Shown piece by piece: positions 1 to 43,679 of a stretch of 43,679 nt of DNA. The DNA comes from a virus. A program made the translations under genes and the position numbers. Location of the stretch: positions 1 through 43,679 of the IMG/VR virus record IMGVR_UViG_3300043811_000011; one strand, 5' to 3'. How positions within the stretch are numbered: the stretch's first letter is position 1; each line of letters starts with the position of its first letter. The notes beneath the pieces are model-generated. The model made no database searches. It had not been told where the DNA came from and saw only the letters and a program-made list of their open reading frames with translations.

Positions 1-165
1 TGCTTTGGGCGTCCGTTCGATGCGTTTTTAGAGGACTGTTATGCGGCGAGGGATGCGGCGAGGGATGCGGCGAGGGCTGCGGCGAGGGCAAAACTAGCTC
101 CTACCGTTAAGAAGCTACAAGAGTCTGCATTGGCTCTCGTTGAGCGCATGATTGAGGCAAAGTGA
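1..165 (+). CDS. C-terminal end of alanine-rich repeat protein (5' partial)
   Basis: Frame 1 is open from the first base to the TGA at 163-165 and encodes the last 54 residues of a protein. It contains four AAR-D/A units (Y/D/A-A-A-R) followed by a charged helical tail starting AKLAPTVKKL and ending MIEAK. The protein at 42938-43679 has the same repeat and lacks an end, so this is very probably its C-terminus. The two pieces do not join in frame by simple abutment (one base is left over at the window end), so some sequence is missing between them. From memory, proteins with this APTV..LQ.SAL tail after an Ala repeat are widespread in phages and actinobacteria and have no established function. 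Confidence 0.75.
   Translation, partial: CFGRPFDAFLEDCYAARDAARDAARAAARAKLAPTVKKLQESALALVERMIEAK
40..87 (+). repeat. 12-base tandem repeat, four units (left end of window)
   Basis: Four in-frame copies of a 12-base unit encode (Y/D/A)AAR. The unit is the same as in the array at 43382-43679, which shows that the two ends of the window belong together. Confidence 0.9.
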
Positions 166-458
166 TGACGCAAGAAACCTTGTTCAATACCCCTGAGAGT
201 GCACGAAGCCGCCGTAGTGACCCTGAAACAAGCAAGTCTGCGGCTGCAAAGGTGCACGTAGAACGCTTGGAGTGGGAGATTATAACCTGCTTGGACATGC
301 ACGGCCCGCAAACAACGAAACAATTGGCAAGTTGCATACAGTGTCCACGCGACTCAATCTCTCCCCGCATGAAGGGGCTTGAGGCCAAGGGCAAGATCTT
401 TCGCACGGGAGAACGCAGAGACAAGGCCACGGTATGGGCCTTAAAGGAGAAACAATGA
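165..458 (+). CDS. small winged-helix-like DNA-binding protein
   Basis: This 97-residue protein starts at ATG 165, which overlaps the TGA of the preceding gene. A GTG directly before it at 162 is an alternative start. The N-terminal part (RRSDPETSKSAAAK, about residues 15-28) resembles the SSDPxTSxxAA motif common in phage regulators, recalled from memory. The remainder (IITCLDMHGPQTTKQLA...PRDSISPRMKGLEAKGKI...ATVWAL) reads as helix-turn-helix followed by a beta wing. It is probably an early regulator or replication accessory protein. It overlaps the next gene by 4 bases. Confidence 0.6.
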   Translation: MTQETLFNTPESARSRRSDPETSKSAAAKVHVERLEWEIITCLDMHGPQTTKQLASCIQCPRDSISPRMKGLEAKGKIFRTGERRDKATVWALKEKQ

Positions 459-664
459 ACCTAATACTTTTAGAACATGCCCGTTACTGTGAGAACTGCC
501 GCATGATCTTCAGCCGTGCCGACTCGCTCACCGGAGATTGCCCGGCATGTCAAAGCTCTGCGACCTGCTGGCTTCAAGACTTGTTTGCCCAAGCAAGGAC
601 CGATGCTATTCAGCAGGCTGTAGCTGTGCCGTACAAACCGCTGTACCAGTTCAAAGACAAATAG
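455..664 (+). CDS. small zinc-ribbon protein
   Basis: This 69-residue protein starts at ATG 455, with AAAGGAG at 443-449 as the ribosome site, and overlaps the preceding stop. It has two Cys pairs, CENC and CPAC (about residues 14-17 and 30-33), with a further Cys in ATCWL, as expected for one zinc ribbon. The C-terminal half has no recognisable motif. It belongs to a series of tiny zinc-binding proteins in this genome, probably nucleic-acid or protein-interaction modules. Confidence 0.65.
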   Translation: MNLILLEHARYCENCRMIFSRADSLTGDCPACQSSATCWLQDLFAQARTDAIQQAVAVPYKPLYQFKDK

Positions 665-696
665 GCCCGCGTAAGAGCAAAGTCCAAATCGCGGGC
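665..696 (+). promoter_or_regulatory. intergenic RNA hairpin, 7-bp G+C stem
   Basis: GCCCGCG (665-671) is exactly complementary to CGCGGGC (690-696), with an 18-base loop. It lies between the stop at 664 and the ribosome site of the ssDNA-binding gene. There is no T-run, so it is not a standard terminator. It could stabilise or attenuate the downstream message. Confidence 0.35.
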
Positions 697-721
697 GAGC
701 AAATTCAAAGGAGAAAGACGA

Positions 722-1258
722 ATGCCCATTTACGCAAGGAAGCAGAAGAAGTTTTCACCAGCGCCGGAAGGTTTGTGGCCCGGAGTCTGCATTGATGTCG
801 TGGATAAGGGAATCATGGAAACGCAGTGGGGGCCGAAACCGAAGGTTCAGTTCCGATGGCTCATTGATGCACAGCCGAAACGCAGCGACGGTAAACCGCA
901 CATGATTTCAAAGAAATATACCAACAGCCTGCACGAGAAAGCGAATCTTCGGCAGATGCTTGAAGTATGGCGTGGCCGGAAGTTCACATCCGAGGAGCTT
1001 GACGAATTTGACCTCGAGACTGTCCTCGGCGCGCAATGCCAGATTCAGGTTGCCCACGATCAGGGCGAGGATGGGCCGTACGCTTACCCGCAAGTCGTGA
1101 TGCGCGCTTCTAACGGAGCGAAACGGATGACCGTACCGCCTGACTATGTTCGTGAGTGCAACCGTCCGAACAAAGAGACTGGGGAATATTCCGAAACAGA
1201 AGAAGATTTCACGCAGGAAGTGGCTCCGCAAATTGCAGATGACGATATTCCTTTTTAG
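722..1258 (+). CDS. probable phage single-stranded-DNA-binding protein
   Basis: This 178-residue protein starts at ATG 722 behind AAAGGAG. The body (GLWPGVCIDVVDKG...TQWGPKPKVQFRWLID...KKYTNSLHEKANLRQML) matches my recollection of a phage family annotated as ssDNA-binding or DUF669-like replication proteins: an OB-like beta core, then a WRGR.FT..EL segment. The C-terminus is very acidic and ends DDDIPF, the hallmark tail with which bacterial SSBs recruit partner proteins. The next larger gene is a RecB/Cas4-type exonuclease, consistent with a recombination or replication pair. The fold is inferred; the acidic tail is directly visible. Confidence 0.7.
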   Translation: MPIYARKQKKFSPAPEGLWPGVCIDVVDKGIMETQWGPKPKVQFRWLIDAQPKRSDGKPHMISKKYTNSLHEKANLRQMLEVWRGRKFTSEELDEFDLETVLGAQCQIQVAHDQGEDGPYAYPQVVMRASNGAKRMTVPPDYVRECNRPNKETGEYSETEEDFTQEVAPQIADDDIPF

Positions 1259-1267
1259 GAGAGAACC

Positions 1268-1417
1268 ATGCCAACGATCACGACTTGCTCTATACACCAA
1301 GATTGCTCGGTCGCTTATTTACTTGAAGACCCATGCCCGCTCTGCCGGGCGCTGGATGAGATAGACATTCTCAACGGGAAACTGCAAGCGGCAGAAGTGG
1401 AGCACGAGATTGACTAG
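1268..1417 (+). CDS. tiny Cys-containing protein
   Basis: This 49-residue ORF starts at ATG 1268 with GGAGAG eight bases upstream. It has Cys at residues 7 and 13 and a CPLC pair at 23-26, giving four potential zinc ligands, then a short acidic helix (ALDEIDILNGKLQAAEVEHEID). It overlaps the exonuclease start by 8 bases, suggesting translational coupling. The function is unknown. Confidence 0.55.
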   Translation: MPTITTCSIHQDCSVAYLLEDPCPLCRALDEIDILNGKLQAAEVEHEID

Positions 1418-2183
1418 GCACGACACGCCACGGGGCAGGTTTTACGACGTGAATGGGCTGCGCCTTCCCAGCGTTACTTCCATTCTGTCGGTTCTGTCGA
1501 AACCTGCCCTTGTCGCGTGGTCAGCCAAGGTCGAGCGGGAGATGGTCATAGCCGAAGCGGGCAAACTCCACGAACTAGCTGGGCCAGAGGTAAAGTCGGC
1601 CAGTTTTGCCCTGATGCTTCAGAATGCCCTTGGAAAGGAAAAGGCGCACACCAAGGCTCTCAGGAAGGCAGGAGAGATAGGCTCAGACCTACACAGCTTG
1701 ATTGAATGGGGCCTAAGAGGGGAATTGTGTCAGAAAGTCGGTCCAAGCCCTCAGATTGGGCCAGAAGCGCAAATCGCCTATGCCTCGTGGCAGAAATGGC
1801 GGCAGAAGGTCAATCTAAAGCCTATTTGGGTCGAGCGCACGGTATGGAGCACTCAATACGGCTATGCGGGCACCGCGGATCTACTTGCGCTCGTGGACGG
1901 CGTAGAGACTTTGCTCGATTGGAAGACTGGGAGGGCGGTTTATGCGGAGAGTCATTTGCAAAATATCGCCTACCGCCAATGTGTTCTTGAAATGCGAATA
2001 GGCTTTCCAGTGAAAGGATTAATCTTGAGGCTTCCGAAGACAAAAGAAGATCCTGATTTTGAACCTGTGGATGTTCCCGGATATTTCGGCAGCCAGCTAG
2101 ATACGTTTCTGCACGCAATGGCGTTGTGGAAGTGGCAGCAAGAAACGAGCAAGCTGCCCGAAGATGAGGAAGTGCGTGTTTGA
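1410..2183 (+). CDS. PD-(D/E)XK exonuclease, RecB/Cas4-like
   Basis: This 257-residue protein uses TTG at 1410, with GGAG at about 1399. The frame opens right at that codon, and the N-terminal LPSVTSILSVLSKPAL motif (residues 19-34) is conserved in this phage nuclease group. Visible catalytic elements are a GSDLH segment (H95), GTAD (D157), the LLDWKTG core (D170 and K172, giving D-x-K instead of the commoner E-x-K) and the QNIAY motif (Q184, Y188) of the RecB/Cas4 branch. It probably works with the upstream SSB-like protein in phage DNA recombination or end processing. I see no four-Cys iron-sulphur cluster of the Cas4 type. Confidence 0.85.
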   Translation: MTRHDTPRGRFYDVNGLRLPSVTSILSVLSKPALVAWSAKVEREMVIAEAGKLHELAGPEVKSASFALMLQNALGKEKAHTKALRKAGEIGSDLHSLIEWGLRGELCQKVGPSPQIGPEAQIAYASWQKWRQKVNLKPIWVERTVWSTQYGYAGTADLLALVDGVETLLDWKTGRAVYAESHLQNIAYRQCVLEMRIGFPVKGLILRLPKTKEDPDFEPVDVPGYFGSQLDTFLHAMALWKWQQETSKLPEDEEVRV

Positions 2184-2239
2184 CTTTGCGCGAAGTGGAC
2201 TTTGCTCTCAAGCGCAAATGTTTTGACTTTGACGGGTAA
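2180..2239 (+). repeat. short duplicated element, copy 1 (peptide LTLREVDFALKRKCFDFDG or hairpin)
   Basis: This 60-base stretch directly overlaps the exonuclease stop (TTGA). It resembles 5214-5261 over about 45 bases. Read from TTG 2180 it encodes 19 residues, and the differences from copy 2 are mostly silent or conservative (E/D, L/V, TTT/TTC, TGT/TGC). It also holds an inverted repeat, TTTGCGC at 2185-2191 with GCGCAAA at 2212-2218, so a terminator-like hairpin is the alternative reading. Confidence 0.5.
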
Positions 2240-2294
2240 TCTTGTGCAGCTACAGAACCCAAATTAGGGCTTGCATTGAGGTGAGGATTTTTCT

Positions 2295-2738
2295 ATGATG
2301 AACACGCGATATCGTCCAGGGACCGGCGAGCTGGTCGATTGCCTCGCCAGGTGCTCCCAGTTCACGGTCTCTGGCAGGTTTCGCAGAAGCATCTGGCGAG
2401 ATGAAACTCACCTACAATTCGCTTATGCGGGGCGTTCAGCCAAGTTATGCCTTGCCCACTTACGGGCCAAACACCTTGGAAAGCAATGCAGTCTACAGTG
2501 CCGAAACTCCGGGCAACGGGCCGCTAGTCGATGCGGCATTCGGACAATATTCTCGGTTTGGTGTAATGGCGCACAGCGGGCCGCTAACCCGACAAGAGAG
2601 GCGAACTACAGACGGTGCCGCGCCTCAACCGAGCTTTACTTTCCGTCTAACCGAATACGTCCCGGTCTCAATGCAGGGGCTACGGCCCACAAGATACTAA
2701 GGCTCTGTCTGGCTGTTGTAAGCGGCAGGTACTGCTAA
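2295..2738 (+). CDS. doubtful ORF across the structured-RNA region
   Basis: ATG 2295 has a good ribosome site (GAGGTGAGG, 8 bases upstream) and the frame stays open for 147 codons. The product is rich in Arg, Cys and Ala, with no domain-like pattern, and resembles translated structural RNA. It conflicts with the 2401 frame and with the RNA interpretation. Confidence 0.2.
   Translation: MMNTRYRPGTGELVDCLARCSQFTVSGRFRRSIWRDETHLQFAYAGRSAKLCLAHLRAKHLGKQCSLQCRNSGQRAASRCGIRTIFSVWCNGAQRAANPTREANYRRCRASTELYFPSNRIRPGLNAGATAHKILRLCLAVVSGRYC
2401..2700 (+). CDS. doubtful ORF, 99 residues
   Basis: ATG 2401 follows directly after the 3' arm of the 13-bp stem. The composition (MKLTYNSLMRGVQPSYALPTYGP...) looks more protein-like than the 2295 frame. 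It has no clear ribosome-binding site and no recognisable motif. If real, its translation start would be controlled by the adjoining hairpin. Confidence 0.3.
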   Translation: MKLTYNSLMRGVQPSYALPTYGPNTLESNAVYSAETPGNGPLVDAAFGQYSRFGVMAHSGPLTRQERRTTDGAAPQPSFTFRLTEYVPVSMQGLRPTRY

Positions 2739-2771
2739 CTGCAAAAGGGAATTCGTACGCAGAGCCTTTTT
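2701..2771 (+). terminator. 7-bp closing stem followed by T5
   Basis: GGCTCTG (2701-2707) pairs with CAGAGCC (2760-2766) and TTTTT follows. The 52-base apex is long for a simple terminator and contains a GCAG-GTA-CTGC mini-hairpin. It could be the 3' end of the RNA candidate or a decayed tRNA-like fold (a TGCTAA segment sits where an anticodon loop would be, but the T-arm is absent). Confidence 0.35.
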
Positions 2772-2797
2772 GAAGATTGAATCTATCGGAGGCGAAA

Positions 2798-3004
2798 GTG
2801 AACGACGTTGACATATTGTACATCATGAATCTTCAGGAGTTGCTCTACCAATGTATTCGCGAACTTGATTATGTGCAATGCGTCGAGAACTGTGATAGCG
2901 GTCTATGCGCAACTAGCTTAGGCAAGAATCTAGTCGAGAAGGGAATGAAGTTACTCGTCGTCTCAGACCTTTCACGAGAAAAAATGTATGCGGCTGTTCG
3001 CTGA
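2798..3004 (+). CDS. small hypothetical protein
   Basis: This 68-residue protein probably starts at GTG 2798, with GGAGG at 2788-2792. An upstream in-frame TTG at 2777 lacks such a site. It is a mixed helical protein (NDVDILYIMNLQELLYQCIRELDYVQCVENCDSGLC...) with four Cys in the middle third. No family was recognised. It sits between the RNA candidate and the HNH gene. Confidence 0.5.
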   Translation: MNDVDILYIMNLQELLYQCIRELDYVQCVENCDSGLCATSLGKNLVEKGMKLLVVSDLSREKMYAAVR

Positions 3005-3045
3005 TGCTTATTCAGGCCGTCAACTGATTGTCTCGATGGAGACGC

Positions 3046-3528
3046 ATGAAAGATAAGCGCACTGCCGCAGAAAGGTTCTGGTCTTTTGTAGATAAAGGCC
3101 CGGTTTGTTGGGAGTGGACTGGAGCTATCGGCCCGACCGGAGGATACGGTATATTCCGACTGGACGGAAAGAACATTTATGCGCACTGCTTTTCGTACAT
3201 CCTGGCCCACGGCGTTCCGAGGAAACAAACCATAGACCACACTTGCGGTAACAGACGATGCGTAAATCCCGCGCACCTAGAAGATGTGAGCATGTGGGAA
3301 AACAACCAGCGAAGTGCGAGTCTATCATCGCTTAACCTAAGAAAGACGCGGTGTCCTCGCGGACATGCCTACAGCGCGATTGAGACTTATTCAGTTCGTG
3401 GCAAGAAGAAATATCATCGCATTTGTCACAAGTGCCTAGCTGACAATCGGAGAGAGAAAAGACATGCAGCCAGACTTGTTTCCCGCGTATCGGGGATGTC
3501 AACTGGAAGTGAGTCGAGAAACCAATGA
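3046..3528 (+). CDS. HNH endonuclease
   Basis: This 160-residue protein starts at ATG 3046, with GGAG about 5 bases upstream. An in-frame TTG at 3028 is less likely. The HNH core is clear: CWEWTGA near residues 21-27, GGYGIFRLDGKNIYAHCFSY (H47), then IDHTCGNRRCVNPAHLE with D64-H65, N74 and H77. A second zinc site follows (CPRGH at 103-107, CHKC at 127-130), an arrangement common in free-standing phage homing-type nucleases. It may be a selfish homing gene or act in packaging or recombination. Its last 65 bases overlap the next gene. Confidence 0.85.
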   Translation: MKDKRTAAERFWSFVDKGPVCWEWTGAIGPTGGYGIFRLDGKNIYAHCFSYILAHGVPRKQTIDHTCGNRRCVNPAHLEDVSMWENNQRSASLSSLNLRKTRCPRGHAYSAIETYSVRGKKKYHRICHKCLADNRREKRHAARLVSRVSGMSTGSESRNQ

Positions 3529-3757
3529 ATTGCTGGCCGACCTTTTTCCTGAGGTGGATAGGCCGAGCGCGTACCGAGATGCAGATAGCTGGTTGCTGAC
3601 ATGCGCTCCGTCACGCAGGCCGAGGAATGTTAAGCGGTTTTTGGTTACTTGGTTCAGGAGGCAGAAGCGATTCGATGCGAAGGATACTTATGTGGTTGAG
3701 GATGGCGTTAGGTGCAAGCTGACAGCGGCAGATTATCGAAGCGGGAGGGTGCGGTGA
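3464..3757 (+). CDS. small basic protein, possible replication accessory
   Basis: This 97-residue protein starts at ATG 3464 behind GGAGAGAG, inside the end of the HNH gene. It starts MQPDLFPAYRG and has a Trp- and Arg-rich second half (RPRNVKRFLVTWFRRQKRFDAKD). The KRFL.TW.RR motif resembles a segment I recall at the C-termini of phage replication-initiator-like proteins. This is suggestive only. Confidence 0.55.
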   Translation: MQPDLFPAYRGCQLEVSRETNELLADLFPEVDRPSAYRDADSWLLTCAPSRRPRNVKRFLVTWFRRQKRFDAKDTYVVEDGVRCKLTAADYRSGRVR

Positions 3758-4098
3758 GAAGACTCTGGCTCTTTCTGCGCAGCGTGTGGGGGGGTAAAGT
3801 GAAACACACCAAGAAATCAGAACCATCTTCACTTCCTTCAGAGGTGAAGCGTACCGGTGTATTTCTGAGCGATGAGGAATTTGACGAAGTTCAAGAATTA
3901 AACATAGCAGCCAGAAACACTCCGGCTATCTGGTTAGGCGGGAGCATGGATTGGGCAACGAAAGCTCGTCAGCTTATGCAAGAAAGGCTTAACGAAATAG
4001 CGATGTCTCACGGCTTGCCTGACAAGCAGGATTTCTATGGTCTCGATCTGAACGGAGAAGTTATAGATTGTCGCTTCCTAAAAGGTAAGGGCGTATGA
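3754..4098 (+). CDS. hypothetical protein
   Basis: This protein of about 114 residues starts at GTG 3754, overlapping the preceding TGA, with GGGAGG at 3744-3749. An alternative GTG lies at 3799 behind a G-run. The N-terminus (RRLWLFLRSVWGG) is hydrophobic and basic. The rest (FLSDEEFDEVQELNIAARNTPAIWL...KARQLMQERLNEIAMSHGL) is helical. No family was recognised. It overlaps the next ATG by 4 bases. Confidence 0.55.
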   Translation: MRRLWLFLRSVWGGKVKHTKKSEPSSLPSEVKRTGVFLSDEEFDEVQELNIAARNTPAIWLGGSMDWATKARQLMQERLNEIAMSHGLPDKQDFYGLDLNGEVIDCRFLKGKGV

Positions 4099-4529
4099 CG
4101 CGAAAAACCACCAAGCTAAAGTATTTGAAGCCCGTTAAGCGCCCTCGCAGGCCGCAGGGGATGCGGGGATTCAAGCGGGATACGATGGCAACTGCCGAGC
4201 GCAACTTCCTAGATCCTCGCAGCTATCGCAGTTGGGAAAAGTACGGGCAAGCCCATGACATCCTGTTCGGACTTGATAAGTCTACTCGCAGGGCAGAAGT
4301 TTGCGATCATTTCGGTGGAATCTGTACTCTGTGCGGAAAATATGCAAGCCCAGAGCCGGGACACAACCACGGATCATGGCACCACAAAGAAAGCTCACCA
4401 GGCAAACGCTGCGACTGTATGCACAACGCGGAATGGAGACACTTGATTTCTTGTCATCTGGCAATGGAGCACGTACAGGTTCGCTGGACCACTCAACCGG
4501 ATCGACCGCCGAACGGGAGCAAAGCATGA
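4095..4529 (+). CDS. HNH/zinc-type recombination nuclease-like protein
   Basis: This 144-residue protein starts at ATG 4095 (ATGA overlap). The basic N-terminal 30 residues are followed by a metal-rich region: CTLC (77-80), WHH (95-97), CDC (106-108), then N111, W114-R115-H116, C120-H121 and H126. A Cys4 zinc knuckle around WHH and a later HxxxH-like end resemble the beta-beta-alpha-metal nucleases that phages use to process recombination intermediates (NinG/Rap-like). Assignment is by motif layout, not by clear homology. Confidence 0.55.
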   Translation: MTRKTTKLKYLKPVKRPRRPQGMRGFKRDTMATAERNFLDPRSYRSWEKYGQAHDILFGLDKSTRRAEVCDHFGGICTLCGKYASPEPGHNHGSWHHKESSPGKRCDCMHNAEWRHLISCHLAMEHVQVRWTTQPDRPPNGSKA

Positions 4530-4780
4530 GCGACTGGCAACCAGCACGATTGAGGTCCCTCGTTCACCCAGTGACACGAGAATTTTATAATGGCTCGCCT
4601 TTATATTCCGCTAAGGAAAGAGAAGAGCAATCTAGAAAGATTTTCCATGTTCGCGTGTGGGATAGGCCAGACCAAGTTTTAGTTGCCCACTATCGAGAAC
4701 GCGGATGTGATGCCAAAAGATTTTTTCTCATAAAGGAGATTAACAACGCAGCCTGCGAACATGAAGTGGTGACAGATTGA
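4526..4780 (+). CDS. hypothetical protein
   Basis: This 84-residue protein starts at ATG 4526 (ATGA overlap with the preceding gene), with GGGAG at 4514-4518. The sequence is hydrophilic and mixed (MSDWQPARLRSLVHPVTREF...VLVAHYRERGCDAKRFFLIKEI). No family was recognised. It overlaps the next start by 4 bases. Confidence 0.6.
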   Translation: MSDWQPARLRSLVHPVTREFYNGSPLYSAKEREEQSRKIFHVRVWDRPDQVLVAHYRERGCDAKRFFLIKEINNAACEHEVVTD

Positions 4781-4965
4781 AGATCTCCATCATCCGCGAT
4801 GGCCTGCGTTGCTGTGCTTGCGGAGGACTAAAGCCTGTTGAGGAGCGCACGATGCTGTGCCTGATTCATTACGATCTTTACCTTCAGATCGAAGCGAGAA
4901 AGAGGCTACTGGCAAAGCGTTTTAAGGCCGTTCTTATGGGGCACGCATGGGCGAGGTCGATATGA
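4777..4965 (+). CDS. small Cys-containing protein
   Basis: This 62-residue protein starts at TTG 4777 (TTGA overlap). It has a CCACGG pair near residue 12 and a later C-x2-H (MLCLIHYDLY), consistent with a zinc knuckle, then a basic helix (EARKRLLAKRFKAVL). It is one of many tiny metal-binding proteins here. The function is unknown. Confidence 0.55.
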   Translation: MKISIIRDGLRCCACGGLKPVEERTMLCLIHYDLYLQIEARKRLLAKRFKAVLMGHAWARSI

Positions 4966-5210
4966 GCGAATGGTCTTTCGGCGGTCGAATGAAACCAATG
5001 GTGTGTGACACGGCTCAGATGCTCTATGTGTGGTGCGAGATGAATGGATTCATTAGCGAGGAAGGGGGAATTATGGACTTGCCTCCTGAAGCCGTAATTG
5101 CCTTTCACGACTTTCTGGATGGGCAATTAAAAAGGGCCGTAGAAATGTATCGGAAGCAACTTGAAGAACATCTGGCCATAAATTTGCATCCACCTGTATT
5201 CAGGGTTTAG
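4962..5210 (+). CDS. hypothetical protein
   Basis: This 82-residue protein starts at ATG 4962, overlapping TGA 4963-4965, with GAGGT at 4952. An in-frame ATG at 4947 is possible. It is an acidic helical protein (MVCDTAQMLYVWCEMNGFISEEGG...AFHDFLDGQLKRAVEMYRKQLEEHL). No family was recognised. The duplicated short element follows its stop immediately and in the same frame. Confidence 0.6.
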   Translation: MSEWSFGGRMKPMVCDTAQMLYVWCEMNGFISEEGGIMDLPPEAVIAFHDFLDGQLKRAVEMYRKQLEEHLAINLHPPVFRV

Positions 5211-5213
5211 ATT

Positions 5214-5261
5214 TTGCCTTTGCGCGATGTGGACTTCGAAGTCAAGCGCACATGCTTTTGA
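5214..5261 (+). repeat. short duplicated element, copy 2
   Basis: This stretch resembles 2180-2226. Read from TTG 5214 it encodes LPLRDVDFEVKRTCF and then a stop. It contains the perfect 12-base palindrome GACTTCGAAGTC (5232-5243) between TTTGCGC (5219-5225) and GCGCA (5246-5250), so a hairpin is also possible. A T-rich stretch (TTTTGAATTGTTTTGAACTG) follows. Confidence 0.5.
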
Positions 5262-5313
5262 ATTGTTTTGAACTGTTTTTGCCGAGCGCGGAATCTGAAA
5301 AAGGGAGGAAGGG

Positions 5314-5484
5314 ATGAGCGAAGCCCGGAAGCCGAAGTTGACTTGGGATGCAAATGGTTGGCCGGAGCTAACCTGTCCAGTGGATGGAAGCGCAATGGGA
5401 TGGCTTGGCAGTTGTTTCTGGCTTTGCTATCAGTGCAAGAAGAATCGCATCTATGGCGGAGTACGAGGATGGCTTCTGCGATGA
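5314..5484 (+). CDS. tiny Trp/Cys-rich protein
   Basis: This 56-residue ORF starts at ATG 5314 with a very strong ribosome site (AGGGAGGAAGGG just upstream). It begins MSEARKPKLTWDANGWPELTC and has Cys at 21, 34, 38 and 41 (CFWLCYQC), a compact zinc-knuckle arrangement with many Trp, then a basic end. It fills what would otherwise be a 290-base gap before the next gene. The function is unknown. Confidence 0.6.
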   Translation: MSEARKPKLTWDANGWPELTCPVDGSAMGWLGSCFWLCYQCKKNRIYGGVRGWLLR

Positions 5485-5497
5485 GGCAAGGAGGGAG

Positions 5498-6763
5498 ATG
5501 AATAAAATGACTGAGCCACTCAAGATTTCTTTCGGTGCCGACCGGATAGCTATTCTACACGAGGATGACCTGAATCAGTTGCGTGCGGAAGTCTGGAATG
5601 CTGCTGTGGAAGCGTGCGCCAAAATGTTAGTAGCACGTTGCATGGAGAAGATGAATGCTCCATTTTGCTGTTCTCATTGCGATTATGCAGCGGTTGCTGT
5701 ACGCGAAATGAAAGACAAATATCCTGGTACCAATCCGCCAGCCGTCCAGCCCACAGAGCCTCTAGCCCCGCCAAGCGAATGGGAGACTACTCTACGTGCT
5801 GTTCTTACCGCGAAGGAAGTGCGGCCCGCTGCCATCGAAGCTGCAATCGAGACTGTACGCAGCTTTCAGGCGCGGCAGGCAGCGGCATCACAGCCCCCTG
5901 CGGAAGTCTGGAATGCCCCTAAGCCGGACAAAGGCTGCTGTGTCAGATGCAATGCTCCGCGAGAGAGCACAATTCACGATACCACTAATAAGAACACTGA
6001 AATAAGAATGGCGTCACATGCATTTGTTCCCTTTGATGAAAGCTCAGAACTTTTGTGTCCCGTGCATAAGAATCTGGACGCAGAGGGAAAGTTAAAACCA
6101 TTCGATAACTGCATTGCCTGTATCAGGAACGAACGGGATGAATTGCGGCTGGCCCACCCTGAGCGGAAGGAGGAACAATGTGGTACTGCGGAAAGTGCGG
6201 GCACCTCAACGAACGCGGATACCCGCCCTATTGCGATGGGTGCCTTGCCTTCAGAGGAACTCCTTTTAGAGTGGAGGAGTCTGTCGAAAGAAAGCCAAGA
6301 GAAGGTGACAAAGTGGTTCAATCTGGCAGCGGAACATCTGCAAAACATTCTTGAAGGCGTGCCTGAGCGGAAGGAAGCGGATGAACCTTGGCTTTATGCT
6401 ATCGCAGAGCCGAGTGGGGCTTGGCACGACGGTGAGAGTTGCGTATATGGGGACTTGGAAAGCGCCCAAGAAGATGTAGACCAAGAGAATGAGAGCTTAG
6501 ATGAAGCCGAGCCGAAGTATTCGGTTGTCCCACTTTATCGCAAGCCTGTGCTGGCGGGCAAGGAAGCGGATGAGGTCTGGAAAGATGCCGTGGAAACGTG
6601 CGCCAAGATTGCTGAGTGTCATCGCGAACAGAAGCAACCGTATGAAGCTTATTTTAGTCGAGAAGAAATATCAGCGAGCGGGACCGCAGCAGAAGCAATC
6701 AGAGATGATATTCGTGCGCTGCGGCGTACCAATCCGCCAGCCGCCAAGGAGGGGAAGGAATGA
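5498..6763 (+). CDS. mosaic hypothetical protein with internal duplications
   Basis: This protein of about 421 residues has two close starts, ATG 5498 and ATG 5507, behind AAGGAGGGAG at 5488-5497. The sequence is a patchwork of repeated short blocks: EVWNAAVEACAK near the start and EVWKDAVETCAK near the end, NPPAVQP and NPPAAKE, and three GAAGTCTGGAATG-like copies at 5588, 5903 and 6572. A Cys-rich patch (CCVRCNAP) and CPVHKN..NCIAC lie in the middle. Overall it resembles the Ea22/Ead-like mosaic proteins of lambdoid phages, whose role is unknown. A second gene appears to be overprinted at 6178-6354. Confidence 0.6.
   Translation: MNKMTEPLKISFGADRIAILHEDDLNQLRAEVWNAAVEACAKMLVARCMEKMNAPFCCSHCDYAAVAVREMKDKYPGTNPPAVQPTEPLAPPSEWETTLRAVLTAKEVRPAAIEAAIETVRSFQARQAAASQPPAEVWNAPKPDKGCCVRCNAPRESTIHDTTNKNTEIRMASHAFVPFDESSELLCPVHKNLDAEGKLKPFDNCIACIRNERDELRLAHPERKEEQCGTAESAGTSTNADTRPIAMGALPSEELLLEWRSLSKESQEKVTKWFNLAAEHLQNILEGVPERKEADEPWLYAIAEPSGAWHDGESCVYGDLESAQEDVDQENESLDEAEPKYSVVPLYRKPVLAGKEADEVWKDAVETCAKIAECHREQKQPYEAYFSREEISASGTAAEAIRDDIRALRRTNPPAAKEGKE
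6178..6354 (+). CDS. overprinted zinc-ribbon protein
   Basis: Inside the mosaic gene but in another frame, ATG 6178 follows an excellent ribosome site (AAGGAGGA at 6167-6174) and opens 58 codons. The product starts MWYCGKCGHLNERGYPPYCDGC, a textbook short CxxC-CxxC zinc ribbon. Such a motif is unlikely by chance in a shadow frame. Either both frames are used or two genes have been fused by recombination in this patch. Confidence 0.5.
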   Translation: MWYCGKCGHLNERGYPPYCDGCLAFRGTPFRVEESVERKPREGDKVVQSGSGTSAKHS

Positions 6764-6867
6764 ACCTTGACCAGTGGATAATCTTGGGCATGTACGCTCT
6801 GTTTGCAATGCTGCTATTTCTCGGAGGATTAGCCTATAAGACTTATTGTGACTGGAGGCGCAAATGA
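6760..6867 (+). CDS. tiny single-pass membrane protein
   Basis: This 35-residue ORF starts at ATG 6760 (ATGA overlap), with AAGGAGGGG upstream. One hydrophobic segment (about residues 7-25, IILGMYALFAMLLFLGGLA) is followed by a basic tail (DWRRK), predicting N-out/C-in topology. It directly precedes the secreted Cys-rich gene. Confidence 0.55.
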   Translation: MNLDQWIILGMYALFAMLLFLGGLAYKTYCDWRRK

Positions 6868-6895
6868 GCAGCAAGGTAGCCGAGGGAGCCAAGCG

Positions 6896-7573
6896 ATGCT
6901 GACTGCTGTGATGTTTATTGTGATGTCGATACACGCTAATCCCTGCATATTTTGGGCGAAGGGGGAATGTGGCACGTTTGGTCAAAGTGAAAACCACTAC
7001 CACGTTGAATGGACATTCGCTGATTTGCAGGATAACGGCTTCATAGAGGGTGAGGGTGTTACTTGTGCACCTTATTGCCACCCCACAAATATGCAGTCGC
7101 AACTTAACAAGCCCTGCGTTGAGTGTCGCACAGACTTCACGCCCCAAGAAATATCACGCATCCGTGCGACGTTACACATAGCTGAGCAGGAGAGGCCAGA
7201 AGTAGCGAGACTGCCAAGAGTACAGGTACAGTCAATTACCTGTCCCGCCTTCGACCCGTCTCTCAACTCAACTAGTAACTGGACCGATGAGTTTGGCTGC
7301 ATACATCCAGGAAGCGAACCGCGTACCTTCAAATGGCCTCCTACTGTTTGGCTTGGACCGCAGCCCTGCGTCACACTGGAAGTTTCTCGCCCTGAGCCTG
7401 TGTTCATAAAGAACGCCTGCTGGCAGCAATATACAATCTGCATGAGCAAGCAGCCCGATGGAACGACAGCTTCAGGACACTGGCAGTGCCCGAAGGGTTG
7501 GAGAGCGGAAGCGGCAGAGAACTATCAGACCGCGTGGTGCATGGAACCCGGCGAGGAGAGGAAGAAACCATGA
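6896..7573 (+). CDS. secreted cysteine-rich protein
   Basis: This 225-residue protein starts at ATG 6896, with GAGGGAG at 6882-6888. The frame is open further upstream (GTG 6848), but the hydrophobic leader begins here. MLTAVMFIVMSIHA followed by NPC looks like a short signal peptide. The mature part has more than a dozen Cys spread through it (CIFW, GECG, CAPYC, CVEC, CPAF, CWQQYTIC, CPKGW, WCMEP), which suggests disulphide bonds outside the cytoplasm. A tiny membrane protein lies on each side (6760 and 7570). No family was recognised. It may act on the cell envelope early in infection. Confidence 0.55.
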   Translation: MLTAVMFIVMSIHANPCIFWAKGECGTFGQSENHYHVEWTFADLQDNGFIEGEGVTCAPYCHPTNMQSQLNKPCVECRTDFTPQEISRIRATLHIAEQERPEVARLPRVQVQSITCPAFDPSLNSTSNWTDEFGCIHPGSEPRTFKWPPTVWLGPQPCVTLEVSRPEPVFIKNACWQQYTICMSKQPDGTTASGHWQCPKGWRAEAAENYQTAWCMEPGEERKKP

Positions 7574-7668
7574 GCAAGCTGGTAGAAATATATTTAGGGT
7601 TCGTCATCACAGCTTGGCTCGTCATGTTCGTGCTGGCGATTATAGAAATCGCGCTGGGGATACAATAA
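7570..7668 (+). CDS. tiny single-pass membrane protein
   Basis: This 32-residue ORF starts at ATG 7570 (ATGA overlap) behind GAGGAGAGGAAG. Almost all of it is one membrane segment (about residues 9-30, LGFVITAWLVMFVLAIIEIALG). It forms a cluster with the secreted protein upstream. Confidence 0.55.
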   Translation: MSKLVEIYLGFVITAWLVMFVLAIIEIALGIQ

Positions 7669-7709
7669 TGCCCGCGTTGAACGAGGCCGACATCCTCGCG
7701 CAGATATGA
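7668..7709 (+). CDS. 13-codon ORF coupled to the nuclease gene
   Basis: ATG 7668 (TAATG overlap) opens MPALNEADILAQI and ends in TGA 7707-7709, which overlaps the next ATG. The nuclease start has no clear ribosome site of its own, so this mini-ORF probably serves as a coupling leader. It could alternatively be the separated N-terminus of the nuclease after a frameshift. Confidence 0.35.
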   Translation: MPALNEADILAQI

Positions 7710-8095
7710 GATATAACCCATCGCACATGAAGCTCCATCAGCCTAAAGGCAGCGGCCTGTCTGAGATGGATATAATCCTTGGTGCAGATCTAAGGGCCTT
7801 GCACGTCGGCGTAGTAGAGAAAGAATACCGGTTCGAGCCAACCCGCAGATGGCGCTCAGATTACGCTATCCCCAAGGCCATGTTACTGATCGAATGCGAA
7901 GGCGGCACGTTTCAAATCTCCCGGCATACGACCGGCACGGGCTTTCAGAACGATTGCGACAAGTACAATCATGCTTCTGCGCTCGGTTATACGGTCTTGC
8001 GCTTTACAACTCAGGACATTTTGAGCGGTAAAGCTAAGGATGTCTTGGAACTGTGGAGATCCCACAAATATTCTGGTAAGTACCTCATTGACTGA
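7706..8095 (+). CDS. small PD-(D/E)XK-like endonuclease
   Basis: This 129-residue protein starts at ATG 7706. The segment RRWRSDYAIPKAMLLIECEGGT carries the spaced D...E-x-E residues of VRR/Vsr-like PD-(D/E)XK nucleases, followed by SRHTTGTGFQNDCDKYNHASALGYTVLRFT, which closely matches my memory of a phage nuclease family ending W.VLRFT. It is the last gene before the late control region. A likely role is DNA repair, resolution or host DNA degradation. Confidence 0.75.
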   Translation: MRYNPSHMKLHQPKGSGLSEMDIILGADLRALHVGVVEKEYRFEPTRRWRSDYAIPKAMLLIECEGGTFQISRHTTGTGFQNDCDKYNHASALGYTVLRFTTQDILSGKAKDVLELWRSHKYSGKYLID

Positions 8096-8101
8096 TTTTT
8101 C

Positions 8102-8148
8102 TTGACAATCCGTAGAAAACCTACGAAACTCTGCGCGTAGTCGTGTAG
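8102..8148 (+). promoter_or_regulatory. probable late promoter/operator region
   Basis: TTGACA at 8102-8107 is a perfect -35 box, but the matching -10 (GAAACT at 8125 with a 17-base spacer) is weak. Between and after them are alternating short inverted repeats: CGTAG 8111-8115, CTACG 8121-8125, CGTAG 8136-8140 and GTAG 8145-8148. This is the only sizeable gap before the packaging and head genes, so it is a good candidate for a regulated late promoter. Confidence 0.4.
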
Positions 8149-8161
8149 GGAGATTGCGTGC

Positions 8162-8527
8162 ATGAACTACGATAAGATGGGCAGGTCAGACGGTGCTAAC
8201 ACCGCGAGACCAGCCTATCAGCGCGGACTTGTTGCACCGTGGCCTAAAGGCGTTTCAGGCAATCCATCCGGTCGTCCTCCCAAAAGTCTTTATCAGCAGG
8301 AAATGGAAAAGCGATTCAACGATCCCGAGACAGTGCGCCAGATGGTAGACGCTTCGGTAGCGACAATGTGCGATAAGAAACTCGGCGTAGCGGGAGTTCT
8401 AGAGCGCCGCAATAATCAAGAGCGCATTGATGGAATCCCCGTACAGCAGGTTGAGTTGAACGTAAATATGTCCTTGGCTGAGACGATGGAGCAGCGTAGG
8501 CAGCGTTTACTCCAAGATGCTAGCTGA
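8162..8527 (+). CDS. DUF5681-type protein, probable small terminase
   Basis: This 121-residue protein starts at ATG 8162, with AGGGAG ten bases upstream. The motif APWPKGVSGNPSGRPPKSL (about residues 24-42) is the W..G.SGNP.GRP signature of the DUF5681 family, usually found immediately before large terminase genes. It is probably the DNA-recognition subunit of packaging. A DNA-binding helix-turn-helix is not obvious. It overlaps the large terminase by 11 bases. Confidence 0.7.
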   Translation: MNYDKMGRSDGANTARPAYQRGLVAPWPKGVSGNPSGRPPKSLYQQEMEKRFNDPETVRQMVDASVATMCDKKLGVAGVLERRNNQERIDGIPVQQVELNVNMSLAETMEQRRQRLLQDAS

Positions 8528-9995
8528 GACACTTACGCCCGAAACAGCCGAGCAGGTTCTAGCCTGCGATATAGGAGACCTCACGTTTGACCCTCTCAAG
8601 TTCACCAAATACGCTTACGGTTGGGGAGAAGGCGTGCTCAAAGAAAGTACAGGCGTTAGACCTTGGCAGCGAGAGATTTTGCAGCATATTGGCCGACATC
8701 TACAGGACAAGTCCTCCCGGTACACCCCTTGCCAGATTGCTGTTGCATCAGGTCATGGAATTGGCAAATCAGCGTTAATAGCAATGGTCTGCCACTGGGC
8801 CATGAGTACCTGCGATGACTGCAAGATTATCGTCACAGCGAACACGGGAACGCAGCTTTCCACCAAGACTGGGCCTGAGATAACGAAATGGTTCAAGCTC
8901 GGTATCAATGCCCACTGGTTCGAGACAAAAGCGACCAGCATTACAGTCAGAGATCCGGGGCATGAGCGCACTTGGAGATTGGATCTGATCCCGTGGAGCG
9001 AAAATAACACTGAAGCATTCGCAGGCTTGCACAACCTCGGCAAGCGTATCGTGGTCATCATGGACGAGGCAAGCAGTATTGCAGCGCCTGTGTGGGAAGT
9101 AACCGAAGGAGCCTTGACCGATGAAAACACAGAGATCATCTGGCTGGCCTTTGGCAACCCAACGCAAAATACTGGTCGTTTCCGAGAGTGTTTCGGCAGC
9201 CGTAAGCACAGATGGACTACTTTCCAAATTGACTCGCGCAATGTCGAAGGCACTAACAAAGCTAAGATTGCGCAATGGATAGCTGACTATGGCGAAGATA
9301 GTGATTTCGTGCGAGTGCGGGTACGTGGCGAGTTCCCTAGAGCGGGAAGCAGCCAGTTTATCCCTAGCGATATTGTTGCAGCATGTAGAAAACACGTTGC
9401 GACTGCATACGAATCACTGCCCAAAGTGTTATCGATCGATGTGGCCCGTTTCGGAGACGACCAGACAGTTATCGGAATGCGACAAGGCCGTAAGCTGGGA
9501 ATTCTTGCCAAGCTTAGGGGATTGGACACGATTCAAGTCGCCGAGAGAACCATTGCCTATATCGAAACTGAAAAGCCAGATGCTATCGTTGTTGATGGCG
9601 ATGGACTCGGCGCGGGAACAGTGGACCAGCTCAGATTTCGAGGATATTCGAGCCGCCTGTTTGAGTTTCATGGGGGAGCTACTGCGGACGATAGTGCCGC
9701 GTACTACAATAAATCAGCCGAGTGCTGGGGGCTTATGCGAGCTTGGCTCAGTGAAGGAGCCGAAATCCCCGACGACGCAGAACTGGACAGCCACCTAACC
9801 AGCAGAGAGTATGGATTCACCAACAAGGGCCAGGTTCAGCTTGAGAAGAAGGAAGATATGAAAGCGCGAGGGCTGGATTCACCGGACTCGGCCGATATGC
9901 TGGCGATGACCTTCTCAGTGAAAGTATTGCCTAAGCCGAAGCAATTAGAGCCTCGCACCTGGGGACATGAGGTGCAGCAATCATGGATGAGCTAA
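8517..9995 (+). CDS. terminase large subunit
   Basis: This 492-residue protein (P22 gp2 is about 499) starts at ATG 8517. The ATPase domain has Walker A SGHGIGKSA (78-86) and Walker B IVVIMDEAS (178-186), followed by a coupling segment FGNPT (212-216). The nuclease domain has acidic residues at SIDVARFGDD (D308, D314-D315), AIVVDGDG (D360) and DSPDSAD (D457/D460). It pumps DNA into preformed heads through the portal at 11393. Confidence 0.95.
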   Translation: MLAETLTPETAEQVLACDIGDLTFDPLKFTKYAYGWGEGVLKESTGVRPWQREILQHIGRHLQDKSSRYTPCQIAVASGHGIGKSALIAMVCHWAMSTCDDCKIIVTANTGTQLSTKTGPEITKWFKLGINAHWFETKATSITVRDPGHERTWRLDLIPWSENNTEAFAGLHNLGKRIVVIMDEASSIAAPVWEVTEGALTDENTEIIWLAFGNPTQNTGRFRECFGSRKHRWTTFQIDSRNVEGTNKAKIAQWIADYGEDSDFVRVRVRGEFPRAGSSQFIPSDIVAACRKHVATAYESLPKVLSIDVARFGDDQTVIGMRQGRKLGILAKLRGLDTIQVAERTIAYIETEKPDAIVVDGDGLGAGTVDQLRFRGYSSRLFEFHGGATADDSAAYYNKSAECWGLMRAWLSEGAEIPDDAELDSHLTSREYGFTNKGQVQLEKKEDMKARGLDSPDSADMLAMTFSVKVLPKPKQLEPRTWGHEVQQSWMS

Positions 9996-10147
9996 ATTTC
10001 GGCATGGATTTAGGCAATTGCTTGGACTGCAAGCGTCAATCGAATTTTCGCATATTCATTGAGTACCCAGATGGCTGGGTCTGCGATAACTGCTATAGAT
10101 TGCGGCACGCCGTAGATCGACCTTGGATGCTAGTGGAGGAGAACTAG
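9983..10147 (+). CDS. tiny four-Cys zinc protein
   Basis: This 54-residue ORF starts at ATG 9983, overlapping the terminase end. CLDC (13-16) and CDNC (34-37) form a clean zinc ribbon with 17 residues between the pairs. It ends RPWMLVEEN. The function is unknown. It is part of a run of tiny genes between terminase and portal. Confidence 0.65.
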   Translation: MDELNFGMDLGNCLDCKRQSNFRIFIEYPDGWVCDNCYRLRHAVDRPWMLVEEN

Positions 10148-10148
10148 G

Positions 10149-10439
10149 ATGCATAAAGAAGCCATCAGCGTAAGCGCACCAGAACCAGCAGAGCATGCAC
10201 CTGAAGTAATTGGAGCGCATATCGTCAAGAAGTATGGGAAGTATCACGGCCACATCGAGATGCAGCATCCTGGCGGCAATTTCAAGCATGAAATGCCTCC
10301 ACAGGCTACGCTCATGGCCGCGCACCAAACGCTAGGAGAGCACCTGCAGGCTCACGGTACAGAGATGGGCGGCAAAGCCGAGCCGAATAACGTAGCTGAG
10401 AATGCGGAGATGCCCGAGCATGAGGGCGAAGTTGCCTAA
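10149..10439 (+). CDS. hypothetical His/Glu-rich protein
   Basis: This 96-residue protein starts at ATG 10149 behind GGAGGAGAAC. It is rich in His, Glu, Ala and Met (GKYHGHIEMQHPGGNFKHEMPPQATLMAAHQTLGEHLQAHG). The acidic C-terminus is probably disordered. No family was recognised. Confidence 0.6.
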   Translation: MHKEAISVSAPEPAEHAPEVIGAHIVKKYGKYHGHIEMQHPGGNFKHEMPPQATLMAAHQTLGEHLQAHGTEMGGKAEPNNVAENAEMPEHEGEVA

Positions 10440-10566
10440 AGCGGATGAAGGCGAAATCAAGTGGCTGATGCATCGGCTGGAACAGATCGAGCAGCGTCTA
10501 GCCAACGTCGAGCAGTGGATGGATAGCAAGCTGGGGACAAAACTTGCCAAAGTTTCTGGAAGATAA
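10420..10566 (+). CDS. small coiled-coil protein
   Basis: This 48-residue ORF starts at ATG 10420, overlapping the previous gene by 20 bases. It reads as a heptad-like helix (EIKWLMHRLEQIEQRLANVEQWMDSKL) with a basic end. It may oligomerise. The function is unknown. Confidence 0.45.
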   Translation: MRAKLPKADEGEIKWLMHRLEQIEQRLANVEQWMDSKLGTKLAKVSGR

Positions 10567-10717
10567 ACTCAAGAAAGAGTACGGCGCCAATAGCAAGATC
10601 CCGTACAAGGTAATGAATAAGCTCGGCGTCATGCGCGGAAACACAGAGACGGCAAAAGGCCGCAGTTGGGACAAGAAACACGCGGTTAAGCTCAGTTCTC
10701 TGGCCAGGGCGCGATGA
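10544..10717 (+). CDS. small basic phage protein (LEDKLKKEYG...MRGNTETAKGR)
   Basis: This 57-residue ORF starts at TTG 10544, with GGGGA about 7 bases upstream. No ATG or GTG precedes it in frame. The sequence (PKFLEDKLKKEYGANSKIPYKVMNKLGVMRG...ETAKGRSWDKKH) resembles a small protein I recall beside the terminase/portal genes of many podoviruses. It is basic, helical and of unknown role. It overlaps the next gene by 4 bases. Confidence 0.6.
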   Translation: MPKFLEDKLKKEYGANSKIPYKVMNKLGVMRGNTETAKGRSWDKKHAVKLSSLARAR

Positions 10718-10842
10718 TCGTCTCCCATTCGCATATCTGTCCTAAATGCGGAAAGGAAGAGCGTTGCGGTTGTGAGGATTGCAAAGACTTAGGCGAAAGG
10801 CTTTGTAGTCCGTGCTTGGTGAGGTCTGAATGTTCATCCTAG
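10714..10842 (+). CDS. tiny Cys-rich zinc protein
   Basis: This 42-residue ORF starts at ATG 10714. It has nine Cys: CPKC (9-12), CGCEDC (18-23), CSPC (31-34) and C40. This is enough for two zinc sites in a very short chain. It overlaps the next gene's ATG at 10830. The function is unknown. Confidence 0.55.
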   Translation: MIVSHSHICPKCGKEERCGCEDCKDLGERLCSPCLVRSECSS

Positions 10843-11153
10843 GCGGCAGGCCTGCCATGAACTCTGGAATTGAGCCACGTCCTGGCTTCGGTGGTGGATT
10901 CGGGCAACCCATTGCCACTCCGCAGCCATATCAGCCAAGCCCCGGAATTGGCGTACAACCAACAGGCGCTCCACCGCCAACAGTAACGGGCAATCCGGGC
11001 ACACAGCAGCCGATAGCAACTCCGCAACAGCCTATATTCCGAGGCAGTTTTGACAAGCTCAAGAAGACCAAGACGATCAAGCGAGGCGGGATGTACAAGC
11101 TCAAGGCCGGGGAGAAAGTAGTGCCACTCAAGAATCTAGCGAGGGCGAATTGA
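10830..11153 (+). CDS. Pro/Gly/Gln-rich protein with basic C-terminus
   Basis: This 107-residue protein starts at ATG 10830, with an alternative ATG at 10857. The first 70 residues are low-complexity (GFGGGFGQPIATPQPYQPSPG, QQPIATPQQP) and hold a duplicated QPIATPQ. The C-terminal part is basic (FDKLKKTKTIKRGGMYKLKAGEKVVPL). It could be a minor virion or DNA-binding protein. No family was recognised. Confidence 0.5.
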   Translation: MFILGGRPAMNSGIEPRPGFGGGFGQPIATPQPYQPSPGIGVQPTGAPPPTVTGNPGTQQPIATPQQPIFRGSFDKLKKTKTIKRGGMYKLKAGEKVVPLKNLARAN

Positions 11154-11392
11154 TTCAGCCGATGAAAAACAGATTGCAGGTAGAGCGCATTCCGACTCCC
11201 GAGCGCCTGATCATCCTCACTGAGACTCAAACGGTACGCTGGGCGCGAGTGCTAGCTATCGGCAAGGAGGTGACCGAGGTTGCGGTAGGCGATGTAGTCA
11301 TGCTGCCGGGGATAGCCGCCGAACAACCCGATTTTGAGGAAGGCGACCGCATATTTGTTACCGAGGATGATATTGGAGCGAAGCTGAACTAA
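11150..11392 (+). CDS. GroES-like co-chaperonin
   Basis: This 80-residue protein starts at TTG 11150 (TTGA overlap), or ATG 11162. The text MKNRLQVERIPTPERLIILTET...RWARVLAIGKEV...VAVGDVVMLPG...EGDRIFVTEDDIGAKL follows the Cpn10 pattern: an N-terminal strand, a mobile-loop region, then GD.V......G and the C-terminal V.E.DI.A.L. It is shorter than GroES (about 95) and the mobile loop is much reduced. By analogy with T4 gp31 it may help host GroEL fold the coat protein. It precedes the portal gene directly. Confidence 0.75.
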   Translation: MIQPMKNRLQVERIPTPERLIILTETQTVRWARVLAIGKEVTEVAVGDVVMLPGIAAEQPDFEEGDRIFVTEDDIGAKLN

Positions 11393-13606
11393 ATGCCAAC
11401 CGTAACAGAAAAACAAAAGGGCATTCCTAGTGAGACGGAGGAATTTCTCAATAAGGCACGCGATAGGTTCAAGCTCGCGGCTGAATCTGAGGCAGAGAAT
11501 CGAAGAGCGTGCTTGGATGACTTGGAATTTTCCATCGGTAATCAATGGCCGATGGACATTAAAGCTCAACGCCAGCTAGATGGGCGTCCGTGCCTCACCA
11601 CTAATCTCGTCACCGAATACCTACGACAAGTCACCAACGAGCAGCGCCAACAAAAGCCTTCTGCGCAAGTTAATCCGGTGGGCGATGGCGCAGACATTGA
11701 TACAGCCGAAATCATCCAGGGAGTTTACCGGCACATTGAGGTCAATAGTCGCGCCGATGTGGCTCGCCAATATGCCTATGACCATGGAGTTAGGACTGGA
11801 TTCGGTCACTGGCGAGTTCTGACCGACTGGATTTCACCTGAGAGTGAAGACCAAGAGATTTACATCAAGCGTATTCCTAATCAATTCGCGGTTTATTGGG
11901 ATCCGACAGCGGCGGAACTTGACAATTCCGATGCTAAATATTGCTTTATCGTCGAGGATTTACTTGCCGATGATTTCAAGAACCAATTTCCCGATTCAGA
12001 GTATGGAGCATCAGCCAACCTTAGCGAATATGAAAGCATTGGAGACTCCGCAGCGCCTTGGGCGCAGACGATTGACGGCAAACCGCATATACGCATCGCG
12101 GAGTATTTCTGGGTTGATGAAAAACCGGGAGACAAAGGCCGCAAGACACGGAAAGTTAATTGGGCAAAGATCAGTGGTCTCGACATCCTAGACGAGCGCG
12201 ACGATTACAAGGGCACCCTTATACCTATAATTACGTTTTACGGCGAGAATATAATCGTAAATGGAAAGAAGAAGATTTCCGGCTTGGTTCGTGGAGCAAA
12301 AGACCCTGCGCGACAGTACAACTTCTGGAACTCCGCATTAACTGAACGCATATCGCTATCCCCCAAAGCTCCCTGGCTGGCCTATGAAGGACAGCTAGAA
12401 GGCCATGAGCGCGAGTGGGAGCAGTCTAATGTGCGGAACATGGCTGTTTTAACGCGCAAGGCCGTGATGATAGGCGGTCAACTACTCCCCGGTCCTGAAA
12501 GGAACGTGGTTGAACCAGGTGTTCAGGGTATGGCCGAAATGTTGACGCTCGCCAGAACGGATTTGCAGGCTACTACTGGCCTGAACGACGCCAATGTGGG
12601 AAGGCCGAAGCCTGATGAATCCGGTAAGGCCGTGATGTTGCGCCAGAAGCAGGGCGATGTATCGACTTTGAACTATTCGGACAATTTGTCCGTTGCGATG
12701 GATTATGAAATGCGCGTGGTTTTCGAGTTGATGCCAGAAGTTTATTCGGCTTCTAGGATTCAACGCATAATCAAACCCGATGGCACAGTTTCTTATGTGG
12801 GTTTGTACAATTCCAAAAACGAAGATGAAGACGAAGCAGTAAAGAATATCTCAGCGCAGAACCCCGAGATTCAGAAGATTTACGACATTGGAACAGGTCG
12901 CTACGACGTGACGTTCACGGTTGGTCCTTCATATCAATCACGGCGACAACAGGCCGCGGAATCGATGCTCGCTCTTGTAAATGCGGTTCCGCAGATTATG
13001 CCAGCAATCGGTGACTTGATTGTAGGAGATATGGACTGGCCACAGGCGAAGGAAATTAGCAAGCGTCTTAAAAAACTTCTTCCTCCGCAACTACAAGATT
13101 CAGAAGATCAGTCTCCAGAAGCACAGCTTCAGCAAGCCCAACAGCAGCTTGCCCAATTAGGATCGCAGCACGCGCAGCTAACCAAATTGGCACAAGACCA
13201 ACAGCAGATCATCAATACCAAGCAGGTCGAGCAGCAGGGGAAGTTTGCAATCGAGCAGATGAAGACCAATGTGGATCTGGTCATTCAGAAGGCCAAAATC
13301 GATGCGCAGATCGCTGTTGCGGAAATCAATACAAAAGCTCAATCTGCTGCTGAACGAGCGCAGATTTATCTGGAAGTCTATAAAGAACTGCATGGCTCGG
13401 CTCATGAAGCAGGAATGCAGGCTACCGAACATGCCCACGCCCAGCAACTTGCCCAACAGCAAGCGCAGGCGGCTGCGCAACAGCAGCAATCACAGCAAGG
13501 AGCAGATCAGCAATCACAAGCTTCTGATCAGACACATGAGTTAGGCATGGCCGCAGTTCAAGGTGCTCAACAGCAACAGAACGGAGACCAAGGAGGTCAA
13601 CAGTAA
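11393..13606 (+). CDS. portal protein, P22 gp1-like
   Basis: This 737-residue protein (P22 portal is about 725) starts at ATG 11393. Typical portal segments are FSIGNQWP (about 45-52), RPCLTTNLV...QVTNEQRQQKPSAQVNPVG, the RIPNQFAVYWDPTA motif (about 162-175) and the ARTDLQATTGLNDANVGRP region before the crown. After about residue 560 the chain becomes a long Gln-rich helix (QLQQAQQQLAQLGSQHAQL, AQQQAQAAAQQQQSQQ), which fits the alpha-helical barrel of P22-like portals. It forms the dodecameric DNA channel at the head vertex. Confidence 0.9.
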   Translation: MPTVTEKQKGIPSETEEFLNKARDRFKLAAESEAENRRACLDDLEFSIGNQWPMDIKAQRQLDGRPCLTTNLVTEYLRQVTNEQRQQKPSAQVNPVGDGADIDTAEIIQGVYRHIEVNSRADVARQYAYDHGVRTGFGHWRVLTDWISPESEDQEIYIKRIPNQFAVYWDPTAAELDNSDAKYCFIVEDLLADDFKNQFPDSEYGASANLSEYESIGDSAAPWAQTIDGKPHIRIAEYFWVDEKPGDKGRKTRKVNWAKISGLDILDERDDYKGTLIPIITFYGENIIVNGKKKISGLVRGAKDPARQYNFWNSALTERISLSPKAPWLAYEGQLEGHEREWEQSNVRNMAVLTRKAVMIGGQLLPGPERNVVEPGVQGMAEMLTLARTDLQATTGLNDANVGRPKPDESGKAVMLRQKQGDVSTLNYSDNLSVAMDYEMRVVFELMPEVYSASRIQRIIKPDGTVSYVGLYNSKNEDEDEAVKNISAQNPEIQKIYDIGTGRYDVTFTVGPSYQSRRQQAAESMLALVNAVPQIMPAIGDLIVGDMDWPQAKEISKRLKKLLPPQLQDSEDQSPEAQLQQAQQQLAQLGSQHAQLTKLAQDQQQIINTKQVEQQGKFAIEQMKTNVDLVIQKAKIDAQIAVAEINTKAQSAAERAQIYLEVYKELHGSAHEAGMQATEHAHAQQLAQQQAQAAAQQQQSQQGADQQSQASDQTHELGMAAVQGAQQQQNGDQGGQQ

Positions 13607-14016
13607 TGCCGAGAGGAATTTTTAATCATGCAGGCGGTTCATTCGACCAAGCGGAAATGGGCGACATTGTTCAGTGCGATCCGCTCCAGAGTTCCACTAT
13701 TACGGTCTTAAGCGGAACAACGGATGCGGTCAACCCATATCTGGCGAATGGCGGGAATTTCATCGTCAACACAGGCAGCGCGGATGCCATGACGCTTGTG
13801 GCCCCGATTGCGACGGCAGATGACGGATTGACGCTCGCTATTTTCTCCAACACGGCATTTGCTCACACGCTGACTTCAACCGGCAACCTGCAAACGGGTG
13901 CTGCTGGAACGGGCGTGTTGACTTTTGCTGCCCATGCCGGAGCAGGAGTCATTCTGCGCGCCTATCAAGGCAAGTGGCAGATCGTTGGATCAACCGGAAT
14001 TACCGTAACGAGCTAA
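13606..14016 (+). CDS. small head-associated beta protein (possible decoration protein)
   Basis: This 136-residue protein starts at ATG 13606 (TAATG overlap with the portal). It is rich in Thr, Ala and Gly with alternating beta-strand pattern (STITVLSGTTDAVNPY...TADDGLTLAIFSNTAFAHTLTS...GVILRAYQGKWQIVGSTG). The W in the C-terminal strand and the general look match small virion beta-sandwich proteins. Position and composition suggest a head decoration or fibre role. No family is named. Confidence 0.5.
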   Translation: MPRGIFNHAGGSFDQAEMGDIVQCDPLQSSTITVLSGTTDAVNPYLANGGNFIVNTGSADAMTLVAPIATADDGLTLAIFSNTAFAHTLTSTGNLQTGAAGTGVLTFAAHAGAGVILRAYQGKWQIVGSTGITVTS

Positions 14017-14026
14017 CGAGGAAATC

Positions 14027-14926
14027 ATGGCACCGACTTTGACAAGTACGACCAGCACCAAGGAAGAGATGGAGCACGCGTTGTCTGAGAATTGGCGCGA
14101 AACTCCCATCACCCCTGATGCTCCCGCAAAGACTCCTGAACCAGAAGTAGAAGCATCCGAGACGGAGGAAACTCCTGTCACAACCGCTGCCGAACCGGAA
14201 ACGGCAGAAACTCCCGAGAGCGAAAAGCCGAAGGATAAGCCCAAGAGTAAATACCAGCGAACGATAGACAAACTAACCGCCCGAAATCATGCTGCTGAAA
14301 CGCGTGCAGAAAAGGCGGAAAGGGAACTTGCGGAAGAGCGCGCAAAGCATGCCTCAGGGGATAAAACCCCTCCAGCCGCGCAACCGTCTGGCCCTCCGAA
14401 ACTACAAGACTTTCTGAATGCTGGTAAGACCGCTGATGAATGGGCCGATGCCAGGGACGTATGGAAGCAGGAACAAGAGCAAAAGCAAGCGCAGCAGGAC
14501 CAGCTAAAAACCACCTACGATACCTATAACCGCAAGGTTTCAGAGGCACGCGGCAAGTATGAGGACTGGGATGAAACGGTCGTGAATAACGATCTGGAAA
14601 TCCCCGCCAGCGTGCAACTGGCTGTTATCGAGATGGACAATGGCCCGGATGTAGCCTATCACTTAGCTAAACACCCGGAAATCTGCGCTGAATTGCTCGA
14701 TATGACTCCTCTTTCAGCCGTTCGTAAAGTAGGCCAGATTGCGGAATCACTCAACCCGGAATCTAGACGCTCTCATAACGAGAAACCAAAGCCGAAGCCG
14801 CCTGCGCCGTTAGCACCTGTGGGTGCTTCGTCTACTCGGTCATCCATCCCGCTTGAGCAAATGCCTCCGAAAGACTACATCCGCATTCGGAACGAGCAGG
14901 AAGCCAGGGCAAAGGGACGCCGATGA
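14027..14926 (+). CDS. scaffolding protein
   Basis: This 299-residue protein (P22 gp8 is 303) starts at ATG 14027 behind ACGAGGAAATC. The acidic, Pro/Glu/Thr-rich N-terminus (EPEVEASETEETPVTTAAEPETAE) is followed by a long charged helix (KYQRTIDKLTARNHAAETRAEKAERELAEERAKH) and a basic C-terminus. This is the composition of scaffolding proteins that direct procapsid assembly and then leave. It sits directly before the coat gene. Confidence 0.8.
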   Translation: MAPTLTSTTSTKEEMEHALSENWRETPITPDAPAKTPEPEVEASETEETPVTTAAEPETAETPESEKPKDKPKSKYQRTIDKLTARNHAAETRAEKAERELAEERAKHASGDKTPPAAQPSGPPKLQDFLNAGKTADEWADARDVWKQEQEQKQAQQDQLKTTYDTYNRKVSEARGKYEDWDETVVNNDLEIPASVQLAVIEMDNGPDVAYHLAKHPEICAELLDMTPLSAVRKVGQIAESLNPESRRSHNEKPKPKPPAPLAPVGASSTRSSIPLEQMPPKDYIRIRNEQEARAKGRR

Positions 14927-14950
14927 CGTTTCTAAAGGAGAGGTATCCAT

Positions 14951-16156
14951 ACGGCCAACCAATTATTGACGATTTCTATGATTACGCGGGAAGCCCTGCG
15001 TATTCTCGTCAACAATCTGGTGTTTGCCGACAAAGTGGAGCGTCAATACGACGACTACTATGCGAAGGCAGGCGCCAAGATTGGAAACGTACTGAATATC
15101 CGCAAGCCTCCCCGATTCATTCGGACAGACGGCCAAGGATTGCAGCTTCAGGACGTTACAGAAACATCCGTTCCGTTGGTTCTCACTACACAAGGCCAGC
15201 GGTCATTCGTATTCAGTTCCCAGGATCTCGCGCTCTCGATTGACGACTTCAGCAAGCGTTTCGTCAAGCCTGCTGTATCGTCGCTCGCAAACCAGGTGGA
15301 CTATGACGGCCTTCAGCAGTACGTTAACGTCTATCAGAACGTGGGGGTACCGGGAACCACGCCGAACCAACTCCTGACCTACCTTCAGGCCCAAGTCGCA
15401 CTCAGCAATTCCGCGGCACCGGACGATGACGAGCGGTATTTCATTTTGAACCCGCTTGCAGAAGCAACCATCGTCGATGCACTCAAGGGATTGTTCCAAG
15501 CCTCGAGAGAAATCTCGTCGCAGTACAAGCGCGGCAAGATGGGCACTACGGCGGGCGGTGAATGGTACATGGACCAGAACGTGGCGAGTTATACGCTTGG
15601 CACGCTCGTTGGTACACCGACCACTCTAACGACAGGCTCGGCTCAGACTGGTTCTTCTCTCTCGGTAGTTGGTTTTACGGGTTCAGCGACGATTGCACAA
15701 GGCGACATCTTCACAATCGCCGGTGTGCACAGCGTCAACCCGCAGAACTATTCATCGACCGGGATACTCCAGCAATTCGTTGTCACCGCAGGTGCGACAG
15801 CGAGCGGCGGAGCGGTCACGCTTCAGATTTCCCCGGCCATTACCACATCAGGCCCGTTCCAGACAGTCGATGTTGCGCCCGCAACCAGCGCGGCATTGAC
15901 CTTCTACGGAGCAGGCTCGACGCTGACCACGCAAAACATGCTTTTCCATAAGGAAGCATTTGCGATGGCTTGCGCGGACCTGCCTCTGCCGGGTGGCGTG
16001 GATATGGCGGAACGTATCAGCGACAAGGAACTGGGACTCTCGATTCGTCTGGTCCGCGCTTACGACATCAACCAAGACCGCTTCCCGTTGCGGCTTGATT
16101 TCCTCTATGGCTGGACAACTTTGTATGCTCAGTTGGCCTGCCGGATTTCGGGATAA
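14951..16156 (+). CDS. major capsid protein, P22 coat family
   Basis: The body (MITREALRILVNNLVFADKVERQYDDYYAKAGAKIGNVLNIRKPPRF...ETSVPLVLTTQ...LSIDDFSKRFVKPAVSSLANQVDYDGL) clearly matches the P22-type coat family as I remember it, whose members start MAN.LLT..MITREALR. Here the upstream in-frame codons read A-N-Q-L-L-T-I-S before MITRE, so the natural start is codon 14951, which is ACG rather than ATG. AGGAGAGG ends 7 bases before it, whereas ATG 14978 is too far from that site. The length is then 401 residues. It forms the T=7-type shell with the scaffold upstream. Confidence 0.9.
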   Translation, partial: TANQLLTISMITREALRILVNNLVFADKVERQYDDYYAKAGAKIGNVLNIRKPPRFIRTDGQGLQLQDVTETSVPLVLTTQGQRSFVFSSQDLALSIDDFSKRFVKPAVSSLANQVDYDGLQQYVNVYQNVGVPGTTPNQLLTYLQAQVALSNSAAPDDDERYFILNPLAEATIVDALKGLFQASREISSQYKRGKMGTTAGGEWYMDQNVASYTLGTLVGTPTTLTTGSAQTGSSLSVVGFTGSATIAQGDIFTIAGVHSVNPQNYSSTGILQQFVVTAGATASGGAVTLQISPAITTSGPFQTVDVAPATSAALTFYGAGSTLTTQNMLFHKEAFAMACADLPLPGGVDMAERISDKELGLSIRLVRAYDINQDRFPLRLDFLYGWTTLYAQLACRISG

Positions 16157-16171
16157 GGGGGACAACTGACA

Positions 16172-16750
16172 ATGGCTATCGCAAGCACTACACTCTCAGC
16201 AGCAATCAATGCTTATCAGACACAGTTCGCGGTCGCAAGCACAACGAATATCAGCGCACCGGTCAACACTACGGGCGTTGGAAGTTTTCTGTTTGTTGAC
16301 CGTGAGTTGATGCAAGTAACGGGCATCCCGGTAGCGGGAACAGTGACGGTCATTCGTGGAGTGCAAGGAACTCAAGCTGTCGCGCACAACAATACGCAAG
16401 GCGTATTGATTGGCGAAGCCGCCTCTGATTTCCCCAATTTCCAGCCGACCATTTCCGCTTTCGCGGTTGGGCTACCTCGCTATCAGGGCATTAATGCTCC
16501 CGTGGCATCGGCACTTGCAATCACCCCTCCAGGGGCTTTCTTCCACGTAACAGGAACCACGGCGACAGCAACGATCAACCTTCCCGCTAACTTTGTGGAA
16601 GGGCCGATCACAGTTATCGCTGATGGTGTCTGGACTTGGACGGCTGCGGGAAACATCGCGGTTGCGGGAACGGTTACAACGGCGGGATCAACAGTGACGT
16701 TTGTTTATGATGCGGCAACATCGCTTTGGTACCCATCGAGGCTCGCATAA
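16172..16750 (+). CDS. structural beta protein after the coat gene
   Basis: This 192-residue protein starts at ATG 16172, with AAGGGGGAC upstream. It is Ala/Thr/Val-rich and beta-like: an N-terminal MAIASTTLSAAINAYQTQFAVASTT, an ELMQVTGIPVAGTVTVIRGVQGT strand region, and a C-terminal GVWTWTAAGNIAVAGTVTTAGSTVTFVYDAATSLWYP. The last segment resembles the small protein at 13606 (VILRAYQGKWQIVGS), so both may be virion surface proteins. The role is uncertain. Confidence 0.55.
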   Translation: MAIASTTLSAAINAYQTQFAVASTTNISAPVNTTGVGSFLFVDRELMQVTGIPVAGTVTVIRGVQGTQAVAHNNTQGVLIGEAASDFPNFQPTISAFAVGLPRYQGINAPVASALAITPPGAFFHVTGTTATATINLPANFVEGPITVIADGVWTWTAAGNIAVAGTVTTAGSTVTFVYDAATSLWYPSRLA

Positions 16751-16763
16751 GTTTACAAACTAG

Positions 16764-16796
16764 AGAGGGCTACGGCTTATTCGAGCGCAGCCCTTT
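16764..16796 (+). terminator. possible intrinsic terminator/attenuator
   Basis: AGGGCT (16766-16771) pairs with AGCCCT (16789-16794). The stem is extended by G-U and A-T pairs into a short T-stretch. The apex is 17 bases. It lies in the only 65-base gap of the head operon and could reduce read-through after the abundant coat message. Confidence 0.4.
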
Positions 16797-16815
16797 CCAC
16801 AAAGGAGATAGTGAA

Positions 16816-17238
16816 ATGAGAGATTATCCGCGCTGGGTCTATAGCGCAAAGAATCCGAAAGGTGTCATCGTCAACAGCGCAGAAGAAGAAAAGGCGCTGG
16901 AAGGCGAGCAGTTCGATAATCCAGACTTGAGCAAGAAAGTGCATACACCGGATCAGGCCGAAGGCTATGTGTACGGTTACAAACCTTCGCGGAAGTTCCC
17001 CGAGCGCCGCAATGTTTCAGGAATCGGACCAAGCGGAACGGAGCGGCGGGGAGTGGCACTGGCTAAAAACCTTGCGCCACCTTCTCATGCCAATCCGGTT
17101 CCTGCTAATCAACCTGCTCAAAAACCTGTCCCTCAGGCTGTACCTATGGTCCAGTATTCTCCGACGCAAAGCGGTCCTGAACGCAGACACAAGGCAGGCA
17201 TGTCTCCTACGGGACAGGAGCGCCGAGGACGTAAGTAA
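16816..17238 (+). CDS. basic hypothetical protein with ERR-G repeats
   Basis: This 140-residue protein starts at ATG 16816 behind AAAGGAG. After MRDYPRWVYSAKNPKGVIVNSAEEEKAL, the second half is basic, Pro-rich and contains four similar blocks: PERRN.SGIGPSG, TERRGV, PERRHKAGMSPTG, QERRGRK. It is probably disordered and possibly virion-associated. No family was recognised. Confidence 0.55.
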   Translation: MRDYPRWVYSAKNPKGVIVNSAEEEKALEGEQFDNPDLSKKVHTPDQAEGYVYGYKPSRKFPERRNVSGIGPSGTERRGVALAKNLAPPSHANPVPANQPAQKPVPQAVPMVQYSPTQSGPERRHKAGMSPTGQERRGRK

Positions 17239-17239
17239 A

Positions 17240-18037
17240 ATGCCAGTCGTTCCCTCGAATCCGCCTCCGATACCGCGCACCGTGCTTGACGTTATTTCGA
17301 GTGCATTGCGCCTTATTGGTGTGCTTGCATCGGGTGAAACACCCAGTGCAGCAGAGCAGGCGGATTCGCTGGCAGTTTTTCAGGACATGGTGGATTCGTG
17401 GAATGCAGAACGGCTGATGATTTACACGGTTCCGCGATTAGTTTTCCCGTTGGTTTCTGGCCAACAAGTCTATACATACGGAGCGCAGACTATTCCTCCG
17501 TCATTTCCGCCGCCTGATTTCAACGCTGACCGAGCGCCATCTATCGAGAGGATGGGGATTATCTTTCTTGGTAATGAAGCGCAACCATTGGAGCTGCCTT
17601 TGCAATATTTGACGACCGCGCAATGGCAGGAAATACCAGTTAAGAACATCCAAAGCTCCCTGCCCCAGTACTGTTGGGATGACAATGCATTCCCGTGGAG
17701 AAACCTTAGCTTCTGGCCCATTCCGAACACGCAGGTAGATATAACCATCTATCCGTGGGCGGTTCTCACCACACCTGCAAATCTCACCACGGAGCTAGCA
17801 TTTCCTCCGGGCTATCAGAAGGCTCTCCGCTATAATCTTGCTGTGGATTTAGCGATGGAGTTCCCTGGTACGTCTTTGCAATTGATTCAAGGTGTTGCGG
17901 CAATAGCTCAGGAAGCAAAATCAATCGTCAAGACTATCAATACGCCGATAATCGATCTGAGATGTGACCCGGCAGTGGTGGCAGGGACAGAACTGGGACT
18001 TTATAACTGGATTTCTGATATGCCAGCGGGGAGATAA
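17240..18037 (+). CDS. head-tail connector, P22 gp4-like tail accessory factor
   Basis: This 265-residue protein starts at ATG 17240, following the previous stop closely. The N-terminal half (RTVLDVISSALRLIGVLASGETPSAAEQADSLAVFQDMVDSWNAERLMIYT) is the helical signature of gp4-like adaptors. A beta-rich middle with WRNLSFWPIPNTQVDITIYPW and a C-terminal helix (PPGYQKALRYNLAVDLAMEF) follow. The protein would bind under the portal ring. It is longer than P22 gp4 (166). The synteny with the gp10-like gene supports the call. Confidence 0.8.
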   Translation: MPVVPSNPPPIPRTVLDVISSALRLIGVLASGETPSAAEQADSLAVFQDMVDSWNAERLMIYTVPRLVFPLVSGQQVYTYGAQTIPPSFPPPDFNADRAPSIERMGIIFLGNEAQPLELPLQYLTTAQWQEIPVKNIQSSLPQYCWDDNAFPWRNLSFWPIPNTQVDITIYPWAVLTTPANLTTELAFPPGYQKALRYNLAVDLAMEFPGTSLQLIQGVAAIAQEAKSIVKTINTPIIDLRCDPAVVAGTELGLYNWISDMPAGR

Positions 18038-19525
18038 ATGGCACGATTCGGATTCACGACTTCGGGAAGTTACACAAGTCAGTCGCCGAATGCTGCCGAT
18101 GATGCGTGCATAAATCTCTACTGCGAGACAAACGAAGACCCCAACGGAAAGTCTCCGATGAGCATGTATCACTCGCCGGGAAATTTCACGACCTACGCCT
18201 TGTCAGGTCCTTCGGTGCGCGGGCTGTTTCAGTATAACGGGAGAGCATTCTCTGTTAGTGGTGTCAACTTCTACGAGCTTTTATCCAATGGCACAACGAC
18301 GCATCAAAGCACGATAGCCAATGATAATTCCATCGTCTCATTCGCAGCGGGGCCGAATCAGATTCTGCTTGCCAGCGCAGGGGTGATGTACGTCTTCAAT
18401 CTGACGACCAATGCCCTAACGCCCGTTGACCCGACTACGTATAACCAGCCAGTTTCGCAGGTTTTCTATGTCGATGGTTTCTTTATCGCGCTAACGGCTA
18501 ATTCAGGAAGATTCGCGGTCTCCGCACTTGATAATGCGCTCTCATGGAATCCGATCAGTCAGTCGATCATCTCGGTATTCGCTGACAACATTGTGGGCAT
18601 GATCGTAGCTTACCGCCAGCCGATTTTCTTTGGCCCCAAGCAGTCTCAGGCGTATTATGATGCAGGGCAGCCCATCACGCCGTTTCTGCCTGTACCGGGA
18701 GGATTCATTGAGCAAGGAGCCGTCAGTGGTACGAGCATCAGCTTTCTTGACAATTCCGTCTTCTGGCTCGGACAAGACTCTCGTGGAAGTGCAATTGCGT
18801 GGAGAGCCAACGGATACACGCCAGCTCGTATCAGCACTCATGCAGTTGAGTTTGCATGGCAGGGTTATTCTAAAGTATCCGATGCAATCGCTTACAGTTA
18901 CCAAGATCAAGGTCACACCTTCTGGCACGTCTACTTCCCGACGCCAAGCAAGTCCTGGCGCTATGACGCCGCAACCGGACTCTGGCACGAAGTAAGCTAC
19001 CTCAACGGCGGTATTCCCATCGCGCATCTTTCGCAGTGCTACACCTTTGCGTTCGGAAAGCACCTCGTAGGCGACTGGAACAGCGGAAACATCTATGAGA
19101 TGAACATTAAATATCTCACGGATATGGGCCAGCCGATCAAGCGTATCCGCAGAGCGCCGATTGTCTCCAATGAAAACCAGCGCATCCACCACAATCAGTT
19201 GCAGGTTGACGTTGAAACCGGATTAGGACCGATTCCTCCGCTGCTTGATGGAAATGGAAATCCCCGCGATCCGGTGATGGATCTGCGCTGGTCCGACGAT
19301 TCCGGGCACACATGGTCGAACACCTACGCGGTGGGTTGCGGGCAGGCAGGCAAATATAAGACACGGGTCATTTGGCGAAGGTTGGGACAATCTCGCAATC
19401 GAGTCTATGAAATCAGCATGACTGACCCGATTCCTTGGCGCATCGTTGACGCTTACCTAGAAGCTGAGCCAGGCTATACGCTGCCCAGCTCCAGAATTTC
19501 TGACTCTTTGCGGAAGGTTAGCTGA
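18038..19525 (+). CDS. packaged-DNA stabilisation protein, P22 gp10-like
   Basis: This 495-residue protein (P22 gp10 is 472) starts at ATG 18038. The beginning (ARFGFTTSGSYTSQSPNAADDACINLYCETNED) and repeated beta-propeller-like stretches such as VFYVDGFFIALTANSGRFAVSALDNALSW, QPIFFGPKQSQAYYDAG, NSVFWLGQDSRGSAIAWRANGY and the late DLRWSDDSGHTWS all match the Phage_stabilise family. It forms the hexameric hub that closes the head and holds the spikes. Confidence 0.9.
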   Translation: MARFGFTTSGSYTSQSPNAADDACINLYCETNEDPNGKSPMSMYHSPGNFTTYALSGPSVRGLFQYNGRAFSVSGVNFYELLSNGTTTHQSTIANDNSIVSFAAGPNQILLASAGVMYVFNLTTNALTPVDPTTYNQPVSQVFYVDGFFIALTANSGRFAVSALDNALSWNPISQSIISVFADNIVGMIVAYRQPIFFGPKQSQAYYDAGQPITPFLPVPGGFIEQGAVSGTSISFLDNSVFWLGQDSRGSAIAWRANGYTPARISTHAVEFAWQGYSKVSDAIAYSYQDQGHTFWHVYFPTPSKSWRYDAATGLWHEVSYLNGGIPIAHLSQCYTFAFGKHLVGDWNSGNIYEMNIKYLTDMGQPIKRIRRAPIVSNENQRIHHNQLQVDVETGLGPIPPLLDGNGNPRDPVMDLRWSDDSGHTWSNTYAVGCGQAGKYKTRVIWRRLGQSRNRVYEISMTDPIPWRIVDAYLEAEPGYTLPSSRISDSLRKVS

Positions 19526-20097
19526 TGGCTTCAACGCCTCAAGGCGTTAATACTCCGCTGGACGCATTGTTCAACGCGCCTGCCGTTGATAAGCAGGGGT
19601 ATTTCAACTTTCAGTGGAAGCAGTATCTTGTAGCGCAGAACGTAGGCCTAGGAGGAACAGCCCCGATCATTTCTCCCGTTCTAGGGGGTATTCCTACAGC
19701 ACCAACAGCCCCTCCTCTTACCAATAGCAAGCAAATCGCCACGACGCAATATGCAGATTCAGCGGTCGCGGTAGAAAAGACAAGAGCGGAAGCGCAGGAG
19801 ACGACTCTACAGGGAAACATTACCGCCGAGACGACGCGTGCCGAGGCCGCTGAAGCAGCTAACGCCGCAGCAATCACCGCAGAGACGGCAAGAGCAGAAG
19901 CAGCAGAGGCTTTACTTGCACCGCTTGCCAATCCGACGTTCACGGGGACGGTTAGCATTCCTACTCTCAATCTGACCGGGCCAACGGCTACTACCGCGAC
20001 CGCTGGAGCAGCTACATTACCTGCGAACCCGTTGGGTTTTTTTAACTGTATTAATGAGGCCGGAACGCCAGTGAAGGTGCCTTATTACTCGATATGA
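19525..20097 (+). CDS. trimeric tail needle/fibre protein (gp26 position)
   Basis: This 190-residue protein starts at ATG 19525 (TGATG overlap). A central coiled coil of about 50 residues has repeated TRAEA.E units (TTRAEAAEAANAAAITAETARAEAAEALLA), followed by LANPTFTGTVSIPTLNLTG, a motif common just before fibre shafts, and NSKQIATTQYADSAV, common in tail fibres. It occupies the position of the P22 tail needle gp26. It could be either the needle or a small fibre. Confidence 0.65.
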   Translation: MASTPQGVNTPLDALFNAPAVDKQGYFNFQWKQYLVAQNVGLGGTAPIISPVLGGIPTAPTAPPLTNSKQIATTQYADSAVAVEKTRAEAQETTLQGNITAETTRAEAAEAANAAAITAETARAEAAEALLAPLANPTFTGTVSIPTLNLTGPTATTATAGAATLPANPLGFFNCINEAGTPVKVPYYSI

Positions 20098-20552
20098 AGA
20101 TCGAGAGAACGCGGGATTGGGAAAGGGTGCGCAGCATCGTCACGCATCCCAAAGTCTACGGTGCGGTCACAGATGATTACTCACTCAGCGCGGAAGAATG
20201 GAAGCCCAACGAAACTGAGGATATTTGCTATTTGCTGGTTTCGGAGGATGAGAAGCCTTTGGGCGTGTTCATTCTCATTCCGCAGAATCACATCTGTTGG
20301 CAGGTCCATACCTGCTTCTTGCCGGAATCGTATGGAGACATTGCAAAGAGAGCGGGATTCGGGAGCATCCAGTGGGTTTGGGACAATACGGAGTGTTTAC
20401 GCATCGTCACAGAAGTGCCCATTTACAATCGCATCGCGCTCAAATATGCATTGGACTGCGGAATGAAAGAATACGGAATAAATCCGAAGTCTTATATGAA
20501 ACAGGGGAAATTGCGGGATGTCATACTTCTAGGGATTAGTAAATGCCAATAG
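20094..20552 (+). CDS. GNAT-like protein, P22 gp14 position
   Basis: This 152-residue protein starts at ATG 20094 (ATGA overlap). The sequence reads as an N-acetyltransferase-like fold: ICYLLVSEDEKPLGVFILIP strands, ICWQVHTCFLPESYG, then VPIYNRIALKYALDCGMKEYG near the end. Acetyl-CoA-loop glycine motifs are weak, so it may be catalytically inactive. In P22 the gene at this point, 14, encodes an assembly factor of similar size. Place and length suggest the same role. Confidence 0.65.
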   Translation: MKIERTRDWERVRSIVTHPKVYGAVTDDYSLSAEEWKPNETEDICYLLVSEDEKPLGVFILIPQNHICWQVHTCFLPESYGDIAKRAGFGSIQWVWDNTECLRIVTEVPIYNRIALKYALDCGMKEYGINPKSYMKQGKLRDVILLGISKCQ

Positions 20553-21433
20553 CAGCAGCAATCGGTATCGGTTCCGCAATCGGTGGAATCGGTTCGATCA
20601 TCTCAGGAAATACGCAGGCCGGTGCTGCTAAAAGTGCGGCGCAGTTACAGGCGCAAGAGGCCGCAAATTCCTTAGCATTTCAGAAACAGGAATTTGGAAC
20701 TCAGCAGGCTAATGAGGCTCCGTTTCTTCAGGCGGGCCAGGGCGCGGTCGGAGAACTCTCAGGTCTAACAAATACCCCAGGACAAGGGCTGCTAACACCG
20801 TGGACAGGCCAATTCCAAGCGCCATCAGCGCAGCAAGCTGCCGCAACTCCGGGCTATCAGTTTCAGCTACAGCAAGGAGAACAAGCACTCCAAAACTCAG
20901 CGGCAGCGCAGGGAGGTCTTTTATCAGGTGGAACAGCGACCGCGTTAGACCAATATTCACAAGGTTTGGCCTCGACTGACTATCAGCAAGTCTATAACAA
21001 CGCGCTTCAGCAATACCAGCAATCTTACAATCAGTTCGAGAACAACCAAGCCAACGAGTACAACCGTCTCGCGGGACTGGCAGGAACAGGGCAAGTATCG
21101 GCAGGGCAATTAGGACAAGAAGGCGCACAGGCCGCTGGAAATGTGGCGGGAATCAACGCTTCTGCCGGTCAGCAAATCGGCGGCAATATTAATCTGGCTG
21201 GAGCAGCGACCGCAAGCGGTTATGCTGGACTGACTAATTCTCTCGGTGCGGGTTCAAACAGCATCGGTCAGTTGGCACTGCTTCAGGCGCTTTATCCTAA
21301 CGCAAATCTGTTGGGCGGCCCAAGTGGTGCTCCGAATCCCAATAACCCGGCAAACGTTCCACAAGGGAACGATTATGGATCTTATAATAATCCGGTAACT
21401 TTTGACGCGAACGGTAATCCGGTGGGCGGATAA
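20543..21433 (+). CDS. DNA-ejection protein, gp7-like
   Basis: This 296-residue protein starts at ATG 20543, overlapping the previous gene by 10 bases. A hydrophobic, Gly/Ala-rich N-terminus (MPIAAAIGIGSAIGGIGSIISG) is followed by a Gln-rich helical body with TPGYQFQLQQGEQALQNSAAAQGGLLSGGTATALDQY, a segment typical of P22 gp7-like and related ejection proteins. It is probably stored in the head and injected to help form a channel through the envelope. Confidence 0.8.
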   Translation: MPIAAAIGIGSAIGGIGSIISGNTQAGAAKSAAQLQAQEAANSLAFQKQEFGTQQANEAPFLQAGQGAVGELSGLTNTPGQGLLTPWTGQFQAPSAQQAAATPGYQFQLQQGEQALQNSAAAQGGLLSGGTATALDQYSQGLASTDYQQVYNNALQQYQQSYNQFENNQANEYNRLAGLAGTGQVSAGQLGQEGAQAAGNVAGINASAGQQIGGNINLAGAATASGYAGLTNSLGAGSNSIGQLALLQALYPNANLLGGPSGAPNPNNPANVPQGNDYGSYNNPVTFDANGNPVGG

Positions 21434-22996
21434 ATGAGCAGCGTACCCCTAGCCGCGCTTTCGATAAACACAAAGCCTCCCGATCCCATTGAGGAATACG
21501 GGCGCGTCATGCAGCTTAAATCGCTGGCCGGACAGCAGCAGACGCAGCAGCTTCAGCAAGTGGGTTTGCAGCAAGAGAATCAGATGCGCGCGCAGCAATT
21601 GCAGGATCAGCAGGCGCAGACTGCGGCATTAAAGGATTGGGACGGCAAAAGCCTGGATGAATTGCCTGGATTACTTTTGAAACACGGTGGTTCGGCTACC
21701 GCAGTTTTCGGCATGAAGAATCAGATTCTCCAGCAGAAAACTGCACTGACGAAGTTACAGACCGACCAACTTGCCAATCAGAAGGGAATCAATGATCAGT
21801 TACTAGGAAAATTGCAAGCCGCCACATCTGGTGATGATGCAGGACTCCCGCAGCGCGTGACTCAAGCAACGCAGGATGCCGTGCAACAAGGATTGCTTGA
21901 CCCGCAACACGCACAAGGCATCCAACAAATACTGCAACAGAACCAAGATCCTAAAGCTCTGCGAAATCAGCTTTCCATCATGGAAAAAGGGTTGATGGGA
22001 CAGTCTGAGCAGTTTAATCAGGAGCAAAAGAATCGCGAAACGACGGCTCAAGAACAGACTGCCAGCGCCAAAGTACAGGAAGCTGGAATTGAGGCTCAAA
22101 AGTTCGGTGCGAGCCTTCCTGGTGGAATCTCCGAGAATCCCGAACAGAAATATTTGCGGATAAGTTCAGCGCAGCAGCAAGGACAACCCCTCAGCGATGC
22201 GGATAAGTCGTTCTTGCAGTCCTATAAGACCAATAAAACGATGGTTCCCGCTTTCAACTTCAATATGCAGAACGCGGGAGCGACGGGGCAGGCCGGGCAA
22301 CCATCAGTAATCGCAAAGGGACTCGCGGACGGTTCGATCAAATGGCAGGATGTGGTATCGAACCGCACGCCTATCGCAGTCAAACAGCAAATACTTGCAG
22401 AAGTAAAAGGCATCAATCCCAACTTCAATTCTGGAGATTTCAGCATCGAGCAAGGAGTGAAGAAAGAATTTACATCGGGCGATGCTGCCAAGAGCCTGAC
22501 TGCTTTCAATACCGCCATCGAGCATGCCAAGCAACTCAGCACAGCAACTGACGCGCTTAACAATGGCGATATACGCGGCCTAAACAAGATTGGAAACGCT
22601 CTCGGCTATCAATTCGGCAGCGATAAGACTACGAACTTCAACGTCATCAAGAATGCGCTCTCCGGTGAAATATCAAAGGTTTTCAAAGGCGGTGGTGCAA
22701 CGGATGCGGAGATTGAACAGGTACAAGGTCCATTCAATTCAGCCAACTCGCCGCAGCAACTCAAGGGGGCAATAGCTCAGGCGCAAGCATTGATGGAGTC
22801 TAAGCGTCAAGCTCTCCAGCAACAGTATCAGGCTGGTGTTAAGGCACAGCCTAATTTCGGCGGCGCTCAGCCGCAGCAGAATGCTCCAGTCAAAACCATA
22901 AGCGCGGCAGCAGTAGCACAGGCAGCGAAAGATCATGGCGTTTCCGTTGAGGAAGCGACTAGGCAAGCAAAGGCAGCCGGTTACGCGATTCAATGA
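21434..22996 (+). CDS. DNA-ejection protein, gp20-like
   Basis: This 520-residue protein (P22 gp20 is 471) starts at ATG 21434. It is highly Gln/Ala-rich with long helices (QQTQQLQQVGLQQENQMRAQQLQDQQAQ; NREETT-like charged stretches) and a mid-region lacking Cys. The ending VAQAAKDHGVSVEEATRQAKAAGYAIQ resembles a small helical domain. Order and composition support an internal virion protein of the ejection set. Confidence 0.75.
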   Translation: MSSVPLAALSINTKPPDPIEEYGRVMQLKSLAGQQQTQQLQQVGLQQENQMRAQQLQDQQAQTAALKDWDGKSLDELPGLLLKHGGSATAVFGMKNQILQQKTALTKLQTDQLANQKGINDQLLGKLQAATSGDDAGLPQRVTQATQDAVQQGLLDPQHAQGIQQILQQNQDPKALRNQLSIMEKGLMGQSEQFNQEQKNRETTAQEQTASAKVQEAGIEAQKFGASLPGGISENPEQKYLRISSAQQQGQPLSDADKSFLQSYKTNKTMVPAFNFNMQNAGATGQAGQPSVIAKGLADGSIKWQDVVSNRTPIAVKQQILAEVKGINPNFNSGDFSIEQGVKKEFTSGDAAKSLTAFNTAIEHAKQLSTATDALNNGDIRGLNKIGNALGYQFGSDKTTNFNVIKNALSGEISKVFKGGGATDAEIEQVQGPFNSANSPQQLKGAIAQAQALMESKRQALQQQYQAGVKAQPNFGGAQPQQNAPVKTISAAAVAQAAKDHGVSVEEATRQAKAAGYAIQ

Positions 22997-24300
22997 GCCA
23001 GACTAATACAATCGACTGGAGCAAGTACGAAGCCCCGCCAGCAGCGGCACCGTCGATAGACTTCACGAAATATGATTCCTCGGCCCCGCAGAAGAAATCT
23101 TGGCTCGATGAGGCTACAGATTTTGCGAAGGAATACTGGAATCAGGTGAATCCAGTCTCGGGAATTAAAGGTGCGGCGCAGGCTGTCGCCCATCCGGTTG
23201 ATACCTATATGGCTGATGCCTCCAATCGACAGGCTTTACTTGATAAAGCGCAAGATGCATTTAAGAAAGGCGACTACGGAGAAGGCGTTGCTCACGCGCT
23301 CTATGGGATTGTTCCTTTCCTCGGCCCACAACTTGACAAAGCTGGAACACAAATAGGCACAGGCGAAGCCGCAAAAGGCTTAGGCGCGACAGCGGGGATG
23401 GCTACAAACCTAATGGCACCTTCAATCCTAAAGAAGGCTGCCGTAAATCTCCCAGGCCCTATAGCAGATTATGCAGGGACAAAAGCAGCGGAATATTACA
23501 AGAGCGCATTGAAACCTTCCACTGTGGCCCAACCCGCGAGGGTAGCTAGTGCGGTTACTGGTGGACTGGAGAACGAAATTCCAGTCAGTGCAGGGGGATT
23601 GGAAAAGTTGGGCGATTTGATAGACGAACTAAACGGAAAGATTGCTGGAGAAATCGCGTCTCGCCCAGGAGCGACGGTCAATAAATATGCAGTGGCATCT
23701 CGTTTGGGTCAGACTGCTCAGAATTTCGCATCTCAAGTAAACCCTGACGCAGATTTGAACGCAGTAGCAAATAGCGGAAATGAATTTTTAACCAATCAGC
23801 CGACCAATATTCCAGCCTCGGACGCGCAGGCGATCAAGCAAGGCACCTATTCGCAGATTCGCAAAAACTACGGCCAGCTAAGCAGCGCCACCGTCGAATC
23901 CCAGAAGGCCCTTGCTCGCGGAATAAAGGAAGAACTCGCTAATCAGTTTCCAGAATTGAGCCAATTAAACGCTCAGGATTCACAGGCGATCAACCTCGAC
24001 AAGTTCCTTCAAAGGGCAGTGAGTAGGATTTCCAATCATCAATTAGTTGGAATCGGCACGCCAATCGTTGCGGGCACTGCGAAGGCTGTTACTGGGAGCA
24101 GTGGAGTAGCGGGAGTTGCGGGGGTAATGAAAGCGGTCCTCGATGACCCTTATATCAAGTCTAAAGTTGCAATCGCACTCAACAAAGCGTCGAAGGGGAG
24201 TATCAATCTTCCGGTGGGTCTTGCGAGATATGACGGTTATGTAAATGCGCTCGGGAACGCTTCCAACGCCGAAGCTCCGAACGATCAAGGACAGCAATGA
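22993..24300 (+). CDS. DNA-ejection protein, gp16-like position
   Basis: This 435-residue protein starts at ATG 22993 (ATGA overlap). The N-terminus has a repeated IDWSKYEAP / IDFTKYDSSAP motif common in podovirus internal proteins. A hydrophobic middle (GVAHALYGIVPFLGPQL, GLGATAGMATNLMAPS, GIGTPIVAGTAKAVTGSSGVAGVAGVM) could insert in membranes during ejection. It takes the place of P22 gp16. No peptidoglycan-hydrolase motif was seen. Confidence 0.75.
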   Translation: MSQTNTIDWSKYEAPPAAAPSIDFTKYDSSAPQKKSWLDEATDFAKEYWNQVNPVSGIKGAAQAVAHPVDTYMADASNRQALLDKAQDAFKKGDYGEGVAHALYGIVPFLGPQLDKAGTQIGTGEAAKGLGATAGMATNLMAPSILKKAAVNLPGPIADYAGTKAAEYYKSALKPSTVAQPARVASAVTGGLENEIPVSAGGLEKLGDLIDELNGKIAGEIASRPGATVNKYAVASRLGQTAQNFASQVNPDADLNAVANSGNEFLTNQPTNIPASDAQAIKQGTYSQIRKNYGQLSSATVESQKALARGIKEELANQFPELSQLNAQDSQAINLDKFLQRAVSRISNHQLVGIGTPIVAGTAKAVTGSSGVAGVAGVMKAVLDDPYIKSKVAIALNKASKGSINLPVGLARYDGYVNALGNASNAEAPNDQGQQ

Positions 24301-26306
24301 AATATTTCGTTGCGAGATACGCGAAGCACCCGATAACGATTGCTTCTATCATTGTGGCGATTCTATTCCTTTTCTGTCTCCCAGCGCAAGCCCAGACGCC
24401 CGTACAACTCTCGCCCGTAGCTCACCAGCAGTTCTTTAATGCAAGCGGCCAGCCCTTAGCAGGCGGCTTCCTCTATACCTACGCGGCCGGAACCACGATG
24501 CCTCTAGCGACCTACGTTGAATCTACAGGCACATATCTGAACAGCAATCCAATCGTTCTGGACGCAGGGGGCTTCGCCACAATTTACCTCGGGATGCAAG
24601 CATATAAATTCTGCGTGGCGGATCAGAACAATGTTCAACAGTGGTGCGTCGATAATATCAATCCTTTCCAGATCGTAAGCGGAAATACATTTCTGGGGCC
24701 AATCACCTTCGCAGGAGTAATGAACGCGACCGCAGGCGGATCGTTCGCAGGAACATTTACAGGGAATCCAATCTTCAGCGGCAATCCTATTTTTAGCGGA
24801 GCACCGAACTTTACAGGTGGAGCCACGCTTACCGGCAATGCCATTTTACAGGGCGTCATCTATCCGTACATTGATCCGATGGCAGCACAGTTCGGGGCGA
24901 AGTGCGATGGTATAACTGATGACTCAACAGCTTTGCAGGGCGCGGGGAATGCATCCATTGCGGCAGACGTTACGCTCCGACTTCCACCGGGAAAGACTTG
25001 CTCTTATGCCACCACACTCACTTTCGCCTCGCCCATCAAGATCGAAGGGTACTACGTCGTCGGCAGCGGCACGACCGTTCCACCTAACCTAAAGTTCACT
25101 GGCTCAGGGACGGCTATCAACATCAATAATGGAACCACGCTTATCTATAACGTCTCGCTAAATAATTTTTATCTCCTCTCGCAGAACATCATCACGACCG
25201 GAATTGCCTGCACCTACTGCAACACGCTAAATGTGCAAGGCGTTCAAGTCGGCGGGACAGAGGCGTCGCTTCCGACAAACGGGATGACGAATGCCTTTGA
25301 CTTCAGCAATACGGCAGGAATCATCGCTCGGGACAACCAGACCTTCAGCGCGAATACAGCATTCAAGTTGACGAACTGCACCAACGTCAATGTGGATGGC
25401 GGGGAGTATGGAGTACATAATCAAGTCTTTCTGCTCAATGGAACCAATGCGGGAATTGAGATCCACGACATTGTAGACGCGGAACTCTCGGATTACTTCA
25501 TCGACATAGACGACAGCCTTGGCTCGCTCGTGACGATTGAAGGCTTGCACGTCCATAACAATTTCCTGCTTTTCAATGGCTCGGCTTATTCCCATCAGTA
25601 CGTTATGAATGTGGCGAATGCCGGTTCCAATTTAATGCAGGCATGGAATGTGGTGTTTTCCCAGAATACCGTAGATTGCTCACCCTGTGTTGGTGACTAT
25701 CCTTTCCACATCAACATTTCAGGGAGCACGAACGCCTCCACAACTTTTAACGCAACGATAAAGGACAACTATCTCGCCGGGTATTCCGCTGGCGGGATCA
25801 CGGCGAATAGTGCCAAGGCCGTTGTCACCTGGGAGGGCAACTATAACACTGCGTCGGCGGACACGAATGGAACGGGAACCTTTACCGACATTACCTATAA
25901 CAACGGCCTGAAAACTAGCAACGTAACGTCCACTTCGCTCTTAAGCGTTAAAAGAATCCTTGCCAATCAAGGGACGGCCCAAGTTTCGGGGAATGTCGCG
26001 CTCTCCACAAGTCCAACTTGGGGATCTGGAGCCAGTGTCACTTCCGTCGCGGGTCAAGACGCGGGATTCAGCATAGGGGTCACCGCCGGAACAAGCCCTG
26101 CCGCTGGTCCTTTTATGACTGTCACGTTTGAGGACGGAGCATGGACACCGAGTGCTCCGATCTGCATCGTTAGCAGAGCTGACGGTAACGCTCCTCTTTC
26201 AAATCAATGGAATATCACAAGCCTTAGTTCCACCCAGATCGTCTTGCAGTTTTCAGGAACTCCCGTAGCGAGTAGCCAATATGTCGCATCGGTGATTTGC
26301 CAATGA
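24297..26306 (+). CDS. exported tailspike-like protein with beta-helix
   Basis: This 669-residue protein starts at ATG 24297 (ATGA overlap). A classic Sec signal peptide is visible: basic start (R7, K10), hydrophobic core 13-29 and an A-Q-A site before Q33. Residues of about 35-122 form a tail-fibre anchoring domain (LSPVAHQQFF..SGQPLAGGFLYTYAAGTTMPLATY...NPIVLDAGGFATIYLG). From about residue 195, a pectate-lyase-3 type entry (AQFGAKCDGITDDSTALQ) starts a right-handed beta-helix with repeated short strands. It is probably the host-polysaccharide-binding or -cleaving spike (gp9 position). The leader peptide is unusual for a virion protein. Confidence 0.8.
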   Translation: MKYFVARYAKHPITIASIIVAILFLFCLPAQAQTPVQLSPVAHQQFFNASGQPLAGGFLYTYAAGTTMPLATYVESTGTYLNSNPIVLDAGGFATIYLGMQAYKFCVADQNNVQQWCVDNINPFQIVSGNTFLGPITFAGVMNATAGGSFAGTFTGNPIFSGNPIFSGAPNFTGGATLTGNAILQGVIYPYIDPMAAQFGAKCDGITDDSTALQGAGNASIAADVTLRLPPGKTCSYATTLTFASPIKIEGYYVVGSGTTVPPNLKFTGSGTAININNGTTLIYNVSLNNFYLLSQNIITTGIACTYCNTLNVQGVQVGGTEASLPTNGMTNAFDFSNTAGIIARDNQTFSANTAFKLTNCTNVNVDGGEYGVHNQVFLLNGTNAGIEIHDIVDAELSDYFIDIDDSLGSLVTIEGLHVHNNFLLFNGSAYSHQYVMNVANAGSNLMQAWNVVFSQNTVDCSPCVGDYPFHINISGSTNASTTFNATIKDNYLAGYSAGGITANSAKAVVTWEGNYNTASADTNGTGTFTDITYNNGLKTSNVTSTSLLSVKRILANQGTAQVSGNVALSTSPTWGSGASVTSVAGQDAGFSIGVTAGTSPAAGPFMTVTFEDGAWTPSAPICIVSRADGNAPLSNQWNITSLSSTQIVLQFSGTPVASSQYVASVICQ

Positions 26307-27838
26307 AAACATTCCTTAGATTGCTGATAATTCTTTCCTGTTTTGCCCCGGCAGCATTTGGTCAAGGCGTGCGTGCGGGAGACAACTATCCCATCATCTC
26401 AGGTCAGATTCCTGGCGGCCCTCTCTACTCCGTGCCGAACGCGGTCATCAACTTTTGCGCCTCACCTAATGTCAATGTGCCCTGCGTGAATCGAGCGACG
26501 ACATATACAGACATCACGCTTGGGACACCATGCCCGTCTAACCTTCCGATAGTTTTAGCTGGTACAAATACCTGCACAGGGACAACAGACGGCTACGGCC
26601 AATGGGGAGTTTGGGTGGCACCGGGAGCCTATACCTTCACCGTGACGATCCCCGGAGGCGCAACACTCGGCCCTTACACAGTGACTTTGACAGCCGGGGG
26701 CGGGGGAACCTCGGTAAGCGTCAACGGCACGACCGTCCCGAATCCTGACTTCAATAATACATTGCCAGCGGCAGGATCAGGATTCATAAATTGCAACTGG
26801 TTCTTTGGCGGAAGCGCAGTCAGTCTAGCTTGTCCCACTGGGAACGGAGCAACTCAGTTCCTAGCAGGAAACGGCAACGCTCTGACTTCTACCTTTGCCA
26901 CGAGCGCAGGAAGCGCGACGACGGCGACAAGCGCGACAACGGCGACGACCGCAGGGGCGCTTTCCGGCTCTCCTACTCAATGCAGTGGGGCAACTCCAGT
27001 AGCGAAAGGAATCGCTGCGAACGGAAATGCAAACTGTGTGGCAGACGTTCCGGCACTTACCGCGACCGCTCGGGTAATTCCCAATGCTTACACTCCCGGC
27101 TCTCCTGGCACTTGGGGTACTACCACGCTGGGCCAGTGTCCGGGCGGCGCAGGAGCAACACTCAACACAAACAATGAAATAACGAATACCAGCTATACCT
27201 ACCAAGCCTCAGACTTCTCCTGCTTCATGCACAGAAATGCAACGTCGGCAATGACCGACACGATGCCCGCCCCGAACACGACAGGATTCTCCACTCCAAC
27301 AGCAAATTATTACGGGAGCATCGGAAACTTCACGGCGCTGTATACGGATGTAATCACCACGACCGGAACCTTCGCTTGCCCGATCTGGTGCAACTCCACG
27401 ACCCTGACCCTGCTTCCCGGCTATACCGCGACATTCTACTCACCCGATACGACCTCGACATGGCAGGTGGAAGTAAAGAGCTATCCGAGGACGTTTGGGA
27501 TGCTGGCAGACGTAGTGCAGACAGTGGCAAGCGCGAGCCTGCCTTCTAGCGGCACGATTTTCACCGCCCCCAGTACCGGAGTATATCGGACAACAACTTA
27601 TGTCGCATGTACTGGAAGCGCAAATACCGTAACTCTTACATTGAATTGGACCGATGCCTTTACCGGTGGCCCTGGAGCTGACGGCGAAGGCAGTCAGACT
27701 TGTGGGTCTTCTGGATTCGGAAATCCATACACGGGTGTTCACAACATCGCATCAGGTGGGACGCTCACATATATCCTCAGCAAATCTGGAACGGTAGTTA
27801 ATGGCAATTTTCACATTATAGTAGAAGGCCCATTCTAA
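26303..27838 (+). CDS. exported fibre-like protein
   Basis: This 511-residue protein starts at ATG 26303, overlapping the previous TGA. The signal peptide MKTFLRLLIILSCFAPAAFG precedes Q21. An N-terminal beta domain (YPIISGQIPGGPLYSVPNAVINFCA...GVWVAPGAYTFTVTIPGG) resembles a carboxypeptidase-regulatory-like or fibre-anchor sandwich. A low-complexity Ala/Thr linker (SAGSATTATSATTATTAGALSG) and a C-terminal jelly-roll-like domain with SSGTIFTAPSTGVYRTTTYVACTG...GPGADGEGSQTCG follow. It contains many Cys. It is likely a second adhesin. Confidence 0.75.
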   Translation: MKTFLRLLIILSCFAPAAFGQGVRAGDNYPIISGQIPGGPLYSVPNAVINFCASPNVNVPCVNRATTYTDITLGTPCPSNLPIVLAGTNTCTGTTDGYGQWGVWVAPGAYTFTVTIPGGATLGPYTVTLTAGGGGTSVSVNGTTVPNPDFNNTLPAAGSGFINCNWFFGGSAVSLACPTGNGATQFLAGNGNALTSTFATSAGSATTATSATTATTAGALSGSPTQCSGATPVAKGIAANGNANCVADVPALTATARVIPNAYTPGSPGTWGTTTLGQCPGGAGATLNTNNEITNTSYTYQASDFSCFMHRNATSAMTDTMPAPNTTGFSTPTANYYGSIGNFTALYTDVITTTGTFACPIWCNSTTLTLLPGYTATFYSPDTTSTWQVEVKSYPRTFGMLADVVQTVASASLPSSGTIFTAPSTGVYRTTTYVACTGSANTVTLTLNWTDAFTGGPGADGEGSQTCGSSGFGNPYTGVHNIASGGTLTYILSKSGTVVNGNFHIIVEGPF

Positions 27839-27852
27839 GAGGAGAGCGCAAG

Positions 27853-30060
27853 ATGAAAACTAAACTAATCCTGCTCACGTTTCTGTTGCTCGTAGGCGGA
27901 TGGCGTGCGCAGGGGCAGGGTAGCAATATCACGTCATCCGGTACAACATGCGCGACATCAAACGCATGCGCCGCGGCTAATCTCAATCCCGGTAGCACGG
28001 GTAGTGTTACGTTTACCATCTCTGGCACCTTCAGCGCGACCTTGCAGTTTGAGATCCTTGCTGATGGCGCCGAGGCGAATAAATCAGCGGTGAATTGCTA
28101 TCCGCCAAACTCCACGACCGCGGCAACGAGCACGACAGCCGCAGGAACATGGACTTGCGGAGTGCCCGGAGCACAAGTCTTTCGGGTGCGCTGTTCGGCC
28201 TACACAAGCGGAACGGCGGTTGTAGTTATCAATGTCTCAAACAATGTATCTCTTTCGTCTTTGACGGCGGGGGGCGGGGGAGGGGGCGGAGGAGCACCAA
28301 CTGGCCCTGCTGGTGGAGACTTAAGCGGAACATATCCCAACCCAACCGTAGCGCAGATCAACGGAGCGGCAGTACCTGTCTCAGCCAAGCTGCTTGGTTC
28401 AAACTCCAGCCAGCAAGCTATCGCCGCTGCCCTTTCGAGCACTCACTTATATGTGGGCAACTCCTCTAACTTGCCCGTGGACGTTGCCCTCAGTGGCGAC
28501 TGCACAATGGCTAATACGGGAGCCATAACATGCACAAAGACAAGTGGAACTTCCTTTGCCCCAAGCGCGACGACAGATACAACAAACGCTACAAACATTT
28601 CTAGCGGGACTCTTGCGGTAGCTAGACTTCCAACGGCCATTCCCATTGCGAATATCGGTAGCGCAGGATTGAGCGCGACACTCCCCCTTGTGATCGGCCT
28701 TACTGGGGCGATAAACACGACAAGCATTACCGGATTTCGTTATGGAACTGCCGGGGCAGCAGATGCGGCGGCTACAGCGGCACAAGCTGCGACTCTGATT
28801 CAGGGGCTAACAGGCTGCAATACGGCAGGTTTTGTATTCACTCCCCAGGCCAGCGATTGCGTAGCGGTGAGCGGGACAGGAACGGTTACGAATGTAAGCG
28901 GAGCCGGGCTTATCAGCACCACGAATCCGACGACTACTCCGGTTGTAGCGTGTGCGACGTGCGTGGGAACGGGACAGGCCAACACTTACACCACTGGAGC
29001 ACAGGATTTCACCGGAGCTACTTCCACTCTTGTTTCAACGCAGACGGCAGGTGATTCCAGCACCAAGGCAGCTAATACTGCATTCGTCACCACGGCAGTC
29101 AACAACGCCATCGCGGGCGTGAATCCAGCCGTAGCGGTTCTGGCAGCATCCACGGCCAATGTGACGGGTACCTATACTTCAGTGGGAAGTGGAATAGGGG
29201 ACACATTTACCGTGACGGCGACCGGAGCGTTTACCCTTGACGGAATCGCGATCAACACTATCGGCCAGCGCGTGCTCTTAAAGAATCAGACGGACGGAAC
29301 GCAAAATGGAATTTACACAGCAACCGTTGTGGGAGCTTCTTTAGTGTCTCCAGTTTTTACTCGCGCGCTTGACTACGACCAACCGTCCGACGTGAACAAT
29401 ACCGGAGCAATTCCGGTTCAAAGTGGCACGGTCAACACAACAACGAGCTGGCTGCTAACTTCTAACATTACGAGCATCGGTCCCGCTGGTAGCGCATTCA
29501 CTTATACTCAATTTTCAGTAAATCCAACGACTATTGCCACTGGATATTCCATACCTTCCGGTTGCGACCAGAACGGCGGTACGTGGACCAATCAAACTGT
29601 CGTGAACACAACGACTGCAACAACGATGGTTTCTTGCACCATTCCCGCTTCCTATGTGGGGCTTAACCAAGTTCTTGTAGTAGACGCTTCAGGGATTTTG
29701 GGCACGCAGGCAAGCGCAGGGAATTTTACCATCGCAATAACATATGGTGGTGCCACGATTTGCACCACTCCCACGCAGGCTATCACCTCTAGCGTATCGA
29801 CGCCCAAGTCATGGACTCTGCATTGCGAGATGCAGGGCACGGCGGCAGTTGGAACTAGCGTTGCCGTGTATGGCACGGGTAATTTTGTTTACGGAAACGC
29901 GGGCACAACCTCAATCACATGGGGTATGCCCAACGCTAGCACGGTTACGGCAGTTAACACGAGCGCCTCGGGAACCTTAGCACTTGTCGCCACTTGGGGA
30001 ACCGCATCAGCAACGAACAGCATTACGGGTCAGGTATTCCGGCTTCACAGAGAAAACTAG
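27853..30060 (+). CDS. exported long tail-fibre-like protein
   Basis: This 735-residue protein starts at ATG 27853, with AGGAGAG upstream. Signal peptide MKTKLILLTFLLLVGGWRAQG precedes Q22. The body carries familiar fibre motifs: a poly-Gly linker (GGGGGGGG at about 142-149), GGDLSGTYPNPTVAQING, ATNISSGTLAVARL, STQTAGDSSTKAANTAFVTTAVNNAI, and a module of the type GDTFTVTATGAFTLDGIA...GQRVLLKNQTDGTQNGIYT. Its C-terminus is a beta domain. Such modules are standard in virion fibres, making the N-terminal export signal striking. Confidence 0.75.
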   Translation: MKTKLILLTFLLLVGGWRAQGQGSNITSSGTTCATSNACAAANLNPGSTGSVTFTISGTFSATLQFEILADGAEANKSAVNCYPPNSTTAATSTTAAGTWTCGVPGAQVFRVRCSAYTSGTAVVVINVSNNVSLSSLTAGGGGGGGGAPTGPAGGDLSGTYPNPTVAQINGAAVPVSAKLLGSNSSQQAIAAALSSTHLYVGNSSNLPVDVALSGDCTMANTGAITCTKTSGTSFAPSATTDTTNATNISSGTLAVARLPTAIPIANIGSAGLSATLPLVIGLTGAINTTSITGFRYGTAGAADAAATAAQAATLIQGLTGCNTAGFVFTPQASDCVAVSGTGTVTNVSGAGLISTTNPTTTPVVACATCVGTGQANTYTTGAQDFTGATSTLVSTQTAGDSSTKAANTAFVTTAVNNAIAGVNPAVAVLAASTANVTGTYTSVGSGIGDTFTVTATGAFTLDGIAINTIGQRVLLKNQTDGTQNGIYTATVVGASLVSPVFTRALDYDQPSDVNNTGAIPVQSGTVNTTTSWLLTSNITSIGPAGSAFTYTQFSVNPTTIATGYSIPSGCDQNGGTWTNQTVVNTTTATTMVSCTIPASYVGLNQVLVVDASGILGTQASAGNFTIAITYGGATICTTPTQAITSSVSTPKSWTLHCEMQGTAAVGTSVAVYGTGNFVYGNAGTTSITWGMPNASTVTAVNTSASGTLALVATWGTASATNSITGQVFRLHREN

Positions 30061-30061
30061 C

Positions 30062-33000
30062 TTGCGAAAGCTCTTATTCCTCTTTCTGGTTCTCGCCGCA
30101 CCTCTCGGTGCGCAGCAGTGGAACCAACTTCGCTCAAATAGTACCTTTCCTTCGGCTACACCGATTACCGGAACTTATACGGGCTGTCTTGTAAATCTAG
30201 TAAGCCATCTTTGTCCCTCGCCCGGAACGAATTTCACTCCCTACGTTGTCCCTTCAGGAATTTTCAGCCAGCAGCCGATGATTTACGATCCGTTCGACAA
30301 GGGCGGCATCGGATACCTTGCGAGCAGTTCTTGTGCGTCGGGCGAATGGGGCTGCGGGATATTCTTTCAGAATGTTGGCCAAGACGACGGAACCTCGCAA
30401 ACTGGGGTACATGACGGCTGGGAGCTTTTCAATTCCTCTCCCTTCGTTCAATTAAACGGTACTGGGCTTGCTACCGGGACGGCCATTTCTTCAATCACTC
30501 AATCTGGAACCACCGTTACCATTGTCTTTGTCGCAGCCTCCGCCAGGTACGTTCCAACCGGAGCCGTTTTTCTAGTTCAGAACTCTTTAGTTACTGGCGC
30601 GAATGGGCAGCAAACCGTAGTCGGTAGCAATTGCGGAGTTTCCGGGGTCAATCCAGTCTACCAGCCTCTTTGCACGACTATCACTTACACCGTAATAACC
30701 TCGGCTTCAGCTTGTCAGAACACGGGAGGCACTGGCGGATGCTCGGCATTGGTAGGCGGCACCACATACGTCACTGGCCCAGGCCAACAAGCAAACCAGC
30801 CCTACCGTGAGCACACGCAAGGCTGCGCATTCGATACCAACAGAAATTTCTATTGGTGCACTACCGGAAGTGGCGACATTGAATCCCTGCCGGGGCAAAT
30901 CATCGTCGGGCACGTGGCGACCTATCAGCTTTATTTTGCCTATGAGAACAACTCGCCAACAGCGTCTTGTAATGCTGGTGGAATCACGGGACAAAAGTGT
31001 TGGTACTGGCAAGCGGTCTGCGGATTCACGACATCCATTTACTGCGAGGGTGGGCCAGGGAGCAATACAGCTCAGACTGTCCACGCGGCTACAGGAAACG
31101 GCTTGCCCTGTTCGACGGGCGCAACTCCGAATTGCGGCTATAAATTCCCGTTTATGACGTTCGAGCGGATTTGCGACTGCCTCATCATCATCGGCGGACA
31201 GTGGAACTCTACAATTGAGAACGAGATTCTTGTCTATTATATTGCCACGCAGACTTGGAAAAACATCACGCCGCCCTCCGGTTTTCATGCGCGCTGGGCG
31301 CAAGGCGATTCCAAGCTCCCGTCGCTCGGCGCATTCAGTCATCAAATACTCATATTCGGCGGCCAGTTCGGACAAGCCCTAACCCCAGGAGTATCAAACC
31401 CCGCTGGGTGTCCGCCTGGGCCTAGTCCTCCGCAAAGTTGTCTAAACGATACTTGGGTTTATGACACGATAGCTCAAACGCTGACGCAGACTATATCTTC
31501 AGGATGCACTTTAGCATGTCCTAGCAGCCCCCCTCCGAACCTAAGCCCGATGATGGATTGGGACCAATTCATCGGGAGAGTAGTTCATGTAGACAATCAG
31601 GGCACAGCAACAGGAACGAATACCTGCAACACAACGACTTGTGCTCACGTCTGGTTCTACGATCCCGTTTCGACAGATGCTAGTTTCGGCTGGACGGATA
31701 TGACCGCTGCTGCAATTACGGCTGGAACCTTGGGTTATAGCGGCTCACCTGCGATGATTCAAGGAACAAGCCCTCTCGCCTATAATTCCACGTGCTTTTT
31801 CAACGTTGCCACGAATCAGTTTGTATGTGACATCCGACCCGGAGGCGTTTCCGCTTCACAAGTTTGGACGCTGAACATGCCGATAGCGATAGGCGTACAA
31901 GCGAAGGAATGGCCCGGAGGCTGTACCTCTTGTTCGTCTCCGCAGCCCGTAGCGACAAGCAGACCGGCAAATGCTCCGGTCAACACAATTGGCTGGCAGA
32001 TTCCCGATGAATGGAACGTCACGCCGACCTCTCCGTGCACAGGAACGCCAATCGGATACGGATGCACGACGGCACAGCTTTCTCTTGTGAATTGCTCCAC
32101 GAGCGCCCCAGTCAACGGCCAGTTCTCAGCCTCTACTCTTTGGGCCGATGGCAATTTCAAGGGGATATGGATTAACACGCAAGACCCTGCGTTCACGGAA
32201 GGTACGCTCGATACCACGAATGTTTGCCTGACGCAAGTAGCGAGCGGGGGAGGGAATCTCCCTTCAACTCCGATGATTACCTGCTCCAGCGGTTCTCCGG
32301 TTGCAGCAACGTCTCTGCCTTGGAGTCTCTACAACGCAACCGTGTGTGCTTCGGGGATCTACATCGTCAATACAGGGGCAGGCGGGGCGACGTTCACAAT
32401 TCACCAAGCCAACAACGATTTGATTCACCAGCTCATAACAAATACAAGCTCTACAACGCTTGTCTTGGGAAGTAGAACCTTTGCAAGCGCAGACGGCTTC
32501 GTGATGAACGGGCCGACACACGCGAATTTTGCGCTTAATTCAATCCTATCTGTGTCCTGCACAAATCCACCGGCGATGACTACGATTGCCTCGGGAACGA
32601 CAGACCCCTGCACCACACCTTACGAGTCTTTCTTAGATTCGGCTTCGACGTGCGGAATCTTACGGAATGGCGGGATGCTCGGAGAACTCGCCTGTCAGGG
32701 AAACCTGCAAAACAGCAATGGGGATAATCTTCAGCAGTACGGTGCGCATTATGAGTTTTGGCAGGGACACACTGACTTCCATTTGGAAGCAACTCCGCAG
32801 AACGCGCAACTCTTTACTCAACCATCTCCATACAACGCGGGAGACGTGCAAAGCGCAGGAAAGGAATTCTCTTCTTTTGAAGCAAGGCTGACTCCTAACC
32901 TTGCCAATGGAAACCGATCAATTACCTTCGGAAACGGGCCGACAACGACGGCGACAGCCACGCTGGTAACGGGAAGCGATACGGCTTTTCTAACACAGGG

Positions 33001-36000
33001 ATATACGCCGCTTGATTTGTGGGCTGACTTCAATGCGCCAAACTGTTTTACATCAAATCTTCCGGGCAACGTGCACAGCAGTGATCCTGACGCTTGCGTG
33101 ACTTCGCCTATCTCCCGTACAGGAACGACCTCAGCATGGACCTATACGACACCTACAGGATTCGTAATCGCCTCTACGCAGACCATCTTTGGAACAGCGA
33201 CAGGCACGAACGCTCCGGGTTGGGCAATGCAAGTCGATACGGCAGGAAACGGAGTGGAGTTTGGCATAAGCCGAATGGCCCAGCACTGGCCTGCTTCGTT
33301 GGAGTTTCTATCACAGGGAGCGGAGATTCGCATTGGCCTAATGCCGGACCAGAGCTCTGCCGTGATGAACCTTGCCACGCCGCAATCCTACCTAACACCC
33401 TGGACCGAGTACTACCCGATCAAAGACATCTGGATTAACTTCTTCACGTCCGCACCTTCTTCGCCGTCTGACACTTTCGTTGAATATCAACAGGCGCTTG
33501 TAGGGCGCTTCCCGTACTTCACCTATAACCCGATGCTTCCGACGCCGATACCGAATCCCTGCGCTGAGGATTTGTACTACATCAACCTTTCGACGCAGCC
33601 CAGCTTCGCCTCTGGAGCAACTTCTGCGAATGCCTGCAAATTGCTCGCCGATACCGGATGCTCAACAGGATGTTTTGGGCAGAACGCCACAATGCTGACC
33701 ACAATGTATAACTTCCCGTCCTATATCTGGAACGGTGGTGGACCGAACCAGCAAGACGGTGCAATGGCTGCTTATTATCAGTGGCTGCAACGGGGCTGGA
33801 ACGGCACGGAAATGGTTCTTTCAGGCTCACAGCCGGGAAAACTGCAATGGTCTGAGAACTTCTATCAAGACCAGATAGGAAAGGGCTGCGTACCGCGCTC
33901 AGACTTCGCAGGGAATTGGCGGGGAGTCTCCTACTCAAACAATATTTTCGCGGTCAGTGGATTTCCCAACAAGACGACGACCTTCAATCTGGGCCAAAGG
34001 CAGAACTGCGACGGTGATTTGAATAACGATCACTACCATCACGAGGGCACCACTGCCTTCTATCTTCTTACTGCCAACTACTGGATTGGACAGCAGGTAA
34101 TTGCACAAGGACTGGTGGACTTCGCCGTGGGCACAAACTTTCCGTATAACCATCCGGCATTGCTTACAGGTCACTCCGTGTGCGCTGCCACTCGCTCTTG
34201 CGCTCACGCGCTCGGCGTTGGCTCAATGATTCTCGCTCTCGCCTGCGGAATGCACAATCCTATTGCCTATTCAGGAACCTCTTGCCAATCGACCGCGCTT
34301 GCTCCGATGGAGAGTATCGCCGCTTATGGCTTGCTCGCCCCGGCATTCGCGTCGGGATATTCTCTTCCGCCGTACTCCATCACGGAGCTTTCAGACTGTC
34401 AGGCCATGCCGCAGAGTGGCTCTGGCTCGGGACATTCAATCTATCCTTCGCAATGTTCAACAGGGCAAAGCATTCGGGGGTACTTTCTAACCGGACTCAA
34501 TCCTAACGGTTCTGCCGATGATTGCGCTGGATCAACGCCCCCATGTAATGCGCCTGTGAATTACCACGTTGCCAAAGGCTTCATGAATCAGTCGGCGCAG
34601 TTCGACCTGCTTCTCTTCGATGAAACAGAGAACCTTTTCCGTGGGCCTCTTTTCGCGGCATCGCAGACGGTATTAAACGATGGACTTGCCACAAACGTGA
34701 GCGTTCCTATAACCGATGCAGGGATTCAGCAGAGCATGCTTGGCTCGGGATACTGGTTCCTTCACGAAGATTTTGTTTCCGGTTCAGGTCCATCCACTTC
34801 GGGCGTGCCCTATCAGACCTACCCCGGCTATGCAAATACCACGCCGCCATGCAACACGAACAACGACTGCTCACGAACTACCGGACTGGGAAACTTCTTC
34901 GGGGAGAACTATACCCAATGGGCCTCTGTCTGCCGCGAGACTAACTCAATGGTTGACCTGAACCTGCAAAGCATTCAACCTTCATGGGAGCTTTACATCG
35001 AACGCATGGGAAGCGGTGCTTACTCCGAACTCTACTCCCCGGAAATGATGTACACGGACAACTGCATCATCAACCACAACCTAGCTAATCCGAACTCTTA
35101 CACGCTCGGCCCTGTTCCTGTCTTGCAAGACATCCCCATCAGCCCGTCATCTTGCTCAGGATCGTGCACCATCACATGGACGCCGCCAGTAGGATTGACT
35201 TCCATAAACGGAACCACCTATCGCCTGACTTATTCTCAGAACTCGATCATCAACTGGCAGCAATTCTATCCGAACTGCACAGGCACCTACACGGAAGGAA
35301 CGTGTCCGCTGGCGGCTTCGATTACGAGCGCCCCTGATGGCAGCGGAGGGTGGAACCTCGGGCAAGACCCCGGCTCGAATGTGCAGTCTTGGTTCTCGAC
35401 AACTCCGATCAATGACCCTGCGTTGCAGACTGCGAATGGTTCTTACTCCGTCACGCTTCCTTCTGGCACGTGGAATCTGAAACTCAAGGCTTATGCCCAA
35501 GCGCCGAATACGATTTACGTCTCGCAATCAGGCGGGGCGTATTCAGGAGTGGGAACGGTCTGCCCTGGACAGACGACCATCAGCGTTGCGAACTTCAACA
35601 CAGGTTCTTTCTGGGCAGCCACAGCCACACCCGGAAAGATTTCACCGGGAGCCTTGGTCTATTTCTGCGGAACGCTCGCTTCGGCAGTCAATGTTAATCT
35701 CCTGAAATGGCAGGGCAGCGGCCTAAGCGGAAGTCCGATCACCTTCATGGGCGATACCGGATCAATCCTTCAATCTCCAGCATTCCCGGCTGGTGCGTCC
35801 GGTGGTGGAATCAACCTCAACGGACAGTCCTACATCACCTTCAACAACGTCACTGTTCATAACACGCTCAACGGTACGTCTACGAATACTTGCCCCGGTG
35901 GACCGTGCACTTCTCAGCAGACCTCGAACGCTTGGAACCTGCAAAACTCCTCGAATATCGTCATCGAAAACTCCACCTGCGAGAACCTCTACATCCACGT

Positions 36001-37453
36001 TTCAGGCGACCCGATCACCGGAGAACCAGACACGAGCAATATCAACTGTGTGTGGGCCAACGCTTTCGGATCAAACATCACGATCACGCATAACACGATG
36101 CATGACATCGGATGGGCCATCTTCTTTCTCGGCTCACAGACAGGCACAGCGGGACCGACGATCACGAACAACAATATTTACAACTATGTGCACGGCGTGG
36201 CGTTTGGAATAAATGCTACCGGACAAATTGCGCAGAATATCCTCATAGACTCGAACCAACTTCACGACACGGCTAACTGGACAGATGGCGGTTGCTCTGG
36301 AACCGGCTGCCAAGACCACATTGACGGAATCCATACCTATGTTCAGGACGGCGGAACGAACGGCGGGACCATCAACGGAATGCAGATTTCTAATAACTGG
36401 TTCTACGGAACGTGGCCGCAGAACACCACTGCCGCTCTTTACTGTCAGGGCGGGCAAGGCGGCACGCAGGGGGTGCAGGAAAACTACTCGGTATTTAACA
36501 ATGTCTTCGATGTCTCAGGGCAATCGGCAATCGTAGGCGGCAATGGAGCAATGTCCTGCTATCCGTGGACTGGAACGAACATTCTGGCAAATAACACCTT
36601 CATCGGAGACTCCACGACCGTACACCAATGCCTCACGATTCAAGGGCAAGCCGGGGAAGTCCTCTACATGGAGAACAACCTGTTTGCCAACTGCGGAGTG
36701 GACATCCTGAGCGGTACAGGTTTAGGCGGTCCTCCTCCGGTATTAAACTGGCTAGTAAACGGCTATGAGAGCAACACTGGTCCTAATCCTTGGCAGTGGA
36801 ACGGAGTCAATCAGAGCACGTTCTCAGGCTTTCAATCGGCCTGTGCCTGTGACGCTTCGCCGTCTTTCAATCAATCAGCACTTGACGTAAACTTGACGAC
36901 CTACATCCCGAACGGGGGGTCAAGTGCCATCGGAATCGGGGCGAATCTATCCTCGCTTAACTCAGGTCTTGCTACGGATAGCACGTTAGGCGGGACCGTA
37001 ACTCCTACTACTCGCCCCGGCTCGGGAGTGACGATAGGTGCGCGCAATGGTACAGGCTCTGGCGGCGGCTCGGTAACTCTTACACCGACAACGAATACTT
37101 TCCCATCTGAACTCGTGGGCGTAACCAGCCCTGCGGCGAGCTTCACGTTGACCAACACCAAATCCGCGTCACTAACCGGGATTACTCCGACGCTTTCAGT
37201 TGGAACGCAGTTCACCATCTCTTCAAACGGATGCAGTAGCGGAACGCTGGGACCGGGGAACGTCACACCGACCAGTTGCGTTATTCAGGTCACTTTCACG
37301 CCAACGAGCCTAGGCCTCAAAACGGATACGCTATCGGTTGCGGATTCAGATGTAACCAGCCCGCAGACTTCGGCCCTAGCGGGTACTGGGATTCCGCCTT
37401 CAGTAGGTTTCCCAAGCAACCCTTTGACGCCGCCCGGTATGGCGGTCAGATAG
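30062..37453 (+). CDS. giant exported multidomain protein (2463 aa)
   Basis: The frame is open from 29984, but the hydrophobic leader RKLLFLFLVLAAPLGA before Q18 starts at TTG 30062, two bases after the previous gene's stop. Domains in order (approximate residues): N-terminal Cys-rich beta region; Kelch-like repeats (365-480: LIIIGGQWNSTIENEILVYYIATQTWKNI, QILIFGGQFG); further beta domains; an all-helical, lyase-like region with DHYHHEGTTAFYLLTANYW (about 1325-1550); a short Ig-like part (SCTITWTPPVGLTSINGTTYRLTY); a parallel beta-helix (about 1880-2280, repeated NITITHNTMHD, PTITNNNIYNY); and a choice-of-anchor-D domain (about 2340-2447). Many Cys fit an oxidising location. It is probably an adhesin/depolymerase. 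Cleavage and virion attachment are unknown. Confidence 0.75.
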   Translation: MRKLLFLFLVLAAPLGAQQWNQLRSNSTFPSATPITGTYTGCLVNLVSHLCPSPGTNFTPYVVPSGIFSQQPMIYDPFDKGGIGYLASSSCASGEWGCGIFFQNVGQDDGTSQTGVHDGWELFNSSPFVQLNGTGLATGTAISSITQSGTTVTIVFVAASARYVPTGAVFLVQNSLVTGANGQQTVVGSNCGVSGVNPVYQPLCTTITYTVITSASACQNTGGTGGCSALVGGTTYVTGPGQQANQPYREHTQGCAFDTNRNFYWCTTGSGDIESLPGQIIVGHVATYQLYFAYENNSPTASCNAGGITGQKCWYWQAVCGFTTSIYCEGGPGSNTAQTVHAATGNGLPCSTGATPNCGYKFPFMTFERICDCLIIIGGQWNSTIENEILVYYIATQTWKNITPPSGFHARWAQGDSKLPSLGAFSHQILIFGGQFGQALTPGVSNPAGCPPGPSPPQSCLNDTWVYDTIAQTLTQTISSGCTLACPSSPPPNLSPMMDWDQFIGRVVHVDNQGTATGTNTCNTTTCAHVWFYDPVSTDASFGWTDMTAAAITAGTLGYSGSPAMIQGTSPLAYNSTCFFNVATNQFVCDIRPGGVSASQVWTLNMPIAIGVQAKEWPGGCTSCSSPQPVATSRPANAPVNTIGWQIPDEWNVTPTSPCTGTPIGYGCTTAQLSLVNCSTSAPVNGQFSASTLWADGNFKGIWINTQDPAFTEGTLDTTNVCLTQVASGGGNLPSTPMITCSSGSPVAATSLPWSLYNATVCASGIYIVNTGAGGATFTIHQANNDLIHQLITNTSSTTLVLGSRTFASADGFVMNGPTHANFALNSILSVSCTNPPAMTTIASGTTDPCTTPYESFLDSASTCGILRNGGMLGELACQGNLQNSNGDNLQQYGAHYEFWQGHTDFHLEATPQNAQLFTQPSPYNAGDVQSAGKEFSSFEARLTPNLANGNRSITFGNGPTTTATATLVTGSDTAFLTQGYTPLDLWADFNAPNCFTSNLPGNVHSSDPDACVTSPISRTGTTSAWTYTTPTGFVIASTQTIFGTATGTNAPGWAMQVDTAGNGVEFGISRMAQHWPASLEFLSQGAEIRIGLMPDQSSAVMNLATPQSYLTPWTEYYPIKDIWINFFTSAPSSPSDTFVEYQQALVGRFPYFTYNPMLPTPIPNPCAEDLYYINLSTQPSFASGATSANACKLLADTGCSTGCFGQNATMLTTMYNFPSYIWNGGGPNQQDGAMAAYYQWLQRGWNGTEMVLSGSQPGKLQWSENFYQDQIGKGCVPRSDFAGNWRGVSYSNNIFAVSGFPNKTTTFNLGQRQNCDGDLNNDHYHHEGTTAFYLLTANYWIGQQVIAQGLVDFAVGTNFPYNHPALLTGHSVCAATRSCAHALGVGSMILALACGMHNPIAYSGTSCQSTALAPMESIAAYGLLAPAFASGYSLPPYSITELSDCQAMPQSGSGSGHSIYPSQCSTGQSIRGYFLTGLNPNGSADDCAGSTPPCNAPVNYHVAKGFMNQSAQFDLLLFDETENLFRGPLFAASQTVLNDGLATNVSVPITDAGIQQSMLGSGYWFLHEDFVSGSGPSTSGVPYQTYPGYANTTPPCNTNNDCSRTTGLGNFFGENYTQWASVCRETNSMVDLNLQSIQPSWELYIERMGSGAYSELYSPEMMYTDNCIINHNLANPNSYTLGPVPVLQDIPISPSSCSGSCTITWTPPVGLTSINGTTYRLTYSQNSIINWQQFYPNCTGTYTEGTCPLAASITSAPDGSGGWNLGQDPGSNVQSWFSTTPINDPALQTANGSYSVTLPSGTWNLKLKAYAQAPNTIYVSQSGGAYSGVGTVCPGQTTISVANFNTGSFWAATATPGKISPGALVYFCGTLASAVNVNLLKWQGSGLSGSPITFMGDTGSILQSPAFPAGASGGGINLNGQSYITFNNVTVHNTLNGTSTNTCPGGPCTSQQTSNAWNLQNSSNIVIENSTCENLYIHVSGDPITGEPDTSNINCVWANAFGSNITITHNTMHDIGWAIFFLGSQTGTAGPTITNNNIYNYVHGVAFGINATGQIAQNILIDSNQLHDTANWTDGGCSGTGCQDHIDGIHTYVQDGGTNGGTINGMQISNNWFYGTWPQNTTAALYCQGGQGGTQGVQENYSVFNNVFDVSGQSAIVGGNGAMSCYPWTGTNILANNTFIGDSTTVHQCLTIQGQAGEVLYMENNLFANCGVDILSGTGLGGPPPVLNWLVNGYESNTGPNPWQWNGVNQSTFSGFQSACACDASPSFNQSALDVNLTTYIPNGGSSAIGIGANLSSLNSGLATDSTLGGTVTPTTRPGSGVTIGARNGTGSGGGSVTLTPTTNTFPSELVGVTSPAASFTLTNTKSASLTGITPTLSVGTQFTISSNGCSSGTLGPGNVTPTSCVIQVTFTPTSLGLKTDTLSVADSDVTSPQTSALAGTGIPPSVGFPSNPLTPPGMAVR

Positions 37454-37462
37454 GAGGATGAA

Positions 37463-37831
37463 ATGCTTCACGTAATTGCGCTAACGATTATCTCGCTGTT
37501 GCAAACCACGACGCCGACTGCGACTCGCATCATTGGTGGGCCCGTAGTCTGGTCCGTTGATCCTAGTGTGACCTTCGCACAGTGCGGTACGCCGCCAGCA
37601 GGAGTTTTCAGCCATTGCGACTATGGCAGCGGTTCGGCTTACTCGACGGGAGCAACAGACTCGCATTGCCCCACGAGCGCCGCATGTTGGGTTATATTTT
37701 TGCCGATACCAGGATCAACTAGTGCGGTATCTTCGGTGAACGGTAAGACTGGAGCGGTAGTGTTGGCAGCGACATCTACTGCCACATTTGCTCCGAGCGG
37801 GGCTGCAACAGTAACGACAGTAATACAGTAG
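37463..37831 (+). CDS. small fibre-tip-like protein
   Basis: This 122-residue protein starts at ATG 37463 behind AGGAGGATGAA. The N-terminus is hydrophobic (LHVIALTIISLLQ) without a positive charge, so it is a weak signal peptide at best. The middle has four Cys. VSSVNGKTGAVVLAATS near residue 90-107 is the VNGKTGAV motif common in fibre proteins. It ends in a Thr-rich tail. It may be a fibre accessory or a leftover fibre fragment. Confidence 0.6.
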   Translation: MLHVIALTIISLLQTTTPTATRIIGGPVVWSVDPSVTFAQCGTPPAGVFSHCDYGSGSAYSTGATDSHCPTSAACWVIFLPIPGSTSAVSSVNGKTGAVVLAATSTATFAPSGAATVTTVIQ

Positions 37832-37870
37832 GGCCGCGACCTGGAACGCGGTAGGTAAAAGGGGAGACTA

Positions 37871-38206
37871 ATGCTAACTGCCGTAACGAACGCTTCGCAC
37901 TACGCTTGGGGAGATTGGTTTCTTGGCATCATGCGGTCGTTCCTAAGCGGAGCGGCGGTGGCACTCACTACAGGAACAGGCGGAGCCGTTCTCGGTATTC
38001 CAGGTCCGATGGTCTGGAAGCTCATGGGAATAAACTTCGTGCTCATGGGACTTTACCGCATGGGTGAGTTTCTTCAGTTGCACGGTGCTCCAGATCCTGT
38101 GGCGCAGGCGGCTGCGTTGCAAAAGGCTGAAGTCGCAGGGAAGCAAGTTGTTGCGGCGGTAGCAGAAGCCAAGGCAACAGCACCGGAACCTGTAGCTAAG
38201 GATTAA
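37871..38206 (+). CDS. membrane protein, holin candidate 1
   Basis: This 111-residue protein starts at ATG 37871 behind AAAAGGGGAGAC. It has two hydrophobic stretches (FLGIMRSFLSGAAVALTTGTGGAVLGIPG and MVWKLMGINFVLMGLYRM) and an Ala/Lys-rich cytoplasmic tail (AAALQKAEVAGKQVVAAVAEAKATAPEPVAKD). The arrangement and the place before a cell-wall hydrolase suggest a holin. In related podoviruses similar proteins are also called DUF-type membrane proteins of unknown role. Confidence 0.6.
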   Translation: MLTAVTNASHYAWGDWFLGIMRSFLSGAAVALTTGTGGAVLGIPGPMVWKLMGINFVLMGLYRMGEFLQLHGAPDPVAQAAALQKAEVAGKQVVAAVAEAKATAPEPVAKD

Positions 38207-38207
38207 C

Positions 38208-38657
38208 ATGAGGGGCGATTCCGTGATTCAGCAGTCGCGCACCGAGGCTGATAAGACCTCCTCGGTCTCTATCCCTGTCATCAACTTTGTTGACCGGGCA
38301 CTGGAGACCGAGCGGCGGCTTACGGATTCAGAGACTTATCGTGTCGAGCGCGAAGTAGCACACCTGAAGGAACTGCACGGTCTGGAAATAAAGGTTCTGC
38401 AGCTTCAGAGAGATAAGGACTACGAGGAAATTCAGCGCAGACTTTCAGACCTCAACCATGCCCACGCACAGAACGCCATCGACAAAGGCGGATTCGTGCC
38501 CTACGCCCTCTATAACCAGTTCGTGGACGGGAACGCCAAGTGGCGCGAGGAAGTAAACAAGACCCTGAGCGTCACGGCAGGGAAGTCCAGTCAGACAGTA
38601 CTGATAATTGGATTCATGTTCGCGGTGATTCAGATAGCTTTACACTTCTGGCACTAA
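38208..38657 (+). CDS. coiled-coil protein with C-terminal membrane anchor
   Basis: This 149-residue protein starts at ATG 38208. Residues of about 30-85 form a charged coiled coil (DRALETERRLTDSETYRVEREVAHLKELHGLEIKVLQLQRDKDYEEIQRRL). One membrane segment lies at the very C-terminus (SSQTVLIIGFMFAVIQIALHFWH). This could be a tail-anchored lysis regulator or antiholin. It is not a typical inner-membrane spanin, which is anchored at its N-terminus. Confidence 0.6.
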   Translation: MRGDSVIQQSRTEADKTSSVSIPVINFVDRALETERRLTDSETYRVEREVAHLKELHGLEIKVLQLQRDKDYEEIQRRLSDLNHAHAQNAIDKGGFVPYALYNQFVDGNAKWREEVNKTLSVTAGKSSQTVLIIGFMFAVIQIALHFWH

Positions 38658-38668
38658 AGGAGAATCAC

Positions 38669-38836
38669 ATGCTAGGACTAGTATTAGTAATCGCAGCGGC
38701 CATTTGTTGCACTATCGCAGCGTTTTGGTATCCGGGCGCGCCGTCTCCGATACGTCCGCATCTCGGCTGGCTCGGCGTGGCGCTGTATTTCTGGTCTATC
38801 GTGTTCGCGGGAGTAGCTAGCGGCCTTCACCGGTGA
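38669..38836 (+). CDS. small membrane protein, holin candidate 2
   Basis: This 55-residue protein starts at ATG 38669 behind AAAGGAG. It has two membrane segments (LGLVLVIAAAICCTIAAFWY and LGWLGVALYFWSIVFAGVASG) separated by a short PGAPSPIRPH loop and followed by a basic end. It overlaps the hydrolase start by 4 bases, which makes it the stronger holin candidate by position. Confidence 0.6.
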   Translation: MLGLVLVIAAAICCTIAAFWYPGAPSPIRPHLGWLGVALYFWSIVFAGVASGLHR

Positions 38837-39258
38837 GACCGCAGCCCTATGAAGAACTCTCGCAAAGCGACCTAATGAAGTTGTGTGTCTGGCGCGAGGC
38901 TAGAGGAGAAGGACTACTCGGCAAGCGTGGAGTCGCTCACGTCATCGTCAACAGGGCGGCAGACCCTTGCTGGTGGGGCGATGATATTCCCTCGGTGATT
39001 CTGAAGCCTTGGCAGTTCTCCAGCTTTAACGTGGGAGACCCAAACGCGGATAAATGGCCCGAGGATAGCGACCCATCGTTTCAGGATTGCTCGGATGTGT
39101 GCAATGCGGTATTAGCTGGTACGGATAAAGACATCACTGGCGGGGCCACGTTCTACAACGATTCGAGCATCAACGAGCCCACCGACTGGATAAAGGCGGG
39201 CTACATTCTGACCTTGCAAGTTGGGAGATTATCTTTTTACGAAGCGCCAACGAAATGA
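38833..39258 (+). CDS. cell-wall hydrolase, SleB-like (endolysin)
   Basis: This 141-residue protein starts at GTG 38833 (GTGA overlap). WREARGEG with catalytic-type E22, GVAHVIVNRA (33-42), then SVILKPWQFSSF (54-65) and late GATFYND are the signature of the SleB/Hydrolase_2 family of peptidoglycan-cleaving enzymes. It has no signal peptide or signal-anchor sequence, so it should need a holin to reach the wall. It is the probable endolysin. Confidence 0.85.
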   Translation: MRPQPYEELSQSDLMKLCVWREARGEGLLGKRGVAHVIVNRAADPCWWGDDIPSVILKPWQFSSFNVGDPNADKWPEDSDPSFQDCSDVCNAVLAGTDKDITGGATFYNDSSINEPTDWIKAGYILTLQVGRLSFYEAPTK

Positions 39259-39297
39259 CGTTGCTTTTGGGCCAAATCAGATTATCATGGAGCCACA

Positions 39298-39879
39298 ATG
39301 CAAACTCGAAGAAAGTTCTTTCAGTTGTTGATATTCCTCGGAACACTGTCTCTCGCTCCACTCTCGTTCCTAGGCTGCAATGCGACCACTGTTTGGCAGC
39401 AGATCCAGCTATGGGTGCCCGTGGGCATCGCGGCATTTGAGCAAATCCTAACACTTGTAGCCCCCTTAGCAGCGCCCGGAATCGACGCTATTGCCGAACT
39501 GATTAAGGCTGGCTTCGCTTCGCTCGCAGCGGCCATCGACCAGTACTTGAACGCGCCTGCCGCATCCAAGGACACGCTCGCACAGAAGATCATCCTAATC
39601 TTTAACGACATCACCGCGAACATTCAATCTTTCATTACCGCGCTGGGACAGTCTGCGAATCCGGTAGTTAAGATAGCCGTGGCGCTGATAAACATCATCG
39701 TCTCCACCATCGAAGGATTCCTGAACCAAATCATGCCTACGCCTCCGGCACCAGCTACTTTGAAAGTAGGCCGGGAGACCGTCACCGTGAACCCGGTGAA
39801 GCGCGACCGCAAACAGTTCGTGGCCGACTTCAACGAGGTTTGCAACGCCAACGGTCACCCGGAACTAGATATTAAGTGA
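39298..39879 (+). CDS. probable lipoprotein with twin-arginine-like leader
   Basis: This 193-residue protein starts at ATG 39298, with GGAG upstream. The leader MQTRRKFFQLLIFLGTLSLAPLSFLGC has T-R-R-K-F-F, close to the Tat motif, and a Cys at 27 in a lipobox-like FLGC setting (F at -3 is not ideal). The mature part is helical and amphipathic with hydrophobic stretches (VPVGIAAFEQILTLVAPLAAPGI). The C-terminus (KRDRKQFVADFNEVCNANGHPEL) is charged. It could be an outer spanin-like or superinfection-exclusion lipoprotein. The family is unknown. Confidence 0.6.
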   Translation: MQTRRKFFQLLIFLGTLSLAPLSFLGCNATTVWQQIQLWVPVGIAAFEQILTLVAPLAAPGIDAIAELIKAGFASLAAAIDQYLNAPAASKDTLAQKIILIFNDITANIQSFITALGQSANPVVKIAVALINIIVSTIEGFLNQIMPTPPAPATLKVGRETVTVNPVKRDRKQFVADFNEVCNANGHPELDIK

Positions 39880-40295
39880 TTCCGAACCTAGTCCAAGTCG
39901 ATAACCGTGTATGGCGCGGAGGGCGACCGCAACCGAGCGATTACCCTCTGAACTTCTCCAGTATCCTGAATCTTGAAGGCAGCGACGTGGCAGGCGCGGA
40001 ATACCAGAAGCTAGAAGGACAAAACTTCCTTTGGTTTCCTATCACGCCTCTGGAGATTTACGGTGGGGGATTTAATGGCGCGCTCATCCCGAATGCAGTC
40101 GATTTCATCTCTAAGGCTCCTGTTGCTGTATTCGTTCACTGTGAACACGGGCAGGACCGCACGGGACTGATTATCGCGGCGTATCGCATTTCCACAGGCT
40201 GGACGTGGGATGCAGCTTACGCAGAGGCTTTGCAGCACGGCTACCGCAAGGACATAGATCTTGGCCTTGACCGATTGATGGAGGGATTGAAATGA
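39876..40295 (+). CDS. dual-specificity-type protein phosphatase
   Basis: This 139-residue protein starts at GTG 39876 (GTGA overlap). Residues WRGGRPQP (13-20) and the phosphate loop VHCEHGQDRTG (87-97, C89 and R95 in C-x5-R) are the hallmark of cysteine-based phosphatases of the DSP/Siw14-like type. The general acid Asp was not pinned down. It has no signal peptide, so it acts in the cytoplasm. It may remove phosphate from protein, inositol-phosphate or nucleotide-like substrates of the host. It sits between a lipoprotein and a peptidase gene. Confidence 0.85.
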   Translation: MIPNLVQVDNRVWRGGRPQPSDYPLNFSSILNLEGSDVAGAEYQKLEGQNFLWFPITPLEIYGGGFNGALIPNAVDFISKAPVAVFVHCEHGQDRTGLIIAAYRISTGWTWDAAYAEALQHGYRKDIDLGLDRLMEGLK

Positions 40296-41050
40296 GCGGA
40301 CGCCCAGGAATGCAGCTTGGCAAGACCAAGCCTCGCCCGAACTATCGCACGCTGCTACTCTCAAACTATCTCGGAGCAGAACTTCCCGCACCACCGACTA
40401 AGACCTACTGGGAGTACAAATGTGCGTCTTACCCGATGATGCTTAACGATCAGCTAGGCGACTGCGTATTCGCTTGCGGAGGGCACCTTGTCCAAGAGTT
40501 TACGGCGCACACCGGAGCGGAAGTCACACCGACTGACGCCCAAGTCCTTGCAGCATATGAAACGGTTGGTGGATACGTGCCGGGGAATCCGAGTACTGAT
40601 AATGGCGCAGCAATTACAGACTTCCTCGCCTACTGGGTTAACCAGGGATTCGCAGGGCAGCCAAATCTAACAGGCTGGGCAGCCATTGACCAAACGAATA
40701 TCGAAGCGGTCAAGCAAGCTGTCTTCCTATTCGGAGCTTTAGACATCGGCGTAAACCTTCCCAACTCTGCTATGGACCAGTTTCAAGCAGGGCAGTCATG
40801 GGACGTGGTTGCAGATGACGGCGGGATAGACGGTGGCCACTGCATCCCGATCATGGGCTACGGCTCGCAGGGCTTCGCCGTGGTTACGTGGGGCAAGATT
40901 CAGTACATGACCAACGCCTTCTTTTCTGCTTATTGCGATGAAGGGTATGGCCTAATCAGCCCGCAATGGCTGGACAGTGTAACGCAGAAAACGCCGAGTG
41001 GGTTCGACCTCGCAACCTTACAGGCAGACTTAGCGGCACTGAAGGCATAG
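40292..41050 (+). CDS. papain-like (C1-fold) cysteine peptidase
   Basis: This 252-residue protein starts at ATG 40292 (ATGA overlap). NDQLGDCVFACGGHLVQEF places the oxyanion Gln at 54 and the active Cys at 58. DGGHCIPIMGYG gives the catalytic His at 183, and VVTWGK (W200) matches the segment after the third catalytic position. It has no signal peptide and no propeptide of normal size. Related phage proteins are common in metagenomes (memory). The target could be a virion, host defence or envelope protein. Confidence 0.8.
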   Translation: MSGRPGMQLGKTKPRPNYRTLLLSNYLGAELPAPPTKTYWEYKCASYPMMLNDQLGDCVFACGGHLVQEFTAHTGAEVTPTDAQVLAAYETVGGYVPGNPSTDNGAAITDFLAYWVNQGFAGQPNLTGWAAIDQTNIEAVKQAVFLFGALDIGVNLPNSAMDQFQAGQSWDVVADDGGIDGGHCIPIMGYGSQGFAVVTWGKIQYMTNAFFSAYCDEGYGLISPQWLDSVTQKTPSGFDLATLQADLAALKA

Positions 41051-41051
41051 C

Positions 41052-41546
41052 ATGGCAAGCAAGCGGGAACTACTTGAAGAGATTCGCAGCAAGGAAGACA
41101 GGATTCTCTCAGTTGTCTGCGAGAACCATCACCTACTAGAAAAGATTCTTCATCTGTTGAAGCATCAGAACTTTGCATCAAACATCGGACAAAAACAAAT
41201 AGGAGGCAACATGGCAACGAACTTCTCAGTACAAGCAGGAGGCGCTCCGGCAGTGGTTCAGTTCATTCCTCTGCCGAGCGGCAGTGTATTCAATTCCCCG
41301 GCGAGCTTTCTACCTACAGCCGATGATCCGAACGTGGTGTTCGCACCGAACCCCGGCGACACAACGGGCACGGAGTTCACGATTACGGTACCAGCTACGG
41401 ACACGGCTACATCGTTTAATCTCGGCGTTAGCGGCCCTGACGGTGCGGCAGGAGCGGTCATTAGCGGCACGCAGCTATGGATGATCATCCCTGCGGTCGT
41501 GATTCCGCCAGCCGCAACCAGCATCGGCCAGCAACAGCTTTCGTAA
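41052..41546 (+). CDS. small beta-domain protein, two possible starts
   Basis: The frame from ATG 41052 encodes 164 residues. An in-frame ATG at 41211 has a perfect ribosome site (AGGAGG 4 bases upstream) and would give a 111-residue Ig-like beta protein (MATNFSVQAGGAPAVVQFIPLP...). The N-terminal 53 residues are a helical coiled coil (KRELLEEIRSKEDRILSVVCENHHLLEKILHLL). Both forms may be made. The C-terminus ends before the strong terminator. The function is unknown. Confidence 0.6.
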   Translation: MASKRELLEEIRSKEDRILSVVCENHHLLEKILHLLKHQNFASNIGQKQIGGNMATNFSVQAGGAPAVVQFIPLPSGSVFNSPASFLPTADDPNVVFAPNPGDTTGTEFTITVPATDTATSFNLGVSGPDGAAGAVISGTQLWMIIPAVVIPPAATSIGQQQLS

Positions 41547-41604
41547 GTACAGCACGACTGGAGGCTAATCGAAATCCAGGGATAGCCCCATACGTAGGTC
41601 TGAG

Positions 41605-41646
41605 GCCCACTGTCGGTTGAAGGAACTGGCAGTGGGCTTTTCTTTT
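41605..41646 (+). terminator. strong intrinsic terminator
   Basis: GCCCACTG (41605-41612) and CAGTGGGC (41630-41637) form an 8-bp stem with further weak pairing in the loop, directly followed by TTTTCTTTT. It separates the late region from the early promoter region. Confidence 0.85.
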
Positions 41647-41655
41647 CCCATCGTG

Positions 41656-41709
41656 TAATATTTTCTAATGTAAAATACTTCTTGACACCTTTGTATGTAG
41701 AATGTAGAC
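41656..41709 (+). promoter_or_regulatory. probable early promoter/operator
   Basis: This A+T-rich region has TTGACA (41682-41687), an inverted repeat TATTTT/AAAATA (41659-41664 and 41672-41677) and TAGAAT (41698-41703) six bases before ATG 41710. TAGAAT as the -10 would put the start point on the ATG, giving a leaderless message, consistent with the lack of a ribosome site. With TTGACA as -35, the -10 (TAGACA, 41705) overlaps the ATG instead. The inverted repeat could be the operator of the ribbon-helix-helix protein two genes downstream. Confidence 0.5.
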
Positions 41710-41883
41710 ATGGAAACAAACACACTGAAACCGGGCAGGCGATGTCGGGTATGCGGGAAACTTGGTGGCGCAGCATATACGATGCTCCTCCGATGGCTGG
41801 GCTATCCAGATGGAAACTTCGCGCATCCAGCTTGCGTTAATCGTGTCCAAAGAGAACAAAAGAAAATGAGGGGTGCTCAGTGA
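41710..41883 (+). CDS. small zinc-type protein, first early gene
   Basis: This 57-residue ORF starts at ATG 41710 without a ribosome-binding site. It has C12-x2-C15 and later H39 and C42, a possible zinc site, and a basic C-terminus (NRVQRERKK-like). It overlaps the next gene by 4 bases (GTGA). The function is unknown. Confidence 0.5.
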   Translation: METNTLKPGRRCRVCGKLGGAAYTMLLRWLGYPDGNFAHPACVNRVQREQKKMRGAQ

Positions 41884-42026
41884 CTACTAAGTCGGTCAAA
41901 TTGCCCGCCGAAGAGTATGCAATGCTCCGTGACCATGCAAAGAGAGTAGGCCGCACGATCACGATGGTTCTTGTTCGCGCCGTCAGAGCTTACATACCAG
42001 ATGCACGCAAGGAGGAAAGGCAATGA
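41880..42026 (+). CDS. ribbon-helix-helix regulator
   Basis: This 48-residue ORF starts at GTG 41880. TTKSVKLPAEEYAMLRDHAKRVGRTITMVLVRAVRAYI follows the pattern of CopG/Arc-like proteins: a short beta ribbon with K4-V6-L8, then two helices. Such proteins bind palindromes as dimers, often in their own promoters, and TATTTT/AAAATA lies just upstream. It is a good candidate for an early regulator. Confidence 0.7.
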   Translation: MTTKSVKLPAEEYAMLRDHAKRVGRTITMVLVRAVRAYIPDARKEERQ

Positions 42027-42322
42027 AGATATGCTCAGAATGCAAGTCAACGGACCATGTGTACTACGCTAAGTATTGCTACAAGGACGGAACTATTCTT
42101 CAGGATGCCCCGACGTGCCAGTGCGGGCAGTTCTTAGGTAAATACGATAGTTTCTGCCCTATTTGCGGCACCAAGGTTCCCGACACTCCTGAACAGAAAG
42201 CCGCCGATCTGTACGCGGAGTTCTGCGAGCACAGCGGCCATTCCGAGGGCGAGGACATCGAGCAGCGGGAAGCGGAGTCGTTCGACGAAGTGCACCAAGA
42301 GGAAAGGGGGCGCGCACTGTGA
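42023..42322 (+). CDS. double zinc-ribbon protein
   Basis: This 99-residue protein starts at ATG 42023, overlapping the previous TGA and behind GGAGGAAAGG. Zinc ligands come in two sets: CSEC near residue 4 with C19, and CQCG near 32-35 with CPIC at about 45-48. The C-terminal half is acidic (EHSGHSEGEDIEQREAESFDEVHQEERG). It may interact with host transcription or translation. The exact role is unknown. Confidence 0.65.
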   Translation: MKICSECKSTDHVYYAKYCYKDGTILQDAPTCQCGQFLGKYDSFCPICGTKVPDTPEQKAADLYAEFCEHSGHSEGEDIEQREAESFDEVHQEERGRAL

Positions 42323-42597
42323 GCGAGACTTGGTACCGCGTTAAGAAATACGACAACGGAATTATTCCGGTGGAAGTAATCAGGGAAACTCCGCATCAAT
42401 TAGTCTACTTAGAAAAGATGTACGGCGGGGGAACACGCGAGAATCGCTCAAGCAAGATCAGCGCATATGATAAATACTTCAAGACCTTTGAAGAAGCGAA
42501 GCAGTACGTCATCGGGCGGCTAGAAGGTCTGGTTGAAACCTACAGGAAGTCATTGAAAAATGCCAAAGATGAATTGGAGAAAGCCCATGCACTCTAG
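42319..42597 (+). CDS. hypothetical protein
   Basis: This 92-residue protein starts at GTG 42319 (GTGA overlap). The N-terminal beta part (WYRVKKYDNGIIPVEVIRETPHQLVYLEKMYGGGTREN) and C-terminal coiled helix (EAKQYVIGRLEGLVETYRKSLKNAKDELEKAH) are typical of small phage proteins of unknown function. Confidence 0.65.
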   Translation: MSETWYRVKKYDNGIIPVEVIRETPHQLVYLEKMYGGGTRENRSSKISAYDKYFKTFEEAKQYVIGRLEGLVETYRKSLKNAKDELEKAHAL

Positions 42598-42715
42598 GTA
42601 CTGGATCAAGCGTACACGCCCGGTCACGCCTGCGGATCTGTTCTTAAGCGTGCTCCTAGGCGGGGCTTTCTCTCTGGCGGTGATTCTGGTGCTGCATGAG
42701 TTGGGTGTGCTGTGA
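42587..42715 (+). CDS. tiny membrane protein
   Basis: This 42-residue ORF starts at ATG 42587 behind TTGGAGAAAG, overlapping the preceding gene. A basic N-terminus (HSRYWIKRTRP) is followed by one membrane segment (LFLSVLLGGAFSLAVILVL). It is the first of three consecutive tiny membrane proteins. Confidence 0.55.
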   Translation: MHSRYWIKRTRPVTPADLFLSVLLGGAFSLAVILVLHELGVL

Positions 42716-42864
42716 AATACAGAAACTTTTGTACTTTAATCTCGTCAATTTACTTAGCAGCTTGTCTCGCAACTCCGCATATTATTGATAAGTCACTTGC
42801 CTTGTTTTGCTCAGGTGTCTGGATTGTTGTGACTGCCATTTCGTCGAAGGACGAGCGCGCGTGA
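42712..42864 (+). CDS. tiny membrane protein
   Basis: This 50-residue ORF starts at GTG 42712 (GTGA overlap). It has two short hydrophobic stretches (LISSIYLAACLATPHII and LALFCSGVWIVVTAI) and a charged C-terminus (SSKDERA). The coding sequence is clearly A+T-richer than its neighbours. The role is unknown. Confidence 0.5.
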   Translation: MKYRNFCTLISSIYLAACLATPHIIDKSLALFCSGVWIVVTAISSKDERA

Positions 42865-42938
42865 CCTTCCTGCTTATCGTCTGCGGAGTCTGCGCAGCCT
42901 TGTGGTGGGCGGTGAGTTGTAAAAAGGAGAAACTCTAA
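42861..42938 (+). CDS. tiny membrane protein (25 aa)
   Basis: GTG 42861 (GTGA overlap) opens 25 codons: one hydrophobic segment (FLLIVCGVCAALWWAV) and a basic tail (SCKKEKL). Its end overlaps the next ATG (TAATG). AAAAAGGAG inside it is the ribosome site of that next gene, so the coding role is likely but minor. Confidence 0.4.
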   Translation: MTFLLIVCGVCAALWWAVSCKKEKL

Positions 42939-43679
42939 TGGCCGAAGTAATTCTTGAGCGGTGGGAGAAGTTCAAAACGTGGTCTCTGAAGTCAGGTGCG
43001 CACATTCCCGACTCAACTTTCTGCGTAATGGAAGCCGTTGCGTACGTCGCTAACGAGCCGTGGAGTGATCATCCAGAATGCGCATGTCCGGTAATCTCTG
43101 CGTTCTTGCGTTCATGGAACGATGCTCTGCCCACAGACGCCGACCGAGACAGACTGCTCAAAAATCTCATACCGCGATTGGTAAACACTCGTAATAAGGC
43201 TCTTGAAGAAAGGCGCTCGCTGATGGCGGCTGACTGGATCGTGCGCGTGCATACTCCCGCATGGCTGCGACTGGCAGGATTGGTTAAACAAGCGGATTCA
43301 CTTGAATCATTGCCAGAAATCACAAGTATGGCGCAAGTCCCATCCATTCGCGGTCCCATCGAAGCGGTAAGAGACGACGCTTATGCGGCGAGGGCTGCGG
43401 CGAGGGATGCGGCGAGGGCTGCGGCGAGGGATGCGGCGGGGGCTGCGGCGAGGGATGCGGCGTGGGCTGCGGCGTGGGATGCGGCGAGGGATGCGGCGAG
43501 GGATGCGGCGAGGGATGCGGCGAGGGATGCGGCGGGGGCTGCGGCGGGGGCTGCGGCGTGGGATGCGGCGAGGGATGCGGCGAGGGATGCGGCGAGGGCT
43601 GCGGCGTGGGCTGCGGCGTGGGATGCGGCGAGGGATGCGGCGTGGGATGCGGCGAGGGATGCGGCGAGGGATGCGGCGG
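42938..43679 (+). CDS. alanine-rich repeat protein, N-terminal part (3' partial)
   Basis: ATG 42938 lies behind AAAGGAG. The first 145 or so residues form a normal domain ([57 protein letters not shown]...[16 protein letters not shown]) that I recall from many phage and actinobacterial proteins of unknown function. Then follow at least 24 tetrapeptides (D/A)AA(R/W/G), predicted to form a long Ala-rich helix with Arg/Trp on one face. The frame is still open at the window end. The C-terminus is the piece at 1-165. Confidence 0.8.
43382..43679 (+). repeat. 12-base tandem repeat array (24 full units plus 10 bases)
   Basis: The unit G(A/C)TGCGGCG(A/T/G)GG repeats in frame to the window end; the first unit has TAT. 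Only two of the twelve bases vary from unit to unit. The four-unit array at 40-87 is the same repeat. The assembly probably stops here because of it. Confidence 0.95.

Follow-up and report, generated by a model that had tools for sequence, protein, structure and literature searches.

The window, the whole stretch of DNA that was analyzed, is the 43,679-nucleotide virus record IMGVR_UViG_3300043811_000011. Its genes have the layout of a P22-like short-tailed phage: Hc3, tail-spike adaptor, acetyltransferase, internal proteins A, B and C, and tail spike are arranged as in Xanthomonas phage PBR31. A first-pass annotation had put a set of four genes at the P22 tailspike position, and the synteny with PBR31 agreed with this placement. 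The features are:

18038..19525, + strand: head-closure protein Hc3, P22 gp10-like, leaderless
19525..20097, + strand: tail-spike adaptor equivalent, PBR31 orf027 by position, leaderless
20543..24300, + strand: three internal/ejection protein genes (20543, 21434, 22993), leaderless, immediately 5' of the leadered cassette
24297..26306, + strand: P22-type tailspike with Sec leader, 669 aa, mature N-terminus Q33
24297..24392, + strand: leader of 24297, ending LPAQA/Q, signal type Sec/SPase-I
24393..24668, + strand: head-binding (virion-attachment) domain with a Cys106/Cys117 pair (PDB profile, AF2, Foldseek)
26303..27838, + strand: second exported fibre-like protein, 511 aa, leader 26303-26362, ending AAFG/Q21
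26363..26689, + strand: QGVRxGD N-domain of the 26303 protein, about 109 aa, four conserved Cys
27853..30060, + strand: third exported fibre-like protein, 735 aa, leader 27853-27915, ending RAQG/Q22
28981..29553, + strand: tail-fibre module of the 27853 protein, residues 377-567 (PDB 9efk match)
30062..37453, + strand: fourth exported protein, 2463 aa, 78 Cys, TTG start, leader 30062-30112, ending PLGA/Q18

Hc3 was used as the bait for finding related phages. The gene at 20543 matched phrog_598 (DNA ejection), and the genes at 21434 and 22993 were assigned to internal proteins by their PBR31 positions. No further spike candidates were seen elsewhere in the window. A PhageP22-tail Pfam search of the window record gave zero matches; its controls were likewise unmatched, so this search was uninformative.

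All four cassette proteins had been said to carry Sec/SPase-I-type leaders that leave Gln, and translation agreed with each leader and each cut. The leaders are MKYFVARYAKHPITIASIIVAILFLFCLPAQA (24297, cut before Q33), MKTFLRLLIILSCFAPAAFG (26303, cut before Q21), MKTKLILLTFLLLVGGWRAQG (27853, cut before Q22) and MRKLLFLFLVLAAPLGA (30062, from the TTG start, cut before Q18). They were evaluated with our own rule-based scorer, which uses a basic n-region, a hydrophobic core and the -3/-1 rule and leaves the +1 residue unscored, except that Pro is barred. In a control run on an annotated 50-kb stretch of E. coli K-12, OmpA, AppA, CsgI and GfcA/C/D were found, along with almost no cytosolic proteins. 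The window leaders had the basic n-region, hydrophobic core and small -3/-1 residues of Sec/SPase-I signals, with scores of 11.9, 10.4, 8.6 and 8.3 for 24297, 26303, 27853 and 30062, respectively. The lipoprotein-like gene 39298 ranked next at 8.0, and all remaining window genes scored below 7. With a cut-off chosen after the scores had been seen, 4/4 cassette genes versus 0/37 others lay above it (Fisher p = 1e-5). For 26303, the best site of the scorer was APA/AFGQ, three residues upstream; AFG/Q was also permitted.

An AAGGA-type ribosome site precedes the ATG of 24297, and a weak one lies at the TTG start of 30062. Around the mature N-terminus of the window spike, we saw no start codon accompanied by a Shine-Dalgarno match. 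A start-site error for this leader was therefore ruled out, as were dual-start forms, leadered and leaderless, of the spike. Of the 20 leadered relatives, 12 had an in-frame start no more than 6 codons away from the mature end, in no case with a Shine-Dalgarno match.

The first-pass annotation had also proposed that at least two of the four proteins contain virion modules. These were recovered as the head-binding domain of 24297 and the fibre module of 27853. By sequence and predicted fold, about 90 residues behind the 24297 leader match the solved head-binding domains of Pam1, Pan3, P22 and Sf6. PDB profile matches were 7eeq (E = 4e-13) and 9vyg. The AF2 model of the domain had a pLDDT of 86, and its Foldseek matches to the same four phages included 2vky, 1lkt and 7sg7. 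The full-length spike model (pLDDT 38) was too poor for use, and the fold of the body, including any trimeric beta-helix, was not readable from it. By its head-binding domain and gene position, the 24297 product is a P22-type tailspike.

The 27853 module (residues 377-567) resembles PDB 9efk 'orf22' (18 chains, E = 1.8e-18), and the part overlapping it matches tail fibres of Synechococcus and Methylophilales phages. The QGVRxGD N-domain of 26303 is common to related contigs L016, L133 and L134, with a more remote version in L149, and each of these four proteins has a leader and +1 Gln; family, phage and PDB searches with 26303 gave no match of note. The 30062 protein contains a Kelch motif (residues 370-405), a weaker one at 455-491 and a weak C-terminal ASH-like domain (residues 2362-2435). 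Phage and PDB searches with 30062 gave no match.

The head-binding domain was then compared across related phages; a first domain alignment (A1), too divergent for scanning, was dropped. Besides the window spike, 20/150 other distinct spikes with this domain had a leader at the same junction, and Gln was at +1 in 19/21 leadered spikes (20 relatives plus the window). The first-pass annotation had held that homologues starting after the hydrophobic stretch would speak against its reading. Such homologues were found: 130/150 spikes had no leader and began at the domain (M-A-V or M-T-V), and 10/10 reference phage spikes started at the position equivalent to window Q33. They do not undo the leader. 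Since the leaderless homologues form a separate majority, the leader was added to the spike rather than created by a wrongly called start, and since they begin at the Q33 position, the addition is precise.

The leader tree had up to 7 changes and, with few columns and weak resolution, its starred branches forced at least 2. A single origin was thus not favoured, and leader recurrence spans at least two lineages by the same branches. Cassette neighbours were leadered in 13/25 cases beside leadered spikes versus 4/156 (p = 4e-10; this p-value and that for cysteine pairs below overstate independence because related phages have common ancestry). The order of internal proteins followed by a leadered spike and its neighbours recurred in the independent phage contigs L003, L016 and L134. 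In L149, the spike was leaderless beside leadered neighbours, which means that at least one relative can do without exporting the spike itself.

Constraint on the domain was intact in leadered copies. All 20 columns conserved in leaderless head-binding domains retained the same majority residue (20/20), and the entropy profiles of the two groups correlated (rho 0.84) and had equal means (1.59 versus 1.60). The domain as a relic was therefore unsupported. Because the head-binding residues remain fully constrained, leadered spikes probably still join virions.

The cysteine pattern pointed in the direction of export. The four mature proteins, described as Cys-bearing in the first pass, do have 11, 14, 15 and 78 Cys after their leaders; the cytoplasmic virion proteins of the window have 0-4 each. 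Cys content was 2.33% in the cassettes versus 0.32% in the cytoplasmic virion proteins, a 7-fold enrichment. Leadered head-binding domains had 0 Cys in 8 and 2 Cys in 13 cases and never 1 (n = 21), whereas leaderless ones had 0, 1 and 2 Cys in 103, 25 and 1 cases (pairs versus singles, p = 2e-9, with the reservation given above). Thus Cys pairing tracks the leader, a pattern that fits export to an oxidising compartment. On the other side, Cys is absent from 8/21 leadered head-binding domains, and the mature window spike has an odd number, 11.

Two leadered relatives sit in Terriglobus-type Acidobacteriota genomes, one of them upstream of an endolysin gene. In Terriglobus-type genomes, 37/88 (42%) of predicted exported proteins had Gln at +1, versus 1/12 in E. 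coli. Glutaminyl cyclase PF05096 was present in G003 and G245 (E about 1e-95); it was not found in G197 or G222. Judged from these sequences, the +1 Gln is a habit of the likely host, similar to the Bacteroidetes Q-rule, and not a special feature of the adhesins, because about 42% of the predicted exported proteins of Terriglobus-type genomes start with Gln and these genomes also encode a glutaminyl cyclase. We call it Q-rule-like, not the Bacteroidetes rule itself, because the nearest cellular relatives are Acidobacteriota. The host of the window phage is assigned to Acidobacteriota only indirectly. Bin G197, also from Acidobacteriota, includes a phage whose spike lacks a leader, which rules out the leadered spike as a phylum-wide trait.

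P22-type tailspikes (P22, Sf6, cyanophages Pam1 and Pan3, and PBR31 orf034) have the head-binding domain and the position behind the internal proteins in common with the window. The reference spikes and 130/150 of those found are leaderless, whereas the window group, a set of soil phages, has a cleavable-type Sec leader and often a Cys pair. Filamentous phage coat proteins are virion proteins whose signal peptide is cleaved and which pass through the inner membrane, as proposed here for the window spikes; filamentous virions, however, assemble at the inner membrane and tailed phages in the cytoplasm. Burkholderia phage BcepC6B gp19 and PBR31 orf035 (phrog_11393, tail fiber protein) also have a predicted signal peptide on a fibre-like gene. 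These genes lie directly behind the spike/fibre gene and ahead of the holin, and encode two conserved Cys. They differ from the window set in three ways: their sequences showed no kinship with the head-binding domain, the residue at +1 is something other than Gln, and the accompanying spike has no leader. In the PBR31 paper, gp40 is the only product for which a signal peptide is mentioned (PMC10975493). In the Bacteroidetes Q-rule, signal peptidase exposes Gln (PMC5837995, PMC10653852), and Porphyromonas gingivalis phages carry Q-rule genes that follow the rule of their host (PMC10367356). The window shares with these systems the exposed Gln and phage genes obeying a host rule, but in the P. 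gingivalis phages the function of these genes is unknown and, unlike the window spike, they are not established as spikes. Acidobacteria are unnamed in the main text of the Q-rule paper. In the literature searched (open-licence papers), we found neither a report of a Q-rule-like habit in Acidobacteriota nor a precedent for a signal-peptide-bearing tailspike.

The first-pass annotation had suggested that the adhesin might be exported and then either attach to virions at a late stage or work unattached. Its export part stood: leader recurrence, the junction and the Cys pairs make export of the cassette proteins well supported at the sequence level. Late joining is likely but inferred, because head-binding constraint is intact and the window has no other spike gene. 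Our best explanation, to which we give a probability of about 0.66, is that the spike matures in the periplasm and joins cytoplasm-built particles at lysis. The cassette genes 24297, 26303, 27853 and 30062 would be translated as preproteins, with Sec leaders fused ahead of otherwise ordinary spike/fibre proteins. Signal peptidase I would remove the leaders, leaving a mature spike that begins where ordinary spikes begin. By their paired Cys, the proteins seem adapted to an oxidising compartment. In the periplasm, the spikes would acquire their fold and disulfide bonds, and Gln1 might be cyclised there. Cytoplasmic assembly would yield heads equipped with portal, adaptor and Hc3. Holin and endolysin would then open the cell, and spikes would dock on the particles via the head-binding domain as the last assembly step. 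The P22 tailspike is likewise added last, and its addition works in vitro. A likely motive for export is that Cys-rich, host-like surface domains would fold poorly in the reducing cytoplasm. Large exported trimers must find virions before diffusing away, a difficulty for this route.

Export is equally well explained if the proteins never enter virions and act as free depolymerases, receptor blockers or superinfection exclusion factors on the infected cell or its neighbours, with the head-binding domain as a leftover. The lack of a recognisable virion module in 26303 and 30062, the resemblance of 30062 to a host exoprotein (Kelch, ASH) and the leaderless spike of L149 beside leadered neighbours are in line with this. 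We consider it unlikely, since constraint on the domain is equal in spikes with and without a leader, unlike what a relic would show, and virions would be left without a receptor-binding protein, there being no other spike gene in the window. Both roles might also be combined, with exported spikes attaching to virions, and surplus spikes together with the larger neighbours working unattached in the extracellular matrix. The mixture of a head-binding spike with proteins lacking such a domain suits this version, but its separate free functions are conjectural, and we rate it as quite improbable.

Cytoplasmic spikes are the norm for tailed phages, and 30062 starts at TTG behind a weak ribosome site, so the hydrophobic N-termini could be uncleaved anchors or start-site errors of cytoplasmic proteins. 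This is very improbable: the cleavage-type junction recurs in 20 other spikes, Cys pairs follow the leader and Cys is 7-fold enriched, and the region around the mature end of the window spike offers no other start equipped with a ribosome site. Least credible is a host exoprotein operon without any function for the phage, either misassembled into its contig or captured not long ago. Terriglobus genomes do hold similar orphan leadered proteins, but the same gene order in three independent phage contigs contradicts this origin, and the first cassette protein bears a phage head-binding domain.

Returning to periplasmic maturation, we think it fairly probable as a general statement that some tailed phages combine cytoplasmic heads with Sec-exported, periplasm-disulfide-bonded, N-terminally capped spikes docked at lysis, gained more than once by placing a leader before an unchanged head-binding domain. 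Tailed-phage spikes are regarded as cytoplasmic products. If true, a Sec-passing spike would be a new assembly route for tailed phages. Phages could employ disulfide-bonded, host-like surface domains, and the infected cell would bear phage adhesins in its envelope ahead of lysis. Recombinant spikes of this kind may require periplasmic expression. For annotation, phage leaders ending in A/Q could aid host assignment, and signal-bearing phage genes may be virion parts and not auxiliary genes.

The viral record of 43,679 bases bears a P22-like morphogenesis module, which comprises terminase (phrog_2), portal, scaffold, coat, Hc3, a fibre-like adaptor, a head-morphogenesis/acetyltransferase-like gene and a DNA-ejection protein, in the gene order of Xanthomonas phage PBR31. 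Four genes lie 3' of the internal-protein genes, in the PBR31 tail spike slot; this synteny confirmed the P22 tailspike position proposed in the first-pass annotation. An identical short GC-rich repeat (GATGCGGCGAGG and variants) was seen at both record ends (1-100 and 43480-43679). The four genes, named by start position, are:

24297: leader, then Q33; head-binding domain of a tailspike
26303: leader, then Q21
27853: leader, then Q22; fibre module
30062: leader, then Q18; Kelch and ASH-like signatures

Translation bore out all four Sec-type leaders and the Gln after each. Leaders were scored with a rule-based scorer, which gives no credit to any +1 residue and performed well on annotated E. 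coli K-12 genes. The four genes ranked top within the window, and leaders were assigned to 4/4 of them vs 0/37 other window genes (p = 1e-5). The only other gene to come close was the lipoprotein-like 39298. This lysis-region gene (39298-39879) encodes a protein whose Tat-like N-terminus contains RR; it also has a lipobox-like FLGC and an exported-protein score of 8.0. A small protein 3' of the cassette (37463-37831) has a VNGKTG fibre motif; its N-terminus is hydrophobic but was not counted as a signal peptide because a basic start was absent.

Virion modules were found in two of the four proteins, as first claimed. The profile of the 24297 post-leader domain matched the solved head-binding domain of the cyanophage Pam1 tailspike (7eeq, E = 4e-13) and the Pan3 tail spike (9vyg). 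Its AlphaFold2 model (pLDDT 86) matched the Pam1, Pan3, P22 and Sf6 tailspike head-binding domains best by a wide margin, indicating that a virion-attachment domain immediately follows the leader. The 27853 module matched PDB 9efk 'orf22' (E = 1.8e-18) and phage tail fibres. No comparable match was found for 26303 and 30062 in phage and PDB comparisons; 30062 appears more like host exoproteins.

In ten reference phages, the head-binding domain begins a few residues from Met, at a point equivalent to Q33 of 24297. Relatives were gathered by scanning IMG/VR and bacterial genomes. Among the matches listed, 150 distinct spikes selected by similarity to the window and phage L134, 130 were leaderless and 20 had a leader immediately before the domain, proportions that are not a population frequency given this selection. 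The leader thus recurs in homologues, where the first-pass annotation had proposed to look for it. The first two downstream genes had leaders in 13/25 cases after leader-bearing spikes vs 4/156 after leaderless ones (p = 4e-10), and phages L003, L016 and L134 share the arrangement. On the domain tree, the leader required 7 changes vs 18.8 with shuffled labels; starred branches forced at least 2 changes, with about 100 columns and weak resolution. In related phages, more small leader-bearing genes occur near Hc3, apart from the spike cassette (L003:1521-2021, L134:1576-2457, L001:about 2180-2924).

Read by eye, 19 of 21 leaders (20 relatives and the window) had Gln at a permitted +1; the scorer's top cut site was sometimes a few residues N-terminal to it. 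The exceptions, L234 and L243, have no head-binding-domain Cys and belong to a separate spike lineage, and their hosts probably differ from the others'. Leader-bearing relatives were carried by two Terriglobus-type Acidobacteriota genomes, Terriglobus albidus and G245, from which a host in Acidobacteriota is suggested for the window phage. Gln stood at +1 in 37/88 (42%) of their predicted exported proteins vs 1/12 in E. coli (p = 0.03), a small E. coli sample with a looser count of 2/9. Glutaminyl cyclase (PF05096) had a strong match in both Terriglobus-type genomes, G003 and G245, and was not found in the genomes G197 and G222. This Acidobacteriota lineage (G245/G003 regions L106-L108, L114-L125, L261-L280) thus shows Q-rule-like +1 Gln together with the enzyme. 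On the evidence of these genomes, a Q-rule-like habit of the host is the best reading of the four Gln in the window. Similarly, genes of P. gingivalis phages are reported to share the Q-rule habit of their Bacteroidetes host (PMC10367356); Acidobacteria go unmentioned in the main text of the paper on the Bacteroidetes Q-rule (PMC5837995).

The Acidobacteriota bin G197 holds a P22-like phage with a leaderless spike, so the trait is not universal in this phylum. The L149 spike is also leaderless, and its next cassette genes (9139 and 13537) have leaders with G/A|Q; these neighbours include a QGSRFGD relative of 26303. Like the window cassette, two cultured phages of Proteobacteria have predicted leaders on fibre-like proteins, BcepC6B gp19 (L307:2501-3574) and PBR31 orf035 (L127:24674-25483), so such proteins occur there too. 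Both genes directly follow a spike or fibre gene; each protein has two conserved Cys, and the two share a conserved leader. A likely prophage remnant in a 6.4 Mb Acidobacteriota contig (L106:6592-16510; G245 5989000-6008999) has internal-protein-like genes, followed by three consecutive leader-bearing genes and then an endolysin gene. Orphan leader-bearing fibre-like/exoprotein genes (407-1211 aa), one related to 26303, lie near a contig end in T. albidus (L137:5265-8681, 9907-13254; L136:2123-9490).

In phages with leader-bearing cassettes, cysteine content was 2.33% in the cassette proteins vs 0.32% in the cytoplasmic virion proteins that these phages also encode, and the median was 1.9% in leader-bearing vs 0.37% in leaderless spikes. 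Leader-bearing head-binding domains had 0 (n=8) or 2 (n=13) Cys and never 1, whereas leaderless ones had 0 (n=103), 1 (n=25) or 2 (n=1). The window, L016 and L003 share a K-F/I-C...QWC pair; ten others have a second arrangement, mostly GGC...NCA. These differing arrangements indicated at least two separate origins of paired Cys, at distinct sites. In the model, the window pair (Cys74/Cys85, mature numbering) lies on adjacent strands 71-76 and 82-89. With the leader shared by 20 relatives and Cys pairs confined mostly to leader-bearing spikes, the export first proposed for the window proteins is strongly supported at the sequence level.

An exported spike might keep its head-binding domain only as a relic. 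At all 20 positions conserved in leaderless domains, leader-bearing copies had the same majority residue, and at 17 of these positions its share was at least 85%. Entropy profiles of the two groups correlated at 0.84 with equal means, and no spike gene besides 24297 was seen in the window. This retained constraint and the lack of a second spike gene argue, indirectly, against a relic. The window spike is a P22-type tailspike, and the most likely reading is that it would assemble onto virions after export.
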